From: a virus
Virus record (IMG/VR): IMGVR_UViG_3300020055_000003
Coordinates: 124,001-188,000 of that record
Direction: 5' to 3' (one strand)
Length of the DNA: 64,000 bases
Positions 1 to 64,000 of this stretch are shown here, in pieces. The first letter of the stretch is position 1. The number at the start of each line of letters is the position of its first letter. Made by a program: the position numbers and the translations under genes. Below the pieces are notes generated by a model. The model ran no database searches, was not told the origin of the DNA, and saw only the letters and a program-made list of their open reading frames with translations.

Positions 1-138
1 CTTGCTGATGGTTCAAATGAAACTTTTCGATATGAGGGCTTGACACAAGAGCAGGCGCGTGAAATCCATCGTCAATGGTCTGGTTGGAACACCAAATATG
101 TCCAATCAGGAAGGATGGATTTAGGATATGGTAAATAA
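1..138 (+). CDS. C-terminal fragment of a hypothetical protein
   Basis: An open frame enters from the left edge and ends at the TAA at 136-138. The visible 45 residues are hydrophilic and include RQWSGWNTKYVQSG near the end. The start lies outside the window. The next gene starts inside it at 128, a translational-coupling overlap typical of this region. I do not recognise the family. Confidence 0.55.
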   Translation, partial: LADGSNETFRYEGLTQEQAREIHRQWSGWNTKYVQSGRMDLGYGK

Positions 139-343
139 AATACAGCGCATGGTCGTCCCGCTAATGGACGAATTGCAATGGTGCATGGAGAACAACGCAC
201 ACTTGGAAGACCCCGATAGGGTCTCTGCTATAATTGATAGGGTCAGTATCTATATTGCACATTTAACAGATGAAGATAGTGACTATCTACATGCTGCTCA
301 AGATGCGATAGAGGAAGGTCGCGAATGGAACGTGAAGAAATAA
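128..343 (+). CDS. Small hypothetical protein (71 aa)
   Basis: The ATG at 128 lies within the end of the previous frame, and the upstream AGGAAGGATGG stretch (109-119) can serve as ribosome binding site. The 71-residue product is acidic and probably helical, with no cysteines or membrane segment and no recognisable domain. It belongs to a chain of very short overlapping genes (128, 325, 473, 664), a pattern usual for accessory regions of T4-like phages. Function unknown. Confidence 0.6.
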   Translation: MVNKIQRMVVPLMDELQWCMENNAHLEDPDRVSAIIDRVSIYIAHLTDEDSDYLHAAQDAIEEGREWNVKK

Positions 344-483
344 CACAGTTAAAAGAAATTCGTGATGTTTTTTTAAAAATGTATCATGAAACTAAAAAAC
401 CTGATATAAGTATTGATATGTCTTTTTTAAGGCTTCATAATATTATATCAAGATTAGAAGAGGATACATTAAATGGCAGATAA
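325..483 (+). CDS. Small hypothetical protein (52 aa)
   Basis: A 52-residue frame begins at the ATG at 325 and ends at the TAA at 481-483. It overlaps the previous gene by 19 bases and the next by 11. GAGGAAGGTCG at 311-321 gives a good ribosome binding site about 7 bases before the ATG. The product (starting MEREEITQLKEIRDVF) is charged and probably helical. The overlaps on both sides and the ribosome binding site support it as a real gene. Function unknown. Confidence 0.55.
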   Translation: MEREEITQLKEIRDVFLKMYHETKKPDISIDMSFLRLHNIISRLEEDTLNGR

Positions 484-667
484 AGAAATTTCTATTAGAG
501 TTGGAAAACTTTATTCTAAAGGACTTGATTATGATGATGCTCAGAAAGAATTTTTGAGCCATGCTTCTGATAAAGAAAAATCATTATTAGAAAATCAATT
601 TGATGAAGTTTGGAATGAATATGAGCACATGTATCTTTCAACTCTTTCTTTTATGAGTAACAAATGA
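473..667 (+). CDS. Small hypothetical protein (64 aa)
   Basis: The ATG at 473 lies inside the end of the 325 gene, and AGAAGAGGATAC just upstream supplies a ribosome binding site. The product is an acidic, mainly helical 64-residue protein without recognisable motifs. Its stop overlaps the next start (ATGA at 664-667). It belongs to the overlapping small-gene string upstream of the tRNA cluster. Function unknown. Confidence 0.6.
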   Translation: MADKEISIRVGKLYSKGLDYDDAQKEFLSHASDKEKSLLENQFDEVWNEYEHMYLSTLSFMSNK

Positions 668-858
668 GCATAGATTATTACGCAGACAAATTATATGATG
701 TGCAGATAGATACCGTAAAAGGAGATGTTATTTTAGGTGGTGTTTTCTTTATAGAAGATAGTCCAAAAGAGGCATATATTTTTGAGCGAGCTTACATTAT
801 GGGAAGAGAACATAAAAAAGCTCAAGTGATTAATATTCTTTCAAAGAAAACTTCTTGA
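664..858 (+). CDS. Small hypothetical protein (64 aa)
   Basis: It starts at the ATG of an ATGA overlap with the preceding gene, so it is probably translationally coupled. The product begins MSIDYYADKLYDVQ and has alternating hydrophobic residues suggesting a small beta-rich fold (VILGGVFFIED). It is the last member of the small-gene string; the tRNA-Arg gene starts 34 bases downstream. Function unknown. Confidence 0.6.
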   Translation: MSIDYYADKLYDVQIDTVKGDVILGGVFFIEDSPKEAYIFERAYIMGREHKKAQVINILSKKTS

Positions 859-891
859 CAGAATCGGAGTTATTTGATATAAAGAAAATAT

Positions 892-968
892 CCGCTCGTA
901 GATCAACTGGATAGATCAACTGACTTCTAATCAGTAGGTTGAGGGTTCGAGTCCTTCCGAGCGGGCCA
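892..968 (+). tRNA. tRNA-Arg (anticodon UCU)
   Basis: A complete cloverleaf is visible. The acceptor strand CCGCTCG (892-898) pairs with CGAGCGG (958-964), followed by discriminator G and an encoded CCA (966-968). The anticodon arm is ACTGA-CTTCTAA-TCAGT with anticodon TCT, and the T-arm carries GGTTCGAGTCC-like sequence. It reads AGA, a heavily used Arg codon in the phage structural genes downstream. Confidence 0.95.
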
Positions 969-976
969 GATAAATA

Positions 977-1088
977 GGGGAGACTACTAGGAAGAGGTAG
1001 AAACCAGTAAGGCAGAAATGGTTCTGATTTTATTGAAGCGACCTGAATCCCCTCAAACCGCGCACCAGAAAGGAACACCTAGTAGTCG
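977..1088 (+). ncRNA. Candidate structured RNA between tRNA-Arg and a small ORF
   Basis: The 142-base gap after tRNA-Arg has no convincing reading frame. It contains a perfect 10-bp long-range stem: GACTACTAGG (982-991) with CCTAGTAGTC (1078-1087), enclosing about 86 bases. Inside are a 5-bp hairpin AACCA (1002-1006) with TGGTT (1019-1023) and a possible GGGGA/TCCCC pairing. A closed terminal helix around a structured core next to tRNAs suggests a small stable RNA processed from the same transcript. I could not match it to a known RNA family by eye. Confidence 0.45.
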
Positions 1089-1110
1089 TTAATTTAGAAA
1101 GGATAATGAA

Positions 1111-1410
1111 ATGGGTGTAACACCATCGACAGGAATGCCATTTGATGTTTATCAAGTGATGCAGGCGACAATGTATGGAACTCCACAAGCTCCACATTAT
1201 CCTAATAGTGAAAATGTTAGACCCCCAGCGGGTAAAGATTCAAAACGTGTAGTAGAACCATCTACAAGGACTGATGTAAATATAGATGTTTTACGAAGAT
1301 GGGTTGAACAAAAAGATAGAATTGATGATAGTTTAGAAGATCTAAGACTTAGGACTTATTTCAATAAAGAACAAATTGAACAAGGAGCAATCTTAGATAT
1401 AGAAGTTTAA
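1111..1410 (+). CDS. Hypothetical protein (99 aa)
   Basis: The ATG at 1111 follows AGAAAGGATAATGAA, a good ribosome binding site. The 99-residue product begins MGVTPSTGMPFDVYQVMQ, has a Pro-rich middle (residues 29-45) and a helical C-terminal half containing VLRRWVEQKDRIDDSLEDLR. The stop codon abuts the first base of tRNA-Gly, so mRNA and tRNA must be separated by processing. I do not recognise the family. Confidence 0.7.
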   Translation: MGVTPSTGMPFDVYQVMQATMYGTPQAPHYPNSENVRPPAGKDSKRVVEPSTRTDVNIDVLRRWVEQKDRIDDSLEDLRLRTYFNKEQIEQGAILDIEV

Positions 1411-1484
1411 GCGGGTATAGCATAGTGGTAATGTTACAGCCTTCCAAGCTGAAGATAGGAGTTCGATTCTCCTTACCCGCTCCA
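1411..1484 (+). tRNA. tRNA-Gly (anticodon UCC)
   Basis: Acceptor GCGGGTA (1411-1417) pairs with TACCCGC (1474-1480), then T and an encoded CCA. The anticodon loop CTTCCAA gives anticodon TCC. It decodes GGA, a common glycine codon in the phage virion genes. The gene starts immediately after the stop codon of the preceding ORF. Confidence 0.95.
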
Positions 1485-1490
1485 AATAAA

Positions 1491-1664
1491 AATCCATGGC
1501 GACGGCCTATGGATTGTGGTGACTGAATAAGTGGTAAGCGTGCCACTAAGGTATACACAAAGAGGGTAGCACCCTGTCTTAGCGGATGCAGTGTAGTTTG
1601 AAAGCGAGTTAGCCCGAGCGCTCAGTGCGAGTAGATGTAGGTAATCGGTAATCCTACCCACAAC
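1491..1664 (+). ncRNA. Candidate multi-hairpin structured RNA between tRNA-Gly and tRNA-Pro
   Basis: The 187-base gap between the two tRNAs has no credible ORF but is dense in complementary segments. AATCCAT (1491-1497) pairs with ATGGATT (1509-1515). TTGTGG (1514-1519) pairs with CCACAA (1658-1663) and would close the domain, sharing two bases with the first hairpin. AGTGG (1530-1534) pairs with CCACT (1543-1547), CTAAG (1546-1550) with CTTAG (1578-1582), AGGGT (1563-1567) with ACCCT (1571-1575) across an AGC triloop, and GTAGG (1637-1641) with CCTAC (1653-1657). Some pairings are mutually exclusive at their edges. The picture is of a folded stable RNA about 150-175 nt long, co-transcribed with tRNAs. 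Family unknown. Confidence 0.5.
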
Positions 1665-1671
1665 TTATAAA

Positions 1672-1748
<77 letters not shown>

Positions 1749-1760
1749 AACAGAAATTAT

Positions 1761-1835
1761 TCCGGCGTAGCTCAGCGGTAGAGCAGTTGACTGTTAATCA
1801 ATTGGTCGTAGGTTCGATCCCTACCGCCGGAGCCA
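1761..1835 (+). tRNA. tRNA-Asn (anticodon GUU)
   Basis: Acceptor TCCGGCG (1761-1767) pairs with CGCCGGA, then discriminator G and an encoded CCA ending at 1835. The anticodon loop CTGTTAA gives anticodon GTT. It lies 12 bases after tRNA-Pro and 13 bases before the SET-domain gene, whose ribosome binding site overlaps the tRNA 3' flank. Confidence 0.95.
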
Positions 1836-1848
1836 GAAAGAGGCAAAA

Positions 1849-2136
1849 ATGTATAAACCTTTACCTGATAGCGTTACTATTAAAAAATCTGAAATCAATG
1901 GATTAGGACTCTTTGCAGTTGAACCTATTAAGGAAGGAACCGAAATAGGATTGTCTCATTTTTATTGGGGCGATCAGTTACAGAGAACACCTTTAGGTGC
2001 TTTCTATAATCATTCCGAAGAACCTAATATCTTAAAGGTTCAAAGGGATAGTAGATTCTTTATTGTGGCTACAAGAGATATTTTGCCAGATGAAGAAATA
2101 ACATGTAGATATACTTTTTATAATGTGGAGAAGTGA
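1849..2136 (+). CDS. SET-domain protein (putative protein-lysine methyltransferase)
   Basis: This is a compact 95-residue protein with hallmark SET motifs. The N-terminal SAM-binding motif appears as INGLGLFAVEPIKEGTEIG (residues 16-34). The central NHS motif appears as YNHSEEPNI (residues 53-61). The C-terminal DEEITCRYTF (83-92) supplies the pseudoknot region and the catalytic-type Tyr. SET enzymes use S-adenosylmethionine to methylate lysine side chains. The protein is near the minimum size for the fold and has no post-SET cysteine cluster. Its substrate is not indicated; host ribosomal or transcription proteins are possible. AAAGAGG precedes the ATG. Confidence 0.8.
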   Translation: MYKPLPDSVTIKKSEINGLGLFAVEPIKEGTEIGLSHFYWGDQLQRTPLGAFYNHSEEPNILKVQRDSRFFIVATRDILPDEEITCRYTFYNVEK

Positions 2137-2138
2137 AA

Positions 2139-2321
2139 ATGACTCGTTATGGTTCAAGCACAAATGTAAAAGATACTTGGAGTACTGATGATGATGGAAA
2201 CATTCGTTTATCGTCATCTAAAGATTTCAAATCTTTAGGTATTCAAGATGCTGATACATTTGCAGCAGTAAACATCAACGGAAGTGTAGTGTTGGTTAAA
2301 ATAGATATGGTATTGAAATAA
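2139..2321 (+). CDS. Small hypothetical protein (60 aa)
   Basis: The ATG at 2139 is preferred over the in-frame GTG at 2133 because GTGGAGAA (2125-2132) then sits at normal ribosome-binding distance. The product is about 60 residues, beginning MTRYGSSTNVKDTW. It has a polar N-terminal half and a small beta-like segment (SVVLVKIDMVLK) at the end. The stop at 2319-2321 abuts tRNA-Thr. No family recognised. Confidence 0.6.
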   Translation: MTRYGSSTNVKDTWSTDDDGNIRLSSSKDFKSLGIQDADTFAAVNINGSVVLVKIDMVLK

Positions 2322-2397
2322 GCCGCTCTAGCTCAGCTGGTAGAGCAACTGATTTGTAATCAGTGGGTCGGGGGTTCGAGTCCCTCGAGCGGCACCA
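2322..2397 (+). tRNA. tRNA-Thr (anticodon UGU)
   Basis: Acceptor GCCGCTC (2322-2328) pairs with GAGCGGC (2387-2393), then A and an encoded CCA. The anticodon arm is ACTGA-TTTGTAA-TCAGT with anticodon TGT. It reads ACA, the dominant Thr codon in the virion genes. It begins directly after a stop codon and ends two bases before tRNA-Leu. Confidence 0.95.
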
Positions 2398-2399
2398 CC

Positions 2400-2485
2400 G
2401 CCTCTGTGGTGAAATAGGTAGACACAAGAGACTTAAAATCTCTCGACCTTAGGTCGTCCCAGTTCGAGTCTGGGTGGAGGCACCA
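2400..2485 (+). tRNA. tRNA-Leu (anticodon UAA)
   Basis: This is an 86-base class II tRNA. Acceptor GCCTCTG (2400-2406) pairs with TGGAGGC, followed by A and an encoded CCA ending at 2485. The anticodon arm is AGAGA-CTTAAAA-TCTCT with anticodon TAA. The long variable arm CGACC-TTA-GGTCG is characteristic of tRNA-Leu. It reads TTA, a preferred Leu codon in AT-rich phage genes. Confidence 0.95.
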
Positions 2486-2504
2486 ATCAATCTTGGAGAT
2501 TATT

Positions 2505-3098
2505 ATGCCAAAGTTTAGAGACATTTTTGATGTCTTAGAAGAAAAACCAAAAAAGAAACGCAAACGCCGAACCAAGGCGGAAATGGCAGCTGCCCGTGAA
2601 AAAGAAGCGCAGTTGGAAGCAGAAAAGAATTTTGTGGTTCCACAAAATACAACTGTATATTCTAATAGGCCCATACCAACTAAATCATCCAGGCCTATAA
2701 AAAAATATCCACCACCCCCACCAAAACCAAAATTTGATCTTTCTAAAATAGAAGAAGAAATAGTCTTGCCAGGCGGGGCAAAATATGGTATAACTAAAGA
2801 AACAAAACATGGTAAACATATGATCTACTACTGTAGTGCTGCAAAAGATTGGAGCATATTATATGATGCAAGATATAATGATGTATCGAAACATTGGAAT
2901 TTTTATAACAAATTAAAAGTTAGATTAGAGAGTGAAAAAAATGGAAGCACAAAAAAATCCGTGGCATCTAGAAATAGAACCAGCAAAACTAAAACTTCTG
3001 CTAAGCGAAAAAGTACAAAAGGTGGTGTTCGAAAAAGCAGACGGAACGATTCGGGAGATGATGTGTACAACAAATCCAAATATAGTGCCGTGGCCTGA
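2505..3098 (+). CDS. Hypothetical basic, low-complexity protein (197 aa)
   Basis: The ATG at 2505 is chosen because TTGGAGAT (2493-2500) is a good ribosome binding site; an in-frame TTG at 2493 would be inside it. The N-terminus is lysine/arginine-rich (KPKKKRKRRTKAE at residues 14-26), then comes a Pro-rich linker with PPPPPK (about 70-75). A folded core follows around residues 85-145 (GGAKYGITKETKHGKHMIYY). The last 53 residues are Ser/Thr/Lys/Arg-rich and lie entirely over the start of the next gene in another frame. That tail may be read-through of the overlap rather than a selected domain. The basic N-terminus suggests nucleic-acid binding, but this is inference. Confidence 0.65.
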   Translation: MPKFRDIFDVLEEKPKKKRKRRTKAEMAAAREKEAQLEAEKNFVVPQNTTVYSNRPIPTKSSRPIKKYPPPPPKPKFDLSKIEEEIVLPGGAKYGITKETKHGKHMIYYCSAAKDWSILYDARYNDVSKHWNFYNKLKVRLESEKNGSTKKSVASRNRTSKTKTSAKRKSTKGGVRKSRRNDSGDDVYNKSKYSAVA

Positions 3099-3237
3099 TA
3101 ACCCTACTGAAGCAGAAGGGCGCATTTCCGAAAAAAGAAATAAAGATGAAAATCTTTTTTCAGTATGGGACGTGGAAAAGGAAGGATGGAGATCCTTTCG
3201 ATTTGAAAGACTTATTAAATACGGAGATCCAGAATAA
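2941..3237 (+). CDS. SH3-like beta-barrel small protein (98 aa)
   Basis: The ATG at 2941 is preceded by TAGAGAGTG (a GTG at 2932 is the alternative). The segment KVVFEKADGTIREMMCTTNPNIVPWP (split around residue 40) followed by FSVWDVEKEGWRSFRFERL has the strand pattern of small SH3-like barrel proteins common in T4-like marine phages (K-x-x-F-x-K-x-x-G-x-x-R-x-M-x-x-T, then FxVWDxExxxWRSFRxxxL). Those phage proteins have no assigned function. The gene overlaps the preceding one by 158 bases in the +1 frame, and its stop overlaps the next start (TAATG). Confidence 0.75.
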   Translation: MEAQKNPWHLEIEPAKLKLLLSEKVQKVVFEKADGTIREMMCTTNPNIVPWPDNPTEAEGRISEKRNKDENLFSVWDVEKEGWRSFRFERLIKYGDPE

Positions 3238-3500
3238 TGGGAAAGAAAAAACTAAGAGATAAATATACTTCTAAGGGCGAACGTAGAAGTGTTGCTAAGC
3301 ACAACCGCACACCAATGCCAAAGAATACAATCGGTCGTTTGATTCGTCAGAGGGATGCCTGGAAAGAGGGCAAGAATGTTGTTATCACTATGGCAAATCC
3401 AAATCCAAATGAAACAAACAAAAAATTTATTAGAGTAAATGCTAGAGAACTTTGGGGAGATCCAAAGAAACAAAGAGCTTACTCCATGAAAGATGCTTGA
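3237..3500 (+). CDS. Small basic hypothetical protein (87 aa)
   Basis: It is translationally coupled to the SH3-like gene by a TAATG overlap. The product begins MGKKKLRDKYTSKGERR and is rich in Lys, Arg and Asn, with no cysteine or membrane segment. The strongly basic first 40 residues suggest RNA or DNA contact, but no domain is recognisable. Its stop overlaps the next ATG (TGATGG). Confidence 0.65.
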   Translation: MGKKKLRDKYTSKGERRSVAKHNRTPMPKNTIGRLIRQRDAWKEGKNVVITMANPNPNETNKKFIRVNARELWGDPKKQRAYSMKDA

Positions 3501-4306
3501 TGGTTGAATTTGACATAAAACCTTTGCATAAGAATAAAGCCTCTTTGTTTGTCGCAGAGAGGCACTATTCTGCTGTTATGCCTAGATTGACTAAACATTA
3601 TCTTGGTTTTTTTGTCAAAGAAGAATTGATGGGTGTACTAACATTAGGGTGGGGCACAAATCCAATGGGAACAATAAAGAAAATGTTTCCAGACTTGACA
3701 ACAAAAGATTACTTTGAAATTGGCAAGATGTGTATGGACGAGACAATGCCAAGAAATTCTGAAAGTCAGATGTTATCGCAAACAGTTAAATGGATGAAAC
3801 AGAATACTCCAGATATCAAATTTTTATACACTTGGGCAGATGGAATTGTGGGCAAGCCTGGCTATGTTTATCAATCTGCTAACTTCTTGCATGGCGGTTT
3901 TATTTGGTCTGATGTTTATGTTTCAGAAACAGGAGAGAAAGTACACTTTAGAACCATCCAAAGACAAATGAAAAAAGAGATGGGTAGATTTGATACAAAA
4001 TATGGCCCACGACCAAATGATGAAAAAATGGGTCAGCTAGGGTTTTCTAGAGTTTGGGGAAAGCAGTTTAGATATATCTATCCATTGACTAAAAAAGATA
4101 GAAAGTATATGAATAGATACTCGACTTGTAGTTGGGATAATAATTATCCTAAAGATAGTGATCTACAATGGAAGATAAAAAAACCAGGCGAAACAGAATA
4201 TACTATCACTGATACAATGCCTTTTATACATAGTAAAGATGTTAAACACAATACTGCAAATATAAGAAGGTATAAATCAGAAATAAGTATTGACGATTTT
4301 TTATAA
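3500..4306 (+). CDS. Mom-like DNA adenine-modification protein (GNAT-like fold)
   Basis: The 268-residue product resembles the phage Mu Mom family, acyltransferase-fold enzymes that convert adenine to a methylcarbamoyl-adenine that resists restriction. Visible family features are HYSAVMPRLTKHYLGFFV near the N-terminus, MGVLTLGWGTNP, an EIGKMCMDETMPRNSESQM block (residues about 75-95) matching the Mom EL-R-L-x-D-x-x-PRNxES pattern, then YTWADG and GYVYQSANFLHGG (AD...G.iYQAxNf..G). The ATG at 3500 overlaps the previous stop, and the frame upstream of it is not needed. The C-terminal 90 residues are phage-specific. If active it would protect phage DNA; the cofactor and product cannot be read from sequence. 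Confidence 0.7.
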   Translation: MVEFDIKPLHKNKASLFVAERHYSAVMPRLTKHYLGFFVKEELMGVLTLGWGTNPMGTIKKMFPDLTTKDYFEIGKMCMDETMPRNSESQMLSQTVKWMKQNTPDIKFLYTWADGIVGKPGYVYQSANFLHGGFIWSDVYVSETGEKVHFRTIQRQMKKEMGRFDTKYGPRPNDEKMGQLGFSRVWGKQFRYIYPLTKKDRKYMNRYSTCSWDNNYPKDSDLQWKIKKPGETEYTITDTMPFIHSKDVKHNTANIRRYKSEISIDDFL

Positions 4307-4316
4307 GGAGAATGAT

Positions 4317-4871
4317 ATGGTTGAATTGCCAGAATGGAAATCTTTCTATAAATTTAGTTATATAGAAACAGAAAATGGAAGTGAGAGTCAAAAGATTGAT
4401 TATAAGTTTGATTCTTCTGAATTTGCATTACCAGAAGTACTAGCTAAGATCGAAGATTTTCTTATTGCGTCTGGATATGATTGGATTCAGAGAGGTACTT
4501 TATCTGTAAAAAATAAAAGAAATGATTTGTTTACAAGCACCGAATTAGGATCATTACCAGACGATTTGGAATTAGAATTAGCAGATTCATTGAAGAGTGC
4601 TCTAGAAGAACTCAAAAGACAGAATAATATTGAGATTGGTGAGAGAATGATGGGAATAGACAGAACTGCAAAGGTTGTAAGTATAAATGATGGAAAAGAA
4701 ATTCCAGAGTTTAATATGGATACATCATTTCAGCATATAACACCAGAAACCCTTAATGTTAGATGGGATGAATATGATCAAACTATCACATATGGTGGAA
4801 TTCCAATTGAAGAAATAGATTTTTCAAAACATGAATATGAAGTAGACGAAGAAGATAATATTTTACATTAG
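4317..4871 (+). CDS. Acidic hypothetical protein (184 aa)
   Basis: The ATG at 4317 follows AAGGAGAATGAT, a strong ribosome binding site; a TTG at 4290 inside the preceding gene is rejected. The 184-residue product is acidic and hydrophilic, with a central helical stretch (LELELADSLKSALEELKRQ) and a C-terminal beta-like half ending in EYEVDEEDNILH. No domain recognised. Its position between the Mom-like gene and the endolysin gives no functional clue. Confidence 0.65.
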   Translation: MVELPEWKSFYKFSYIETENGSESQKIDYKFDSSEFALPEVLAKIEDFLIASGYDWIQRGTLSVKNKRNDLFTSTELGSLPDDLELELADSLKSALEELKRQNNIEIGERMMGIDRTAKVVSINDGKEIPEFNMDTSFQHITPETLNVRWDEYDQTITYGGIPIEEIDFSKHEYEVDEEDNILH

Positions 4872-4883
4872 AAAGGATTATAA

Positions 4884-5351
4884 ATGGGATTTAATTTATC
4901 AAATAGATCGAAGGCAAAACTAGAAGGAGTGCATCCAGATATGGTTGCAGTCGTTGAGCGAGCCATAGAGCTCACTAAAGTTGATTTTGGTGTCACTTAT
5001 GGAGTTAGAACGCTTGAAGAACAGGAGAGACTTGTAGCAAGTGGTCGCTCACAGACTATGAAGTCTAAACATCTTATTCAAGACTCTGGTTATTCACATG
5101 CGGTGGATGTGGTAGCTTATGATGGTCCTGATGTAGTTTGGGAAATTAATGTATATGACGATATTTGTGATGCTTTCAAACAGGCCGCTGAAGAGCTTGG
5201 AGTAGCGATCAAGTGGGGTGCTGCTTGGTCAGAAGGCGATATCAGATCTTATTCTGGTACTGCTGAAGATGCTATGAATGCATACATAGATCTTCGTCGC
5301 AGTCAAGGTCGGAGGCCTTTTATCGATGGGCCACACTTTGAACTTATGTGA
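4884..5351 (+). CDS. Endolysin, M15-family peptidoglycan peptidase
   Basis: This 155-residue protein has the metal-binding signature of VanY/L-Ala-D-Glu peptidases. KSKHLIQDSGYSHAVDVVAY contains S-x-H-A-V-D (His and Asp zinc ligands, residues about 73-78), and GPHFEL at the extreme C-terminus supplies the third ligand His. The family cleaves peptide cross-bridges or stem peptides of peptidoglycan and serves as the lysis enzyme in phages such as T5. There is no signal peptide, so release would need a holin. GAAAGGATTATAA precedes the ATG. The same fold recurs inside the gp5 hub gene at 21.7 kb. Confidence 0.88.
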   Translation: MGFNLSNRSKAKLEGVHPDMVAVVERAIELTKVDFGVTYGVRTLEEQERLVASGRSQTMKSKHLIQDSGYSHAVDVVAYDGPDVVWEINVYDDICDAFKQAAEELGVAIKWGAAWSEGDIRSYSGTAEDAMNAYIDLRRSQGRRPFIDGPHFELM

Positions 5352-5377
5352 TATATTTGCAATACTTTAAAAAAGTG

Positions 5378-5408
5378 TTGACATGTCGTAATAATTGTGG
5401 TATAAATA
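5378..5408 (+). promoter_or_regulatory. tmRNA promoter: sigma70-type with an embedded T4-type late motif
   Basis: TTGACA (5378-5383), a 17-base spacer and TATAAA (5401-5406) form a consensus sigma70 promoter upstream of the tmRNA. The -10 element is also the start of TATAAATA (5401-5408), the T4 late-promoter octamer. The tmRNA could therefore be transcribed both by unmodified host polymerase and by the gp33-dependent late machinery. The sites are seen; dual use is inference. Confidence 0.75.
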
Positions 5409-5411
5409 AAT

Positions 5412-5716
5412 TCGTAATTGTTGATGCAATTCAAAACACATACTGGACTTGGGGGCAGTACCCAACGCCTCCACCATAAATGCACTATGTCCTGCTGCAT
5501 CAGGAAGTTATGCAGAACATAGGTTGCCCACGATGGGACGCCGAAGTTAGTGCATTTTTGATGGGGGCGAACTAGGATCGACAGGTGAGTAGAGATGAGT
5601 GGAGATTACCGTGGTGGCTTACGATATTCGGCCAACTAAACTAAATGCAAACGATAATTTTGCACCTTCTGAGTTCGCTCTAGCAGCGTAACCACAGGGG
5701 GTTGGCCACTCACCTA
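5412..5716 (+). ncRNA. ssrA: Circularly permuted two-piece tmRNA (ssrA)
   Basis: The acceptor piece comes first: TTGGGGGCAGTACCCAA T-arm, then CGCCTCC (5466-5472), discriminator A and CCA (5474-5476). An intervening segment follows, closed by AAATGCACTA (5478-5487) with TAGTGCATTT (5548-5557). The coding piece then starts at GGGGGCG (5563-5569), which pairs with CGCCTCC and gives a G3-U70 wobble, the alanine identity element. GGATCGAC follows as in the tmRNA D-region. The tag frame runs from resume codon GCA (5647) to TAA (5689-5691) and encodes ANDNFAPSEFALAA. AGGTGAGT (5583-5590) pairs with ACTCACCT (5708-5715) near the 3' end. This permuted order is the alphaproteobacterial type. tmRNA rescues stalled ribosomes and tags the nascent chain for proteolysis. 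Outer ends are estimates. Confidence 0.92.
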
Positions 5717-5759
5717 GCAACAGAAGAAGTGGCGCTCATAATAAAAAGGAATAACAAAA

Positions 5760-6113
5760 ATGAGAAGTATTATTTTGTCAGGTGCATTTGCACTTGTATT
5801 GGCAAGTTCGGCCGCAGCGATGGAACTTGGAAACGGTCTTTCATGGAACAATGAAGTGACAGCAGAAAGAAATTTGGAAACAGAAACAAATAGCTTTACA
5901 TTTGAAACTGATGTTGCATGGGATTTTGGATTGGGTACTTTAGAAGTCGGCCCAAATGTATTTGATCTTGAAAATATTGAATGGACTTCAACAGAATACC
6001 AAGTAACTATGCCAGTCAAATTTCTTGATGGCGCAGAAGTTTTTACAAAAACATCTACCAATAGTGATTGGGAAATTGGTGACGTAACAATCGGCGCATC
6101 TTTCACATTCTAA
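5760..6113 (+). CDS. Small secreted, outer-membrane-barrel-like protein (117 aa)
   Basis: The product starts with a clear Sec signal peptide: MRS, hydrophobic core IILSGAFALVLAS, and a small-residue cleavage region ending SAAA near residue 20. The mature part of about 97 residues is made of alternating strands and ends in VTIGASFTF. A C-terminal Phe preceded by alternating hydrophobics is the usual signature for outer-membrane beta-barrel assembly. AAAAAGGAATAACAAAA precedes the ATG. It lies 44 bases after the tmRNA and before a terminator, so both may share a transcript. A phage-encoded envelope protein could alter the host surface, for example in superinfection exclusion; this is inference. 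Confidence 0.75.
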   Translation: MRSIILSGAFALVLASSAAAMELGNGLSWNNEVTAERNLETETNSFTFETDVAWDFGLGTLEVGPNVFDLENIEWTSTEYQVTMPVKFLDGAEVFTKTSTNSDWEIGDVTIGASFTF

Positions 6114-6145
6114 ATATTTACAGGGTTGCTACTTAATAAGCACGC

Positions 6146-6172
6146 CTCCCCCCACGGTTAGGGGGAGATTTT
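6146..6172 (+). terminator. Rho-independent terminator after the secreted protein gene
   Basis: CTCCCCC (6146-6152) pairs with GGGGGAG (6161-6167) across a short loop, followed by ATTTTA. The hairpin closes the transcription unit that contains the tmRNA and the secreted protein. The T-tract is short, so termination may be partial. Confidence 0.65.
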
Positions 6173-6195
6173 ACACACAGACACAGGAGAAAAAA

Positions 6196-6417
6196 ATGTC
6201 TAATAAAAATCCTTTTGAAATTCGTTCCGAAATGCTTCAACTTGCCAAAGATTATATGGATCAGCAATATCACATGAATCGTGAGTTCGCGGAGAAAATG
6301 TATGAAGCAGGTAAAAGCTCTATGGAAGAGTGGCAAAAAGCCAATCAAATGTATTCAATGGATGAACTAATGGAAAAAGCAAAAGAAATGTATTCTTTTG
6401 TTTCTAAAAAAGACTAG
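6196..6417 (+). CDS. Small helical hypothetical protein (73 aa)
   Basis: CACAGGAGAAAAAAATG gives an excellent ribosome binding site. The 73-residue product is almost entirely helical and rich in Met, Glu, Lys and Tyr, with QQYHMNREFAEKMYEAGKSS in the middle. It has no membrane segment. It resembles small conserved unknowns of T4-like marine phages. It starts 23 bases after the terminator and probably depends on read-through or a late start. Confidence 0.7.
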   Translation: MSNKNPFEIRSEMLQLAKDYMDQQYHMNREFAEKMYEAGKSSMEEWQKANQMYSMDELMEKAKEMYSFVSKKD

Positions 6418-6427
6418 CTGAAATGCG

Positions 6428-6533
6428 GATGTCGGATACAAGTAAATCATATATATTTTAGTGGTTATGAATTTCTAAGATTGAAATATCAATAAACGGA
6501 AAATATAATTGAATAAAGCTTGTATCCAACATC
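6428..6533 (+). repeat. Long-range inverted repeat in the gap before the zinc-ribbon gene
   Basis: GATGTCGGATACAAG (6428-6442) is complementary to CTTGTATCCAACATC (6519-6533) with a single mismatch in 15 positions. The arms enclose 76 AT-rich bases without an ORF. The structure fills nearly the whole 137-base gap between two genes and resembles the closed-stem layout at 977-1088. It could be a small stable RNA or a leader structure of the 6555 gene. Confidence 0.55.
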
Positions 6534-6554
6534 TAAAAGTGAATAGAGGTAATA

Positions 6555-6842
6555 ATGCCATTATATACATTTAGATGTAAAAGTTGTAATCACGAATTTG
6601 AACATTCGTGTAAAATATCAGAGAGGGACGAAGCCCTACGTGGTTCTTGTCCGTCTTGCGTTCACCCCGAAAAATGTACATTAGAACAGATCATTACCAA
6701 AGTAAACATTGGTGATCCAACTGGTCGTGCAAAAGTTCCCCTTGAATTTAAAGAAAAAGTATTAGATAAGGTTGATGCTGTGCCAGGCGCTGCAAAACGT
6801 GAATCTAAATTTAATGTAGAGAGATCTGCCTCGGGGTATTAG
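6555..6842 (+). CDS. FmdB-like zinc-ribbon protein (95 aa)
   Basis: The N-terminus MPLYTFRCKSCNHEFEHSC is the FmdB-type zinc ribbon start (Y-x-F-x-C-x-x-C-x-x-x-F). CKSC at residues 8-11 and a second knuckle CPSC at about 32-35 complete a four-Cys zinc site. The remaining 60 residues are polar. Members in phages and bacteria are annotated as putative regulators, but the biochemical role is not established. TAGAGGTAATA precedes the ATG. Confidence 0.8.
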   Translation: MPLYTFRCKSCNHEFEHSCKISERDEALRGSCPSCVHPEKCTLEQIITKVNIGDPTGRAKVPLEFKEKVLDKVDAVPGAAKRESKFNVERSASGY

Positions 6843-6891
6843 ATATTTACAAGCTTACAATTAGTTTTCCCCCAACAATAGGAGTCTGATC

Positions 6892-7611
6892 GTGAGCAGA
6901 AGGTCTAAGAAAAATAGAAGTAGTAACAATAGATTAATTGGTTTAGATAGCAGGAGTACAGATTTAAAAAAAATTTTTCCAATGACACCAGCACAAGATA
7001 AAGTATTTTCTTCATTTGAACAAGGAAATCATTTATTCTTACATGGAGTTGCAGGCACAGGTAAAACTTTCGTTTCATTATATCTTGCATTGAATGAATT
7101 GCTTTCTAAAAGATCGATGTATAGAGAAATACAGATAATCAGAAGTGTAGTTCCAACAAGAGATATGGGATTCTTGCCCGGCACAGAAAAACAGAAAACA
7201 GAATCATATGAAGCACCATATAAAACAATTGTAAACGAATTGTTTCAGTGTGGCACAGCATATGAAAGTTTAAGAAAAACCAATTTAATTAATTTTAGTT
7301 CTACATCATTTATTCGTGGCCAAACATTTTACGATAGCATAATAATTGTTGATGAATGTCAAAATATGAACTTTCATGAACTAGATTCAGTAATTACTAG
7401 AATAGGAGATAATTGTTTAATAATATTCTGTGGAGACTTTAGACAGTCTGACTTCAGATGGGAAGATGAGAAAAATGGCATCAAAGAATTTATGAAAATT
7501 ATCAGAAAGATGTCACAGTTTTCATTCATAGAATTTGGCCAAGAGGACATTGTAAGGAGCGCACTAGTTAAAGATTACATTATAAATAAACTAGAACTAG
7601 GAATTGCGTAA
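6892..7611 (+). CDS. phoH: PhoH-like P-loop ATPase
   Basis: The 239-residue product has a Walker A motif GVAGTGKT (residues about 53-60) and a Walker B motif IIIVDECQN (about 150-158). FCGDFRQSD provides a sensor-like region, matching the PhoH/superfamily-1-helicase-like ATPase family. phoH is widespread in marine phages; its role is unclear, and RNA metabolism or phosphate-stress functions have been proposed. The start is a GTG at 6892 after AATAGGAGTCTGATC. The next gene starts at the base after its stop. Confidence 0.9.
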   Translation: MSRRSKKNRSSNNRLIGLDSRSTDLKKIFPMTPAQDKVFSSFEQGNHLFLHGVAGTGKTFVSLYLALNELLSKRSMYREIQIIRSVVPTRDMGFLPGTEKQKTESYEAPYKTIVNELFQCGTAYESLRKTNLINFSSTSFIRGQTFYDSIIIVDECQNMNFHELDSVITRIGDNCLIIFCGDFRQSDFRWEDEKNGIKEFMKIIRKMSQFSFIEFGQEDIVRSALVKDYIINKLELGIA

Positions 7612-7935
7612 ATGTCAAATGTAATAGATGCAGCAGAGTATTTCAGTATTAAGAAAGAACAGGGCCTCCCAACACTGGAGTCGATCAAAGATTATATTGA
7701 CTATGGAGATGAATCAGATCAAATTTGTCAGCATGTTATGTTGGATTTAATCGAAACATTATCTGTAGAATATGAATTTGAAACACAGGATTTGAGGTTC
7801 TTAGATGAATTAGCTTTTCTGCATCTAATACTACAAGCAATTGTTGACAGACAATTAGATATTGATAATCCATTTATTGAAGAGATGAATGTAGCAATTA
7901 GTAATTTGAAAAGGGAACATAAGAAAGAAGTATAA
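7612..7935 (+). CDS. Hypothetical protein between phoH and nuclease genes (107 aa)
   Basis: The gene abuts phoH and overlaps the following nuclease gene by one base (TAATG), so the three are probably co-translated. The product is an acidic helical protein beginning MSNVIDAAEYFSIKKEQGLP and has a hydrophobic helix in its second half (LDELAFLHLILQAIV). No catalytic motif is visible. A TATAAATA octamer at 7581-7588 lies inside the end of phoH, but could be chance. Confidence 0.7.
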   Translation: MSNVIDAAEYFSIKKEQGLPTLESIKDYIDYGDESDQICQHVMLDLIETLSVEYEFETQDLRFLDELAFLHLILQAIVDRQLDIDNPFIEEMNVAISNLKREHKKEV

Positions 7936-8609
7936 TGTTTAATCATGTTGATGTTGACTTACCGATTAATAAGCTTAGTCGAGTAAATGAAAATGGTAAA
8001 AGATGGTATCTAACACCAGACGGAAATAAGTATCCATCTATAACAACAGTCCTTTCGTGGTTTTCTGCGAAAGGACTTATGGAATGGAGAAAAAGAGTTG
8101 GTGAAGAGGTTGCCAATAAAATCACTACTCAAGCTGCCCGAAGTGGAACTAGTGTTCATCAAATGGCAGAAGATCATCTAAACAATTTAGAATGGAAATC
8201 AAAAAAGACTATGCCTAATGACATAGAAACTTTTTTGAAAATAAAACCTGTCTTAGATGAAAGAATTGATAATGTGTATGCACAGGAACATCCATTATAT
8301 TCAGATCATTTAGGACTGGCTGGGACGGTTGACTGTGTTGCCGAATTTGATGGTAAACTATCCATAATTGACTTCAAGACTTCTAGGCAAAGCATGATTG
8401 GAGATAAATATGGTAAGTTAGAAAAATATTTTTGTCAGGCTTCTGGTTACGCAGTGATGTTTGAGGAGAGATATAAAATGCCCATAAATAATTTAGTCAT
8501 TATTGCGGCGGTGGCAGACAAAGACGAACCAGAGGTTTTTGTGTCTAAACGAGATGTTCATATAAAAGAACTAATAAATATGACAGAAGAATATAAAAAT
8601 AGGTTTTAG
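7935..8609 (+). CDS. PD-(D/E)XK exonuclease, MGME1/RecB-like
   Basis: The 224-residue product carries the ordered motifs of RecB/MGME1-type nucleases. SITTVLSWF lies near residue 36, then GTSVHQMAEDHL (residues about 73-84, G-x-x-x-H-x-x-x-E), then GTVDCVAEFDGKLSIIDFKTS (about 131-151) with catalytic D...D-x-K, then a helix with QASGYAVMFEERY. The family degrades single-stranded or flapped DNA. In phages of this type it probably acts in replication, recombination or host-DNA breakdown. The start overlaps the preceding stop by one base. Confidence 0.85.
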   Translation: MFNHVDVDLPINKLSRVNENGKRWYLTPDGNKYPSITTVLSWFSAKGLMEWRKRVGEEVANKITTQAARSGTSVHQMAEDHLNNLEWKSKKTMPNDIETFLKIKPVLDERIDNVYAQEHPLYSDHLGLAGTVDCVAEFDGKLSIIDFKTSRQSMIGDKYGKLEKYFCQASGYAVMFEERYKMPINNLVIIAAVADKDEPEVFVSKRDVHIKELINMTEEYKNRF

Positions 8610-8619
8610 GAAAAAATAA

Positions 8620-9411
8620 ATGTCCAGAGTAGTTAGATTGGTTAGCGACAGAATTCCATTGGGAATTGAGCATCATCTTGGAGTTCTCTATGAGCCCCAA
8701 TATGAGGATGGGGCCCCTTTTGTTTGGGGGAATTTTTATTTATTTGGTGTTACCAGATTGGATAAAAACACTGATGATCTTGAGATTGTTCCAGAAAAAA
8801 CAGTTACTCTTAATTCACAAATTAGAGAAAAGAGAGTGACACTCGCGCCTGGCCAGACTGTAAAGTTAAAAGTTAATAATTCTTCTGTAGGAATTGCTAG
8901 AGTTGCTTTACTCATAAGTGCTAGCACTAGTGATGGGAGTGTGGATATAATTTTTGATGATAAAAATAAAACAGTTGTTCATACAAACGAAACTTCATGG
9001 ATGCAATATATTGATTTAACTCTGACGCCCGTAAAAGATTTTCCTACAGTTACATATTCCCTTTCGATAGATAGACAAATCGGAGAATGGGGATACAATT
9101 TAATTAATTCTACAAGTCCATATCCAAAATTTCCATCATCTCCACAATTAGTTGCTCAATGGGATACTAAAAAATTTGAAAATGTGAGTTGTACTATAGT
9201 TTTTGGACAAAGATTCGGAGAACGTCTGGGACAAACAAAAATTCATATCAATTCTATAGAAAGTAAATTTTTGATTTTGCCATATAGATGGAAAAATAGT
9301 GGATGTAGCAAAGCAGATATTGTATGTCATTTTGATGTATTGTCTGAAAATGGAGATGTTGCTAAATTTAAATGTAAAGAATTAGCAGGTATAGACGGCA
9401 TAAGTTATTAA
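8620..9411 (+). CDS. Beta-rich hypothetical protein (263 aa)
   Basis: The 263-residue product begins MSRVVRLVSDRIPLGIEHHLG and consists mostly of predicted beta strands. Its centre reads like an immunoglobulin/jelly-roll module (residues about 60-140, GQTVKLKVNNSSVGIARVAL), with a Cys-containing C-terminal part. There is no signal peptide or enzyme motif. It follows the nuclease gene with an 11-base gap, but its composition is closer to virion or fibre-associated proteins. I do not recognise the family. Confidence 0.65.
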   Translation: MSRVVRLVSDRIPLGIEHHLGVLYEPQYEDGAPFVWGNFYLFGVTRLDKNTDDLEIVPEKTVTLNSQIREKRVTLAPGQTVKLKVNNSSVGIARVALLISASTSDGSVDIIFDDKNKTVVHTNETSWMQYIDLTLTPVKDFPTVTYSLSIDRQIGEWGYNLINSTSPYPKFPSSPQLVAQWDTKKFENVSCTIVFGQRFGERLGQTKIHINSIESKFLILPYRWKNSGCSKADIVCHFDVLSENGDVAKFKCKELAGIDGISY

Positions 9412-9472
9412 AGCCGTATATTAATTACTATGTGAATTTGAAAAACAACTTAAAAACGAAAGGAGGTAATAC

Positions 9473-9703
9473 ATGGATATTATCAACAAAGTAAAAGGTT
9501 GGGCTGGCGCACTAGCTGAATTAGGTATTAGTGTCGCCGCGCTTATGATTGTAGTAGAAGTACTAGGTTTAGGTGCAATCCCATTCTTTCCAGAAGTGAG
9601 TGTAGTAAGCAATGTGAGTAATATGCTTGCTGTACTAGGCGCAGAAGGTCTTATGGGCTTGATTGCGATTTGGGTATTATGGGGAATTTGGAATCGCAAG
9701 TGA
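9473..9703 (+). CDS. Small two-helix membrane protein (76 aa)
   Basis: GAAAGGAGGTAATACATG is one of the strongest ribosome binding sites in the window. The product has two hydrophobic segments, about residues 10-38 (WAGALAELGISVAALMIVVE) and 52-73 (MLAVLGAEGLMGLIAIWVLWG), ending IWNRK. The size and topology would fit a holin, but an equally small relative follows at 9741 and there is no adjacent lysis gene. Function is uncertain. Confidence 0.65.
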   Translation: MDIINKVKGWAGALAELGISVAALMIVVEVLGLGAIPFFPEVSVVSNVSNMLAVLGAEGLMGLIAIWVLWGIWNRK

Positions 9704-9740
9704 TTCCAGACAATTAACTGATTAACAGAAAGGAGGTCAT

Positions 9741-9914
9741 ATGGTCGATAAGTTAAAAGACTGGACTATGGCTAGAAAAAATGAAAGAACTACTTGGGAT
9801 GGTATTCTTTTAGTAGTATTTGGAGTTTTATTGTTAATGGGAAGTCCATTAGTAAAACTCGCCGCATGGATAGCAATTCTTTGGGGCGTATGGACAATCT
9901 GGAAGTCAGAATAA
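9741..9914 (+). CDS. Small membrane protein (57 aa), similar in layout to its neighbour
   Basis: This frame runs from ATG 9741 to TAA 9912-9914 after the same GAAAGGAGGT ribosome binding site type used by the 9473 gene. The product begins MVDKLKDWTMARKNERTTWD, then has two closely spaced hydrophobic segments (GILLVVFGVLLLMG and LAAWIAILWGVWTIW) and ends KSE. Its Trp-rich end WGVWTIW parallels WVLWGIWN of the previous protein, suggesting distant paralogy. It may insert in the inner membrane; the role is unknown. Confidence 0.65.
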   Translation: MVDKLKDWTMARKNERTTWDGILLVVFGVLLLMGSPLVKLAAWIAILWGVWTIWKSE

Positions 9915-9918
9915 AGTC

Positions 9919-9969
9919 TTGACATAACTTGTATTATAGCGTATACTGTAAAAATATACGCTATAATAC
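9919..9969 (+). promoter_or_regulatory. Consensus promoter overlapped by a perfect 15-bp inverted repeat (gp33-gp59 unit)
   Basis: TTGACA (9919-9924), a 17-base spacer and TATACT (9942-9947) form a sigma70-type promoter. GTATTATAGCGTATA (9931-9945) and TATACGCTATAATAC (9955-9969) are perfect inverted repeats separated by 9 bases. The left arm covers the spacer and most of the -10 element. As DNA this is a strong operator candidate; as RNA only the right arm would lie in the transcript, which argues for an operator rather than an attenuator. GAAAGGAGATAGA and the gp33 ATG follow. Confidence 0.75.
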
Positions 9970-9982
9970 GAAAGGAGATAGA

Positions 9983-10207
9983 ATGTTAAAATTAAAAAGT
10001 TCAAAAGAATTTTGTGATGAAATTGAAAAGAATGTAAGTGAAATGAAAATGTCTTACATCGAAACAATCACGCATTACTGCGAAACTAATAATTTAGAAG
10101 TTGAAAATGTGACTCCACTTTTGAGTTCATTTATAAAAGAGAAAATCAAATACGAAGCAGAGGGTTTAAACTTAGTCAGAAAATCGACTCAGCGGCTACC
10201 TTTATGA
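9983..10207 (+). CDS. 33: gp33-like late-transcription coactivator
   Basis: The ATG at 9983 follows AAAGGAGATAGA. The 74-residue product matches the small gp33 family pattern: MSYIETITHYCETNNLEVENV (split in residues about 23-43), then helical FIKEKIKYEAEGLNLV and a terminal LPL. In T4, gp33 bridges the sliding clamp and host RNA polymerase to activate TATAAATA late promoters, several of which occur downstream here. The order 33-59-32 is the same as in T4, which supports the call. The stop overlaps the next gene (ATGA). Confidence 0.75.
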   Translation: MLKLKSSKEFCDEIEKNVSEMKMSYIETITHYCETNNLEVENVTPLLSSFIKEKIKYEAEGLNLVRKSTQRLPL

Positions 10208-10887
10208 GATACATGTCTAGTAGAAAAATAGATGATTTTGAAGCCTTTAAGATATATTTGGCAATGAAGAATCATTTCGCTGGTAAGTTTGATTTTAAGA
10301 AGTATAATGGTAAAGTAAATACAAAAAAAGAAACATATCTGAATAGAAAAGATAAAAAAACTTTTGAAGAACTTTCTAAAAGATATGACAAAAAAACCTT
10401 AGAAGAATTTTTACTTTCAGTTTTTGTTAATGTTACTGATAGTGGAAATTTAGCAATACATAGAAATGAATATATGTATTCTAAAAATCTACTTGATAAA
10501 GAATCGATTGAGATCTATAAAAACTGGAAAAAAAGAATACATAGTATCAGATACACTTTTAAATCGGATTGTGAAATTCTATTTTCTAGTGCATCAAATA
10601 AAGACTTAGAATTTCAAGATATTTTTAGGTCTTTAAAAGGACACTATCCTTTTATAGTACAACTGGAACAAAAAGGTGAAATTTGTTTAGAAACCTTAGT
10701 AATCTTTGAAAAGATTTTTGGTTTCTTGAAAAAAGTAAAGATTGATGATACAACTTACTGGCCGGTTTATTGTAAGAAGATAGACAAGTACATGTCTTTT
10801 TTAGATGTGGAACTTGATTATTATGTTGGAGTTATAAAGACTCTTTTGATTGAAGATTATTATGAAAATTATGGTAAATATATTTAA
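10204..10887 (+). CDS. 59: gp59-like loader of DNA helicase
   Basis: The 227-residue product contains FEAFKIYLAMKNHFAGKFDFKKYNGKVN (spanning residues about 12-39), the conserved N-terminal signature of T4 gp59, and is helical and lysine-rich throughout. gp59 binds fork DNA and gp32 and loads the replicative helicase gp41. It overlaps the gp33 gene by four bases and is followed by gp32, as in T4. A second in-frame ATG at 10213 could be the actual start. Confidence 0.85.
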   Translation: MRYMSSRKIDDFEAFKIYLAMKNHFAGKFDFKKYNGKVNTKKETYLNRKDKKTFEELSKRYDKKTLEEFLLSVFVNVTDSGNLAIHRNEYMYSKNLLDKESIEIYKNWKKRIHSIRYTFKSDCEILFSSASNKDLEFQDIFRSLKGHYPFIVQLEQKGEICLETLVIFEKIFGFLKKVKIDDTTYWPVYCKKIDKYMSFLDVELDYYVGVIKTLLIEDYYENYGKYI

Positions 10888-10895
10888 TTTACATC

Positions 10896-10924
10896 TTGAC
10901 ATACAACGAATATTGAGTTATATT
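10896..10924 (+). promoter_or_regulatory. Consensus sigma70-type promoter for gp32
   Basis: TTGACA (10896-10901), a 17-base spacer and TATATT (10919-10924) lie 46 bases upstream of the gp32 ATG. This is the third perfect TTGACA box with 17-base spacing in the first 11 kb and indicates early expression of gp32 by host polymerase. Confidence 0.75.
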
Positions 10925-10970
10925 AGAAAAATAAACAAACGCATACAACGCATATTAAGGAGAAAAATAT

Positions 10971-11876
10971 ATGTCTTTTGCAGCATTAAAAAAGAATCGT
11001 ACCAACTTTAGTAAACTTACAGAAGAGTTGGAAAAAACATCTCAACCACAATCAAATACATCATCTGTAGATGATCGTTTTTGGAAACCAACTATTGATA
11101 AGTCTGGTAACAGTTATGCTGTTATTCGATTTCTTCCACCAACTGATGGTGAAGACCTTCCTTGGGTTCGAGTTTTCAATCATGGGTTCAAAGGCCCTGG
11201 CGGTTGGTTAATTGATAATTGTCTTACTACTATTGGAAAGCCATGTCCTGTTTGTGAAAGCAATACAGAACTTTGGGGAACTGGTTCTCAAGACAATCAA
11301 AATCTGGCTAGGGATCGTAAACGTAAACTGAAATATATGTCTAATATTTACGTTGTTAAGGATCCAGCAAATCCAGAAAACGAAGGTAAAGTTTTCCTTT
11401 ATTCTTTCGGTAAAAAAATCTTTGATAAACTGAACGATATCATGCGTCCACAATTCGAAGATGAAGATCCAGTAAATCCATTTGATTTTTGGGAAGGTGC
11501 TAATTTTAAATTGAAGTATCGTACTGTTGATGGATATGGTAATTATGATAAATCTGAATTTGATCGCCAGTCTGCACTGTCAGAAGATGATGCAGAATTG
11601 GAATCAATTTATAATCAACAACACTCTTTAGAAGAGTTTGTAAGTCCTAGTAACTTTAAGTCTTATGAACAACTTAAAGAGCGTCTTGATAGAGTTCTTG
11701 GTAATACTGCTTCTATGACAAATGCAGATTATGATATGGATGAGTCAATCTCTGATACTCCAAGTTTTGCGAAACCTTCATTCAAGGAAGTACCAACACC
11801 AGAACTCGCTTCAGCATCTAGTGATGATGAAGATGATTCAATTTCATACTTCACACGTCTTGCTGAAGAAACTTAA
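10971..11876 (+). CDS. 32: gp32 single-stranded DNA-binding protein
   Basis: The 301-residue protein matches T4 gp32 in length and layout. It has a basic N-terminal B region (SFAALKKNRTNFSKL), then a core with OB-fold strands and a zinc site formed from HGFKGPGGWLIDNCLTTIGKPCPVC (His plus three Cys, residues about 67-91). A very acidic C-terminal tail follows (SSDDEDDSISYFTRL). gp32 coats single-stranded DNA at the fork and recruits gp59. AAGGAGAAAAATATATG is the ribosome binding site. It has its own promoter and terminator. Confidence 0.95.
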   Translation: MSFAALKKNRTNFSKLTEELEKTSQPQSNTSSVDDRFWKPTIDKSGNSYAVIRFLPPTDGEDLPWVRVFNHGFKGPGGWLIDNCLTTIGKPCPVCESNTELWGTGSQDNQNLARDRKRKLKYMSNIYVVKDPANPENEGKVFLYSFGKKIFDKLNDIMRPQFEDEDPVNPFDFWEGANFKLKYRTVDGYGNYDKSEFDRQSALSEDDAELESIYNQQHSLEEFVSPSNFKSYEQLKERLDRVLGNTASMTNADYDMDESISDTPSFAKPSFKEVPTPELASASSDDEDDSISYFTRLAEET

Positions 11877-11879
11877 AGG

Positions 11880-11949
11880 GTATACTAGATAGAATATCCC
11901 TGATGGCAGAGTAAGCCTCGCATCGAAAAGACTAGGTACACCAGAGCGG
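11880..11949 (+). ncRNA. Structured 3' untranslated region of gp32
   Basis: Between the gp32 stop and its terminator lie 70 bases with local complementarity. GGGTAT (11879-11884) with ATATCCC (11899-11905) pair with one bulge, and GATGGC with GCC and CATC (11907-11931 region) form a bulged hairpin. The segment could be retained as a 3'-derived small RNA of about 100 nt ending at the terminator. No known riboswitch signature was recognised. Confidence 0.3.
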
Positions 11950-11981
11950 AAGGTAGAGATTATATCTCTACCTTCTTTTTT
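11950..11981 (+). terminator. Strong Rho-independent terminator after gp32
   Basis: AAGGTAGAGA (11950-11959) pairs perfectly with TCTCTACCTT (11965-11974) across a 5-base loop and is followed by CTTTTTT. It is one of the two clearest intrinsic terminators in the window. Confidence 0.92.
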
Positions 11982-12050
11982 ACATAACGGGCATTCTCAA
12001 ATTTCATAGCTTAAACCCTTTTTTTTCTACAATTGCAAACTACATAATAA

Positions 12051-12063
12051 TGTATCAGATACA
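12051..12063 (+). other. Short palindrome upstream of the DUF1127 gene
   Basis: The gap from 11982 to 12092 holds no ORF. It contains a T-run, then the perfect palindrome TGTATC-A-GATACA about 30 bases before the DUF1127 start. A palindrome of this size near a start could be a regulator site, but no good -35/-10 pair was found around it. Confidence 0.35.
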
Positions 12064-12092
12064 CACATTTATCACATTAGGAGAATAAAAAA

Positions 12093-12338
12093 ATGTTTGA
12101 GACATTTGTAAGATTATATTCAAATTGGCAAAATAGATACGAGGCTGCTCGTAGTAAAAAAATTACTATTGATGAGTTGAGTAAACTTAACGATAAAGAT
12201 TTAGAAGATATTGGAATAAACAGAGGTGATATTCGTTTCATTGCAGATAAACATTATAACGACATTAGAGAAGAATATTTCAGAGATATTAGAGCTAGAG
12301 CAGATATGATAAATTCTAATTTAAGAGGATGGGTATAA
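12093..12338 (+). CDS. DUF1127 domain protein
   Basis: The 81-residue product contains DELSKLNDKDLEDIGINRGDI (spanning residues about 27-47), the hallmark L-x-D-x-x-L-x-D-I-G-I-x-R-G-D-I of DUF1127, a domain abundant in alphaproteobacteria. There, small DUF1127 proteins have been linked to RNA turnover and nutrient stress. The rest is Arg-rich and helical. TTAGGAGAATAAAAAA precedes the ATG, and the stop overlaps the next start by one base (TAATG). It is a likely host-derived regulator; its effect during infection is unknown. Confidence 0.85.
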   Translation: MFETFVRLYSNWQNRYEAARSKKITIDELSKLNDKDLEDIGINRGDIRFIADKHYNDIREEYFRDIRARADMINSNLRGWV

Positions 12339-12523
12339 TGACAGATACTTTATTTCATTTAAGAAATGAGATGTCCTCTATGGCGTCTAGTGTTTGGTCT
12401 GGGTTTTATAAATTCTGTGAAATTTCTGGTTATGCAAGAGCAGCATCAGCACTAGCCAGACAGGGATTGCACGAAGAAGCAAAAGCTTGCATGATGCAAG
12501 CGAAAAAACTGCGTACTAATTAA
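12338..12523 (+). CDS. Small helical protein paired with DUF1127 (61 aa)
   Basis: The ATG at 12338 shares a base with the DUF1127 stop; the upstream in-frame alternative at 12329 has no better ribosome binding site. The product contains YKFCEISGYARAASALARQG followed by a helical EEAKACMMQAKKL, reminiscent of the second half of some alphaproteobacterial DUF1127-associated proteins. It ends immediately against the oppositely oriented tape-measure gene, with no spacer. Probably works with the DUF1127 protein; inference from coupling only. Confidence 0.65.
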   Translation: MTDTLFHLRNEMSSMASSVWSGFYKFCEISGYARAASALARQGLHEEAKACMMQAKKLRTN

Positions 12524-15232
12524 TTAGAATGCTCCATGTAAACCTCTGGTCGCATCTCTGATTGCTTGGTCAGTGTGTCTGACTTCTGGCTTCTGTACTG
12601 CTGTAGTTGTATTGTTATTGACTACATTATTTGTAGTTGATTGCGGAGCAACAACTACATTTGCAGCACCGCCTGCAGGGCCCGCTGAATCTAGTGCATT
12701 TGTATTCATAAATTCACTTGCTGCAAGTTTTTGTTGAGCAGAGTTTAATTCATTGGCAGATGTATTGGAAACGTCTGTAGTTAAGCCCGATGCGTTTAGA
12801 GTGTTTGTTGGTGTTATGTCTTGAATAGCTGAAAGCTTTTCTCTTTCTGCATTCAAAAGTTCTGTTGTTTTATTCACTCGAATTTGACGTGCTTCTTTCA
12901 CTGGATCGGGTCCTCTTTTGGGACTTTTTGTGTTGTCCAATGCTGCTTGTTCTTTTGCTAGTGTACTTTCCAATCTCTTTATGTTTTCTTCAATTTTCGC
13001 TTTTTCTTTTGCTTGTAGTATTTGGTTTTGTTTTTCGATATTATTTTCTGCTCCAGAAATCATTTCTTTTGCTAATTGAGTCAGTTCGTCTGTTCTTTGT
13101 TTAAAGAGTTCTGGATTTGTTGTAGAATCTGTATCAAATGGGCGCGGATTTTCTGGGGTGCGATACATATCATTATAAGTATCTCTTACCATCAATCCAA
13201 TATCCAATGGAGCTCCCGCTAAGCTTGGTAAAAATATTCCAGCACCTTCGGCTGCAGCCCCGGCGAAATCTCCCTCAAACAATCTTCCTAATGCAAAAAT
13301 TCCTCCAGCAGCAATTCCAAGAGCAGGTATTGCTTTTACTGCAACGCCTGCTGCATTTTTTGCCAGAATTTTCATTGCTAGTTTTTTATCGATTGATGAT
13401 GCTACTTTTGCTACACTACCTGTTTGGTTTCCGGCCGCACTGGCAGCACTATCGATTGCACTAACGACACCTCTATTGTTGCTCGCAATTATTTTTCTTG
13501 CCTCTTCTAATCCACCATCTCCCGCTCTTGGTGCTGCAGATGGTTTTGATATGGCCGGATCGACTTTTGTATTGACGCCATCCGACACTGCGACTTTTAT
13601 ATCGTTATTCTGGCGCAATCTCACTCGTTCATCGTTTATTAGGTCAGTCTGAGTTTTTCTTTGGTCAAATTTCTTAATTTCGGCATCTTGTGCTTTTTTT
13701 GCCAACGCCTCTCTTTCTAATCTTCGAAACTCTAAATCGGCCCGCTGTCTTTGTTTCATTTTTTCAATTTCTGCCTGTTGTTTCGCTTTTGCTCTTTTCT
13801 CTGCTTCTGCATCGGCGTCAGTTTTTTTCGTATTATCGGCGTCAGTTTTTTTCGTATTATCGGCGTCAGTTTTTTTCGTATTATCGACGTTGTCAACATT
13901 AGGTTCTGGTAAATCGGGTGCTCTAAACATTGATGTAAGTAGAGATCCGCCACCAATCGCAGCAGTCAATGCTAAAAGACCTTTTCCTAATTTTCCTCTA
14001 GTCAGTGCTTTTGTTAAATTTTTCAATCCGCCTAAAAGGCCTTTTCCCTTTCCTTTTCCTTTTCCTCCGAAAAGATTTCCTAAAAAAGAGCCCCCTGCAA
14101 CTGCGCCAAAGAGATCAACTCCACTTCCATCTCCATCGCCGCCGGGCCCAGGCCCACCGCTTTCAGCAATCTCTTTGTTGGTTTTTGCAAGTGCTTGTAA
14201 TGCTTTCAGTTGTGCAAGTTCTATTTGTTGATCTTTTTTTCTTTCTCTTCTGAGTTCTCTCTGTTCTTCTATTTCTAATGATGTTGGATTACCATCATTA
14301 TCTTTCATCCATTGTAGGAGATCTCTTATTTCTGCTAGATATGGTTCATTAGGCCCAAGTTTTGTATCTATTTCATCAAGTGCATCTTTATTTCCTGTGA
14401 GTTTATCTTCTATTCCAGAATTATCTACAGGTTCTGGTTTATTCTCTGGTTGTGATACTGAAGGTTCACCATCTAATCCAAATTTTGACTTGAGTGCTTC
14501 AATCTCATCCAGTTCTGCTTTTTTAATTTCTCTATCTTGTTTGTCTGCTTGTGCTTTTCTAATGATGTTGTCTTTGATTTCATTTATGACTTCATCTTCA
14601 GATACGCCTCTACGTCTTGCCTCTTCTTGGATTTTTTCTTGATCCATATTAGAACGAGCAATCGCATCTTCGTTTGATATTTGGGTTCGTAGTACTTCGA
14701 ATTCTTTTTTCTCTAGAGCTCTTTGTGCTGCAATTCTTTCTTCTCTTTGTGCATTTTCTTCTTTAGCAGCTTTGCGTCTTTCTCTGAATTGTTTTACTCT
14801 TTGTCCAATAAAACTTGCTCCCATTGCGAGAAGTGGACTTTGTGATAATGCTCCCGTTACAAGGCCTCCTATTCCATCAAGACTTCCTTTGACAGTATCA
14901 GATACTAAATCTTTGACGCCTGCTTTAAATCCAGCATTTTCTTTGATGCTTGCTTGAGAATTTTGAAGAACTTGTTCTAAGATTTGTCTTTCTCTATTAG
15001 AAACACCTTCCATATTTTCAAGTGTTGCACTTAATGCATCAATTCTTTTTCTAGTTTCCGTGAATTGTTTTACAGAAACATCTGATTGTTGTTCAAAAAT
15101 AGAACCTATTTCATTCAATGCCTGTCTTGCACCGGCAGACTGAAGAGAAGCGCTCGCGTCTTTTACAGACTTCGCGAGCTCTTCTTGATTTTGTTTTACT
15201 AATTTTTCAGTTACTGATGCAAGATCTGCCAT
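12524..15232 (-). CDS. 29: Tail tape-measure-like protein (gp29-type, 902 aa)
   Basis: This is the last gene of the minus-strand hub operon. The N-terminal 150 residues are helical and coiled-coil-like. A charged helical region with ERRKAAKEENAQREERI follows, then Gly/hydrophobic stretches (FGAVAGGSFLGNLFGG, GKGKGKGKGLLGG, LLALTAAIGGGSLL) typical of tape measures. Another hydrophobic segment lies around residues 625-675. The Asn/Thr-rich tail ends in TTNNVVNNNTTTAVQ and RDATRGLHGAF, the style of C-terminus seen in T4-like gp29 proteins. It would set tail-tube length and span the tube lumen; 902 residues is longer than T4 gp29 (590), implying a longer tail. Operon position next to gp26 and gp54 supports this call. 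Confidence 0.7.
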   Translation of the reverse strand: MADLASVTEKLVKQNQEELAKSVKDASASLQSAGARQALNEIGSIFEQQSDVSVKQFTETRKRIDALSATLENMEGVSNRERQILEQVLQNSQASIKENAGFKAGVKDLVSDTVKGSLDGIGGLVTGALSQSPLLAMGASFIGQRVKQFRERRKAAKEENAQREERIAAQRALEKKEFEVLRTQISNEDAIARSNMDQEKIQEEARRRGVSEDEVINEIKDNIIRKAQADKQDREIKKAELDEIEALKSKFGLDGEPSVSQPENKPEPVDNSGIEDKLTGNKDALDEIDTKLGPNEPYLAEIRDLLQWMKDNDGNPTSLEIEEQRELRRERKKDQQIELAQLKALQALAKTNKEIAESGGPGPGGDGDGSGVDLFGAVAGGSFLGNLFGGKGKGKGKGLLGGLKNLTKALTRGKLGKGLLALTAAIGGGSLLTSMFRAPDLPEPNVDNVDNTKKTDADNTKKTDADNTKKTDADAEAEKRAKAKQQAEIEKMKQRQRADLEFRRLEREALAKKAQDAEIKKFDQRKTQTDLINDERVRLRQNNDIKVAVSDGVNTKVDPAISKPSAAPRAGDGGLEEARKIIASNNRGVVSAIDSAASAAGNQTGSVAKVASSIDKKLAMKILAKNAAGVAVKAIPALGIAAGGIFALGRLFEGDFAGAAAEGAGIFLPSLAGAPLDIGLMVRDTYNDMYRTPENPRPFDTDSTTNPELFKQRTDELTQLAKEMISGAENNIEKQNQILQAKEKAKIEENIKRLESTLAKEQAALDNTKSPKRGPDPVKEARQIRVNKTTELLNAEREKLSAIQDITPTNTLNASGLTTDVSNTSANELNSAQQKLAASEFMNTNALDSAGPAGGAANVVVAPQSTTNNVVNNNTTTAVQKPEVRHTDQAIRDATRGLHGAF
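13812..13883 (-). repeat. Three 24-bp tandem repeats inside the tape-measure gene
   Basis: Three identical 24-base units (13812-13835, 13836-13859, 13860-13883) encode the 8-residue repeat NTKKTDAD on the minus strand. They lie in the linker between the hydrophobic region and the charged helical part. Copy-number changes here would alter tape-measure length in 8-residue steps. Confidence 0.85.
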
Positions 15233-15534
15233 TATTTTCTACTCATGTAAGCTTGAGCACCAAAATAAAAACCAACAATAGATGCCTGTGCAATATAAAA
15301 TAATCCGAATAAATCAGATAAAGCATTTACTCTAGAGTCTGATAAAACTGGTGTGAATAATACAATAGTAAAAATTAACATAGAAGCCAAAGATATCCAA
15401 CTCATTTTCTTTTGAGTCTCTGCCTTTTCTTCGGCTCTTTCTATTTCAAGCATTTCTTTTTTCAATGCGATTTCTTCTTGACTCACTTTTCCATCTCCAT
15501 GTAGGTCAAAATTAATTTCCTCTGCTGGTGCCAT
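15232..15534 (-). CDS. Small membrane protein with an EF-hand-like motif (100 aa)
   Basis: DLHGDGKVSQEEI (residues 10-22) matches the calcium-binding EF-hand loop D-x-x-G-D-G-x-x-x-x-x-E. A short charged helix follows, then two hydrophobic segments (ISLASMLIFTIVLFTPVL and LFGLFYIAQASIVGFYFG), ending AYMSRK. It lies between the gp26 unit and the tape-measure gene, and its stop overlaps the tape-measure start by one base. AAGGAAATCAA precedes the ATG. A membrane protein within a hub operon could be a holin-like or tape-associated DNA-injection factor. This is inference; the motif and topology are seen. Confidence 0.7.
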   Translation of the reverse strand: MAPAEEINFDLHGDGKVSQEEIALKKEMLEIERAEEKAETQKKMSWISLASMLIFTIVLFTPVLSDSRVNALSDLFGLFYIAQASIVGFYFGAQAYMSRK

Positions 15535-15543
15535 TTGATTTCC

Positions 15544-15726
15544 TTATTGATTTTGTTCTCTTCGTTTCTTTTCTTCGTTTAAATAATTAATCAATAAATT
15601 AAGATAGATTTCTCTTTCCCACGGAATCATATTTTCCAATTCACTCAAACTATATTTATGATGATGCATTAACGCAAAGTTATTCCTATACAAAGACGCG
15701 AGGGATTCATGATTTAAGGTTAGGAA
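15544..15726 (-). CDS. Frameshift-encoded C-terminal extension of gp26 (tail-assembly-chaperone-like)
   Basis: This frame is open from upstream of the gp26 stop to 15544 and lacks a convincing start of its own; the first internal ATG (15666-15668) would make only about 41 residues and has no properly spaced ribosome binding site. The gp26 frame meets it at T8 (15732-15725 on the minus strand), where zero-frame T-TTT-TTT permits a -1 slip three bases before the gp26 stop codon. The slipped product is 240 residues of gp26 plus 60 more, including MHHHKYSLSELENMIPWERE. A short helical extension entered by -1 slippage is the classic arrangement of tail assembly chaperones (lambda G/GT, P2 E/E'). 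Confidence 0.7.
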   Translation of the reverse strand, partial: FLTLNHESLASLYRNNFALMHHHKYSLSELENMIPWEREIYLNLLINYLNEEKKRREQNQ

Positions 15727-16445
15727 AAAAAATCGGAAATGCCTCTTACTTTCATTTCTTTTTGAAATCCACACTTAGGACATCTAATATTCACTTCACA
15801 TACTGTTTCTGGCATATTTTCAAAGAAGTCATTTATTAAATCTAATTGTTTTTGTGTCAGATTTTCAATAAACTCCGATACTTCTTCAATAGTATAATCT
15901 GAAACATTGTGCATATCATCTGCATCCCAGATAAATTCTACGCAACTTGCAATTAATTTCACCAAATCATCATAATCTTCTGCTGATAAAAGCCTATTTA
16001 ATGTTTCAAAATCAGGATATTTCATTATAAGACCAATTTCATCTGTTAGTTCTATTTTATTTGAATATCCTTCTTGTTCTGTGTTGACTCTAACTTGGTC
16101 TAAGTCAAGCAAAAAAGGTAATTGACAATCCCCTGGCCCGTTTTCCTTTTCTGAACAATTTTCTTTTTTATAATTCAAATTAATAATATTTCCAACAGAT
16201 TTTGATCTGAGTTGAATGAATAGATATTCTATATCAAATGTAGATAATTTTTCTACATCAATATCATTTAATACGCAATTTCTTATTATTTGTTTAACTG
16301 CATCAATTTTTTCTTCTACTGTCTCTCCTTCTTGAGCCATCAAAAGAATTTTCTCTTCTTTGACCAGAAATGGCCTATATCTTATTTTTTTATTTGTCGA
16401 TGGCAACTTCAATTCATAAGTTGGTGTATCAATTTTTGGTAACAT
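15720..16445 (-). CDS. 26: gp26-like baseplate hub/assembly protein
   Basis: The 241-residue product matches the T4 baseplate gp26 family. It starts LPKIDTPTYELKLPSTNKKIRYRPFLVKEEKILLMA (residues 2-37; the segment is family-typical), then TVEEKIDAVKQIIRNCV. A central CSEKEN and CQLPF pair and a C-terminal CPKCGFQKEMKVRGISDFF add a zinc-ribbon flavour. gp26 takes part in hub assembly around the tape measure. A slippery T8 three codons before the stop links it to the 15544 frame. It is transcribed from right to left after the gp54-like gene. Confidence 0.85.
   Translation of the reverse strand: MLPKIDTPTYELKLPSTNKKIRYRPFLVKEEKILLMAQEGETVEEKIDAVKQIIRNCVLNDIDVEKLSTFDIEYLFIQLRSKSVGNIINLNYKKENCSEKENGPGDCQLPFLLDLDQVRVNTEQEGYSNKIELTDEIGLIMKYPDFETLNRLLSAEDYDDLVKLIASCVEFIWDADDMHNVSDYTIEEVSEFIENLTQKQLDLINDFFENMPETVCEVNIRCPKCGFQKEMKVRGISDFFS
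15725..15732 (-). other. Probable -1 ribosomal frameshift site
   Basis: On the minus strand the sequence reads GA-TTT TTT TTC-CTAA across this site; the gp26 frame reads GAT TTT TTT TCC TAA. The heptamer T TTT TTT in the gp26 frame lets both tRNAs re-pair after a one-base slip. The new frame continues for 60 codons. The site lies directly before the gp26 stop codon. Confidence 0.7.
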
Positions 16446-16467
16446 AATTTCCTCACAAAATTAATTA

Positions 16468-17262
16468 TTAAAATGGTATTCTAAAAGATGAACGTAAATT
16501 TGAAATTCTATTATTTATTTGGTTTTGTGTAGCTTGAAATCTCTGACTTACTTGGGACTGTAAGTTGGTAACTTGTCCTTGAATATTGTTACCTACAGTA
16601 TTACGAAATTCTCCGACATAATCTCTCCCGGCCCTTTCAGCCAATTGGTCGAGTGTCGCAAATGGTAGTGAGCTCACTGGAGAATTTGCTGGGTATCCAG
16701 ATGAAAATTGCCCCGTTTCTGTTGTTCTATTCTCCAAAACCGTTTCTGAACTATATTTTAGATATGACATGGTAATTTGGCATTGTGCAACATCATCATT
16801 TCCATATGCAAATGAAACCTCTCCTATTGATAATGGAAATGCGTCTTGAAACTCATGCACACTCATAAGAACATCTTTTTCATTGAAAACTAGCAATCTA
16901 AGTTTTCCATTATATTCTGTTGAATATCTTATTTTATGGTCTTGATAATCGATAACATAATGCATCCAGTTTTCAAACCATTCTCTCTCTTTTAGTCCTT
17001 CGCTCAAATAAATACTAAAAGTCAATTGGTCATATGTGGTGGAATATGGTGCTTGTCTTACAGGCCCATATACTTTTGTCTCTGTTGTTGCTAATGATTT
17101 TTGCGGAAGAGTTATGGATGGAACTCTAAATCTCAGATCTTGAGATCCCATTTCTCTAATGTTATTTACTGCAATAGGAGGATGAACAAACAATTCATAT
17201 CTATTTGCTTTTGTAAATCCAAGTTTTCCTACATTACTTATGAATTCAGATATTGAGGCCAT
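16468..17262 (-). CDS. 54: gp54-like baseplate-tail tube initiator
   Basis: The 264-residue product has a tail-tube fold pattern: N-terminal FISNVGKLGFTKANRYELFV, a beta-rich centre with DQLTFSIYLSEGLKEREWFENW (residues about 79-100), and SFAYGNDDVAQCQITMSY (about 151-168). A C-terminal Gln/Asn-rich helical tail follows. It resembles gp54/gp48-class proteins that start tube polymerisation on the baseplate. Since gp48 is encoded at 18341, gp54 is the better assignment. It sits between the unassigned 17271 gene and gp26. Confidence 0.65.
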   Translation of the reverse strand: MASISEFISNVGKLGFTKANRYELFVHPPIAVNNIREMGSQDLRFRVPSITLPQKSLATTETKVYGPVRQAPYSTTYDQLTFSIYLSEGLKEREWFENWMHYVIDYQDHKIRYSTEYNGKLRLLVFNEKDVLMSVHEFQDAFPLSIGEVSFAYGNDDVAQCQITMSYLKYSSETVLENRTTETGQFSSGYPANSPVSSLPFATLDQLAERAGRDYVGEFRNTVGNNIQGQVTNLQSQVSQRFQATQNQINNRISNLRSSFRIPF

Positions 17263-17270
17263 TTATCTTC

Positions 17271-17846
17271 CTATCTTGCCTTAGCAGAATCTGACCAAAC
17301 TTTTGATGCAGCTGCTTTTTTAAATTTTTGTACTGGTAAAAACAGAGCAATGTCCCATTCATTTGCGTCTATTTTTACAAAGTTACCTTTTACATGTGTA
17401 TATAGATATTTCTTCACACACGGTTTTATCATGTTATATTTAGACAAACCTTTTAGGACATTATAAGAAATTGCCAATTTTGTTTTGGCATCATAATTCT
17501 TTCCTTGAACTGTTCTGGTTAAAGCATCCATGATTACAATTCTGTTTCTTGGAGAAACATAATGAAGATTGATTCCCACAAATCCGCCAGGAATTTTATC
17601 TATCATGAATATGAGAGGAAATTCGTCATAGTAAGGTAATTTTTTTGCATATTTTGGGTCATAGTAATAGCAATACATTGAACCAATCTGTGGTCCGCTG
17701 ACTTTTCTGTCAGATGCATTTGCTAGTGTGTTTCTACTAATCCTAGTTTCTCTAACCTTTTTTCGAAACCATTCTCTTGCTTTGTTTGTATTTGGTGTAA
17801 TACCCTGAGCGGCAAGTCTATTTAATAGTGGTGCAAAATTTGCCAT
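17271..17846 (-). CDS. Conserved T4-like late protein of uncertain identity (191 aa)
   Basis: The product is basic, with a helical N-terminus (LNRLAAQGITPNTNKAREWF) and a beta-rich core containing YYYDPKYAKKLPYYDEFPLIF and GGFVGINLHYVSPRNRIVIMDAL. It is encoded directly after gp4 (one-base gap). The T4 order 2-4-53 makes a DNA-end protector or other head/tail completion role possible, but I cannot confirm homology to gp2 or gp3 by eye. The conserved YYDxFPL...GFxGxNLHY signature is familiar from marine T4-like phages. Confidence 0.6.
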   Translation of the reverse strand: MANFAPLLNRLAAQGITPNTNKAREWFRKKVRETRISRNTLANASDRKVSGPQIGSMYCYYYDPKYAKKLPYYDEFPLIFMIDKIPGGFVGINLHYVSPRNRIVIMDALTRTVQGKNYDAKTKLAISYNVLKGLSKYNMIKPCVKKYLYTHVKGNFVKIDANEWDIALFLPVQKFKKAAASKVWSDSAKAR

Positions 17847-17847
17847 G

Positions 17848-18288
17848 TTATCTTCCTAACTGATCTTCTGTCATAATTTTAAATTCCCAACTTCTGTCTT
17901 TACAGAATTCTTCTGCGGCTTTCCATTTTGCTTCATTTACAGACCAAGTTTTCATTTCGCTCAAATATCTAGGTGTAATTTTTTGTCTTTTTCTGGGTGC
18001 CTTGGTTTCTTTTTTGGGTTTTACTTCTACTATAATTGTTTTTGGCTTTCCTTCTCTATTCACCTTAACTAGAAAGTCAGGATAATATCTATGTACTTTT
18101 TTATCTAAAGGAGATAAATAAGGAATAACTAGTTCTTCACTAGACCAAATTAAAACATCAGGATTTTCATCACAATACTTCATGAATCGTCTTTCCCACA
18201 TAGAACGATACACAATATTTTTTACATTCCCAACGTATTTTTGTGGGTTATTTGGGTTGTATTTTCCTTTATATGTAAATCTTCTCAT
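17848..18288 (-). CDS. 4: gp4-like head completion protein
   Basis: The 146-residue product matches T4 gp4. It has KYNPNNPQKYVGNVKNIVYRS, then SMWERRFMKYCDENPDVLIW, IPYLSPLDKKVHRYYPDFLVK, VEVKPKKETKAP and a terminal WKAAEEFCKDR...KIMTEDQLG. The D...E-x-K arrangement (YPDF...IVEVKPK) is nuclease-like. gp4 finishes filled heads before tail joining. It is the first gene of the minus-strand operon and diverges from gp48. Confidence 0.92.
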   Translation of the reverse strand: MRRFTYKGKYNPNNPQKYVGNVKNIVYRSMWERRFMKYCDENPDVLIWSSEELVIPYLSPLDKKVHRYYPDFLVKVNREGKPKTIIVEVKPKKETKAPRKRQKITPRYLSEMKTWSVNEAKWKAAEEFCKDRSWEFKIMTEDQLGR

Positions 18289-18306
18289 TTAGATGAAAAA
18301 AACCTT

Positions 18307-18314
18307 TATAAATA
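18307..18314 (+). promoter_or_regulatory. T4-type late promoter upstream of gp48
   Basis: TATAAATA occurs in the 52-base divergent gap between gp4 and gp48, 26 bases before the gp48 ATG and followed by the TTAGGAGAAAAATAG ribosome binding site. Placement fits a late promoter used by the gp33-dependent polymerase. Confidence 0.75.
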
Positions 18315-18340
18315 TATTTAACTATTTAGGAGAAAAATAG

Positions 18341-19165
18341 ATGTATCAAGAAGCAGGAAGAACAAACGCTTATGATATTGGCCTGTATAGTCAATTTGAA
18401 GGATCATATCCAATAGACGGACCTAATGCTATTGAAAATGATTATATTCTTTTTACTGGATATGAAGGAAAAGTTCCTGGCTATACAAAAATAAAAAGTC
18501 GAGGTGCTGCTTCTGCCAGGGCAACTGGAACTGTGAAACTTTATATTCCAGAAAATGTTAAAAATTCTACAAAATCAAATTATGAAGGAACAAACGGCGG
18601 AACTCTCTTATCGGCCGGTGTAAACGCTGGTGGAAATGTTGATGACCCTGCTTCTCTCAGTGGGGTTACGAAGTATTTGAAACAATTAGGCATTGATGCC
18701 ATCACCGCGGTCGGTAATGCTGCCATTGGCGACAACGCAGCTGTAACTTCTCAGGCAGTAGGAGTTTCTGGTGCAGCAGCAAATAGACATGTTCTTTTTC
18801 AGGGTGTAGATTATAGACAATTTACATATCAATATAACATGATGCCAAAAACAGCAGGCGAATCTCAACAACTAACAAATATAATTAAATATTTTAGAGC
18901 ACAAATGTCACCCGAATTGACGGCGGGCGGAAACTTTTTTACTCCACCAAACTTTTTTGGAATTAAATATTATATTGATGGAAGAGAATCTTCGCATTTA
19001 AATAAAATCAAACCCTGCGTATTAACTGACTGCGAAGTTGAATATGGTGGAAATGGTTCGTTTGGAATGTTTAGAGAAACTGGAGCTCCAGCGGTTGTTA
19101 ACTTAACTCTTACTTTCCAAGAAGTTCAACTTATAACAAAATCAGACGTACAGGTGGGTTTCTAA
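18341..19165 (+). CDS. 48: gp48-like baseplate tail-tube cap
   Basis: The 274-residue product has the gp48 pattern in its second half: FQGVDYRQFTYQYNMMPKTA (residues about 151-170), ESQQLTNIIKYFRAQMSPEL, FFTPPNFFGIKYYIDG, and a terminal PAVVNLTLTFQEVQLITK. A Gly/Ala-rich middle (about 85-145) replaces T4 insertions. gp48 sits on the hub and, with gp54, nucleates the tail tube. It is the first gene of the plus-strand late cluster; the gp53 gene follows after one base. Confidence 0.82.
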   Translation: MYQEAGRTNAYDIGLYSQFEGSYPIDGPNAIENDYILFTGYEGKVPGYTKIKSRGAASARATGTVKLYIPENVKNSTKSNYEGTNGGTLLSAGVNAGGNVDDPASLSGVTKYLKQLGIDAITAVGNAAIGDNAAVTSQAVGVSGAAANRHVLFQGVDYRQFTYQYNMMPKTAGESQQLTNIIKYFRAQMSPELTAGGNFFTPPNFFGIKYYIDGRESSHLNKIKPCVLTDCEVEYGGNGSFGMFRETGAPAVVNLTLTFQEVQLITKSDVQVGF

Positions 19166-19166
19166 A

Positions 19167-20402
19167 ATGTTTAAAAATATTCAAAATATAGTATATGATA
19201 TGAACCTTGATGGTAGGGTTCGCCCAGTAAAGAATATTTTTAAATATTCTTACATAATTCAATCATATGTAAATAATCCATTGTCAACTTTTGACTATAC
19301 TGTTTCTGACAGCGATTCAGCAGAATTGATTGCAGCTCGTTATTATGGAGATCCAGAATTATCTTGGATAATATTACTTCTAAATGATATTAAAGATATT
19401 TACAGCGAATGGCCAAAATCAGAATATTCTTTGATGAATTATTTAAAGAGAAATTATAATCCCGAAAGATTATCATATTTTGACCTAAAAAGAGTAAAGG
19501 CGCTGACAAAGAAAAATAATATTCCTGATCCAAAAGACGGCGATGTAATATATTTGGAAGATTTGGATCAGACTCATAAGTTTGATGGCCCAAGTCAAAA
19601 TTGGAATTTTATTTCTAATGGAAAACCACAATCAAGAATTTACAATAAAGAATATTTTATAACTTTAAACCAATATGATACTCCACAGTCATTTGTAGTT
19701 TCTTCAAAAACCTCAAAAATACCTGTCACAAATATGACTCTTAGAATTTATAGAGGTTCTACTGTAAATATAAACTTTACAGGACAAGATGTTTCTAGAT
19801 TATACATTACTAGAGATGATGGTGGTAGTTTCACTTCTGAGAATTATTTTAGAGAATATAGAGAAGGGATTGAAAATAATAGATTGTCAAATGGATTATT
19901 GACATTTAATGTTCCTATGGATGCGCCTAATAGATTATATTATCAATCTTCTAAGTATAGAGATGTGAGAGGTTCTATTGATATTTTAAATAGGGAAGAT
20001 GAGTATTATGTTGAACATTCTGATAAAAATTCCTTACAGCAAAGAAGCGGCAATAGAGTAGGACAACTTGCTAGAGTTGGAAGTGATTTTTATATTTGGA
20101 ACGGAAATATTAAAACTATAAACAATTTTATTAGTACTTGGGAAAAATTGACAACTGATAGTAAAGTTCTTCATTTAGACATTGCAAAAAAAATTCCTAA
20201 ACATTATATACACACAGAATATGACCATATTATTTCTTCCGAAACATATACACATTTATCCGATCAAGAAAAAAAATTATATAAAAAATATTCATCATAT
20301 GAATATGAATTTGATCTAAATGAAAATAATAGAATAATAAAAATTATGAGAAGAGAAGTTCTTTCAGAATTTTTGAAAGAATGGGAAAGGATTTCTAAGT
20401 AA
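19167..20402 (+). CDS. 53: gp53-like baseplate wedge protein (enlarged)
   Basis: The first 100 residues match the gp53 domain, with FDYTVSDSDSAELIAARYYGDPELSWIILLLNDI (residues about 37-70) and a following SEWP, comparable to T4 gp53. Downstream is an insertion of about 200 beta-rich residues (120-330) before a helical C-terminus ending in FLKEWERISK. T4 gp53 is about half this size (196 residues). It joins wedge to hub. Its stop overlaps the gp27 ATG by one base. Confidence 0.85.
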   Translation: MFKNIQNIVYDMNLDGRVRPVKNIFKYSYIIQSYVNNPLSTFDYTVSDSDSAELIAARYYGDPELSWIILLLNDIKDIYSEWPKSEYSLMNYLKRNYNPERLSYFDLKRVKALTKKNNIPDPKDGDVIYLEDLDQTHKFDGPSQNWNFISNGKPQSRIYNKEYFITLNQYDTPQSFVVSSKTSKIPVTNMTLRIYRGSTVNINFTGQDVSRLYITRDDGGSFTSENYFREYREGIENNRLSNGLLTFNVPMDAPNRLYYQSSKYRDVRGSIDILNREDEYYVEHSDKNSLQQRSGNRVGQLARVGSDFYIWNGNIKTINNFISTWEKLTTDSKVLHLDIAKKIPKHYIHTEYDHIISSETYTHLSDQEKKLYKKYSSYEYEFDLNENNRIIKIMRREVLSEFLKEWERISK

Positions 20403-21679
20403 TGTCTGATTTTGCAAAGTTAGGTGATTATCAAATAAATGATTTGACAATAACATCACACAATGGATTTCAAAGAAGTCTAATACCAATGGCAATGTCT
20501 ATTCAAGTTTTTGAAGATATATTCTCTCCAAACATGACATGTAGAATTAGTATTAGTGATGATGGTGGAATGTTAAATTATTTGCCGATTATTGGACAGG
20601 AAAAGGTATCTTTTTCTTTTGTGACTATGGGTGGTACAACATCTATTAATATGAATATGATTGTTCATAAAATATCTGGCCTCACTGCCGATGGATTGTC
20701 TCAGTTATATAATTTAGAACTAGTTACCGAAGATATGATAAAAAATTTCGAAATGAGAATATCAGAAAGATTTGAGGGTAGTGTTACAGAAATAGCACAA
20801 CAAGTCTTTAGTAAAATGGGAACAACAAAACAGTTGGAAGTTGAGCCCAGCGATGATAGATATGATGCAGAAACTGGAATCGTAATTCCAAATATGACTC
20901 CGATAAAGGCTTTAGATTTTTTAAGTGGAAAGGCATTTTCTGATACTTATAAAAGTTCTTCTTATACATTTTTTGAAAATTCTAAAGGATATCATTTAAA
21001 ACCTATTGAAGCTTTGGCACAAGGAGCCTCAAAAAATAAATTTTATCTTGGAGATTTGAAAAATGTTGATGGGCCAGGAGGACAGAATTCGGAAAACAAG
21101 AAAGTAATTGATTATTCTTTTGATTCTAATTTTTCTGTTATCGATAACATAATGAGAGGAATGTATGTCGGAAATTTAATTACCGTTGACCTTCTTACAA
21201 GAAATTTCAAAACTTTAGAACATTCATATTGGGATAATTATATGGATTATCAATATATGAATGATGGCCCTATACATGATGTTAGCGGAACAGGTGTTCA
21301 ATATAATCCAAGCACATTATATATTGCTCCCGAAACAGAACTAGAAACTGGAAAGCCTTTGCAGAATCAAGAAAAGATATTTCTTCAAAGAAAGTTTCAC
21401 AGACAATTGATGCAGAACATAAAATGCACAATAAGTGTATATGGAGATAGTGATTTGACAGTTGGGGATTGTATTGATTTGAATGTTCCATTATTTAGTT
21501 CGACAGACCCAGATGAAATAGATAAATATTACAGTGGTAAATATTTAATCATGGCAATTCGGCACAGATTGCAATTTGGTAGATATATTACAGATATAGA
21601 AGTTGTTAAAGATTCTTTCAACGATTCGTTGCCATCTCCAATACCAATTCCAGTAGAAAATCGAGGAAACGCCAGATGA
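20402..21679 (+). CDS. 27: gp27-like baseplate hub protein
   Basis: The 425-residue product has the hub layout: FQRSLIPMAMSIQVFEDIFSP near the N-terminus, DDGGMLNYLPIIGQEKV, a central ALDFLSGKAF with FFENSKGYHL, and a late GDCIDLNVP then YYSGKYLIMAIRH. This is the tube-like fold shared by T4 gp27, Mu gp44 and VgrG N-termini. It forms the trimeric ring that carries gp5. It overlaps gp5 by four bases (ATGATGA), consistent with stoichiometric production. Confidence 0.88.
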   Translation: MSDFAKLGDYQINDLTITSHNGFQRSLIPMAMSIQVFEDIFSPNMTCRISISDDGGMLNYLPIIGQEKVSFSFVTMGGTTSINMNMIVHKISGLTADGLSQLYNLELVTEDMIKNFEMRISERFEGSVTEIAQQVFSKMGTTKQLEVEPSDDRYDAETGIVIPNMTPIKALDFLSGKAFSDTYKSSSYTFFENSKGYHLKPIEALAQGASKNKFYLGDLKNVDGPGGQNSENKKVIDYSFDSNFSVIDNIMRGMYVGNLITVDLLTRNFKTLEHSYWDNYMDYQYMNDGPIHDVSGTGVQYNPSTLYIAPETELETGKPLQNQEKIFLQRKFHRQLMQNIKCTISVYGDSDLTVGDCIDLNVPLFSSTDPDEIDKYYSGKYLIMAIRHRLQFGRYITDIEVVKDSFNDSLPSPIPIPVENRGNAR

Positions 21680-23994
21680 TGAATTTTATGGGTAGAGAAG
21701 GTATGGTCTGGTGGCAGGGTATCATCGAAGATATCAAAGACCCTGAGGCTTTAGGTAGAGTTCGAGTCCGTATTATCGGATACCATACCGAAGATAGACA
21801 ACAATTACCTACAGATGCGTTACCTTGGGCATCTCCAATTATGCCAATTACCTCTGCTGCGATAGCCGGTATAGGACAATCTCCTACTGGTGCATTGCCT
21901 GGCGCATGGGTTATGGGTTTCTTTAGAGATGGTGAGGCAGCTCAAGATCCTATTATATTTGGAACAGTTTATGGGCGTCCAAACGATACATCACAGACAA
22001 CAGAAGATGGTTCATATCCATCTTCAGATGAGAGGGTGCCTGGCGCGTCCACAAACAACGAGACAGATGTTAACAGACTTGCAAGGGGAACTGGCGTCAG
22101 TGAAGAATCTGGTGGCTCTGGTGATGCTAATGGTGTCAGTGATGGTGCTGCAAATACTGGAGATCAAACTGCACATGGAAAAGTGGATCAAGACGGAACG
22201 CCATCAGATTCTGAAAACAAAAAAAGACTTTCAAAGATTACTACTAAAAATGGAAAATCAACATATGTAGCTACAATATTTGCAGAAAATTTTCAAAATT
22301 TTATCAATGAACTAGAAAAAACACCAGCACCAAATCATCCAAATGGATATACGATTTATAGTATAGGTGGGTATAATCATAGAAAATCCGCAGCGGGAAG
22401 TGGTGCATGGAGTTATCATGCGTCTGGTGCATCTATCGATATCAATCCTAGAGAAAATCCATATAGTTCGCAATTTATAACTGATATGCCATCAAACACT
22501 TCAGCTATTGCAGCAAAATATGGATTGGGTTGGGGCGGTGATTGGACAAGCAAAAAAGATACAATGCATTTTAGTATGGCTTCGGCAGAGCGCGGTTCTG
22601 TAAAATTAAAAAGAAATGGTGTTGTCCCAGATCCAAACACTGGTAGTCAAGAAGGTAGTCCAAGTTCTTCAGGTTCGTCCAGTGTTTATGGTAAAGGGAG
22701 TCCATTCCTTGGCGAAGGAAACACAAGGTATACTGCTCCGCAAAATCAACCGAAAATACAGACACAAGCACGTCCGGCCGTGAACGCGCAAGATTGGCAG
22801 TCTGGAAAAACTTATCAGGTTGGAGATGTTGTAAAAAGTCCAGTTCTTTCAAAGGGGCAAAATTCCACAGGAGGCCCGCCACATACAATGAAAAGCGGAA
22901 TTATCTCTTCTGCTTCAGCATTGGGAATTTCTGCCGTTGATTTGGCTACAGTAATATCATACGAAACTGCTGGAACATTCAATCCAAGAAAACCTGGCCC
23001 TACAACCAAATGGGGTCAACACAAAGGGTTAATTCAATTTGGAGAACCTCAGGCTACACAGTATGGAGTAGACTTTACTACAGAACAATCTGCAATAGAT
23101 ACTCAATTAGGATCAAATGGCGCAGTAGTGAAATATCTACGAGATGCTGGTGTGAAGCCAGGAATGGGACGATTGGAAGTTTATTCTGCAATCAATGCCG
23201 GTGGAATTGGAGAGAAATACTATGGAAGAAGCGATAGTTCTTCTGGTGGAGCTGCTGGTACAGTCAGAGATAAAGTAAACAACCAAATGGCCGGACATGA
23301 AGTCAAAGCAAATAGACTCCTGCAAGGTACTGACGAGGCCAAATTTGTTGAACAAACTGTATTTATCGCAAGGAAGGCTGGTATTTCTGGAAGTGATGGT
23401 GGGCCTAGAAAATCTAATCTAACTGATGGTGATGTTCTTTGGGAAGTTGCAAATAACGAAATTCAACAACAATCTGTGAGTGAACAATTTGCAGAAGCCG
23501 AAGCAGCAGCTGCAACAACCTCAGATGGATATACCACAAACAATAAAGGAATTTCCAATACTCCTGCTGAAAACAAACCAGCGGCTGTACAACAAAAAGA
23601 AAATAGTATTGATGAAACGGATTTGTTTAAAGAACCAGATAATCCTTATGCAGCAGAATATCCATACAATAAAGTTTTGTTTACTGAGTCGGGACATATT
23701 CAAGAATTTGACGATACGCCTGGTGCAGAAAGAATACATACTATGCACAAGTCAGGAACATTTCAAGAGATACATCCAGACGGCACGACAGTAACAAAGG
23801 TTGTGAAGGATAATTATCAGATTGTCTTTGGAGAAAATAACATATATGTGAAAGGGAATCTGAACATAGTCGTAGATAAAGATGTAAATATAAAAGTGAG
23901 TGGCGCTGTTGATGCCCAGATTGGTAAAACTCTGAATTCGCAGAGTGGTGGAAATACAACAATCAAAGCACCAAGAATAGATCTAAACCCATAG
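21676..23994 (+). CDS. 5: gp5-like hub needle with M15 peptidase and lysozyme/transglycosylase-like domains
   Basis: The 772-residue product has several modules. Residues 1-105 form an OB-fold as in T4 gp5 (GREGMVWWQGIIEDIKDPEA, then GRVRVRI). Residues about 185-305 form an M15-type peptidase with HASGASIDIN (about 248-257) and DTMHFSM (about 294-300) as metal-binding motifs. Residues about 405-555 resemble a soluble lytic transglycosylase/lysozyme domain with ISYETAGTF, whose Glu (about 430) would be catalytic, and GLIQFGEP. Residues about 655-772 form a needle of short repeated strands (FGENNIYVKGNLNIVV). T4 gp5 has a single lysozyme domain; here two activities appear combined. They would locally open the cell wall during DNA entry. 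Confidence 0.85.
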   Translation: MMNFMGREGMVWWQGIIEDIKDPEALGRVRVRIIGYHTEDRQQLPTDALPWASPIMPITSAAIAGIGQSPTGALPGAWVMGFFRDGEAAQDPIIFGTVYGRPNDTSQTTEDGSYPSSDERVPGASTNNETDVNRLARGTGVSEESGGSGDANGVSDGAANTGDQTAHGKVDQDGTPSDSENKKRLSKITTKNGKSTYVATIFAENFQNFINELEKTPAPNHPNGYTIYSIGGYNHRKSAAGSGAWSYHASGASIDINPRENPYSSQFITDMPSNTSAIAAKYGLGWGGDWTSKKDTMHFSMASAERGSVKLKRNGVVPDPNTGSQEGSPSSSGSSSVYGKGSPFLGEGNTRYTAPQNQPKIQTQARPAVNAQDWQSGKTYQVGDVVKSPVLSKGQNSTGGPPHTMKSGIISSASALGISAVDLATVISYETAGTFNPRKPGPTTKWGQHKGLIQFGEPQATQYGVDFTTEQSAIDTQLGSNGAVVKYLRDAGVKPGMGRLEVYSAINAGGIGEKYYGRSDSSSGGAAGTVRDKVNNQMAGHEVKANRLLQGTDEAKFVEQTVFIARKAGISGSDGGPRKSNLTDGDVLWEVANNEIQQQSVSEQFAEAEAAAATTSDGYTTNNKGISNTPAENKPAAVQQKENSIDETDLFKEPDNPYAAEYPYNKVLFTESGHIQEFDDTPGAERIHTMHKSGTFQEIHPDGTTVTKVVKDNYQIVFGENNIYVKGNLNIVVDKDVNIKVSGAVDAQIGKTLNSQSGGNTTIKAPRIDLNP

Positions 23995-24003
23995 GAAACT
24001 AAA

Positions 24004-24465
24004 ATGGCAACACTTCAGACGAATAAAGATTTTGATTTGAAATTCACCAGAATGCCTAGTGGTGATGTGAAAATTAAAACAGATAAACCACAACTAAATC
24101 AATTTCCGGCAATAGAACAGAGTTTAATTAATATTTTGTTAACAAATAAAGGAGAAAAACCTTTTAATCCGGCTTTCGGTGGTGATTTATATGCAAGTTT
24201 GTTTGAACTCATTCCAGATATTGAGTTTTTATCTATTCCAGGCCAGATAAATATAAAAGAAAATATAAAATTAGTTCTAGAAGAATATGAACCAAGAATC
24301 AATGTAATGGAAGTTAATTTTGTTGGAGATGGAGAAAATAGATATGGCAAAGGTTCAGTTCATAAATCTACTGATAATAATCAGATCAACATTGAAATTA
24401 AATATATTGTTCCACCAGCAACACAAATGTATGAATATACACTACAAGTAAAAAGAGTAAGATAA
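24004..24465 (+). CDS. 25: gp25-like baseplate wedge protein
   Basis: The 153-residue product matches the gp25/lysozyme-like fold family of contractile tails. It has IEQSLINILLTNKGEKPFNPAFGGDLYASLFE (residues about 37-68), then EYEPRINVMEVNFV. The Arg of EPRI and the G-E-R/K-x-F-N-P turn are family hallmarks. gp25 lies at the sheath-initiation layer of the baseplate with gp6 and gp53. AGGAAACTAAA precedes the ATG, and the stop abuts gp6. Confidence 0.92.
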   Translation: MATLQTNKDFDLKFTRMPSGDVKIKTDKPQLNQFPAIEQSLINILLTNKGEKPFNPAFGGDLYASLFELIPDIEFLSIPGQINIKENIKLVLEEYEPRINVMEVNFVGDGENRYGKGSVHKSTDNNQINIEIKYIVPPATQMYEYTLQVKRVR

Positions 24466-26508
24466 ATGGCCAAGAACATTAACATATCCGAATTAGATTT
24501 CAATTCAATTAAACAATCTATCAAGGCATATATGCAGTCAGACGAGACTTTCAAAGATTATAATTTTGAAGGATCTGCCCTTAATACTCTTACTGATATA
24601 TTAGGATACAATACATATTATAATTCATTTTATTTGAATATGATGGCAAATGAAATGTTTCTTGAGACTGCAAGGTTGAGAGATAATGTTGTTTCTAAGG
24701 CGAAATTGCTGGGTTATACACCGACATCAAACAAATCTTCTGAAGCAACTATTGTTGCTACATTCGTGATAGAAAATTCTGTGAGCGATAGATTAAATTC
24801 AAAATATACAAATATTAAAATTGATAGAAATTTTGTTTTCAAATTGAATGCAGATGGCGCAGAGTATAGATTTGTCCCTAAAATTAATAGAGTTGTAAAT
24901 CGTTCTCAAAATCCTATAGATATGGGTAACGGAAAATATCGCCACATATATGAAATATTTGATTTGGAATTGATTCAAGGAAACGAAGTTCAAGAAATGT
25001 ATACAGTAGATACTTCTGATCCAAATCAGAAATTTTATATTTCAAATCAAAATGTAGACATATCCTCTCTTAAAGTTTATGTAAAAGAAAATCAATTTAG
25101 CGATACAATTGAAGAATATAGCATCAATACAGATACAATGTCGTTAACAGATATTTCTACAAGATATTTTTTACAAGAATCTACTGATGGAAAATATGAA
25201 ATATTATTTGGAGATGGTGTTCTAGGAAAAGAATTAGTGTCTGGTAATGTGATAACTATAAAATATATTACTACTGCTGGTGCAGCAGCAAATGGTTTTG
25301 GTGGAAAAATGACTTTGTTGGGTAAAAGTATTCCAGACGGAATCAAACCAGCATCATCTACTTTGGTTCCAAACAACCTTGAAATTGTCGGAAGAACTTA
25401 CAATGGCGCAGATAAAGAAAGCATAGAATCTATCAAGTTTTATGCTCCAAGAACTTTTGAAGGACAAAATAGGGCAGTAACTGCTAGAGATTATATGACA
25501 ATTGTTCCAAAAATATATCCACAGACTGCATCAATGAATATTTGGGGAGGAGAAGATAATAACCCACCCCAATACGGTAGGGTTTTTATTTCAATTAAAC
25601 CTAATACTGGATTATATCTTTCACAACTTGAAAAACAATCGCTTCAAAATAATTTGATAAAGAATTATTCAGTATTGGGGCTGACTCCTGTCATTGAAGA
25701 TCCAGATTTTATTAAACTAAAATTAAACATTCAAGTTAAATATGATAATGAAGCAACACTTTTAGATGAAGCAGATTTACTAGGCGCAGTAAAAAATTCT
25801 ATTGTAGATTTTAATGAAAAGTTTTTAAATGATTTCAATAGTTATTTTAGATATTCTCAATTTTTGGCTAAAATTGACCAAACAGATGAGTCCATCACAA
25901 ACAACTTGACTACCATGATTTTAATTAATGAACAAATAGCAACACTCAATACTGCTTCTGCATATAACTTTAACTTCAGTAATGCAGTTTCTCCAAACTC
26001 AATTTATTCTAATGCTGTTTATGTGTCTGGTGGAGATGTTCCATATTATATTGATGATAATGGACTTGGTTCTATTAGAATGTATTATATCAATAATTTT
26101 AATACAAGAGTATATAATACTCTTCCAATCGGAACTATAAATTACACTACAGGAACGATCAATATTCCAGATTTAAATATATCTGGAGTTTTAGGTGGAG
26201 ATGTGTTTGGGGTTGCATGTACTCCAGCATCAAATGATATCTTTCCCGTAAGAAATCAAATTATATTTATTGATATGGAAGAACTGGATGTAACTATGTT
26301 GCCAGACACAGACGAATTCAACGAGAACTATGATATTTCAACTCAGAGAGTTGTTGTAAGTAGAAATGTTTCTACAACATATAACACAGGAAATTCATCT
26401 ATTTCATCATCTGGAGCAAATTCTTCAATAACGAGAGTTTATAGTGACAGCGGGCAAACAAGTTCTGGTTCGTCTGGAACCAATACTGGTACTGGTAGTG
26501 GATACTAA
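24466..26508 (+). CDS. 6: gp6-like baseplate wedge protein
   Basis: The 680-residue product starts MAKNINISELDFNSIKQSIK and continues with QSDETFKDYNFEGSALNTL and DILGYNTYYNSFYLNMMANE, the strongly conserved N-terminus of gp6/gpJ wedge proteins. GGEDNNPPQYGRVFISIKP (about residues 363-381) is the family baseplate_J core. The Ser/Thr/Gly-rich last 45 residues are disordered. gp6 dimers form the continuous inner wedge ring. The gene directly follows gp25. Confidence 0.93.
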   Translation: MAKNINISELDFNSIKQSIKAYMQSDETFKDYNFEGSALNTLTDILGYNTYYNSFYLNMMANEMFLETARLRDNVVSKAKLLGYTPTSNKSSEATIVATFVIENSVSDRLNSKYTNIKIDRNFVFKLNADGAEYRFVPKINRVVNRSQNPIDMGNGKYRHIYEIFDLELIQGNEVQEMYTVDTSDPNQKFYISNQNVDISSLKVYVKENQFSDTIEEYSINTDTMSLTDISTRYFLQESTDGKYEILFGDGVLGKELVSGNVITIKYITTAGAAANGFGGKMTLLGKSIPDGIKPASSTLVPNNLEIVGRTYNGADKESIESIKFYAPRTFEGQNRAVTARDYMTIVPKIYPQTASMNIWGGEDNNPPQYGRVFISIKPNTGLYLSQLEKQSLQNNLIKNYSVLGLTPVIEDPDFIKLKLNIQVKYDNEATLLDEADLLGAVKNSIVDFNEKFLNDFNSYFRYSQFLAKIDQTDESITNNLTTMILINEQIATLNTASAYNFNFSNAVSPNSIYSNAVYVSGGDVPYYIDDNGLGSIRMYYINNFNTRVYNTLPIGTINYTTGTINIPDLNISGVLGGDVFGVACTPASNDIFPVRNQIIFIDMEELDVTMLPDTDEFNENYDISTQRVVVSRNVSTTYNTGNSSISSSGANSSITRVYSDSGQTSSGSSGTNTGTGSGY

Positions 26509-26510
26509 GA

Positions 26511-29500
26511 ATGTCAAGCAACATCAAAGATATATCAAATTATATAAGACAACAACTTCCTTACTATATTTCTTCTGATGAAGATTATGGTAAGTTTGTA
26601 AGATTTCTAGAATTATATTATGAGTGGTTATCTCAACCATCAAATGTATCTGATGTAACAGGAAAAATTATTGATTATACCGATTTAGACCAAACTCTTG
26701 ACCTTTTTGTTTCTATGTTCAAAAGCGAACTGGCTGATAGTTTTCCAAACATTACCAGAATAAAAGGTATTGAGTTTTCAAATGAAAATACAGAAAATAA
26801 TACACAATCTGCAACTATTACAACTTCAGATCAAAATTTCTTTGCAGATGGGTCGAATCATACTTTTAAATTAAATTATTTCAATCCTCTTTATTATCTT
26901 GGAAACCCAGATGATAATAGTAAAGTTGTAGAGATTAAGGTTTTCACAAATTTAGCAGGATCGGCGAGAGGGACAGATAGTTCTTTGGATGGGGTTCTTG
27001 ATTTCTTAACATCTCCTGATGTCGATCCAAATGGTTCTGCTGGTTCATATAATTTACTCGTAGAAAATACTGATTATGTTTTGATTGACAATACAATTAA
27101 ATTTATTGATATTAATGGTGACCCTGAAGCTCCAACCAATAATGATTTAATTAAAGTTAGATTTTATATTGAGTCTATATTACAGACAACAGGAACTGCT
27201 GATAGTGAAGATGATGTTAAGAAAATTGTCTCTGATGCATCTATCAAAAAAACTAGTTACACAAATCAAAAAAACTTTTTGAAATTTATGAAAGATTTCT
27301 ATCAATCAAAAGGAACAGAACCATCATATAAATTTTTGTTTCGTTCTATTTTCAATGAAGATATAGATATCTATTATCCAAAAAATAATTTATTCAAGCT
27401 GAGCAACAATGTTTGGGACAGCACTAGAAGTTTAAGAGCAATTCCATATTCTCCTTCAAAGGTTACTGATCCTAAAGTAGAAACTCCATATAGAATAAAA
27501 GGTAAAACATCTAATGCAACCGCTACAGTAGAATATTATAATGATGTTACTATTGGTTCATATTCGGTTAGAGAATATTTTATAACAAATATCTCTGGTG
27601 ATTTTACAAATAAAGAAAAAATTGAAATTCTTCAAACAAATAACACAACATATGAAGAGGAATTATATGTATGTGTGGTTGGATTTGATATTATTGAGCC
27701 CGGCCAAAACTATCCAAGAAATAGACCTCTCACAAGTTATGTTTCTGATGCTGGTTCTGGGACTGGATTTTCTGCAATGATTCAACACACAACGATGGGT
27801 TCTCTTGATGAAATTGAAATCATTGGATCTGGTTCTAACTATATTACTGGCGAACAAATAGATTTTGCAGAAACTGGTTCGTTAGGATCTGGTGCTCTTG
27901 GTGAAGTGAGCGAAATTGACTCAGTTACTACAGACTATGAGGTTGTTTTCAATCAAAATCCAGAGTCTTTAGAATATCCTGTTCTGTCATTTGATATTTC
28001 TCTTTCTGGTGATATATATCCTTCAAATTCCACAAATACAATAGTTTCAATTGAAAATATTGATTCTAAAACAAACGATGTTTTAATTTTATATGATTAT
28101 GAAAATTTAATTCGTGATAGAAGAGTATATCAAAATGGAATGTCATTTCATGGGTTTTTGTTGGATAAAAAGTCAAATACAATTGCATATAGACACAAAG
28201 CATCTCTAATGCCTGTGGAAAATCCACTCGATACTGTAGTAAATACAAATTTTGGAGAAGTTACTGATACTAGAATTAGACAAGATTTGGATATTAGAGT
28301 CGATTCTGTAGATGCAAATGGTGGTATTACTTCAGCATCTGTTATTACTCCTGCGGCTAATCCAACTTCGATTTTTCCTAATATAATTCAATTAACTAAC
28401 CAAACAGCAGTCTTAAACAATGGCCTTGGATTTGGAGCCAGTTTTGATGTTGTTGTTGAGAATAATACTATTACTAGTCTCACTTTAAATGCCGATGATA
28501 ATTCTCAATTATATTCAATTAATGATATTGTAAAAATTGATGGTTCTACTTTTAGACCAGATGGCGAGAGCATTAATGATGATGTATTCATTAAGATCAC
28601 AGCTGTTGCGGGTGGAGTTGTTGTGACTGATATTGAAAGCGATGCATATACAACAACTAGTGTAAACGGTACTGGCGCAGTTTGGGATATTGATACTACA
28701 CAAGCAACATATCCAAAACTAATATCAGTTTTATTGAGTGATGCAGATTCTAATGGAAATCCATCTCCTACTAGTGGATATGAAGTGGGAGATTCATTTA
28801 CGATACCTGGCTCAGTTATCAACGGCACTGATGGTGAACACGATCTGACGATTGAAGTTACTGAAGTGGATAATAATGGAAGAATTCACAGTTTCCAAAC
28901 GCTAGGTCGTCCACAGGGCGGACAGATATCATCATTTACACAAGAAAATTTTCCAACACTACCAGATGCAAAACATGAATTCTATAATCCAACATTTGTT
29001 GCAAACAATCCAAACGGCGGGCCCGTTGGTGTTGGATTAAAATTTTCTGTGAATGTAGATGGAAGTTCATATTCTGTTATAAATCCTTTTGGTGTGTCTC
29101 GTGGCTCAGGATATGAGGTGGGAACTACTCTTACTATCAATGGTGAATTATTGGGAGGAACTACTGGTGTAAATGACCTTGTAATTCGAATTGATGATGT
29201 AGTGGACAATATTAGAGATGGAGAGTTTATTTCTGGACAAGTAAAAGAGTTGTCTGTTGTTAGTGGAACAGCTGTAAATAAAACAACATATAGAAATGTA
29301 AGTGTACAAAATGGAAAAGGAAGGGGTGCTAGATTTGATGTTGCTGTTAATTCTGGAACCTATTCTATTACAATTCCAGCGGGAAAAGAGGGAACTGGAT
29401 ATTCTATAGACCAAACTCTTACTATTCCTGGCCAAGTTCTTGGTGCCCAATGGATTAAAGATGGATTTGTGGCTGGTTTGGATCAAGTTGGAGAGTATGC

Positions 29501-32375
29501 TCTTCACACAGATTTTGGATATGCCAGAACAGATGATGTCGATGAAATTCTATCAAATAGCTTAACAAATAATGAATTGACTTTAGATTTTTGGTATTTT
29601 AGAAAATCAACATCCATAACTGATTTAAATTCTCCTGGCTCATCAATATTTTCTTTCAATGTTGAAGATGGTGGAGATCAAAAAACAATTCTTTGGCAAA
29701 AAACAGACGGAACACTTTTATTAGAAGATAGTCTTGGAAATCAATTAACAACTGCACAATTAGAATTTGGAAAATGGCATCATATCGCTGTTTATTTTAG
29801 CGACAATGCAACTACAATATATGTTGATGGAAAAAAAGAAGATACTATTGCGTCCACAAACATGCTTGAATATACTACAGGTACTAATTTTTATGTCGGC
29901 GCTAGACAAGACGCTGGACCAGACTATGTAATACTTGATTATACTTTAGGTTTCTTTGGTAGTATGAGATTTACCAAAGGACAGAGATATGAGGAACAAC
30001 CAATTAATGGGGATGGTAATATTTTAGTTGAAGATTTGGGAACAGAAAATGTGTTGTCTGGAAATGGACTAAATCCTGTAAATGTAAATCCAGTTCCAAG
30101 TTATAGAAATATTAGAAATTCAGTAAAATTGACAAACTCCTTTGTTGCAACAGAAGGACAAACTGTATATGCATTAGATTATGACTCAACACAACAGATT
30201 GTAATTACTATCAATGATTCTCCAACAACCGCATTTTCTGCGACAGATGGATATGAAATTACTTTTGATAGTGGTTTGACTGCTGGTGATGTTGTAGTTA
30301 TTTCTTCATATTCTGTTATAAATGATGATCTTGAATATATCATTTACGATTCAAATAATGCAGTTGCTGCGAATACGATCCTTTTAAGAAGAATGGATTC
30401 TGATGGAATCTATTCGTCATATCAACTTCCAGATGGACATTCATTGAGAGTAAAATATTCTGCGCGGCCACCGGCGGGAGTAAGCAAAACAAGACTTATT
30501 ACTGGTGGTAGTAATTATATTCGTTATTTGTATGGTTATGTAAAAGACAAAACTATGGATTATAATTCAATTGGTGATGGCGCATTTTTCTTAGGCAAAG
30601 GAAAAACTGTTGGCGGGATTAGTAAAATCAATATTTATGAAAGCAATATTCAAGATCAGTATGATGGGTTTGGAGTTGGTTACGATACACCACCGACTCT
30701 AGACCTATCTCAACTTGGAGATGGTACTGCACAAGTAAATGTTTTGACAGGGCCGGTTTGTGTTAGAGAAGGACAATATATTAATGATGAAGGTTTCTTA
30801 TCGGCAGATAATAGAATAACTGACAGTTATTTGTGGCAAGATTATTCATATGTTATCAAAGTTGGTAGATATATTGATGAGTGGAGAAAAATCGTTAAGA
30901 AAGTAGTTCATCCGGCCGGACTAATGATGTTTGGTGAATACTCAATTACTACCACGGCGGAATTGAGAAAGACTGCAAATGCAGCATGGAGTCAATTGAT
31001 ATATGAGATTATCAAAAATATCAACTTAAAAGTCAGAAATATGGATGGTTTGGGAAGATGGACATATGGATCTTCATTTCCAATGAACACCAATGACTTA
31101 AATTCTTATGGGTATAAAATTGTCTATGATAATAGACAACCAACAATAAACAGCACGATTGATGGATTGTATCAGGGCGTGGGTACTGGAGAGGTATCTG
31201 ATGATACAATTGGAGCAGCCACAGTTGACACGGGTTCTGGTAGATATGCACTTTTAGATGAAAATCAAGATGATGCATACCAATGGAATGTTGTAAAATA
31301 TATTGCATTGAACTACAAAGATGCGTTTGGAAAAGATTATGAAAATTATTACGAATCAGAACTTATTGGAAATACAGTAACTGTATATGATTTGTCTGAT
31401 ACTGAAATTACAAATGATGAATACATAAACACACGTCCTTGGGCGAAATATCAAATCACTTCAATTGAATTTGATGATGATGCTGAAGATAGAATAGTCA
31501 CATTTACTGTGAAATATTTGAAACATTATAAAAATATTCCAACACTTTCCCCAGAAAACAAAGTAGAATTCAGATGGGATAATATCTTTAGAGGAAATGT
31601 GGACAGAATGAACAACTATTGGGTCGGTTCTACTCTAGATGGTGCCAATCCAAGAGATGAAAAAATGATCATAAATATTTCTGGAAGATATAATAATAAC
31701 AAAGAAGGAGATGTGCCTACTTTACATACAACCTATCGTTCTCTAGAAAGATTTAAATTCTACTTTACAGCATATTATCCTTGGCAAAATCTAGCAGCAC
31801 TGTTGTTTAGTCCACAGAGAGAAATGGAAGCTTCCCCATACTGGAATAGAAGAAAATTAATTCAAGGCAATCAACTCACTCATGTTCCAAGACGGCCTAC
31901 AGAATTTAATATGTGGTATTTCTTGCCAGTTGAGGTTGCTGGAGATTATGATTGGATTGCAAATACGGATGGAACTGACCATCAATGGACTAATACTAGA
32001 ATTTCTGAAATTACAGAAAAATCGGATAGAAAATATAGAGCAGTTCTAGATTCACATTTAGATTTGAATCCTGTATATTTGGTAATGAGTGAAGAAAATC
32101 CTAATTCTAGTACTAGAAAAAGAATGGGCCCTACTAATTTATCAGTAGAAAGAGCTAAATTCAATGAAAAAACTCAGATGATAGATTATAATGTAGACAG
32201 AATTGATTATAACGAAAATGAGTTGTATATGAACACATTTGGAAAATATATCGTTCCCGGCGGGTTACATAATAAAACTAATTTTGCTTCTGAATCGAGC
32301 ATAATAAAATTCCGTTCAGAACCAACCACATTGGAAGAATTGAATAATATGATAAGTTCAACTATGATTGACTAA
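26511..32375 (+). CDS. 7: gp7-like giant baseplate wedge protein with LamG-like domain
   Basis: The 1,954-residue product is nearly twice the size of T4 gp7 (1,032). The N-terminus (IKDISNYIRQQLPYYISSDE, FLELYYEWLSQP) and NQKNFLKFMKDFYQSKGTEP followed by YKFLFRSIFNEDIDIYYPK are typical of marine T4-like gp7. Repeated beta modules with motifs such as GSGYEVG and GTGFSAMI lie in residues about 390-950. A LamG/concanavalin-like domain (about 1020-1160) shows FGKWHHIAVYFSDNATTIYV followed by DGKK. The C-terminal part returns to gp7-like sequence (LERFKFYFTAYYPWQNL). The beta and LamG modules suggest carbohydrate or surface contact at the baseplate edge. Confidence 0.8.
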   Translation: MSSNIKDISNYIRQQLPYYISSDEDYGKFVRFLELYYEWLSQPSNVSDVTGKIIDYTDLDQTLDLFVSMFKSELADSFPNITRIKGIEFSNENTENNTQSATITTSDQNFFADGSNHTFKLNYFNPLYYLGNPDDNSKVVEIKVFTNLAGSARGTDSSLDGVLDFLTSPDVDPNGSAGSYNLLVENTDYVLIDNTIKFIDINGDPEAPTNNDLIKVRFYIESILQTTGTADSEDDVKKIVSDASIKKTSYTNQKNFLKFMKDFYQSKGTEPSYKFLFRSIFNEDIDIYYPKNNLFKLSNNVWDSTRSLRAIPYSPSKVTDPKVETPYRIKGKTSNATATVEYYNDVTIGSYSVREYFITNISGDFTNKEKIEILQTNNTTYEEELYVCVVGFDIIEPGQNYPRNRPLTSYVSDAGSGTGFSAMIQHTTMGSLDEIEIIGSGSNYITGEQIDFAETGSLGSGALGEVSEIDSVTTDYEVVFNQNPESLEYPVLSFDISLSGDIYPSNSTNTIVSIENIDSKTNDVLILYDYENLIRDRRVYQNGMSFHGFLLDKKSNTIAYRHKASLMPVENPLDTVVNTNFGEVTDTRIRQDLDIRVDSVDANGGITSASVITPAANPTSIFPNIIQLTNQTAVLNNGLGFGASFDVVVENNTITSLTLNADDNSQLYSINDIVKIDGSTFRPDGESINDDVFIKITAVAGGVVVTDIESDAYTTTSVNGTGAVWDIDTTQATYPKLISVLLSDADSNGNPSPTSGYEVGDSFTIPGSVINGTDGEHDLTIEVTEVDNNGRIHSFQTLGRPQGGQISSFTQENFPTLPDAKHEFYNPTFVANNPNGGPVGVGLKFSVNVDGSSYSVINPFGVSRGSGYEVGTTLTINGELLGGTTGVNDLVIRIDDVVDNIRDGEFISGQVKELSVVSGTAVNKTTYRNVSVQNGKGRGARFDVAVNSGTYSITIPAGKEGTGYSIDQTLTIPGQVLGAQWIKDGFVAGLDQVGEYALHTDFGYARTDDVDEILSNSLTNNELTLDFWYFRKSTSITDLNSPGSSIFSFNVEDGGDQKTILWQKTDGTLLLEDSLGNQLTTAQLEFGKWHHIAVYFSDNATTIYVDGKKEDTIASTNMLEYTTGTNFYVGARQDAGPDYVILDYTLGFFGSMRFTKGQRYEEQPINGDGNILVEDLGTENVLSGNGLNPVNVNPVPSYRNIRNSVKLTNSFVATEGQTVYALDYDSTQQIVITINDSPTTAFSATDGYEITFDSGLTAGDVVVISSYSVINDDLEYIIYDSNNAVAANTILLRRMDSDGIYSSYQLPDGHSLRVKYSARPPAGVSKTRLITGGSNYIRYLYGYVKDKTMDYNSIGDGAFFLGKGKTVGGISKINIYESNIQDQYDGFGVGYDTPPTLDLSQLGDGTAQVNVLTGPVCVREGQYINDEGFLSADNRITDSYLWQDYSYVIKVGRYIDEWRKIVKKVVHPAGLMMFGEYSITTTAELRKTANAAWSQLIYEIIKNINLKVRNMDGLGRWTYGSSFPMNTNDLNSYGYKIVYDNRQPTINSTIDGLYQGVGTGEVSDDTIGAATVDTGSGRYALLDENQDDAYQWNVVKYIALNYKDAFGKDYENYYESELIGNTVTVYDLSDTEITNDEYINTRPWAKYQITSIEFDDDAEDRIVTFTVKYLKHYKNIPTLSPENKVEFRWDNIFRGNVDRMNNYWVGSTLDGANPRDEKMIINISGRYNNNKEGDVPTLHTTYRSLERFKFYFTAYYPWQNLAALLFSPQREMEASPYWNRRKLIQGNQLTHVPRRPTEFNMWYFLPVEVAGDYDWIANTDGTDHQWTNTRISEITEKSDRKYRAVLDSHLDLNPVYLVMSEENPNSSTRKRMGPTNLSVERAKFNEKTQMIDYNVDRIDYNENELYMNTFGKYIVPGGLHNKTNFASESSIIKFRSEPTTLEELNNMISSTMID

Positions 32376-32382
32376 AAAAGAT

Positions 32383-32390
32383 TATAAATA
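32383..32390 (+). promoter_or_regulatory. T4-type late promoter upstream of gp8
   Basis: TATAAATA lies in the 48-base gap between gp7 and gp8, 33 bases before the gp8 ATG, with AAAAGGTAAAAAA as ribosome binding site. It would re-initiate late transcription after the 5.9-kb gp7 gene. Confidence 0.72.
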
Positions 32391-32423
32391 GTAAAAACTT
32401 ACAAAGACTTAAAAGGTAAAAAA

Positions 32424-34094
32424 ATGGCAGCAATTATCACAAACAAATTGAGGATTTTCAACGCACAAGAATTCCTACAATCAATAAACCGTTCTTCTCC
32501 TGTCTGGACAACTAATAGAGCATATTCTGCTGGGGATTCTGTAGTAAATAACAGAAACCTTTTCATTGCAGTCTCTAATGGAACTTCTGCAGCAACAGGA
32601 ACAGGGCCTACGCCATCTTCTCTTACAGATGGTACTGTAACATGGGTACATCAAGGTCTTGCAGTATATAACAATCTGTATATGTCAGTTGCAAGACACA
32701 CTCCTTGGGTGAATGATGCAAATCCTCCAACTCCACAAGATTCTATTGGATATGGTTATTCAGTAAATGCAGATGCGATTGCAATGAAAAAGATCAATTA
32801 TGCTGATATGACTCTCGCTATTCCAAGAATTAATTGGACTTCTGGAAGAGTTTATACAATGTTTGAACACGATTCCCCAGAAGAAATCATTCCAAACAAT
32901 TATGTAATTACTGATTCTGGAAATCAATACAATGTCTACAAATGTATTAGTAACCAAAGATATATTGACGATTCAGTTGGTGTTCAAGCTGTCGCATCTA
33001 CTGTCAAACCTACTTCTACTTCTACTACTTCATTTGAGACAACTTCAGACGGATATGTGTGGAAGTATATGTATTCTATTGAACTTTCAAAGGCCTTAAA
33101 GTTTTTGACTAAAGACTATATTCCAGTCGATTCTGTTTTATATGAACCCGTTGATACTACTAGTGCAGAGTATGTACAGTGGCAAATTCAACAAAATGCG
33201 GCATCAGTTGATGGAGAAATTGAATTTATTAAAATTGAACCAAACGAACCAGGCGGCGCTGTCTCTGGTGGTGCTGGTTATCATCCAAATATTAATAAAA
33301 CTGGTGTAACTTTAAGTGGAAATACTCTAAGTATTACAAATTTACCAAACAATTCTCTTGATTATACAGGATATTTTGTAGTTGATTTAGGTAATAACGA
33401 ACAGTTTGAAATCACAGAATGGAATGTAACTGGAACAACTGCTAATGTTACGGTCAATGGAACATTTACTGGTGGTGCAGACAGAAATATTATTGTTGCC
33501 CCAGGCGTATCTATTGCTGGTAATGGTTCTGGTTTCTCTGCATATGGTCTTGTAACTATTGACAAAATTTCAGAAATGAGAATTACCGCTCAAGGTGCAA
33601 ATTGGAGCGCAGTTGATAGTGCAACTATTGATACTGTAAATGTTCCAGCATTTGGCGGTGATGGAAATCCAAATGTAAATGCGTGTAAAATCAAACCTAT
33701 TATTTCTCCAGATTTTGGTCATGGTTATAATGCCATTGAAGAGCTTGCTGGATATTATGTCATGATTTCAATGAGATTAGAATATGATGAACAATCCACA
33801 AGAAATAACAGTTTGGGTAATAGTGAAACCAAAGTAATGTTCCCTGTTTCTGGAGATGAAGCACAATTCAGACAAATTGCTGTTGTTGCAGACCCACTAG
33901 AAGCAACCACAGACAATCCACCAGCTACGGAAGAATCTTATAGGGGCCCACAACACCCAGATTTTGGTACAGCAGACGAAGAACCTTTTGACATATTGAC
34001 AGGTTCTGGTAAAGTACTTTATACAGAAAACAGACAGCCGGTTGCCAGAGCAATCGACCAAATTGAAGATATTAAAATAGTATTCGAATTCTAA
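32424..34094 (+). CDS. 8: gp8-like baseplate wedge protein
   Basis: The 556-residue product begins MAAIITNKLRIFNAQEFLQS and contains NNLYMSVARHTPWVNDANPP and SDGYVWKYMYSIELSKALKF, both typical of gp8 in T4-like phages. Between them lies an inserted small module (WTTNRAYSAGDSVVNNRNLF, residues about 28-75) resembling carbohydrate-binding type 5/12-like repeats (W-x-x-x-x-x-Y-x-x-G-D-x-V). A middle insertion of about 120 beta-rich residues (270-400) makes it larger than T4 gp8 (334). gp8 dimerises at the wedge between gp7 and gp10. Confidence 0.85.
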   Translation: MAAIITNKLRIFNAQEFLQSINRSSPVWTTNRAYSAGDSVVNNRNLFIAVSNGTSAATGTGPTPSSLTDGTVTWVHQGLAVYNNLYMSVARHTPWVNDANPPTPQDSIGYGYSVNADAIAMKKINYADMTLAIPRINWTSGRVYTMFEHDSPEEIIPNNYVITDSGNQYNVYKCISNQRYIDDSVGVQAVASTVKPTSTSTTSFETTSDGYVWKYMYSIELSKALKFLTKDYIPVDSVLYEPVDTTSAEYVQWQIQQNAASVDGEIEFIKIEPNEPGGAVSGGAGYHPNINKTGVTLSGNTLSITNLPNNSLDYTGYFVVDLGNNEQFEITEWNVTGTTANVTVNGTFTGGADRNIIVAPGVSIAGNGSGFSAYGLVTIDKISEMRITAQGANWSAVDSATIDTVNVPAFGGDGNPNVNACKIKPIISPDFGHGYNAIEELAGYYVMISMRLEYDEQSTRNNSLGNSETKVMFPVSGDEAQFRQIAVVADPLEATTDNPPATEESYRGPQHPDFGTADEEPFDILTGSGKVLYTENRQPVARAIDQIEDIKIVFEF

Positions 34095-34115
34095 TTAATT
34101 TGAGAGAAGAAAAAC

Positions 34116-37100
34116 ATGGCCTTAAATCTTAATGTAGCTCCTTATTTTGATGATTATGATGTAAATAAGGGGTACTTAAAAATACTCTTCAAACCTGGCA
34201 ATTCTGTTCAAGCCAGAGAAATGACGCAACTTCAGACAATACTGCAAAATCAAATTGCCAATCTATCTGATCATTTCTTTAAAGAAGGTTCTTTGGTAAT
34301 TCCTGGCCAAGCAGCTCTTGATTTGAAAGCAAATTATGTAAAAGTAGAACTTGGTGGAACTCTCTCTACTGCAAATGGATTTGTAGGAAAAATTGTTCAG
34401 GGTAAAAGCACAGGAATTAGGGCATTAGTTGTAAATTATGCAGATGCTGTTGATTTAAATAATGATGATGTTATCGATGGTTCTAATGATGAGTTAACTA
34501 CCCTATATGTTAAATATTTAGATAGCACAACTTCAGGAAACACAACATTCTCTGATGGCACAACAGTAAATATTTTAGAAAATGGAACAGCAAATTTTAC
34601 AATAAATGGCCAAACTGTATCTTTAGCAGAAGGACAAACTTCCACCTTTGTGGAAGGAGAAGAACTTGTTACAACAACCGACGATGGTGTAAACTTAACT
34701 TGTACCGTTCAAAATAATTCTCAAGTTTTAAATCCTATTGGAATTGGTTCTCTCGCATTTATCGAAGAGGGAGTTTACTATATTGGTGGTAAATTAGTAA
34801 GAGTCGCATCACAAAGTATTATTCTAGACAAATATAATAACAAACCATCATATAGAATTGGATTGGAAATTTCTGAAAGTATTGTATCTCATAATGACGA
34901 TACTAGTTTATTGGATAATTCTTTAGGAACTACAAACTTTAATTCTCCTGGCGCCGACAGATATAAAATTCAACTCACTCTTACCAAACGAGATTATGAT
35001 GTTATTGACACAAATAATTTTGTAGAATTGATAGCAGTTAAAGATGGGTATATTAATAGTTATGTTCAAAATACAGACTATTCTGTTTTAATGAAAACAT
35101 TAGCAAGAAGAACATATGACGCGGATGGAGATTTTACAATTCGTCCATTCAAATTAGATATCAGAGAATATTATAAAGAAAATAATAATGGTGGTGTGTT
35201 TTCAATGTCAGATTTTGAATTTGACACAGAAGTTGCTGCAAGACAGTTTGCATTTGATTGGGGATTTAGTGATGACATTGGATGGGTGATCAACGGCCAA
35301 GGTCAGGCGCATACTATTTCTTCTATTGACAGATTAAATTATCCAGAACAAAATTTAGATGAAACTGGTTTAAAATATTATCCGGCAAATAACCATGAAA
35401 ATCTTATGGTTGCAATTAGAGACAAATTAGCCATTGGGGTAGAATCTGGGAAGGCTTATATTAAAGGATATGAAATTGAACGCAAACCTTCTTCAAGACA
35501 AGGAAAATATATTGTATTTGATAAATCTAGAAGCAATTATCAAATAAACAACAAATATATGCCTGTGAATTTAGGAGCATTTGTTTATACCAGCGACTCC
35601 AAAGGTTTATTTAAAATAGACGAAGAAGTAAAATTGGTAAATGTTCATATTTCTAACTCAGGCCTTACAAAATTTATAAGTGTAAATGAGAATGTTGATG
35701 AATCGGAATCGAACTATTTAACAACTATTACATATGATGAAGATGATACATTTTATCAAGGTGGCGGAACTGCATTAGGAACGAATATATATGGAACTGA
35801 TGTTATTGCAACTGCAAAAGTAAAGGCAGTTGAATATTTTGCAGATTCATCTTCTGATGCAAAGAAAAATAATTATTTACAATCTAGCTATCGTCCAACA
35901 ACAGATGTTGAAAAAAGTAAAGAATCTGCAATCTATAAAGTATATTTATATGATATAGAGTATGAAACAAATCCTAGAACATCACAACCCTATAATATGT
36001 CTAATGCTCGGTCTATTGTTTCTTCTGCTGAGCAGACTCCAGCGGGAATTGGTACTCCAATTTATGAAAATGGTGCCAATATTCTTACGCAATTGCAGTT
36101 GACAGATGTTCAAGGCGGATTCACCTACAAAAGTATGATATATGATAAATTTAATGTGAACTTTAGAGGAATTAACTATTATTACAATTCGATTTATTCA
36201 ATTATGTTGGTTAAACCTTTAAACTCTGGAAATATTGCCAGTGGGGCCGAGGGTACAGGTGTTTTACCTTCTGCAACTTTTAATATAAATGAAGTTATTC
36301 AAGAAGCAATACCATCCACTGATGTTGCAAGTGTTAATGTAAATTCTTGGAATGGGTCTCAAACCGCTGATGTTGGAAATGTTTCTGCAAGAATTTTTAG
36401 TAAAGCAGTTCTTCATAATACAAATGGTTCTAGTATTATTCCAATCGGACATGATTGGGTACAAACTGCTAGAAGTATTGACCCTATAAGTGGTATTGCT
36501 TCTATTGATACACAATATTCAGTTATAAAAAGATTTGATAATGTAAGCACATCTCCCACGACAGGAAATGTAACACTTACAATAACTGAATCTGATGCTT
36601 TTTTTGAAAATATTCCAAGTAAATATTTCATTTTTTCTTCCGCAACAACTACACAAAATAATGGAAACATTGGATTTACTTCTAATTTTTCATTTTCTAC
36701 GGATTTAAGAACAGTAACATTCAATGTTTCTGGTGATACCATTGCAAATGGTTCTGCCGGGCTTGTTGTATATGCACCAGTTAAGAAAACTTCTGCTAAA
36801 GAAAAAACAAAAACACTTGTAAAAAATTATGTTGAATTGCCGCTTACTTTGTTAAATGCTTCTGGAGCAACCATAACTCCAGTAGACTATAACAATAGTC
36901 TTAGTTTTGAAGATAATGATTCATCAGGAACATATGGTGTAGATATTTTAAAGACAAATAGCAGTAATGCTACTGGAACTGTAAATCCGACTTTTGCTGT
37001 TGGTGCGAATTTAGATATGAGTTTGAGTTTATCAACTTTGCAACTGCAAAAATCAGACATTAGAGAATTGGTAAAACTTTATGATACATGTAATGTTAAC

Positions 37101-40100
37101 AATGTTGCATATAGAGTTGATGTTGTGTCTGATACTAAAAAATATATTCATGAAATGACAGCAGATGATTTTGCTTTTGCAAGGAGTGCATATGAATTTT
37201 ATGAACAAACAGGACAATCTCCATTCAATGTAAATTTGGACAATAATATTGTTACTAGTTTAGTTGACCTTGCAAATGCATTAACTATTAGTGAAATTGA
37301 AAATCCGTTTAAAATTCAGATGGAAACCGCCTGGGCCGCCGGTCAGTTGATCACAAATCCAACTGATGTTCCTGTTAAAATTAATGATATAACAGATAGA
37401 TATGATTTATTTGACGGCCAAAAACCATCAATTATTCAGTTAGGAGAATTAAATTTAAAATCTGGAAGTTTACCCTGCGGAGGCCGTCCAATTGTTGTGT
37501 ATAATTACTACAATCACGGCATAGGTGATTATGCGTCCGTAGATTCATATGTAGATGGATATTCGACTATAGGTTATTATCAAAATTCTCGTTTATCAGA
37601 TGTTATCGATTTCCGTCCAGCAGTTTCGTATCAACAGCTAACAGGATATCCTATAGGAGAGGGAGTTGTTTCTGATTCGACTGACTATCCAATTCATAAT
37701 ACCGCAATTAGTGCTGATATTAGAATATATCTTGCTAGAAAGGATAAACTATATATTGACAAATTAGGAAGAGTGAGAGTTAAATATGGTTCTCCTAGCG
37801 AAGACCCTTCAATGCCAGAAGATGCAGCCGATGGCATGGTAATTTACGAAATAAACACCGATCCATATACAATAAGTCCAAAAGCTCTTACTGTTAAAAT
37901 GAGAGATAATAAAAAATATAGCATGAAAGACATTGGTAAACTAGAAAAAAGAATTGAAAATCTTGAATATTATACATCTCTCAATCTTTTAGAAAAAGAC
38001 ACTATGGATCTCGCAGTGAGAGATGAAAACGGAAATGATCGATTCAAAAATGGATTTATTGTTGATAGATTTGTAGATCATACAGTTGGTGATGTTTTTG
38101 ATCCAGATTATAAAGTTTCAATTAGTAAATCTGAAGGCGTTTTGCGGCCGTTCTTTACTGAAAAAAATGTTAACATGTCAATTAATGCAGCTGCATCTGA
38201 TGGATATGCAATAAAAGAACAAAAACTGTATTTGCCATATACAAGCGAATATCTAATCACACAAGAAAAATCTTCAAAAACTGTGAATGTTAATCCTTTT
38301 GCTATTTTCACATTTAGAGGAAGTGTTGCTCTATTTCCGTCTACTGATGAATGGAAAGTAACAAATCAGGCTCCAGATATTGTAACTGATAGAAGAGAAG
38401 AGTATGAAAATATTTTTGGAGCGCTTCTTCCTGAAGATGGAGTTCTAGGCACAATTTGGAACGAATGGGAACAAAACTGGACAGGAGAGAGTTCAGATTC
38501 TACATCCAGCACACGAAGAGTGAATAGAAGTAATGCAACTTCTTCAGTTATTTCTGGTGGAAGAACATCTGGTGGCATTAGAAACGAAACAACTACAATT
38601 ACGACTACTACACTCACTGGACAACAAACAAGAACTGGTACTACAAATATAGTTCAGTTGCGCGATAATACAGAAACCGTAGGACAAAGAATACTTAGTA
38701 CTGAAATTATTCCGTTTATGAGAGCAAGAGATGTTTATTTTAGTGCTGATAGATTGAAACCAAATACAAGACTATATCAATATTTTGATGGAGTAGACGT
38801 TTCTCAGTATTGTAAATCTTCTACTTTAGTAACAATTAATGACATTCCTTCAGCAACTGCTACATGGAGAAAAACCAACCCAAGTATTGTGAGAGATAAT
38901 ATGGGGTTTGTTTTTATTAGAGGTGGATCTAGTGGAACAAATGCAAGAGTTTTTGATATTAATTATTTGACTTCTAGCAGTTTGCGGTTTCATTTACACC
39001 CAGACGCAACAACTGGATTTATAAGTGGAGAAAATATATTCATTGTCTATCCTGATCCAGAAGCATCTGGGGGGGAGAGAATTAGAAATGCTGGAAGCTG
39101 GCCTACCCTCAGTTCAAATATTATTGCTGGTGGAGATCTTGTCAAATCAGATGGTGCTGGATTTGTTTCTGGTACTTTTTCTATTCCAAATAATGATGAT
39201 CTCAGATTCAAGACTGGAGAAAGAGTTTTCAAGCTTTCTGACCAACCTAACAATGCACAGGATGTAGATACGGAAGCGCAGACAACCTATGTTGCCTCAG
39301 GTGTCATTGAAACTGTTGCTGATCAAATTGTTCTAACAAGAATGCCAGACTTTCAAACACAAAGCGCAGAAGAATCCGAAGCAATTACTTCAGTAGAGGT
39401 AAATACAGTTGTTACTGCTGGAAACTGGTATGACCCTCTTGCACAGACTATTATGATTAATCAAGACGGTGGCTGTTTTATTACAGCAGTAGAACTATTT
39501 TTCTCTACAAAGGATGATAGTAAACCAGTTACTGTTCAGGTTAGACAAACTGTAAATGGATATCCAGGCCCTAAAATTTTAGGACAATCTGTAGTATATC
39601 CAGAAAATGTGTCCATATCAGATAATGGTGTTCTTCCGACTGAATTTGTATTTCCATCTCCTATCTATGTGCAAGACGAAACAGAATATTGTATTGTAAT
39701 TCTTGCAGATACACAAGGATATCGTTGCCACGTTGCTAGAATGGGAGAACAATCTTTAGATGGAAGTGGAACTATTTCTCAGCAACCTTATGCGGGAGTA
39801 TTCTTTAAATCACAAAATGCTTCAACTTGGACAGCAGATCAAATGGAAGATTTGAAGTTTAGAGTATCAAGAGCTAAGTTTGACACTTTAGCAAATTCTG
39901 AAATTTATCTTCAAAACACAGAATTAGATGATATGGGTAATGACCTTTGGTCAGAAAACTTTAAATCAAATTCAATGAAAGTTGCTGCTGGAGATACTAA
40001 AGTAACATTCTTTGTTTCGGATACAAGTGGTATGGTCCCGACAAGTGTTTGGAGATCTAATGGATACAATTATGTTACCCTGCAAAATTTCTTTGGAACA

Positions 40101-41081
40101 TATGGAGTATTCCCATCTACATCATTGAATGGTACTCATTTGGTTACAGACACAACAACAAATAGTTTCACTATTGATTTGAGAAATCCATTCTTCCCTG
40201 CTGGTTTGACTACTGCCCAGACAGCATATTCTGGAAGTACCTTACCAACAGTTGATGATTTATTTACACCAAAATCAAACACAAACAAATTACCTTCTGT
40301 TAAATCTAATTTCAAGTATGACTTGATAAAACCCGTAATTGCAAATTTAGAGTTCCCAAGAACATCTATGACTTTTGCAATGAGAGGATTGAGTGGAACT
40401 TCTCAAGATTCAGCAGAAGTTCCAGGCATTAAAGATTCTGGATATGTTGGATTTATTCCAAATACAAATTATGAACTAACTTCTCCTAGAATGGTTGCAA
40501 TAGATTTCAATGAAAATGAATATAACCAAGAGGCAGCTGCAATTGATAAAAAATCTCTTGTATTTAGAGTAAACATGAGAAGTGAAGTTGATAATCTGTC
40601 TCCTGTTATTGATACTCAAAGAATGAGTTCAATTCTTGTATCAAATAAAACTAACAGTCCAGAAAATGTTTCAAGGGGTGTATTGGGACATGTAAATACT
40701 GGATTTGTAGATGAAACCGAATCCACAGGTGGTTCCGCAGCAACTAAATATATGACAAGAGAAGTGACTTTGGACCAACCAGCAACTTCATTAAGAGTTA
40801 TTGCGGGAGTCAATAGAAGAGAGGGTTGTGATGTTGATTTTTATTATAGAATTAAAACATCTGAAGATCAGCTCTTCTCTAAATTGGCATATACACTAAT
40901 CCCACGCAATAGTAACTATGATGTAGCGTCTATTAATGGAGAAGATTATAAAGAATTTGATTTTGACCTGAGAGGGTTGCCGGAATTTACTTCAGTATCT
41001 ATAAAAGTTGTTATGAAAACTAAAAATTCTTCAATTGTTCCTAAGATTAAGGATTTAAGAGTTATAGCATTAGCGAGTTAA
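34116..41081 (+). CDS. Giant DUF4815-like virion protein (2,321 aa)
   Basis: This is the largest ORF in the window. The N-terminus ALNLNVAPYFDDYDVNKGYL followed by FKPGNSVQAREMTQLQTILQ and DHFFKEGSLVIPG (residues about 2-65) is the signature of DUF4815-type structural proteins found in cyanophages and other marine T4-like phages. Downstream are long beta-rich stretches, a Thr-rich segment around residues 1,480-1,520 and a C-terminal half with small beta domains. The cyanophage family is taken as a baseplate/tail-fibre network component replacing T4 gp9-gp12 functions; exact position unknown. It is followed after two bases by a coiled-coil mini-gene. Confidence 0.8.
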   Translation: MALNLNVAPYFDDYDVNKGYLKILFKPGNSVQAREMTQLQTILQNQIANLSDHFFKEGSLVIPGQAALDLKANYVKVELGGTLSTANGFVGKIVQGKSTGIRALVVNYADAVDLNNDDVIDGSNDELTTLYVKYLDSTTSGNTTFSDGTTVNILENGTANFTINGQTVSLAEGQTSTFVEGEELVTTTDDGVNLTCTVQNNSQVLNPIGIGSLAFIEEGVYYIGGKLVRVASQSIILDKYNNKPSYRIGLEISESIVSHNDDTSLLDNSLGTTNFNSPGADRYKIQLTLTKRDYDVIDTNNFVELIAVKDGYINSYVQNTDYSVLMKTLARRTYDADGDFTIRPFKLDIREYYKENNNGGVFSMSDFEFDTEVAARQFAFDWGFSDDIGWVINGQGQAHTISSIDRLNYPEQNLDETGLKYYPANNHENLMVAIRDKLAIGVESGKAYIKGYEIERKPSSRQGKYIVFDKSRSNYQINNKYMPVNLGAFVYTSDSKGLFKIDEEVKLVNVHISNSGLTKFISVNENVDESESNYLTTITYDEDDTFYQGGGTALGTNIYGTDVIATAKVKAVEYFADSSSDAKKNNYLQSSYRPTTDVEKSKESAIYKVYLYDIEYETNPRTSQPYNMSNARSIVSSAEQTPAGIGTPIYENGANILTQLQLTDVQGGFTYKSMIYDKFNVNFRGINYYYNSIYSIMLVKPLNSGNIASGAEGTGVLPSATFNINEVIQEAIPSTDVASVNVNSWNGSQTADVGNVSARIFSKAVLHNTNGSSIIPIGHDWVQTARSIDPISGIASIDTQYSVIKRFDNVSTSPTTGNVTLTITESDAFFENIPSKYFIFSSATTTQNNGNIGFTSNFSFSTDLRTVTFNVSGDTIANGSAGLVVYAPVKKTSAKEKTKTLVKNYVELPLTLLNASGATITPVDYNNSLSFEDNDSSGTYGVDILKTNSSNATGTVNPTFAVGANLDMSLSLSTLQLQKSDIRELVKLYDTCNVNNVAYRVDVVSDTKKYIHEMTADDFAFARSAYEFYEQTGQSPFNVNLDNNIVTSLVDLANALTISEIENPFKIQMETAWAAGQLITNPTDVPVKINDITDRYDLFDGQKPSIIQLGELNLKSGSLPCGGRPIVVYNYYNHGIGDYASVDSYVDGYSTIGYYQNSRLSDVIDFRPAVSYQQLTGYPIGEGVVSDSTDYPIHNTAISADIRIYLARKDKLYIDKLGRVRVKYGSPSEDPSMPEDAADGMVIYEINTDPYTISPKALTVKMRDNKKYSMKDIGKLEKRIENLEYYTSLNLLEKDTMDLAVRDENGNDRFKNGFIVDRFVDHTVGDVFDPDYKVSISKSEGVLRPFFTEKNVNMSINAAASDGYAIKEQKLYLPYTSEYLITQEKSSKTVNVNPFAIFTFRGSVALFPSTDEWKVTNQAPDIVTDRREEYENIFGALLPEDGVLGTIWNEWEQNWTGESSDSTSSTRRVNRSNATSSVISGGRTSGGIRNETTTITTTTLTGQQTRTGTTNIVQLRDNTETVGQRILSTEIIPFMRARDVYFSADRLKPNTRLYQYFDGVDVSQYCKSSTLVTINDIPSATATWRKTNPSIVRDNMGFVFIRGGSSGTNARVFDINYLTSSSLRFHLHPDATTGFISGENIFIVYPDPEASGGERIRNAGSWPTLSSNIIAGGDLVKSDGAGFVSGTFSIPNNDDLRFKTGERVFKLSDQPNNAQDVDTEAQTTYVASGVIETVADQIVLTRMPDFQTQSAEESEAITSVEVNTVVTAGNWYDPLAQTIMINQDGGCFITAVELFFSTKDDSKPVTVQVRQTVNGYPGPKILGQSVVYPENVSISDNGVLPTEFVFPSPIYVQDETEYCIVILADTQGYRCHVARMGEQSLDGSGTISQQPYAGVFFKSQNASTWTADQMEDLKFRVSRAKFDTLANSEIYLQNTELDDMGNDLWSENFKSNSMKVAAGDTKVTFFVSDTSGMVPTSVWRSNGYNYVTLQNFFGTYGVFPSTSLNGTHLVTDTTTNSFTIDLRNPFFPAGLTTAQTAYSGSTLPTVDDLFTPKSNTNKLPSVKSNFKYDLIKPVIANLEFPRTSMTFAMRGLSGTSQDSAEVPGIKDSGYVGFIPNTNYELTSPRMVAIDFNENEYNQEAAAIDKKSLVFRVNMRSEVDNLSPVIDTQRMSSILVSNKTNSPENVSRGVLGHVNTGFVDETESTGGSAATKYMTREVTLDQPATSLRVIAGVNRREGCDVDFYYRIKTSEDQLFSKLAYTLIPRNSNYDVASINGEDYKEFDFDLRGLPEFTSVSIKVVMKTKNSSIVPKIKDLRVIALAS

Positions 41082-41083
41082 TA

Positions 41084-41290
41084 ATGAAAGAAAGACATAT
41101 TGTAGAAGAAAACAAAAACTTACAGAGAGACCTGCACTCAAAAGCTATAATAAATACTGATAGTAGAGCATATCGTGATTATATGAACAAACAACATGCT
41201 ATCAAAAGAAGAGATGAAGAGATTAGAGATTTGAAATCTGAAGTTGACGAAATTAAAAAAATATTAAACCTAATATTGGAGAAAATTTAA
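41084..41290 (+). CDS. Small coiled-coil virion-associated protein (68 aa)
   Basis: The gene sits two bases after the DUF4815 protein and directly abuts the fibre gene at 41291. The product is hydrophilic and helical; the last 30 residues show heptad-like spacing (IRDLKSEVDEIKKILNLILE), predicting a short coiled coil. It may link or chaperone the neighbouring fibre proteins. That role is inferred from position. Confidence 0.65.
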   Translation: MKERHIVEENKNLQRDLHSKAIINTDSRAYRDYMNKQHAIKRRDEEIRDLKSEVDEIKKILNLILEKI

Positions 41291-42703
41291 ATGGCCGTAG
41301 AATATCCAACACTAGTCAGTGTAATTCTGACAGATACATTTGAAGAATGGCGTATAAAAACAAATGCTATAATCGCGCACACTGAAGCGGCGGCTCAGAA
41401 TGTCGGAAATTTAAATTTTCTAAACACTGATGGAAAAACTACAATTGTAGATGCCTTGAATGAAGTAGATACTCACACCGATACTAATACTACAAATATT
41501 GGTAATATGAGTGATATTGATAATAAAATCAAAAAGGCAACACTTGTAGACACCCTAAATCAAGCAGTCCAATATCACGAAAAATATACAACTGATGCAG
41601 TGGCAGCAGAGGCAGCTATTCGTCTTGCAAAGGATAATTCTCTTCAATCTGAATTAGATGCAACTCAAACAGCAGCTGGTTTGACAAATAGTGGAACCTA
41701 TGTTGCTCCTACTTCTACATATTTGGGAAATTCAACATCTATTATGGGCGGTATGTTAAATTTAGATACTAATTTGAAAAGTACAGCAGATTTATTGGAA
41801 GTTTTGATTGATACGGTTGGAGCAAATGAAAAGGGAGTATATAATTACACTGGAGATACAGTTTATTACTTACAGACTCCCACGACTGGAAATGCTAAAG
41901 TAAAAAGTGCATTGATTCAATTAGATAACCAGATACATTTAAATGCTGATAATATTTCAAATAACGTAACGGCACATAATGATTTGGCCGGAATTGTTGA
42001 CAATATCAAAACTTCTATTGGTTTATTAACTGCTGATGGCTCTTATGAGGCCGACGAAAGAAATGATTACGCGGGGGGCGTTGGGGCCACATCGGTCAGG
42101 GACGATATTTCATTCTTAGACAATCAAGTTGCATCAATTTCCAATAAACTAACAGAAGATGTAGATGATATCAATGAAGCAATAAAATTAAACATTGATA
42201 ATATTTCAGCAAACGCAGTAGCACACAATACTTTGGCCGAACAAGTTGAAAGTTTGAGACAGGCACTTGGTATGATAAATACCAGTTTTAACTATACCAC
42301 AATTTCTGGAACAAACTATGCCAAAGGGACTACAGTTGCAGCAGATATTAAAGCACTAGACGATACCTTACATGGGGCCATTTTGCAACTTACCGGCGAA
42401 ACAGAGACTTCTATCGCTAACATTTCAGGAGATTTATCTACAAAGGCAGATAAAGTAGTTGTTGGCAATAGAGAGGACTTAAAGGGTGAGATTGGTAATA
42501 CTTCTAACATTGTTGCAGCAATCAATTCTTTATATGACTTGGTGGCACCTCTCATCAATGGAGCGAGTACAACCCCATTTGTTTTAAAAACTGGAGATAC
42601 AATGTCTGGTACTTTAACTATAGATGGTGGCAATTTAATTGTAACTGGAAATCAAGGCCTATATATTAAATCAAGTGGTGATGTGATTGCATATGCTGAC
42701 TAA
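41291..42703 (+). CDS. Trimeric tail-fibre-like protein (470 aa)
   Basis: The N-terminus contains LTDTFEEWRIKTNAIIAHTE, the common attachment motif of marine T4-like fibres. A long shaft with helical, Asn/Asp/Ala-rich repeats follows (NADNISNNVTAHNDLAGIVD, echoed by NIDNISANAVAHNTLAEQVE), suggesting duplicated coiled-coil shaft segments. The C-terminus KTGDTMSGTLTIDGG and then NLIVTGNQGLYIK is a typical fibre tip segment. It would form an extended trimer on the baseplate. Confidence 0.75.
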   Translation: MAVEYPTLVSVILTDTFEEWRIKTNAIIAHTEAAAQNVGNLNFLNTDGKTTIVDALNEVDTHTDTNTTNIGNMSDIDNKIKKATLVDTLNQAVQYHEKYTTDAVAAEAAIRLAKDNSLQSELDATQTAAGLTNSGTYVAPTSTYLGNSTSIMGGMLNLDTNLKSTADLLEVLIDTVGANEKGVYNYTGDTVYYLQTPTTGNAKVKSALIQLDNQIHLNADNISNNVTAHNDLAGIVDNIKTSIGLLTADGSYEADERNDYAGGVGATSVRDDISFLDNQVASISNKLTEDVDDINEAIKLNIDNISANAVAHNTLAEQVESLRQALGMINTSFNYTTISGTNYAKGTTVAADIKALDDTLHGAILQLTGETETSIANISGDLSTKADKVVVGNREDLKGEIGNTSNIVAAINSLYDLVAPLINGASTTPFVLKTGDTMSGTLTIDGGNLIVTGNQGLYIKSSGDVIAYAD

Positions 42704-42726
42704 ATCCTAATTAAAGAGTATTATAC

Positions 42727-45700
42727 ATGTCTATTACAGCTTTACCTGCCTCTGGAAGAATAACATTAGCACAAATTCAAGGCGAATTCAATCCCTCTGA
42801 TAATTCAGCACCACATGCGTTATCTGAATATTATAGAGGACATGGCAATGTTGAAGATATTATTGAGAACGAAAATATTCCAGCTGTTCAAAAGACTCAA
42901 ATAAAATTTAGTGATTTCTTTGGCACCAGTGATGAGGTGGGACCATCTTCCGTCGATCTCCCTGCAATTAATGTTGAAGATTTTTGGCAAGAATGTCAGG
43001 GTGTTAATAATTGGAACGATATTCAGGATAATTGGAAACAATATGTAACTAGAATTAATGATAGACATGCGGTTGCAGTAGATGTTCGTTCTGAAAAAGC
43101 GAAAGTTGAAGTAGAATTTAATAATACAGGTTTTGGTCCTCCCATAATGATGGAGACTGGTGTTGGGGAAGATACTGGATTTGAAAAACTCCTTAGAAAT
43201 ACGCAAGAAAATAAAGATTACTTTGAATTTGGTGAATGGGCTCTTACTGTACCAAATAAATTTTATAGATTTAGAATAGTTGCAACTGCTGGTGGTGGAA
43301 GTGGAAGTGTTCAAAAAACAGAATTGACAGGAGATGCTCTTCTCAATAAAGATTTGCCTGGATTAGAGGAATCTGGTTATAAGGGAGGAGATGCAGTAAT
43401 AATATCAAATGGTGCCACCGTTAAAATGTTTGGTGCTCCTGGCGGAACTGACCCTGATGGAATTCCTGATGTTTCAATTATTCCAGAACAGGGACAATAT
43501 ACAGTTAAGAATAATGGAACAGTTACAGGAGATTATTTAAAAATATCTTCAACCACTGTTGAACATCCTTTGGTTGTAACTAAAGGAAATTATATATTGG
43601 AAGCCGGCCAAAAACACACCATCAAAATTGTTGGCGGTGGTGGAGGCGGTGGTGCTGGCTCTGATGATTGGAAAGATTTTGGTGCGGTTGGTACGGCGGG
43701 TACAGCAACAACCATAGAAATTCTCAAAGAAGATGGAAGTGTTCACGAAACATATTCTGCAGCTGGCGGCCGCCGAGGTAAAGGTGGAGACAGGCCGAAA
43801 TGGGGTGGTGGAGAAACCAGCACCCATACGCGATTGATTGGTCTTAAATATGGAGAAAGAGGCCAAAGTAGTACATTCGGGGCTGGTGGCGGTGGCGGCG
43901 CCCAAGGCAGTACTGGTAGGCACGGTACTGCTGGTGGCGCTGGGGGAAGAGGAGCCGGCGGCGGCGGCGGTGGCGCAGGAGTCAAATGGAGAACTGGATT
44001 TGGCGGTCAAGGAGGCGGGGCCGGAGAAGAAAAAACTGTTGAAATTGATTTGACAGGAAAGACTCAAAATTGGACTATGAAAGTGACAGCCATAGGTCAA
44101 GGCGGCGCTGGAGGTCCAAGAGATGGTGGTAGCACAAAAGGTGGTGCAGGCGGCACGGGCGGAAATGGTGCTATAGAATATAATTCAGTTATGTCGAGTG
44201 ATAAACCAAGATTTGTTCAATTCTATTGGAGCAATAATGTAATTGAAAGTTATTATGCTGGAAATAATTCTCGCACCACAGCACAGGAATATTCAGGCAC
44301 TTCTTATAATTATATTTCAGAAGTAAATGAAATTTCAAGAGTAGGAGAAACTAGATACTATTCTCTCACAAGAATTCCAATTCCAGAAAGCGCCGATAAT
44401 GATGGAGTTGCTGATGTCAATTGGAGTACATCTAGAAGCAATCTAATGGAAGTTTCTGGTGGAATTGAAACGAGTAAACCACTTGGAAAATATATGCACA
44501 GATTTCCAGATTCAGCAAAAAGATATACTCAAGACAATATTGTAAACTATACTGTAGGGGAAGATGGAAACTTTATGTTGCCTATTGGGCCTCCTACGGG
44601 AAATGCGAGATTTTCTGTTTTTGGAGACCCATCAAAATATCCAATAAACATGTATTACAGAGAATTCGATCAAAGAGCTCAACATCAAGATAAAAAAGGT
44701 GGATCTGGTAAAGGCGGAAAATCGTTTTATGGGGATGGAACTGTAGGCGCAGCAGAATATCCAAATATTTCGGGCCCCGAAGGAACACCAGCTTTTGGAG
44801 CCGGTGGCGGGGCCGGTCAGCACGGCGGTAGAGGGAGTGATGCGTATGGCTATACTGAAACGTATGGTGGATATGGAGCTCCAACTGCATATCTAGGAGA
44901 CTTCTCATGCGAACCAGGCGATATTATTAATATCCAAGTTCCACAGGGCGGTAGAGAATCTAGAAACGAATATACAGAATATGATGAAGATACAGGTGAT
45001 GGACAGAGATACGTTTCTAGAGCGGATCGCGGGGGAGATGGTTTAGTTCAGATATATGGACTACATGGTCCTTCATTTACTGAAATGTCTCATGGCGGAA
45101 TTGTTCTTATGGACGACACAGGAAGAGTTTTGAAAAATTTATATTCTAGTGGCACATCGAAACGTGGTGTAAATGAAGGCCTTCCTTCAATTCCAAACAA
45201 AATAAGTGTTGTTTTAAATGGAACAACCGATCCATCAAGTCCAAAAAGATATTATATTGGATATACAGCAAGAATTAGAAAGTCTGGTAAATTTAGAACT
45301 CCAACTAAATTTAATGCCCCAGGCGCAAAGGTCACTATCACTCCAACATTTACGGAAAATGTTACACCAACTGAGTTCCAACCAATATACTTGCTCCCAG
45401 ACTATCAAGGACAAGAAGAGGTTTCAGTTGGAACTTTTGGCACTAGAGATGCTATTGATAATGAATTGGTTCCAAACTGGTTCATAAAGAAATGTGATGT
45501 AACTTTTACAGCCACAAGGGATGCTGGAGACAGTAATACCGCTACTTTTACTAAAGTGGAATCAACAAATGCGGATGTTGGACCAGATACCATTACTTTT
45601 GGCCCGAATGGCGGAACCCAAACATTTACAGTGGCAGAAGATGAAGTATATGCTTTGAGGCCCAGCAATATAACTAACAATAGAGGCGCTGCTGGAGGAA

Positions 45701-46125
45701 CTTACACCATAAAAACTTATGCTTATGAAGATGGAAGATTTCAGTTAGAAGACCGTTCCTCTGTTGATAGTTGGGCCAATGCCGATCTTGGTGTTACTCC
45801 CTCTATGGGAAAATTCTATGTTGAGACTGGAGTGACATATTTTAGTTGTGGTAGAGAAACAAATTCTTCAGGAAGAACTGCCGGAACAGTAAGGAATTAT
45901 GTTGCAGCCGTGGTCATGTCCCATGATGATCCGGGCGCTTGGAAAAATGATAACAATAATGATGATCGAATCACATACACCTACACAGACACACAAGTCA
46001 TAGTCGATTTCGGCAGCGGTATGGTTCATACACACGACAGAGTTTCCACCGACCCAGATGGAGTCCAAAGCGAGAATGGCGGTTTGGATCTGTTCTCCGG
46101 CAGCAGTTGGTTGGGTGGATGGTAA
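42727..46125 (+). CDS. Glycine-rich adhesin-like tail fibre (1,132 aa)
   Basis: The N-terminus ITALPASGRITLAQIQGEFN followed by HALSEYYRGHGNVEDI and IKFSDFFGT is a conserved virion-attachment module of marine T4-like phage fibres. Residues about 300-480 include IVGGGGGGGAGSDD and runs up to seven glycines, and a second Gly-rich patch lies at about 657-740. Such loops form polyglycine-II-type receptor-binding surfaces in some phage adhesins. The C-terminal 250 residues are beta-rich with scattered Cys. This is a likely host-range determinant; receptor unknown. Confidence 0.72.
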   Translation: MSITALPASGRITLAQIQGEFNPSDNSAPHALSEYYRGHGNVEDIIENENIPAVQKTQIKFSDFFGTSDEVGPSSVDLPAINVEDFWQECQGVNNWNDIQDNWKQYVTRINDRHAVAVDVRSEKAKVEVEFNNTGFGPPIMMETGVGEDTGFEKLLRNTQENKDYFEFGEWALTVPNKFYRFRIVATAGGGSGSVQKTELTGDALLNKDLPGLEESGYKGGDAVIISNGATVKMFGAPGGTDPDGIPDVSIIPEQGQYTVKNNGTVTGDYLKISSTTVEHPLVVTKGNYILEAGQKHTIKIVGGGGGGGAGSDDWKDFGAVGTAGTATTIEILKEDGSVHETYSAAGGRRGKGGDRPKWGGGETSTHTRLIGLKYGERGQSSTFGAGGGGGAQGSTGRHGTAGGAGGRGAGGGGGGAGVKWRTGFGGQGGGAGEEKTVEIDLTGKTQNWTMKVTAIGQGGAGGPRDGGSTKGGAGGTGGNGAIEYNSVMSSDKPRFVQFYWSNNVIESYYAGNNSRTTAQEYSGTSYNYISEVNEISRVGETRYYSLTRIPIPESADNDGVADVNWSTSRSNLMEVSGGIETSKPLGKYMHRFPDSAKRYTQDNIVNYTVGEDGNFMLPIGPPTGNARFSVFGDPSKYPINMYYREFDQRAQHQDKKGGSGKGGKSFYGDGTVGAAEYPNISGPEGTPAFGAGGGAGQHGGRGSDAYGYTETYGGYGAPTAYLGDFSCEPGDIINIQVPQGGRESRNEYTEYDEDTGDGQRYVSRADRGGDGLVQIYGLHGPSFTEMSHGGIVLMDDTGRVLKNLYSSGTSKRGVNEGLPSIPNKISVVLNGTTDPSSPKRYYIGYTARIRKSGKFRTPTKFNAPGAKVTITPTFTENVTPTEFQPIYLLPDYQGQEEVSVGTFGTRDAIDNELVPNWFIKKCDVTFTATRDAGDSNTATFTKVESTNADVGPDTITFGPNGGTQTFTVAEDEVYALRPSNITNNRGAAGGTYTIKTYAYEDGRFQLEDRSSVDSWANADLGVTPSMGKFYVETGVTYFSCGRETNSSGRTAGTVRNYVAAVVMSHDDPGAWKNDNNNDDRITYTYTDTQVIVDFGSGMVHTHDRVSTDPDGVQSENGGLDLFSGSSWLGGW

Positions 46126-46191
46126 AGGTTGAAACTAGTAAGGATAAAATATAATGACATTCGCAATACAAATATTTGAAGGTAGATATTA

Positions 46192-48240
46192 ATGGCACAA
46201 AGATATGTAGATCCTAGCACTTTTACAAACTACGGAGTATCTAGACAAAGAAGTTCTTTCACCACACTTCAGGGTGTTGGTGAAATTTCTAGTGCTGGAG
46301 CGATTTCTGGCGGCGCGATGATGGTTCTTGCGACAGATTTGACTACAAGTTGGACTATGTATAATGGAGATCCTATTGCGGGAAATGAAATTATTGATCA
46401 GGATATTGCCAGTCCAGTGACTCCAATCACAAAACAATTTTTCACACAGGTTTCTTTGAATCGTCCAACCACTTCTAATGGCGCGGGCTCTGGACCTTAT
46501 GCTGGAGTTGCAAACTTTAGTCAACTCAATGCTGGAATTAATCCAGAACAACATGTTATGGTTTTTGAAACTAATGACGATATTTTACCAAAAAGTGGTG
46601 CCGTTTCGAGAGGGATTGACCAAAATTATAGAATTAGATTTGAGTTGGATTTGCGTCCAAGACTTTATTTTGATGTGGCAGGAAATTCTGGTGATGTTGA
46701 ATTTAACCAAGAATTATATCAATTAAATATTCGTATGAGTTCTAGGGGCGATCCGCAATATGCAGTTGGTAGTACAATTGATGAAGCAACATTTGTTCCA
46801 GATTCTTATCATCCTGGCTATTCATTTACAGGAACATTAGCTTCTGGATGGGAGTTATCCACAGGAATACCAAATCCAAAATATGGTTGGTTCAAAGTAA
46901 ATGTAGGAACCGCAAATCAAATATTAAATGATGGTAGTGTAGTATCTCCACAATTGAGTGGTGATGGACTTATTACATTAGAAAACGGTTCGTCCACAAA
47001 CACATCAGTTATTAGAAATCCTGGCGAGATGGTAGACTTATCTTTTGATGATGTTGTTATTGCTGCTGATGTTTCTAATAGTGGCCCATATCATGTTTAC
47101 GGAACTGAAACGGACACTTCTACATATGGCCTTAGTAAAGGATATTATTATCCATTGTATCTAGACCAAGCAGCTTCGAATGCAGCGGATATTGCAGCAG
47201 GAGGCACAGGAATATCTCATACTCATACTTTTACTGAATATCCTCTTGCCACCTTCTATATGCCAGATTCTGACCAAAATCATACAATGGCAACCGCTCC
47301 GAGCTCTTCTAGTTACACAAGATATATAAACAATAGATCGATAAGATTTAGAAATAAAAGAAAAGGTGGTGGATGGTTTAAGAGATATCCTAAAACCGAC
47401 CCTACTCTTGAAGGAACATATCCTTTTTCATATAGATTAACAATGACTGAAAGAGGATTAATTTTATATATGTATGATGATGCGGCAAGTGATCAGGCAG
47501 ATGATTATGCGTGGTTTTGCGTTCAAAGAACAGTAAGCAATGAAAGTGGATTACCAAGAACAGATGAGGGTTCAAAATTTCCAGTTCACGCAATGTACTC
47601 ATGTTCAAGAGAATCTTCATATTCTAGTGATGCAGGAGTTTATTTTTCCAGTCAGGCTGCAAATTTACAAACAGCAGAAACTATGGTTAATCAAGTTTAC
47701 GACGATCAAGGAAATGAATATACGCTTGAAAATATTGATAATACTAAAACATTTTATATTTTGAGTCCATTTGATAGAGAAGATTATCTTGGAGATGAAG
47801 CAGCCGCAAAAAATATTTGGAGATTTGTTGTAAGAGAATTTGATATTCAAAAACCATCTGATGTTCATAAATTTGCAACAAGACATCAAATTGATAGCAA
47901 TGCAGTAATCAATCCACTGGAACAATTAGCAATCACAGACGAAAACAGATTTGTCATTACATTTCCAACGGGACTTACGACACAAAGATTTATGTATCCA
48001 AAAGAAGAGATAGATCTTATTTGTTTTTCCTCTGCTGAAGTTGTTGCTGAAGGAAGTAATATTCCAATGGCAACATATCTATACGATGGAGCTAGTGAAG
48101 ATAAAAGACGCTATCAGGGAATGCGTTCAACTGCTGCATTTGGAAACGGTATGAGAATTATGGTTTTGGTTAATTCACAATACATATTTAATTCGGATGT
48201 TAACTTAGATGCCAACGACCCTGTTGGAACAGGAACTTAA
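46192..48240 (+). CDS. Virion structural protein, paralogue A (682 aa)
   Basis: The product is the shortest of three related proteins. The shared elements are a middle block YPFSYRLTMTERGLILYMYD and DDYAWFCVQRTV, then a C-terminal block FVVREFDIQKPSDVHKFATR, INPLEQLAITDENRFVI, YPKEEIDLICFSSAE and RSTAAFGNGMRIMVL. The N-terminal 380 residues are unique. GAAGGTAGATATTA precedes the ATG. It probably forms part of the baseplate-fibre assembly; no enzymatic motif is seen. Confidence 0.7.
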   Translation: MAQRYVDPSTFTNYGVSRQRSSFTTLQGVGEISSAGAISGGAMMVLATDLTTSWTMYNGDPIAGNEIIDQDIASPVTPITKQFFTQVSLNRPTTSNGAGSGPYAGVANFSQLNAGINPEQHVMVFETNDDILPKSGAVSRGIDQNYRIRFELDLRPRLYFDVAGNSGDVEFNQELYQLNIRMSSRGDPQYAVGSTIDEATFVPDSYHPGYSFTGTLASGWELSTGIPNPKYGWFKVNVGTANQILNDGSVVSPQLSGDGLITLENGSSTNTSVIRNPGEMVDLSFDDVVIAADVSNSGPYHVYGTETDTSTYGLSKGYYYPLYLDQAASNAADIAAGGTGISHTHTFTEYPLATFYMPDSDQNHTMATAPSSSSYTRYINNRSIRFRNKRKGGGWFKRYPKTDPTLEGTYPFSYRLTMTERGLILYMYDDAASDQADDYAWFCVQRTVSNESGLPRTDEGSKFPVHAMYSCSRESSYSSDAGVYFSSQAANLQTAETMVNQVYDDQGNEYTLENIDNTKTFYILSPFDREDYLGDEAAAKNIWRFVVREFDIQKPSDVHKFATRHQIDSNAVINPLEQLAITDENRFVITFPTGLTTQRFMYPKEEIDLICFSSAEVVAEGSNIPMATYLYDGASEDKRRYQGMRSTAAFGNGMRIMVLVNSQYIFNSDVNLDANDPVGTGT

Positions 48241-48266
48241 TAAAGATATAAGGACTATTTTTTTTT

Positions 48267-48274
48267 TATAAATA
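48267..48274 (+). promoter_or_regulatory. T4-type late promoter upstream of paralogue B
   Basis: TATAAATA follows a 10-T run in a 62-base gap, 29 bases before the ATG, with AAAGGAGAATTTA as ribosome binding site. The leader TTTTTTTATAAATATAAAGA also occurs before paralogue C, so promoter and gene were probably duplicated together. Confidence 0.78.
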
Positions 48275-48302
48275 TAAAGAAAAATACACAAAGGAGAATT
48301 TA

Positions 48303-51300
48303 ATGCCTATCGCCAGCGGATTCAGTATTCAAAGAAATGACATTATTGATGTCGCACATCGGACGCAGAAAGAAATGCACACAGCAAATTCTGCGACCGA
48401 TACCTATATTTTAAGATCAAAACCAGATTTCACTGATAAAGAGTGGGAATGGGATATCAGAATGGGTGAAGTCAGATTGTATCTGGATAGAAGAAAAGGA
48501 AATAATGTTCTTGCTATTCCAACAATGGCATCAGAAATAACAGAATGGCGCGGAAAAAATTATACGGAAGGTTCTTTAGTTGCTGGAGAAGGTGGTGTAA
48601 TTTACGATAGTAGTGTTGGTGAATTTGGAGCATTAATATTTAGCGATCTTTCTAAACCAACTTCTGGCGAAATTGTTGAAATTCAATATAGTGAGGCACT
48701 AGAAAAATTTACTGGCAATGACGGCGGCCTTCTTTTCCAACTGGCACATGACCTTTGTGTTCATCCATATAATACTCCAGAAACTTTTAGGGCAAAATTT
48801 AGTAATGCAGAGACATTAAAAATTAATCCGGCCGGAGATGCGCTTGATCCAACCACTAATGGCATCAACCCAAGCCAAACAATTACTGGAACTCTTCTTA
48901 GCCAAAACGGCGACAACCTATCGGTGTTCAGAAACGATTTATCTGTAAGATATAATCATGATTATTTAGAAGATGGAACGAAGGCTGAACAAAGAGAAGG
49001 GTATCAGTTGTGGAAGGTTGTTACAGAACATAGAGAATCGGCCACTGTAGACCTTAGTGCTGGCGCTAACGCAACAACTCCTATAACTTTGATGGACGAT
49101 TTTCCTTTAATTGAAGGAGATCTTGGTTCTGGTGAATTTAGAGTTGCAATTAATGGAAGAGTTATTCCAAGAGATCACTATACAATTAGTAGTGAGGTTG
49201 CTGATAGAAAATCTACATTCAAACTGATAAGAGATACAACTTTATATCCACTAACTTGGGTCGCAGATTTAGTTTCATCGAATATTGTAATCACCTATCA
49301 TTGGGCAAAATCGCTAGATGTTCCATATGGGGCATTAGTTGGTTATAAAGGAATGGGCCCAGATCAGGCAAATTTAACACAAACTAATGCAACTGTAAAT
49401 CCAGCAGATGGTTCTTTTCCTAGACAGGGCGCAGATAAAGAGTATTGGGTATATAGTACTCCAATTTTAGCATCCCCTGCTACAACAGGAATTAACGGAT
49501 TTGTTGGTTGGGTTTATGATACTGGTACAAACGCAGCAAATGTTGTAACAGATCAAAGTACGGTAGGTACACCTATTACTACAGATGGAATGAGCGAAAG
49601 AAGAAAAAATCTTGCTACCGTTTCTGATGGAGATGTATTCTACTTATCTTTCGTTCAAAATGACGATTTTGCAAACCCATTTGAATTGGTTTATCCAAAA
49701 CCAGTAAGTTCTGAATCAGCTGATGTTAAAGCAGCGCTGAGAAGAATTACTAATAAATTTCTTGTTGAGTCAGATAAGGGTGTTGATTTATTGTCAGCAT
49801 CAGATATGTCTTTCCTTAATAGTTATTCTCCTGTTACTGCAAGAAAATCACAGAGATGGAGAATTAGATTTGAATGGAATGAATCTGACTTTGCATTAAA
49901 AGTAAATGTTGCAACACACCATCAATTAAAAGATGATATGACCATTACTCAGCCTCAAGGTAGAGATGGAATTAAGTCTCCAGTCTATAGAGAGCCTGGA
50001 GAACTTTGTGATGTTTATAAAGAACCTGTTATTGGAAAGGGTGCAAGCGTTCAAATTACAACAGCAAAACAACAGTGGTTCAAAAGAAATAAAATTGTTG
50101 ATGAATTGTCCTTAACATATCCAATGTCATATCGTTTGACATGTACAAATCATGGGTTAGGATTATTTTTGTTCGATCAAGCCTCAGTAGATCAAGATGA
50201 TGATTACGCATGGTTTGTTGTACAAAGACATGTGGATCAAACAACAGGACAGCCAGAATATACTGACAAGTCTCCCGTACATTGTGTATATTCTCCATTC
50301 AAACCAACTGCTGATATATCTACCATTAATAGATATTATGCTGTAGATGATTTGGATGATTTATCTCAACCACCGCCAATTGCGAATGCATTGGGAGATA
50401 TTTTTAAATCCGAATCTCCAACGATTTTCATAGACAAAGATAATTCTATTTTTAATGGATATGTAAATGCTGTAGATTTTAATAGTTTTGGATACACCAC
50501 TGGCGTATCTGCTGGTATTTCCACTGGTGGAAATATAGTTACCACAGATTTCAAGGCCGATTTGTTTAGAGGAATTACAGGCACTTCTGGAATTCCTTCG
50601 ACATCTCTCTGGTCAGCAACAACATATTCGTTTCAAATAGATGCTAATACAGCTGATCTTTCAACATTGGAAGATTCCGGCGCATTAATGGCTGGACGAT
50701 ATATTCAATTTGATGCTAATGATGCCTCATTTGCCTCAGCACCAAATCCAGCTGATGCCGTTGGCGGGCGTATTATATCATATAACAAAAGCACTAAGGA
50801 ATTGGTAATTTCTATGTCAGCAGACAAGAAAGCAGTTGCAGATGCTCTTGCGGGACAGGTGCCGGTTACTGCACACTTAGGAACAAGTGCGACTGGTGAT
50901 GTGATAGGAATTAACGATTTTGCACAATCATCTCTTGCACAAGATTATGGGATTTTACATACTTTACCATATACAGGTGCGGACCAAGTTCTATTGACAA
51001 CTCATAGTAGTGATTCAAATGCATTGTGTGTGAAGAATGAACTTGGAAATGTAAATGATTTGAATGTTGTTGGATTTAACTCCCTTCCAAGAAGAAGAGA
51101 AACGGCAGTTACAATGGGTGCGTCAAAATCTCCAGTTCCACTTATAAGAGATTCTTTAGCAAATCCAGTTTCTATGATTACTGCTACTTCTAATGGTAAT
51201 AATTTTACAGCAAATCATCCAGCAGCTGCTCTGTGGGTAAATACATTAGATATGGCTCCTTCTGCTTCTGGTAATGTAGTTTTCCCAGCACAACTATTAG

Positions 51301-52568
51301 ATAGAATGTCTACTTTTAGGACAGCATCATCAAGCGGAACAGGAGTTCCACCTGTTCCAGAAAATATTAGTCTTTCAGATTATAAAGAAGGGGATTCTGC
51401 TGTTTTAGACATATTATATAACGCTCAACCAACAAACGCATCAAAAGTTTTTGAATCTATTGTTGTAGCAATTGATGATGTTGAAGTTGTAAGAGACCCA
51501 GATGCATATGTTCTTACATATGATGAATGGGTAGCACACGGCGATCCATCTACCGCTGGAAAATTTTTAGAAATGCTTGAAGCGGCCGGTGCGGATAATA
51601 TTGGACCAAACTTCAAACTTCCAGCAGTTAACACAACTGTTTCTAATCTATTGGGAGAGACAGTAGATGGAACAATAGATGGTTCTGTTGTTAATAGAGT
51701 AACAAATCGTAGAATGTTTTTAGACAAAACTGGAGATTCTTTTGTAATCGCTTCTGGAAATTTAGTTGTCTCTACAAACGATACAAAATTGAGTAGTTTA
51801 TTGCCAGGTGATATTGTTTGGAAAGAAAACTCAACCACAGATGCTTCTAGAAATACATATATGTATGATTTCTGGAACAAAACTTTAGTATTCAAATATG
51901 CTCCTAGAGCAAGTGCAAACTTTAGTATTTCTATGGTAAATTATACATCTTCTAATCCATCTCAAAATAGATATATTATTGATGTTCCAGAAGATAGAAA
52001 TTTCCCAGAAACAAATATGAATAAAATTAAAACAATTAATAGATTTGTTGTTAGAGAACAGGACGTATTAAAACCTTGGGATTATCATGTTTCTGCTACA
52101 ATGCACGAAATTGACTCTCATGCGATCATCAATCCTCAAGAACAATTGTCCATAACACAGGATAGAAATTTTGTGTTCTCGTTCCCAACACAAATTACAT
52201 CACAGAGGTTTTATTACCCACAAAGTGAACTTGATATTATTTGTGTATCTTCTGCTGATTTCTCTACTCAAGCTGGTCATGTAGAAATAAATAAGTATGG
52301 AGATTCAGATGGGTTGAATGGAGTATTTTCTGGAAATGATTTTGTTCCAGCGGGCCTCGATGGTGACGAAGGCACAAGATATGCTGGGCATGTTGGACCA
52401 GATGGAGAAAAATATATCTGGAGAAAGTCTGCAAGAAAATATGAAGGAATGGTTTCTACACTTCCAAATGGAAATGGTATGCGAATTTTCATGCAAGTAA
52501 CGGGATCTAGTATTAGATACAGTGATGTGTCGCCAGGAAAAGATCCGGGCTCCGTCTTAGGAACATAA
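48303..52568 (+). CDS. Virion structural protein, paralogue B (1,421 aa)
   Basis: The product begins PIASGFSIQRNDIIDVAHRT, similar to paralogue C (GGFSIQRNEMVSM). It shares YPMSYRLTCTNHGLGLFLFD and DDDYAWFVVQRHV (middle), then a C-terminal FVVREQDVLKPWDYHVSATM, INPQEQLSITQD, QRFYYPQSELDIICVSSADF and GNGMRIFMQV. Between the shared blocks is a long unique beta-rich region (residues about 690-1,200). The family is seen as large structural proteins in marine T4-like phages; the conserved ends suggest docking modules and the variable middle a surface-exposed part. Confidence 0.72.
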   Translation: MPIASGFSIQRNDIIDVAHRTQKEMHTANSATDTYILRSKPDFTDKEWEWDIRMGEVRLYLDRRKGNNVLAIPTMASEITEWRGKNYTEGSLVAGEGGVIYDSSVGEFGALIFSDLSKPTSGEIVEIQYSEALEKFTGNDGGLLFQLAHDLCVHPYNTPETFRAKFSNAETLKINPAGDALDPTTNGINPSQTITGTLLSQNGDNLSVFRNDLSVRYNHDYLEDGTKAEQREGYQLWKVVTEHRESATVDLSAGANATTPITLMDDFPLIEGDLGSGEFRVAINGRVIPRDHYTISSEVADRKSTFKLIRDTTLYPLTWVADLVSSNIVITYHWAKSLDVPYGALVGYKGMGPDQANLTQTNATVNPADGSFPRQGADKEYWVYSTPILASPATTGINGFVGWVYDTGTNAANVVTDQSTVGTPITTDGMSERRKNLATVSDGDVFYLSFVQNDDFANPFELVYPKPVSSESADVKAALRRITNKFLVESDKGVDLLSASDMSFLNSYSPVTARKSQRWRIRFEWNESDFALKVNVATHHQLKDDMTITQPQGRDGIKSPVYREPGELCDVYKEPVIGKGASVQITTAKQQWFKRNKIVDELSLTYPMSYRLTCTNHGLGLFLFDQASVDQDDDYAWFVVQRHVDQTTGQPEYTDKSPVHCVYSPFKPTADISTINRYYAVDDLDDLSQPPPIANALGDIFKSESPTIFIDKDNSIFNGYVNAVDFNSFGYTTGVSAGISTGGNIVTTDFKADLFRGITGTSGIPSTSLWSATTYSFQIDANTADLSTLEDSGALMAGRYIQFDANDASFASAPNPADAVGGRIISYNKSTKELVISMSADKKAVADALAGQVPVTAHLGTSATGDVIGINDFAQSSLAQDYGILHTLPYTGADQVLLTTHSSDSNALCVKNELGNVNDLNVVGFNSLPRRRETAVTMGASKSPVPLIRDSLANPVSMITATSNGNNFTANHPAAALWVNTLDMAPSASGNVVFPAQLLDRMSTFRTASSSGTGVPPVPENISLSDYKEGDSAVLDILYNAQPTNASKVFESIVVAIDDVEVVRDPDAYVLTYDEWVAHGDPSTAGKFLEMLEAAGADNIGPNFKLPAVNTTVSNLLGETVDGTIDGSVVNRVTNRRMFLDKTGDSFVIASGNLVVSTNDTKLSSLLPGDIVWKENSTTDASRNTYMYDFWNKTLVFKYAPRASANFSISMVNYTSSNPSQNRYIIDVPEDRNFPETNMNKIKTINRFVVREQDVLKPWDYHVSATMHEIDSHAIINPQEQLSITQDRNFVFSFPTQITSQRFYYPQSELDIICVSSADFSTQAGHVEINKYGDSDGLNGVFSGNDFVPAGLDGDEGTRYAGHVGPDGEKYIWRKSARKYEGMVSTLPNGNGMRIFMQVTGSSIRYSDVSPGKDPGSVLGT

Positions 52569-52586
52569 ACATAGGAAAAGTTTTTT

Positions 52587-52594
52587 TATAAATA
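52587..52594 (+). promoter_or_regulatory. T4-type late promoter upstream of paralogue C
   Basis: TATAAATA preceded by a T-run lies in the 57-base gap, 32 bases before the ATG, with TTTAAAGGAGAACATAA as ribosome binding site. Sequence from the T-run through ATAAAGAAAA matches the paralogue B leader. Confidence 0.78.
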
Positions 52595-52625
52595 TAAAGA
52601 AAAGCAACTTTAAAGGAGAACATAA

Positions 52626-55600
52626 ATGGCTACCTCACTAGCAACCGAATTTTTGTCAGGTGGTTTTTCTATCCAAAGAAACGAAATGGTGTCTATGCAG
52701 CAACAGAAACACCGCCAAAAGTTTCAGTTTTTGAATAGTTTTAACCAAACATATACAAGACTCGATAGACCAGCACAAGGAGAATTTGATAGAATTCGTC
52801 CTTATTCACTATCATCTGAAAAAAGACAATTTATTGGTGGGACTGTTACTACAGTAACTACTCCATTAACACAAACATATAGAAATGGAAATCAAAAAGC
52901 ACAACTAGGAGGTATCACTTTAAACTCACAGGGTGGTATTGTAACTCTCAATGTTCTTTCTGGTGGATATGGTTATGCTCCTAGTACAACATTTAATGTG
53001 ATCTTTAGAGGTGGCCAACCAGATGTTGGAACTTTCGAGCAATGTTACGCTACAGCACAATCAGACGGTGAGGGTAGAATTGTTTCTGTAGATATTCAAG
53101 TCACTGGATTGAACTATGATGAAACAACTGGTGCCGAAATTACAGCAGAAATAGATGAGTCTCCTACTATTGGACAGTTCTATGTTTCTTTCTTTGATGG
53201 GGTTGGTGCTATTACTGGAGTTGATATTGAAAGTGGAAACACAGGACATCGCCCTGGCGTTTATTTTGTAGAAGCTGGCACGGTTGCTGTTGGTGTCGGT
53301 GAGGATGGTGTAACTCCAAACGCTTCAGCAGGTTCTGGTGGTACTTTCCAAGTGCATGTTGATAATAGCGGCGCTGTTATTAAAGTAGTTCCTCTTACTT
53401 TTGGACAAGATTATCTTGTCGGAAATGAAATTACTATTCCAGCAACACGACTTGGTAATAATGGAACTCAGTTAACACCAGTTACCGATCTTGTTATTAG
53501 TGTCAGTTCTGTTGTTGACGCCGATCAGTTTGCCCTTGATTATGGAACAGTCACTTGGAGAAGTGAAACCTTTCAAGTTGGCGATACTGTTGTTTTAGAA
53601 TATTTTATCGATACTTCTAGAGATACAAGAGCTGTTGATGGTGTTCTTAGAACACTTGCTACTGATTTGTGTCTACATCCATATGGAAACTATTATAGTT
53701 CTGCATTTTCAACTGTCCAACAAAGAAATGCTGTTTTGACTTGGGATGCTGCTCCGACTTATGGTGTTACTACATTTACTGCCACTTTAACAGATGCTGT
53801 TTCTGGATTTGCTTTAACAGCAGATACAGGATTTCAACCAGGCGATGTTGGTAAAAGAATTATTGAACCAAATAAAACTGGCGCTGCAAAAATTATATCT
53901 GTAGATGCCGCTGGTGTTGCTACAGTAACTATGGATAATGTTTTGGAACCAGATACAAGAGAAGTAAATGCATTTGAAAGTTCCACAAAAACCACATATT
54001 CGGTAGGAGAATGGAGACTTGCGATTGCAACATCTGAATTTGAATCGCAACCATATAATATCATTTATCCATATCTCAATTCAGATGCAACTTCTCCAAT
54101 TCCAATCGCAGTTGATGGTCAACAAAACCATAGAGATGTTAAAACATGTATCAATAGAATTGGTGATATGTTTATTGTAGAATCTGAAAAGGCAACAGAC
54201 CTTCTTTCTTCGAAAGCAGATATTAACTCTGCTACTTCAGCTATACCATCTTCGGTTTCTTTGACACAACCAGTAAAAGATGCTAGAAAACCACAAAAAT
54301 GGAGAATGAGATTCTTCTATGACCAAAGAGATGAATATCTTTATGTAAATATAGCAACTTCTCTTCAAATTAAGGACAATGGAGATTTGACAAAAGGTCA
54401 AGGACGTGATGGTATTAAACAGGCAGTATTTAGACAGCCAGGAGAATTAAGTGAAATTTATTACAATTTCTCCAATGATACTAACAAAGCAAAATCTGGT
54501 TGGTTCCGTAGACAAGGTAAAACAACAGACGATATTGAAAGCGGATATCCACTTGCATATCGTTTAACTTGTACTGACCATGGCACAGGACTGTTCTTGT
54601 TTGACCAAGCATCAGTAGATCAAGATGATGACTACGCATGGTTTGTTGTACAAAGACATGTTAACAATGTTTCTGGAAGAATCGAATTTGAAGATGGAAA
54701 ATCTCCAGTACATTGTTTATATTCACCATCTACAAGGCCAGAAGAAACATCAAACTATAATGTAGGTTTCTTTGCAGAAGTTGATGAAGATTTGGATGTT
54801 ATCAGTGGACAAACTACAATAACATCAAAATCTCTTGAAGAACTTCAAATCTATGATGTGAATGGTAGATTGCTTAAACCAGGCCTACCAGTAGATGTAT
54901 CTATTGTTACAGATTCTAGTCCTGTGGAATTTAGAACTACTCCATATTCGGGCGGACCTAAATATCTCGCTCCAACTCTTGCTGCTGGCGGTGTTGCCGG
55001 TGTTGGTCCGTATGATGGAATTTCATTTGTCGATACCGCGACACTAGGAACAGATTCCACAACTGGATATACAATTATTAATGACCAAGTGCTTATGCCA
55101 GCAATTACTGGTGGTGCGACTGGAACATATGAAGATCTAGCTATTTCAAAAAGTGCTGGATTTACAGGAGCAACTATTACTGATAGAACTCAATTTTCTC
55201 TGAATTTTGCTAAGGGATATGGAACAACTTTTGTTCCTGTGGGACAATTTATCACTGCACTAGAACAAACGAATAGATTTACAGCTAATGTGGATGAAGA
55301 TATTGCAAAAACCGCAGCAGACATAGGAGACTCCAGAACCGTTGTTGCAAAGGCTGGATTTACTATTGGTGGTTTGGATAACTTTAACGCAGCAAGAAAT
55401 CAGATGACGGGCCCTGCTAGACTCGGATTGACGCCATCTAGAATTAGACATAGAAGTAGATCTGGTGTTGATACATACTTAGAGGTTTCCGATTTCCAAT
55501 TCCTTGATAAAACTGAAATTGCACCAAGGGTAAATCCAAACGGCAAGGCAAGAGAACTTCCAGTCGTTTCATCTGTAGCAATATTTAAACCTCTTTCTGG

Positions 55601-57128
55601 ATTTGCAAAAAATCTAGTAAACCAACAAAGAGTGAGAATAATTCACGTTACTCCTGTAACAGCTACATATTCTGCTGGTTCAAATATTCCAGTAATAGCA
55701 CTACAGGCCGCTGGATCAATTACTGGACCGGTAACTGGATTGACAGATGATGTAAATGCAGAAATTGTTCCAATCCCTTACGCACAATTGGGCGGAAGCA
55801 CAGCAGGATTTATTACAGACTATTCTGGTTTATCAGAAGCAACTCCAACCAATAATGGATTTATTACTGGTGGCAGCGGTTTTACTGACATGTTTATTAC
55901 TGCTCCAGGCTCTGGAACTTTAGATATGGCTGTGGGTGATATGATTACAACTAAACAAGAAGCTGTCAAAGTTGATGCTACATATCTTGGAGCGCCAGGA
56001 GCGCCAATTGAGGGTTATAGAGTTGATGCTATTGTTGATACTTTCTCAGAAGGTGATGGTTTCATTTATGAATATGCATGGGAAGGTGCTGGATTTGGTA
56101 ACACATATACAAACTTCTATGGAAGATCTGGTACTTCATCCAACCCACTATTTGAAGTAAATAGATTGAAAATATTTGTTGATGGTGCAGAAGCAGATGC
56201 TGCTGTTTTCGGACAAAACTATACTATCAACTCAGCGGGAGAAGTAGAGTTTGGTACAACTAATAAGAGTTTGGAATACTTTGGTGTTGAGAAACCAATG
56301 TATGCGTATAACTTGACAAACGACACATGGACTTTCAATGAAGTAATTGAAAATGGAACAGTTGTAAAACTTTCTTATGAAAACTATAATGATATCGAAG
56401 AAAGAGATACAGGTAAATCAACATACTTGATTAAAGTTCCAGAGGATAGAGATATTCCAAGCATTTGGAATGATATTCACAGAGTTGCCAAAGGTATCTA
56501 CAGATTCTGTGTCAGAGAAGCCGATGTGTTCAAACCTTGGGATTATCATGTATCTGCTGTAATTCCACAAGTAGATAGCCCTGCATGTATTAACCCTGTA
56601 GAACAGTTGTCAATTACACAAGACAAGACAGTTATCTTTAACTTCCCAACACCTCTTGCATCACAAAGATTTATCTATAGTGATGCTGAAATGGACTTGA
56701 TTTGTGTCGCAGGCGCAGACAGTTCAACTCAAGGTGGTATTATCAAAACTGCTTCTACAAAGTATGACTTGGATGCTGCACAAATCTCTGCGGTTACTGA
56801 TGGACATACTCCAGGCACTGAAAATATATCAAGCAATGGAGATAAAATGAATTTCCGTCAACCATATGATTGGCACAACACTCACCAAGGAGTTCACTCA
56901 GCTACATTGGCTACAAATGGTGGAGTTGCATCTTTTAGAGATGGAGCTGTGGCTGTTGATACCATTTCGAACTCAACACACAGAACATATGTTGGTATGA
57001 TGAGTACAAAACCTTTTGGTAACGGCATGAGAATCTTTATCTTAACAAGAGGTGGGCCAGTTAGACCACAATATAGTGACTATACTCCAAGAGATATTAG
57101 AGCAGAAAACGAAAATACATTTACATAA
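52626..57128 (+). CDS. Virion structural protein, paralogue C (1,500 aa)
   Basis: This is the largest member of the three-protein family. It has SGGFSIQRNEMVSMQQQKHR at the N-terminus and a series of GGYGYAP-type and TGLNYDE-type beta modules (residues about 95-300). The shared middle YPLAYRLTCTDHGTGLFLFD plus VDQDDDYAWFVVQRHV is followed by the shared end FCVREADVFKPWDYHVSAVI, INPVEQLSITQDKTVIF, DAEMDLICVAGADSST and GNGMRIFILTRGG. The codon choice looks more host-like than in paralogue A (more C-ending codons late in the gene). A terminator follows. Confidence 0.72.
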   Translation: MATSLATEFLSGGFSIQRNEMVSMQQQKHRQKFQFLNSFNQTYTRLDRPAQGEFDRIRPYSLSSEKRQFIGGTVTTVTTPLTQTYRNGNQKAQLGGITLNSQGGIVTLNVLSGGYGYAPSTTFNVIFRGGQPDVGTFEQCYATAQSDGEGRIVSVDIQVTGLNYDETTGAEITAEIDESPTIGQFYVSFFDGVGAITGVDIESGNTGHRPGVYFVEAGTVAVGVGEDGVTPNASAGSGGTFQVHVDNSGAVIKVVPLTFGQDYLVGNEITIPATRLGNNGTQLTPVTDLVISVSSVVDADQFALDYGTVTWRSETFQVGDTVVLEYFIDTSRDTRAVDGVLRTLATDLCLHPYGNYYSSAFSTVQQRNAVLTWDAAPTYGVTTFTATLTDAVSGFALTADTGFQPGDVGKRIIEPNKTGAAKIISVDAAGVATVTMDNVLEPDTREVNAFESSTKTTYSVGEWRLAIATSEFESQPYNIIYPYLNSDATSPIPIAVDGQQNHRDVKTCINRIGDMFIVESEKATDLLSSKADINSATSAIPSSVSLTQPVKDARKPQKWRMRFFYDQRDEYLYVNIATSLQIKDNGDLTKGQGRDGIKQAVFRQPGELSEIYYNFSNDTNKAKSGWFRRQGKTTDDIESGYPLAYRLTCTDHGTGLFLFDQASVDQDDDYAWFVVQRHVNNVSGRIEFEDGKSPVHCLYSPSTRPEETSNYNVGFFAEVDEDLDVISGQTTITSKSLEELQIYDVNGRLLKPGLPVDVSIVTDSSPVEFRTTPYSGGPKYLAPTLAAGGVAGVGPYDGISFVDTATLGTDSTTGYTIINDQVLMPAITGGATGTYEDLAISKSAGFTGATITDRTQFSLNFAKGYGTTFVPVGQFITALEQTNRFTANVDEDIAKTAADIGDSRTVVAKAGFTIGGLDNFNAARNQMTGPARLGLTPSRIRHRSRSGVDTYLEVSDFQFLDKTEIAPRVNPNGKARELPVVSSVAIFKPLSGFAKNLVNQQRVRIIHVTPVTATYSAGSNIPVIALQAAGSITGPVTGLTDDVNAEIVPIPYAQLGGSTAGFITDYSGLSEATPTNNGFITGGSGFTDMFITAPGSGTLDMAVGDMITTKQEAVKVDATYLGAPGAPIEGYRVDAIVDTFSEGDGFIYEYAWEGAGFGNTYTNFYGRSGTSSNPLFEVNRLKIFVDGAEADAAVFGQNYTINSAGEVEFGTTNKSLEYFGVEKPMYAYNLTNDTWTFNEVIENGTVVKLSYENYNDIEERDTGKSTYLIKVPEDRDIPSIWNDIHRVAKGIYRFCVREADVFKPWDYHVSAVIPQVDSPACINPVEQLSITQDKTVIFNFPTPLASQRFIYSDAEMDLICVAGADSSTQGGIIKTASTKYDLDAAQISAVTDGHTPGTENISSNGDKMNFRQPYDWHNTHQGVHSATLATNGGVASFRDGAVAVDTISNSTHRTYVGMMSTKPFGNGMRIFILTRGGPVRPQYSDYTPRDIRAENENTFT

Positions 57129-57157
57129 TATAAAAGTATCATAGTTTTAGATAAATA

Positions 57158-57186
57158 AGGGGAGGCACTTAGCTTCCCCTTTTTTG
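57158..57186 (+). terminator. Intrinsic terminator after paralogue C
   Basis: AAGGGGAGGC (57158-57167) pairs with GCTTCCCCTT (57173-57182) across a 5-base loop with one G-U pair, followed by a T-run. The hairpin ends only 12 bases before the next ATG at 57199, so that gene needs read-through or a separate start; GATAAATA at 57151-57158 resembles a degenerate late promoter. Confidence 0.85.
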
Positions 57187-57198
57187 TTGCAGAGAAAA

Positions 57199-60100
57199 AT
57201 GTCAGTCGTAAATATATTTTTATTTAGAGATATAGTAAAAGTTAAGATTGGAATAGGTTCGCCTTCCAATCCTGGCACTCCTACGGATGGTCAAGAGATC
57301 TCCGAGGGAAACATAACATATGTTTACAATGCGTCTACAACAAATTGGGATATTACAACAAAAACAAATCAAGTTTTTGTGTCAGGATTATCTTCTGCTA
57401 TAACTATAAATTTTTCAGCCGGTGATATTATAAAAAATGGTAATAGTGTCGGAACATCTACCACAGTAGATAATGGAGATACCGTTAGGCTTTCAGTTAC
57501 AAGTCCTGTATTAAATACGGTGAACAATTATACGTTCACTGCTGATTCTACAACATTAGAATTTAATGTGGAATTAAATGATCCAGTAACCGCAAATTAT
57601 GATGTAGAAAAAGCCGAAACAATTTCTAATAACGACGACTTAGAAAAAGAAGATGAAAATGTAAATTTAATTTCTGGTGCAACAGAAAATTTATTTCAGA
57701 ATATTGCAAAACAGACTCAAACAACAGAGCGTGATGCTCTAATAGTAAAAGATACTATTGAAAAATATGTACAAGAAAGAGTTGGTAGTAATTTACTTGA
57801 GCCAGATTTTGCAGATATTGATATTATTACTGAAATTGCAAAGTTAGAAGGAATCAATCTTGAATTTATTGCTGACATAGAAACTATTACTCTAAGAGAT
57901 TTTATTTTAGCATATCTTCAAGATACAGAACTGAAAACTTTAGAATATACTCCTACAGAAGAAACAGTAGAAGAAAAATCTCAAGAATCTATTGAAGAGG
58001 AAGAAACTTTACAAACTTCTGAAACCGAAAAATCAGAAGTTTTAGAAACAATTTCTACTACAGATGCTTCTTTGTTGGAAACATCTGATAGCGATTCTTT
58101 ATTAGAAACTAATCTAATTGAAGATTCAGAAACCATTACTTCTTTAGAAACTGCAAGTGCGGAGATTACAGAGATTATATCTGCAAAAGATGCGGAGATT
58201 AATAATGTTACAGACACTATTGAGACAACACAGACATCTACATTTGAAGATATTGAAGAGATCTCTTCTCAGGAGACTTCTACATTAGAAGAAACGGAAA
58301 CAATAACAACTTCTGAAACAGACAAGGCAGAAGAGACAGAGTTTGTTTCATTCACAGAAACTTCTACTCTAGAAGAAACCGAATCTACTTCAATCACAGA
58401 AACTTCTACTCTAGAAGAAACCGAATCTACTTCAATCACAGAAACTTCTACTTTAGAAGAAGTAGAGGATGTTTCATTTACTAATATTGAAGCTGATGAA
58501 GTTCTTGAGCAGGCCAATTTACTAGAACAAATTAAAAACGAGCTTCAAGAACTCACAGAAACGAAACAATCTGAAATACTAAGTGAACTAGAAAATATTT
58601 TTCTGAATAATTTAGAAAATTTTTCTGAACAGATTACGGTAGATTTTATATCTCAAAATTTAGCAGATATTTTAGAGAAAGAAAATTTATCAGTACCAGA
58701 ATTCAATAGTTTTGAAGAATTACAACAGTTTCTTCAAAATGAATTAGATTCTACTACCGAGATCACTTCTCTGCGTCAACTGAATTTAGGAGAAATTGAT
58801 GAAATAATTTCCGTTTCTCTTCAGGAAACATTTACGGATAGCGTAGTCGATTCTTTATTGGACACGCCTATCAATGAAATAATAGATTCTGTTGAATTTG
58901 CAGATCCAAACATACTGAATGAAATTGAGACTTTTATAGAAACTAATTTCCCTCAAGCTTCTATAGAAGAAACCACAACATTTATAGAACCAAGAGAAAG
59001 TTCAAACGAAGCTGAAACAGTAGAAGCACAAGAAAAAATTACTGGTGCGACAGAACTTGTTTCTGGGGTTGATGACACTGATGATTCTTCAGTAAGTTCT
59101 GCTGTAAGCACAGATACTTCAGTAGAAGATTCTTCTTTAGAAAATGCAGCAAATCCTGATCAAACCGAGGATTTTATTCCAGTATCGGGAGTTTCAGAAA
59201 CGACAATTCCAGAAACTGAAACATCAGAATCTGAAGATTCTTATGAATTCGAAAAATTTAGTGATGAAGAAATCAATGAAGTAAAAGAGATAGAAACTAC
59301 ATCAACAGATGAAATTAATGATACAAGAGAATTAGAATCTTCAACACCAGACGAAAGTGAAAATTTAAGAGAATTGGATTTTGGTTCCGATTCGGATGTT
59401 GTTGAAACACAAGAAAAAATTACTGGTGCGGTAGAACTTGTTTCTGGTTCTGATGATACTGAAGATTCATCACAACCAACTGCTGTATCTACTGAAGGCA
59501 CTGAAGATTCATCACAACCAACTGCTGTATCTACTGAAGGCACTGAAGATTCATCACAACCAACTGCTGTATCTACTGAAGGCACTGAAGATTCATCACA
59601 ACCAACTGCTGTATCTACTGAAGGCACTGAAGATTTTATTCAGCCACCGTCTATTGGATCTGAAGAAACTGAAGAGGAATCACAAAAAACTGATATATCA
59701 ACATCAGAGACTATTGATAGTGGTTTGATTTCTGTTGTTGGTTCTGATGGCATTGTTGAAGATTCTCAAAAAACGATAAACAATTCTGATGATGCTGTAG
59801 ATACAGTACAAACTTCAGTAATTGCATCTGAAGACGAAGAAGAAGATTCTCAACAAATAACTGTCAACTCTAATGATGCTGTAGATACATCACAAATAAT
59901 AGTTGTTGCATCTGAAGATGAAGAAGAAGATTCTCAACAAATAACTGTCAACTCTAATGATGCTGTAGATACAGTACAAACTTCAGTAATTGCATCTGAA
60001 GATGAAGAAGAAGATTCTCAACAAATAACTGTCAACTCTAATGATGCTGTAGATACAGTACAAACTTCAGTAATTGCATCTGAAGATGAGGAAGAAGCGG

Positions 60101-62832
60101 CGCAGATAACAACCATATCTTCTAACTCTATAGACATTTCAGAGATAGAATCTATTATTCCGGCCGAAGATGTTTCAGATATTTCTTTAGATTCAAATTT
60201 AGAACAAGGAGAAGAAGTAGATGCTCAAATCCAGTCTGTAGCAAGCGCTGAGGTGCGCGAAGATGTTGCTGAAGCGGGAACTGCATCAGAAGATATCTCT
60301 GTAGATAACGATGTGGCTGCAGCGTCTAACGCCGATACTGCTGTTGATAATAGTTTAGAAATTATACTTTCGACTGATGATAGTTTGGACGACCAACTCA
60401 CATCTGGGACGGTTACGGATGAAATTTTAGATTCTTCATTAGAACTTTCTACAAATTTAGATGATACTACAGATCAAGCAATACTTCAAACACCACCAGT
60501 TGATGATACTACAGATCAAGCAATACTTCAAACACCACCAGTTGATGATACTACAGATCAAGCAATACTTCAAACACCACCAGTTGATGAAAGCGAAGAT
60601 CAAGCAATACTTCAAATACCACCAGTTGATGAAAGCGAAGATGTTCAACAACCCATTGTAGTTACAGCAGAAACAGATATTAATGAAGATGCAGATTCAT
60701 TCATAGGTGCAGATATAGCAATAGATGATACAGATTCTTTAGTTACTGCAAAAGAAGAATCCGTAGACAGTACAGAATCTATAGATGCTGGAGAAGATCC
60801 TTCAATTGATACTTCTGTTGTTTCTATTGTTTCTGACGAAACATCAGAAGATAATACAATTCCTGTTGTGACAGCTGTGGAAGATGAAGTCGAAGAACCT
60901 ACAATTTCTACAAAATCTGAAAATGATAGTATTGATTCTGAAATTGTTTCTTCAGCTCAATCAGAAATTCCTAATGACGAAGCTGATTTTATAGAGACTG
61001 GAGTTGACCCCAGTGAAGATCAGAGTTTGGAATTTACTCTTCAAACAGATTCTAATGTTGATTTTACTTCACCTCTTCCAGTTTCAGAAGATGATTTAAT
61101 TCCAGACACTGAAAATATTATTTCGCAACAAGATACAAATATTGACCTTACAGATAGTGTGTCTCCTAATATTGACGAACCAACAGATGAGACTGTTCCA
61201 GTATTAGCACAAGAAGATGTTAGAACTGATCTTACAGATAGTGTATCTCCTAATATTGATGAACCAACAGACGAGACTCTTCCAGTATTAGCACAAGAAG
61301 ATATTAGAACTGATGATAGTGATTTCGTGGAATCGCAAACCGATCTGCGGCCTGATGAGACAAGTCCAGTTACGGCTCAATTCGATGAGACAATTGATAA
61401 TGATTCAGCACCAGATTCGCAAACCGATCCACGGCCCGATGAGACAAGCCCTGTCACAACTCAATTCGATGAGACAATTGATAATGATTCAGCACCAGAT
61501 TCGCAAGTAGATGATCAGCCCGATGAGACAAGTCCTGTCACAACTCAATTCGATGAGACAATTGATAATGATTCAGCGCTAGATCCTCAAGTAGATGATC
61601 GGCCTGATGAGACAAGTCCAGTTACGGCTCAGTTTGATGAGACAATTGATAATGATTCAGCGCTAGATCCCCAAGTAGATGATCGGCCTGATGAGACAAG
61701 TCCAGTTACGGCTCAATTTGATGAAAGTTTAGATGATACTGACCCAACTATAGTTCAATCTGACCTCATAGAAGAAGATACAATAAATCAAAATGGCGGC
61801 GAAAACCTTGAAATAGATGATACAGATATTTCTACTCTAAATGAAACTCCAGAAATTGATGATACAGATGCTGTTCCAACTGCTGAAAATTCTGTCGAAA
61901 TAGAAGAAATTGTTTTAGATTCGAGTTCAGAGGTGCCGGTAGATGCGGATATTGATTTATCTGGAATCGAAGATACCGTAACAGATCAGGACACTCCAAA
62001 TCGTATAAGCGATGATGTAAGTTTGGATGACCCTCTAATATTGGAGCCATCAGTAGACGATACAACTGATGATGCTGTTGTATTTTCTAAAAATGACGAT
62101 ACTGTAGATGATGATGCAATAATATCAATTATTGAAACAGATCTTATTGATGATACTGAAATAAATTTAGGATTTACTGATGATATTCTAACAGACCAAG
62201 ACACTCCAACTATCGGGGTGGATGATGAATTAGGAGATGAGGATGTTGTATTTGTAACTTCGACAGACGATACGATAGATGATGCTGTTATTGTAGAAAC
62301 GATAGTAGATGATACGATAGATGATGCTGTTATTGTAGAAACGGCAGTAGACGATACAACTGATGATGCTGTTATTCTAGAAACAGCAGTAGATGATACA
62401 AATGATGAACAATTACAAGTAGGTGCAACAACTGATGATACGGCAGATCAAGAAACTCGGCCGAGACTTAGTGTTACTATAGAAACAGATTCGCAAATAG
62501 TTCTTAGATCTGGTACAGATGAAACTGATACCGAAGCATTGGTTTCAGTAGTTCCAGATGAAGATCCAGTCCAAGCACCAAACATTCCTAAGCCTCCGGC
62601 TGAAGAACCTGTAGAAGAACCTCCTATTTCAAAGCCAGGCGAAGATACATTACCAGAATTAGCTCCACCGATTAGTGAAGGTTTGGATGATTTTAATAGA
62701 GAAAAAGGAATAATTATAATGAGAACTGGAGAAGATAGGTTGTATGCGTTAACTCCTGTTTTTGATAGCGTAAAAAATAGAAATATTGGTCCGTTTATTG
62801 ATAGACGCGATTCAGATAGATATTTTGGATAA
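57199..62832 (+). CDS. Giant acidic 14-residue-repeat protein (1,877 aa)
   Basis: The ATG at 57199 (MSVVNIFLFRDIVKVK) is chosen over a TTG at 57184 inside the terminator. Residues 1-130 form a beta-rich head with SNPGTPTDGQEISEGN. Residues 250-431 are 13 consecutive 14-residue repeats such as TLEETESTSITETS. Residues about 432-600 are helical (LLEQIKNELQELTETKQ). Residues about 607-1,785 are about 84 further 14-residue repeats, nearly gap-free, with Asp/Glu at positions 3-4 and Asp at 7, for example PVDDTTDQAILQTP. The Pro-rich end leads to a conserved-looking tail (LDDFNREKGIIIMRTGEDRL, DRRDSDRYFG). There is no signal peptide or enzyme motif. It is probably an extended virion appendage or spacer encoded with the fibres; family not recognised. 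Confidence 0.8.
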   Translation: MSVVNIFLFRDIVKVKIGIGSPSNPGTPTDGQEISEGNITYVYNASTTNWDITTKTNQVFVSGLSSAITINFSAGDIIKNGNSVGTSTTVDNGDTVRLSVTSPVLNTVNNYTFTADSTTLEFNVELNDPVTANYDVEKAETISNNDDLEKEDENVNLISGATENLFQNIAKQTQTTERDALIVKDTIEKYVQERVGSNLLEPDFADIDIITEIAKLEGINLEFIADIETITLRDFILAYLQDTELKTLEYTPTEETVEEKSQESIEEEETLQTSETEKSEVLETISTTDASLLETSDSDSLLETNLIEDSETITSLETASAEITEIISAKDAEINNVTDTIETTQTSTFEDIEEISSQETSTLEETETITTSETDKAEETEFVSFTETSTLEETESTSITETSTLEETESTSITETSTLEEVEDVSFTNIEADEVLEQANLLEQIKNELQELTETKQSEILSELENIFLNNLENFSEQITVDFISQNLADILEKENLSVPEFNSFEELQQFLQNELDSTTEITSLRQLNLGEIDEIISVSLQETFTDSVVDSLLDTPINEIIDSVEFADPNILNEIETFIETNFPQASIEETTTFIEPRESSNEAETVEAQEKITGATELVSGVDDTDDSSVSSAVSTDTSVEDSSLENAANPDQTEDFIPVSGVSETTIPETETSESEDSYEFEKFSDEEINEVKEIETTSTDEINDTRELESSTPDESENLRELDFGSDSDVVETQEKITGAVELVSGSDDTEDSSQPTAVSTEGTEDSSQPTAVSTEGTEDSSQPTAVSTEGTEDSSQPTAVSTEGTEDFIQPPSIGSEETEEESQKTDISTSETIDSGLISVVGSDGIVEDSQKTINNSDDAVDTVQTSVIASEDEEEDSQQITVNSNDAVDTSQIIVVASEDEEEDSQQITVNSNDAVDTVQTSVIASEDEEEDSQQITVNSNDAVDTVQTSVIASEDEEEAAQITTISSNSIDISEIESIIPAEDVSDISLDSNLEQGEEVDAQIQSVASAEVREDVAEAGTASEDISVDNDVAAASNADTAVDNSLEIILSTDDSLDDQLTSGTVTDEILDSSLELSTNLDDTTDQAILQTPPVDDTTDQAILQTPPVDDTTDQAILQTPPVDESEDQAILQIPPVDESEDVQQPIVVTAETDINEDADSFIGADIAIDDTDSLVTAKEESVDSTESIDAGEDPSIDTSVVSIVSDETSEDNTIPVVTAVEDEVEEPTISTKSENDSIDSEIVSSAQSEIPNDEADFIETGVDPSEDQSLEFTLQTDSNVDFTSPLPVSEDDLIPDTENIISQQDTNIDLTDSVSPNIDEPTDETVPVLAQEDVRTDLTDSVSPNIDEPTDETLPVLAQEDIRTDDSDFVESQTDLRPDETSPVTAQFDETIDNDSAPDSQTDPRPDETSPVTTQFDETIDNDSAPDSQVDDQPDETSPVTTQFDETIDNDSALDPQVDDRPDETSPVTAQFDETIDNDSALDPQVDDRPDETSPVTAQFDESLDDTDPTIVQSDLIEEDTINQNGGENLEIDDTDISTLNETPEIDDTDAVPTAENSVEIEEIVLDSSSEVPVDADIDLSGIEDTVTDQDTPNRISDDVSLDDPLILEPSVDDTTDDAVVFSKNDDTVDDDAIISIIETDLIDDTEINLGFTDDILTDQDTPTIGVDDELGDEDVVFVTSTDDTIDDAVIVETIVDDTIDDAVIVETAVDDTTDDAVILETAVDDTNDEQLQVGATTDDTADQETRPRLSVTIETDSQIVLRSGTDETDTEALVSVVPDEDPVQAPNIPKPPAEEPVEEPPISKPGEDTLPELAPPISEGLDDFNREKGIIIMRTGEDRLYALTPVFDSVKNRNIGPFIDRRDSDRYFG
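58360..58461 (+). repeat. 42-bp tandem repeat, first array of the repeat protein
   Basis: Two nearly identical 42-base units (58360-58401, 58402-58443) plus a partial third encode TSTLEETESTSITE in register with the 14-residue array. Confidence 0.85.
59458..59634 (+). repeat. Four identical 42-bp tandem repeats
   Basis: Four identical 42-base units (59458-59625) plus a 9-base partial unit encode TEDSSQPTAVSTEG. Base identity across copies indicates recent duplication or gene conversion. Confidence 0.95.
59782..60117 (+). repeat. 84-bp tandem repeats (two 14-residue units each)
   Basis: Four copies start at 59782, 59866, 59950 and 60034. Each encodes NSNDAVDTVQTSVI followed by ASEDEEEDSQQITV; the last copy is degenerate at its end. 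Confidence 0.92.
60460..60627 (+). repeat. 42-bp tandem repeats encoding DDTTDQAILQTPPV
   Basis: Three identical copies (60460-60585) are followed by a diverged fourth (60586-60627, DESEDQAILQIPPV). Confidence 0.95.
61351..61722 (+). repeat. 84-bp tandem repeats encoding PDETSPVTAQFDET units
   Basis: About 4.4 copies of an 84-base unit run through this segment. Copies differ by a few substitutions, for example QTDPRP versus QVDDRP. Confidence 0.92.
62263..62415 (+). repeat. 42-bp tandem repeats near the end of the repeat protein
   Basis: Three copies (62263-62304, 62305-62346, 62347-62388) and a partial fourth encode DDTIDDAVIVET-type units. Confidence 0.9.
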
Positions 62833-62838
62833 TTAATA

Positions 62839-64000
62839 ATGCCTCAGGTACAAATACGTGGCGGAACAAAAGTTCAAGCCAGAACAAGAAGGATAGATAA
62901 TATAATTTTCGATTCTGTGGCCGAAGTTACGGTGCAGTATGTAAATTATTATTATGATGAGTCAAAAGAAAAAAATATTGCCCTTGAAAAGTTAAGAACC
63001 TCAATCACATTTGAAACTATCACTTCAAAGTTAGAATATAATCATTTAGAATTAGATTTTTTAGAAGGAACCACTAGTCCATATGTTCCAATTGGTACAG
63101 AAAGTATGGAAAAATTTGCAACCGTTTCTGCGCCCCCTATAGATTATGTGGCAATACATAATGAATTTTTGCCAGGAAAGTTTGTAAGTTCTAAAAATCA
63201 TAGAGAAAGATTTTCTGGAGATGATTCTAGCAGATTTGTTGTGCTTGATGATAATTTTAGAAAAACTGCTACTATGCCATTACGGCACGTACACACTTTA
63301 AATAATCCTAATGATTCTGGGCCGGGGGATGCGTTTCATTTTTCCATTTTATCTAGAAATATACTTACAGAAAATCCCAAGGTTAGAGTTAGTGTTTACA
63401 GAAGCACTTTGGAGTATGAAGATGCAATTGAAAATTTGGATGAATTTCAAAGAGGCTTGTCGTCTGTATTCGTTCAAAGCTTTGATTATTCGATTGAGGG
63501 TGTTGGATGGAATAGATTTGTAATAAATTTAAGAACTTTAAACATACCTATTGGTAACTGCTTGTTGTGGTTTGTTATTGAAAGATTGCCAATTATAATT
63601 GAAAATCCATTTGATATTCCTTCTGGAGAATATAATGAATCATTTAATGAAACTAATATACAAATAGAAACTATCGTTGATGATAATTCTGAAACTAAAA
63701 TTTATAGATTTTTAAGTTCTATAGATGATTGGATTGATAATGACACATTAACAACTAGGCCCTTTTCTATTCAAATAAATGGAGTCGATTTAACTTTAGA
63801 TGTTGATTTTTCATATCAATTATTTAAACATAGAGAAACTATACGAAAATTAGAAATAACATTTTCTGACGATGTTCTTCCATTAACTCAGGAAGGCGAA
63901 CTTTCATCTTTCTCAGGAGTTCTTACAGTTGAGCCTAGAACAACAGGTGTTAATTCTTATGCTATTTTATCGAATTGGTATAAATTTTCACACGGCGCAA
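62839..64000 (+). CDS. Beta-rich hypothetical virion protein, 3' end outside the window
   Basis: The ATG at 62839 lies six bases after the previous stop, and the frame stays open to the window edge (387 codons). The product begins MPQVQIRGGTKVQARTRRID and is beta-rich, with FHFSILSRNI and LRHVHTLNNPNDSGPGDAF in the first half and repeated acidic loops later. No enzyme motif or signal peptide is seen. Proximity to the repeat protein suggests a fibre or appendage component. Family not recognised. Confidence 0.7.
   Translation, partial: MPQVQIRGGTKVQARTRRIDNIIFDSVAEVTVQYVNYYYDESKEKNIALEKLRTSITFETITSKLEYNHLELDFLEGTTSPYVPIGTESMEKFATVSAPPIDYVAIHNEFLPGKFVSSKNHRERFSGDDSSRFVVLDDNFRKTATMPLRHVHTLNNPNDSGPGDAFHFSILSRNILTENPKVRVSVYRSTLEYEDAIENLDEFQRGLSSVFVQSFDYSIEGVGWNRFVINLRTLNIPIGNCLLWFVIERLPIIIENPFDIPSGEYNESFNETNIQIETIVDDNSETKIYRFLSSIDDWIDNDTLTTRPFSIQINGVDLTLDVDFSYQLFKHRETIRKLEITFSDDVLPLTQEGELSSFSGVLTVEPRTTGVNSYAILSNWYKFSHGA

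Follow-up and report, generated by a model that had tools for sequence, protein, structure and literature searches.

A 14-residue-repeat open reading frame lies on the + strand of the analysed DNA, a stretch of 64,000 nucleotides (the window) from a 203,815-bp virus contig, and stops at 62832. Read from TTG 57184 it encodes 1882 amino acids, and this frame underlies the residue numbers of the initial annotation, which had placed the repeat part at 57946–62553. The true start is assigned to ATG 57199, giving a gene of 1877 amino acids (57199–62832, +), because homologues start at MSV[TEI]NIFLF and the TTG belongs to the run of Ts of a terminator-like hairpin (57157–57181). Overlapping this hairpin just 5′ of the gene is GATAAATA (57150–57181, +), which has one mismatch to the T4-type late-promoter sequence TATAAATA and is 49 bases 5′ of the ATG. 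Exact copies of TATAAATA occur at 18307, 32383, 48267 and 52587, 34–41 bases upstream of the open reading frames at 18341, 32424, 48303 and 52626. As consensus matches only, they resemble T4-type late promoters in their spacing before virion-gene starts; across the whole window, TATAAATA occurs no more often than expected by chance. The 1877-residue protein contains 501 D+E versus 58 K+R, for a net charge of about −443. The array is no artefact, since 14.8 kb, with the whole array, recur without change in a second IMG/VR contig (L001), and 10.4 kb recur with one difference in another contig (L002).

The protein opens with a domain (57199–57588) that starts MSVxNIFLFxD, contains a PTDGQ...TYVYN...W hairpin (57271–57366), is conserved among homologues and was modelled by AlphaFold2 as an Ig-like beta sandwich (pLDDT 70–90). 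Two predicted helices (57655–57927, pLDDT about 40–65) link it to array A (57916–58503, about residues 245–440 in the 1882 numbering), which the period analyses divide into 14 units of 14 residues, rich in E, T and S (e.g., TLEETESTSITETS). After an inter-array segment that is non-repetitive and predicted to be helical by AlphaFold2 (58480–58947), array C (59002–62571, residues 607–1796 in the 1882 numbering) contains 85 D-rich units of 14 residues, in common register from about 59338 with one 1-residue slip earlier. A proline-rich linker (62572–62664) and a C-terminal segment (KGIIIMRTGEDRLYALTP...GPFIDR, 62665–62829), conserved in homologues and predicted by AlphaFold2 to form three beta strands, complete the chain. 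All of these features are on the + strand.

Autocorrelation, Fourier analysis and in-register similarity all gave a period of 14. Identity autocorrelation peaked at lags 14/28/42/56 in arrays A and C alike, acidic residues gave a Fourier peak at 14.00, and BLOSUM lag z-scores were 11.2, 14.3, 8.4, 10.5 and 7.3 at the multiples of 14 from 14 to 70, with any other lag at or below 2.1. Only lags 14/28/42/56/70 stand out, as expected of a single period rather than mixed ones. Fifty-six non-redundant units scored +1.8 in register versus −3.4 to −6.7 at other shifts. In a cross-validated phase test, 75 of 82 array C windows agreed in register (7% by chance), and those out of register started in the first ~100 residues of the array. 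This test replaced slip counts from a self-trained cyclic HMM (almost no slips), which were discarded when a power test recovered 3 of 12 planted slips; array C of the relative L133 is too uniform for the phase test to judge. About 77 units of the D-rich array keep a single register, and a slip of one residue lies close to the start of the array; the distance from VEAQEKITGATELVSG to VETQEKITGAVELVSG is 127 residues, or 9×14+1, which corresponds to one slip of one residue, the most that the initial annotation had allowed. Its two arrays of 14-residue units stand, but its count of about 97 repeats becomes about 99 (14 + 85). Mean identity between array C units is 0.18.

At the DNA level, tandem repeats on the + strand consist of 42-bp units at 58329–58461 (inside array A; 3.2 copies, 91% matches), 59458–59635 (4.2 copies, 100% identical), 60460–60632 (4.1 copies, 96%) and 62265–62399 (3.2 copies, 89%), and of 84-bp units at 59781–60097 (3.8 copies, 91%), 61143–61314 (2.0 copies, 93%) and 61348–61724 (4.5 copies, 90%). 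Base-identical units had been reported at both lengths; this is correct for 42-bp units, but the 84-bp units are near-identical. Elsewhere in the window, a 24-bp tandem repeat (13811–13890, 3.3 copies, 98%) lies inside a minus-strand 902-residue open reading frame that has a weak phage peptidase match.

Upstream of the gene are three phrog_12249 paralogues (46192–48240, 48303–52568 and 52626–57128; 46192–57128 overall, +, PHROGs profile), which are conserved neighbours. Farther upstream are T4-type baseplate genes and genes for a gp32-like ssDNA-binding protein and a gp59-like helicase loader. The downstream neighbour, of which the window holds the start (62839–64000, +), encodes 1730 amino acids with a tail-fibre-type PHROG match, and beyond the window follow a PAAR gene and a fourth phrog_12249 paralogue. 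The baseplate, phrog_12249 and PAAR neighbours bear out the placement of the gene in a virion region, here a tail/baseplate neighbourhood. The PHROG label "tail sheath" of the upstream paralogues is doubtful, and these are probably not sheath proteins, because the PF04984 sheath match is to a separate 1071-residue open reading frame elsewhere in the same genome and PaBG gp261 (phrog_12249) is an unnamed virion protein distinct from the two named sheath proteins of that phage (PMC7412058). The doubt over this label takes in G000:7314–7742 as well as window 46192–57128.

Relatives were gathered by neighbour-gene queries followed by N-terminal alignment, yielding about twenty contigs of about eight lineages, all uncultured. 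A 14-residue array is present wherever these contigs reach into the syntenic gene, with lags of 14/28/42/56 in homologues from about eight lineages and lag-14 z-scores of 8 to 18. Both ends of the homologues are conserved; the units differ almost completely (GEVDPSDTGDSADV, TDDTPDSPQQFETA, GTETETEVSAESDI, TDETSQTVSGAELI and SDLLNILESSDIDK). The sharing of one period by unrelated-looking repeats, first noted within the window protein, extends, beyond what the window letters could show, to lineages with unrelated units. Part of the pattern is common to some of them: the profile of the window D-rich array matched the array profiles of L090, L133, L126 and L132 above permuted columns (p = 0.0002 to 0.036) and those of L129 and L130 no better than permuted columns. 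The homologue L135 (− strand, 2–3157) contains hydrophobic, helix-like 14-residue units in steady register over about 900 residues (e.g., SDLLNVFSSSDVSK and GDILSILESSTIDT), a chemistry opposite to that of the window arrays. Acidic residues at fixed positions, as initially described, are found in the window protein, but L135 keeps the period with little acid, and acidity is therefore not a defining feature of the family. Pfam matches to L135 (ENT and others) were rejected as repeat-inflated helical matches. In L130 the N-terminal part (629–1483) and the array (1489–4575) are two adjacent genes, so the two parts may associate without being one chain. In L145 (7001–12054) the array gene is split into three overlapping frames, likely by assembly error in the repeats. 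No relative was found in GTDB genomes or, by whole-protein tblastn with the low-complexity filter on, among isolated phages.

Comparison of close full-length relatives gave array indels of 14 or 28 residues (one of 28 was split 26+2 by the aligner), and indels of 1 and 60 residues fell outside the D-rich array. Unit number differs between near-identical strains (L133/L134 and L131/L136), even at about 97% identity. The indel pattern is supporting, not decisive, because repeat-mediated recombination alone would yield multiples of 14. Codon comparison shows purifying selection, with dN/dS of 0.13–0.28 in the arrays versus 0.08–0.16 in most N-terminal domains and slightly higher array values in most pairs; array values may be biased, as gene conversion or repeat homogenisation can lower dN/dS and complicates array alignment. 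The stronger argument is the long-term one, that length stays 14 while units of window array C share 18% identity on average and lineages share very little.

For conformation, AlphaFold2 was run in monomer mode on residues 1–640 and 1300–1877, with five homologues as accompanying sequences (six in all). The N-terminal domain was confident (pLDDT 70–90), the helices flanking array A were plausible and the C-terminal beta sheet was weak. The arrays were modelled at pLDDT of about 25–45, with neither strands nor other secondary structure, a model confidence so low that it does not disprove a solenoid. In a charge-hydropathy comparison the window arrays fell on the unfolded side and the L135 arrays on the folded side. 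Both AlphaFold2 and charge-hydropathy point to extended window arrays. The in/out alternation of hydrophobic residues reached marginal significance in the window (p = 0.026) and was missing from most homologues, and beta alternation was rejected as a general feature. Together these three analyses lend no support to the beta-solenoid put forward initially. Hydrophobic residues showed periods peaking at 2.0 and 14.0, weakly at 3.5, with the hydrophobic columns of array A 6 and 8 apart. The arrays lack the heptad (a/d) pattern of a coiled coil, in agreement with the initial annotation, and the GGxGxD nonapeptides of RTX calcium beta-rolls, with G at 0–2% and a period of 14. Searches of Pfam, PHROGs and NCBIfam profiles and of PDB sequences returned no family that covers the protein, as anticipated for an undescribed repeat, and no such 14-residue-repeat protein was described in open-access literature. 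A PDB Foldseek search with the N-terminal model gave generic beta sandwiches, none below 0.001.

Among isolated jumbo phages, NCTB BN7874_240 (1330 amino acids) and PaBG gp262 (990 amino acids) adjoin phrog_12249 genes, as the window gene does, and an hmmsearch profile identified the N-terminal Ig-like domain in both (9e-11 and 5e-4, respectively). Foldseek with the N-terminal model likewise matched NCTB-length, Dickeya JA11 and PaBG proteins. However, the syntenic proteins of NCTB and PaBG lack 14-residue arrays, are not acidic and have a different C-terminus; a C-terminal profile matched nothing in the NCTB, PaBG, Y3 or HRDY3 regions. In contig L156, which like NCTB and PaBG is a more distant jumbo phage, the syntenic gene encodes an Ig-like domain with beta-propeller matches in place of an array. 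NCTB, PaBG and L156 carry the Ig-like domain without arrays, which makes it look as if one group had elaborated a more widespread virion gene by adding them. PaBG gp261 and gp263, on either side of the syntenic gene product, are virion proteins, and gp262 is absent from the 14 identified bands (PMC7412058).

The explanation to which we give about even confidence is that the gene encodes a late virion protein in which two 14-residue arrays form a variable-length, register-locked stalk or tether, probably part of the tail or baseplate of a T4-like marine jumbo myovirus. The tail/baseplate assignment is supported by synteny, by the proteomics of the flanking PaBG products (PMC7412058) and by the end domains; we infer the virion location, stalk function and extended conformation for the window product. 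Unit length persists among related phages through an almost complete change of unit sequence, which suggests that it is the spacing that counts, probably in a long stalk or tether borne on the tail of the virus. The two conserved ends, an Ig-like N-terminal domain and a small C-terminal beta domain, would serve as anchors joined by the long stalk of two arrays. Recombination between repeats would add or remove whole units (42 or 84 bp), so that stalk length would vary between strains, and both the spacing of 14 residues and the amino-acid composition would be maintained by selection. In seawater the stalk would probably act as an extended polyanionic tether, screened by ions, that keeps one of the anchors, with its associated adhesin or baseplate partner, at some distance from the tail. 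An extended polyanion cannot account for the whole family, because charge-hydropathy places the arrays of L135 on the folded side. A further point against the stalk or tether explanation is that a purely flexible tether would need no fixed register; the register makes some order, whether it depends on ions, on oligomers or on docking to a partner, more likely than a wholly passive spacer.

An ordered alternative would be a solenoid or multi-chain fibre in which each unit is one coil tolerant of many sequences, with acidic versions ordered by Ca2+/Mg2+ or oligomerisation. In its favour are a register maintained through many divergent units (mean identity 0.18), the same period in hydrophobic, foldable L135 units and low dN/dS; the unstructured AlphaFold2 models of the window arrays, insignificant strand-like alternation in most arrays and the absence of a PDB relative by sequence argue against it, and we regard it as unlikely, though the strongest of the rivals. 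We are similarly doubtful that this is a new repeat architecture in which length 14 is conserved instead of sequence or chemistry, and acidic, T/S-rich and hydrophobic units are freely exchanged within a single fibre scaffold whose coil length is fixed. Somewhat less probable again is a passive disordered acidic spacer, whose period would be no more than a leftover of tandem duplication and shared ancestry and whose spacing would have no function. Low complexity, AlphaFold2 pLDDT of about 30–40, the unfolded side of charge-hydropathy and unit numbers that differ in strains about 97% identical fit such a spacer; dN/dS of 0.13–0.28, a register kept through unit-sequence turnover in about eight lineages and the foldable L135 version do not. 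A soluble polyanion acting outside the virion, such as a DNA mimic or host-directed inhibitor, would suit the net charge of about −443, but the flanking PaBG products are in the virion (PMC7412058). Both the conserved position in the tail cluster across lineages and the conserved Ig-like and beta end domains also make this improbable. T4-type tail rings are spaced ~4 nm apart, roughly the span of 14 extended residues, but a strap or ruler along the tail with one unit per ring is very improbable: beyond the tail-region gene it has this coincidence of length only, unit number changes in near-identical strains (L133/L134 and L131/L136), and two chemically different arrays per protein are not expected of it.

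As a stalk or tether, the protein would belong to a kind already known, the repetitive viral stalk, with no described family appearing to cover the 14-residue version. Viruses and bacteria often carry long repetitive stalks; here unit length is held across lineages with sequence almost free, even from acidic to hydrophobic, offering a clean test case of whether selection in a repeat protein can act on spacing alone. The gene class is also a candidate for encoding the thin appendages of marine jumbo phages, most of whose proteins are unknown. The serine-aspartate repeat (Sdr) stalks of bacterial fibrillar adhesins, long acidic repetitive spacers that carry a domain off the surface, are alike in working but differ in having dipeptide repeats, no sequence relation and no fixed 14-residue register. 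Phage vB_PcaM_CBB, a jumbo myovirus with unexplained thin tail filaments (hair-like whiskers), is similar by description only, as the whisker gene products were not identified (PMC5259590).

Marine phage tail-fibre proteins with the N-terminus MAINFPNSPTDGQ...TYVYN...W share the PTDGQ/TYVYN hairpin with the window protein (53% over 32 amino acids). Their DISDLTDTTSLIPA repeat also happens to be 14 residues long, but a common repeat origin is not supported: shared ancestry with the 14-residue DISDLTDTT repeat found in marine fibres looked convincing by eye and by shift z-score and failed against permuted columns (p = 0.42). A widespread and apparently unnamed N-terminal module of marine phages, MAINFPNSPTDGQ...YVYN...W (L009–L088), precedes DISDLTDTTSLIPA 14-residue repeats, collagen-like repeats or other domains. 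An 87-residue MAINFPNSPTDGQ/DISDLTDTTSLIPA protein is encoded in the same genome as the window (L004, 1714–1977, −). The same phage genome also contains six tRNAs (window 892–2485) and a tmRNA gene (window 5383–5782, +), marked tmRNA* by ARAGORN, with the tag ANDNFAPSEFALAA.
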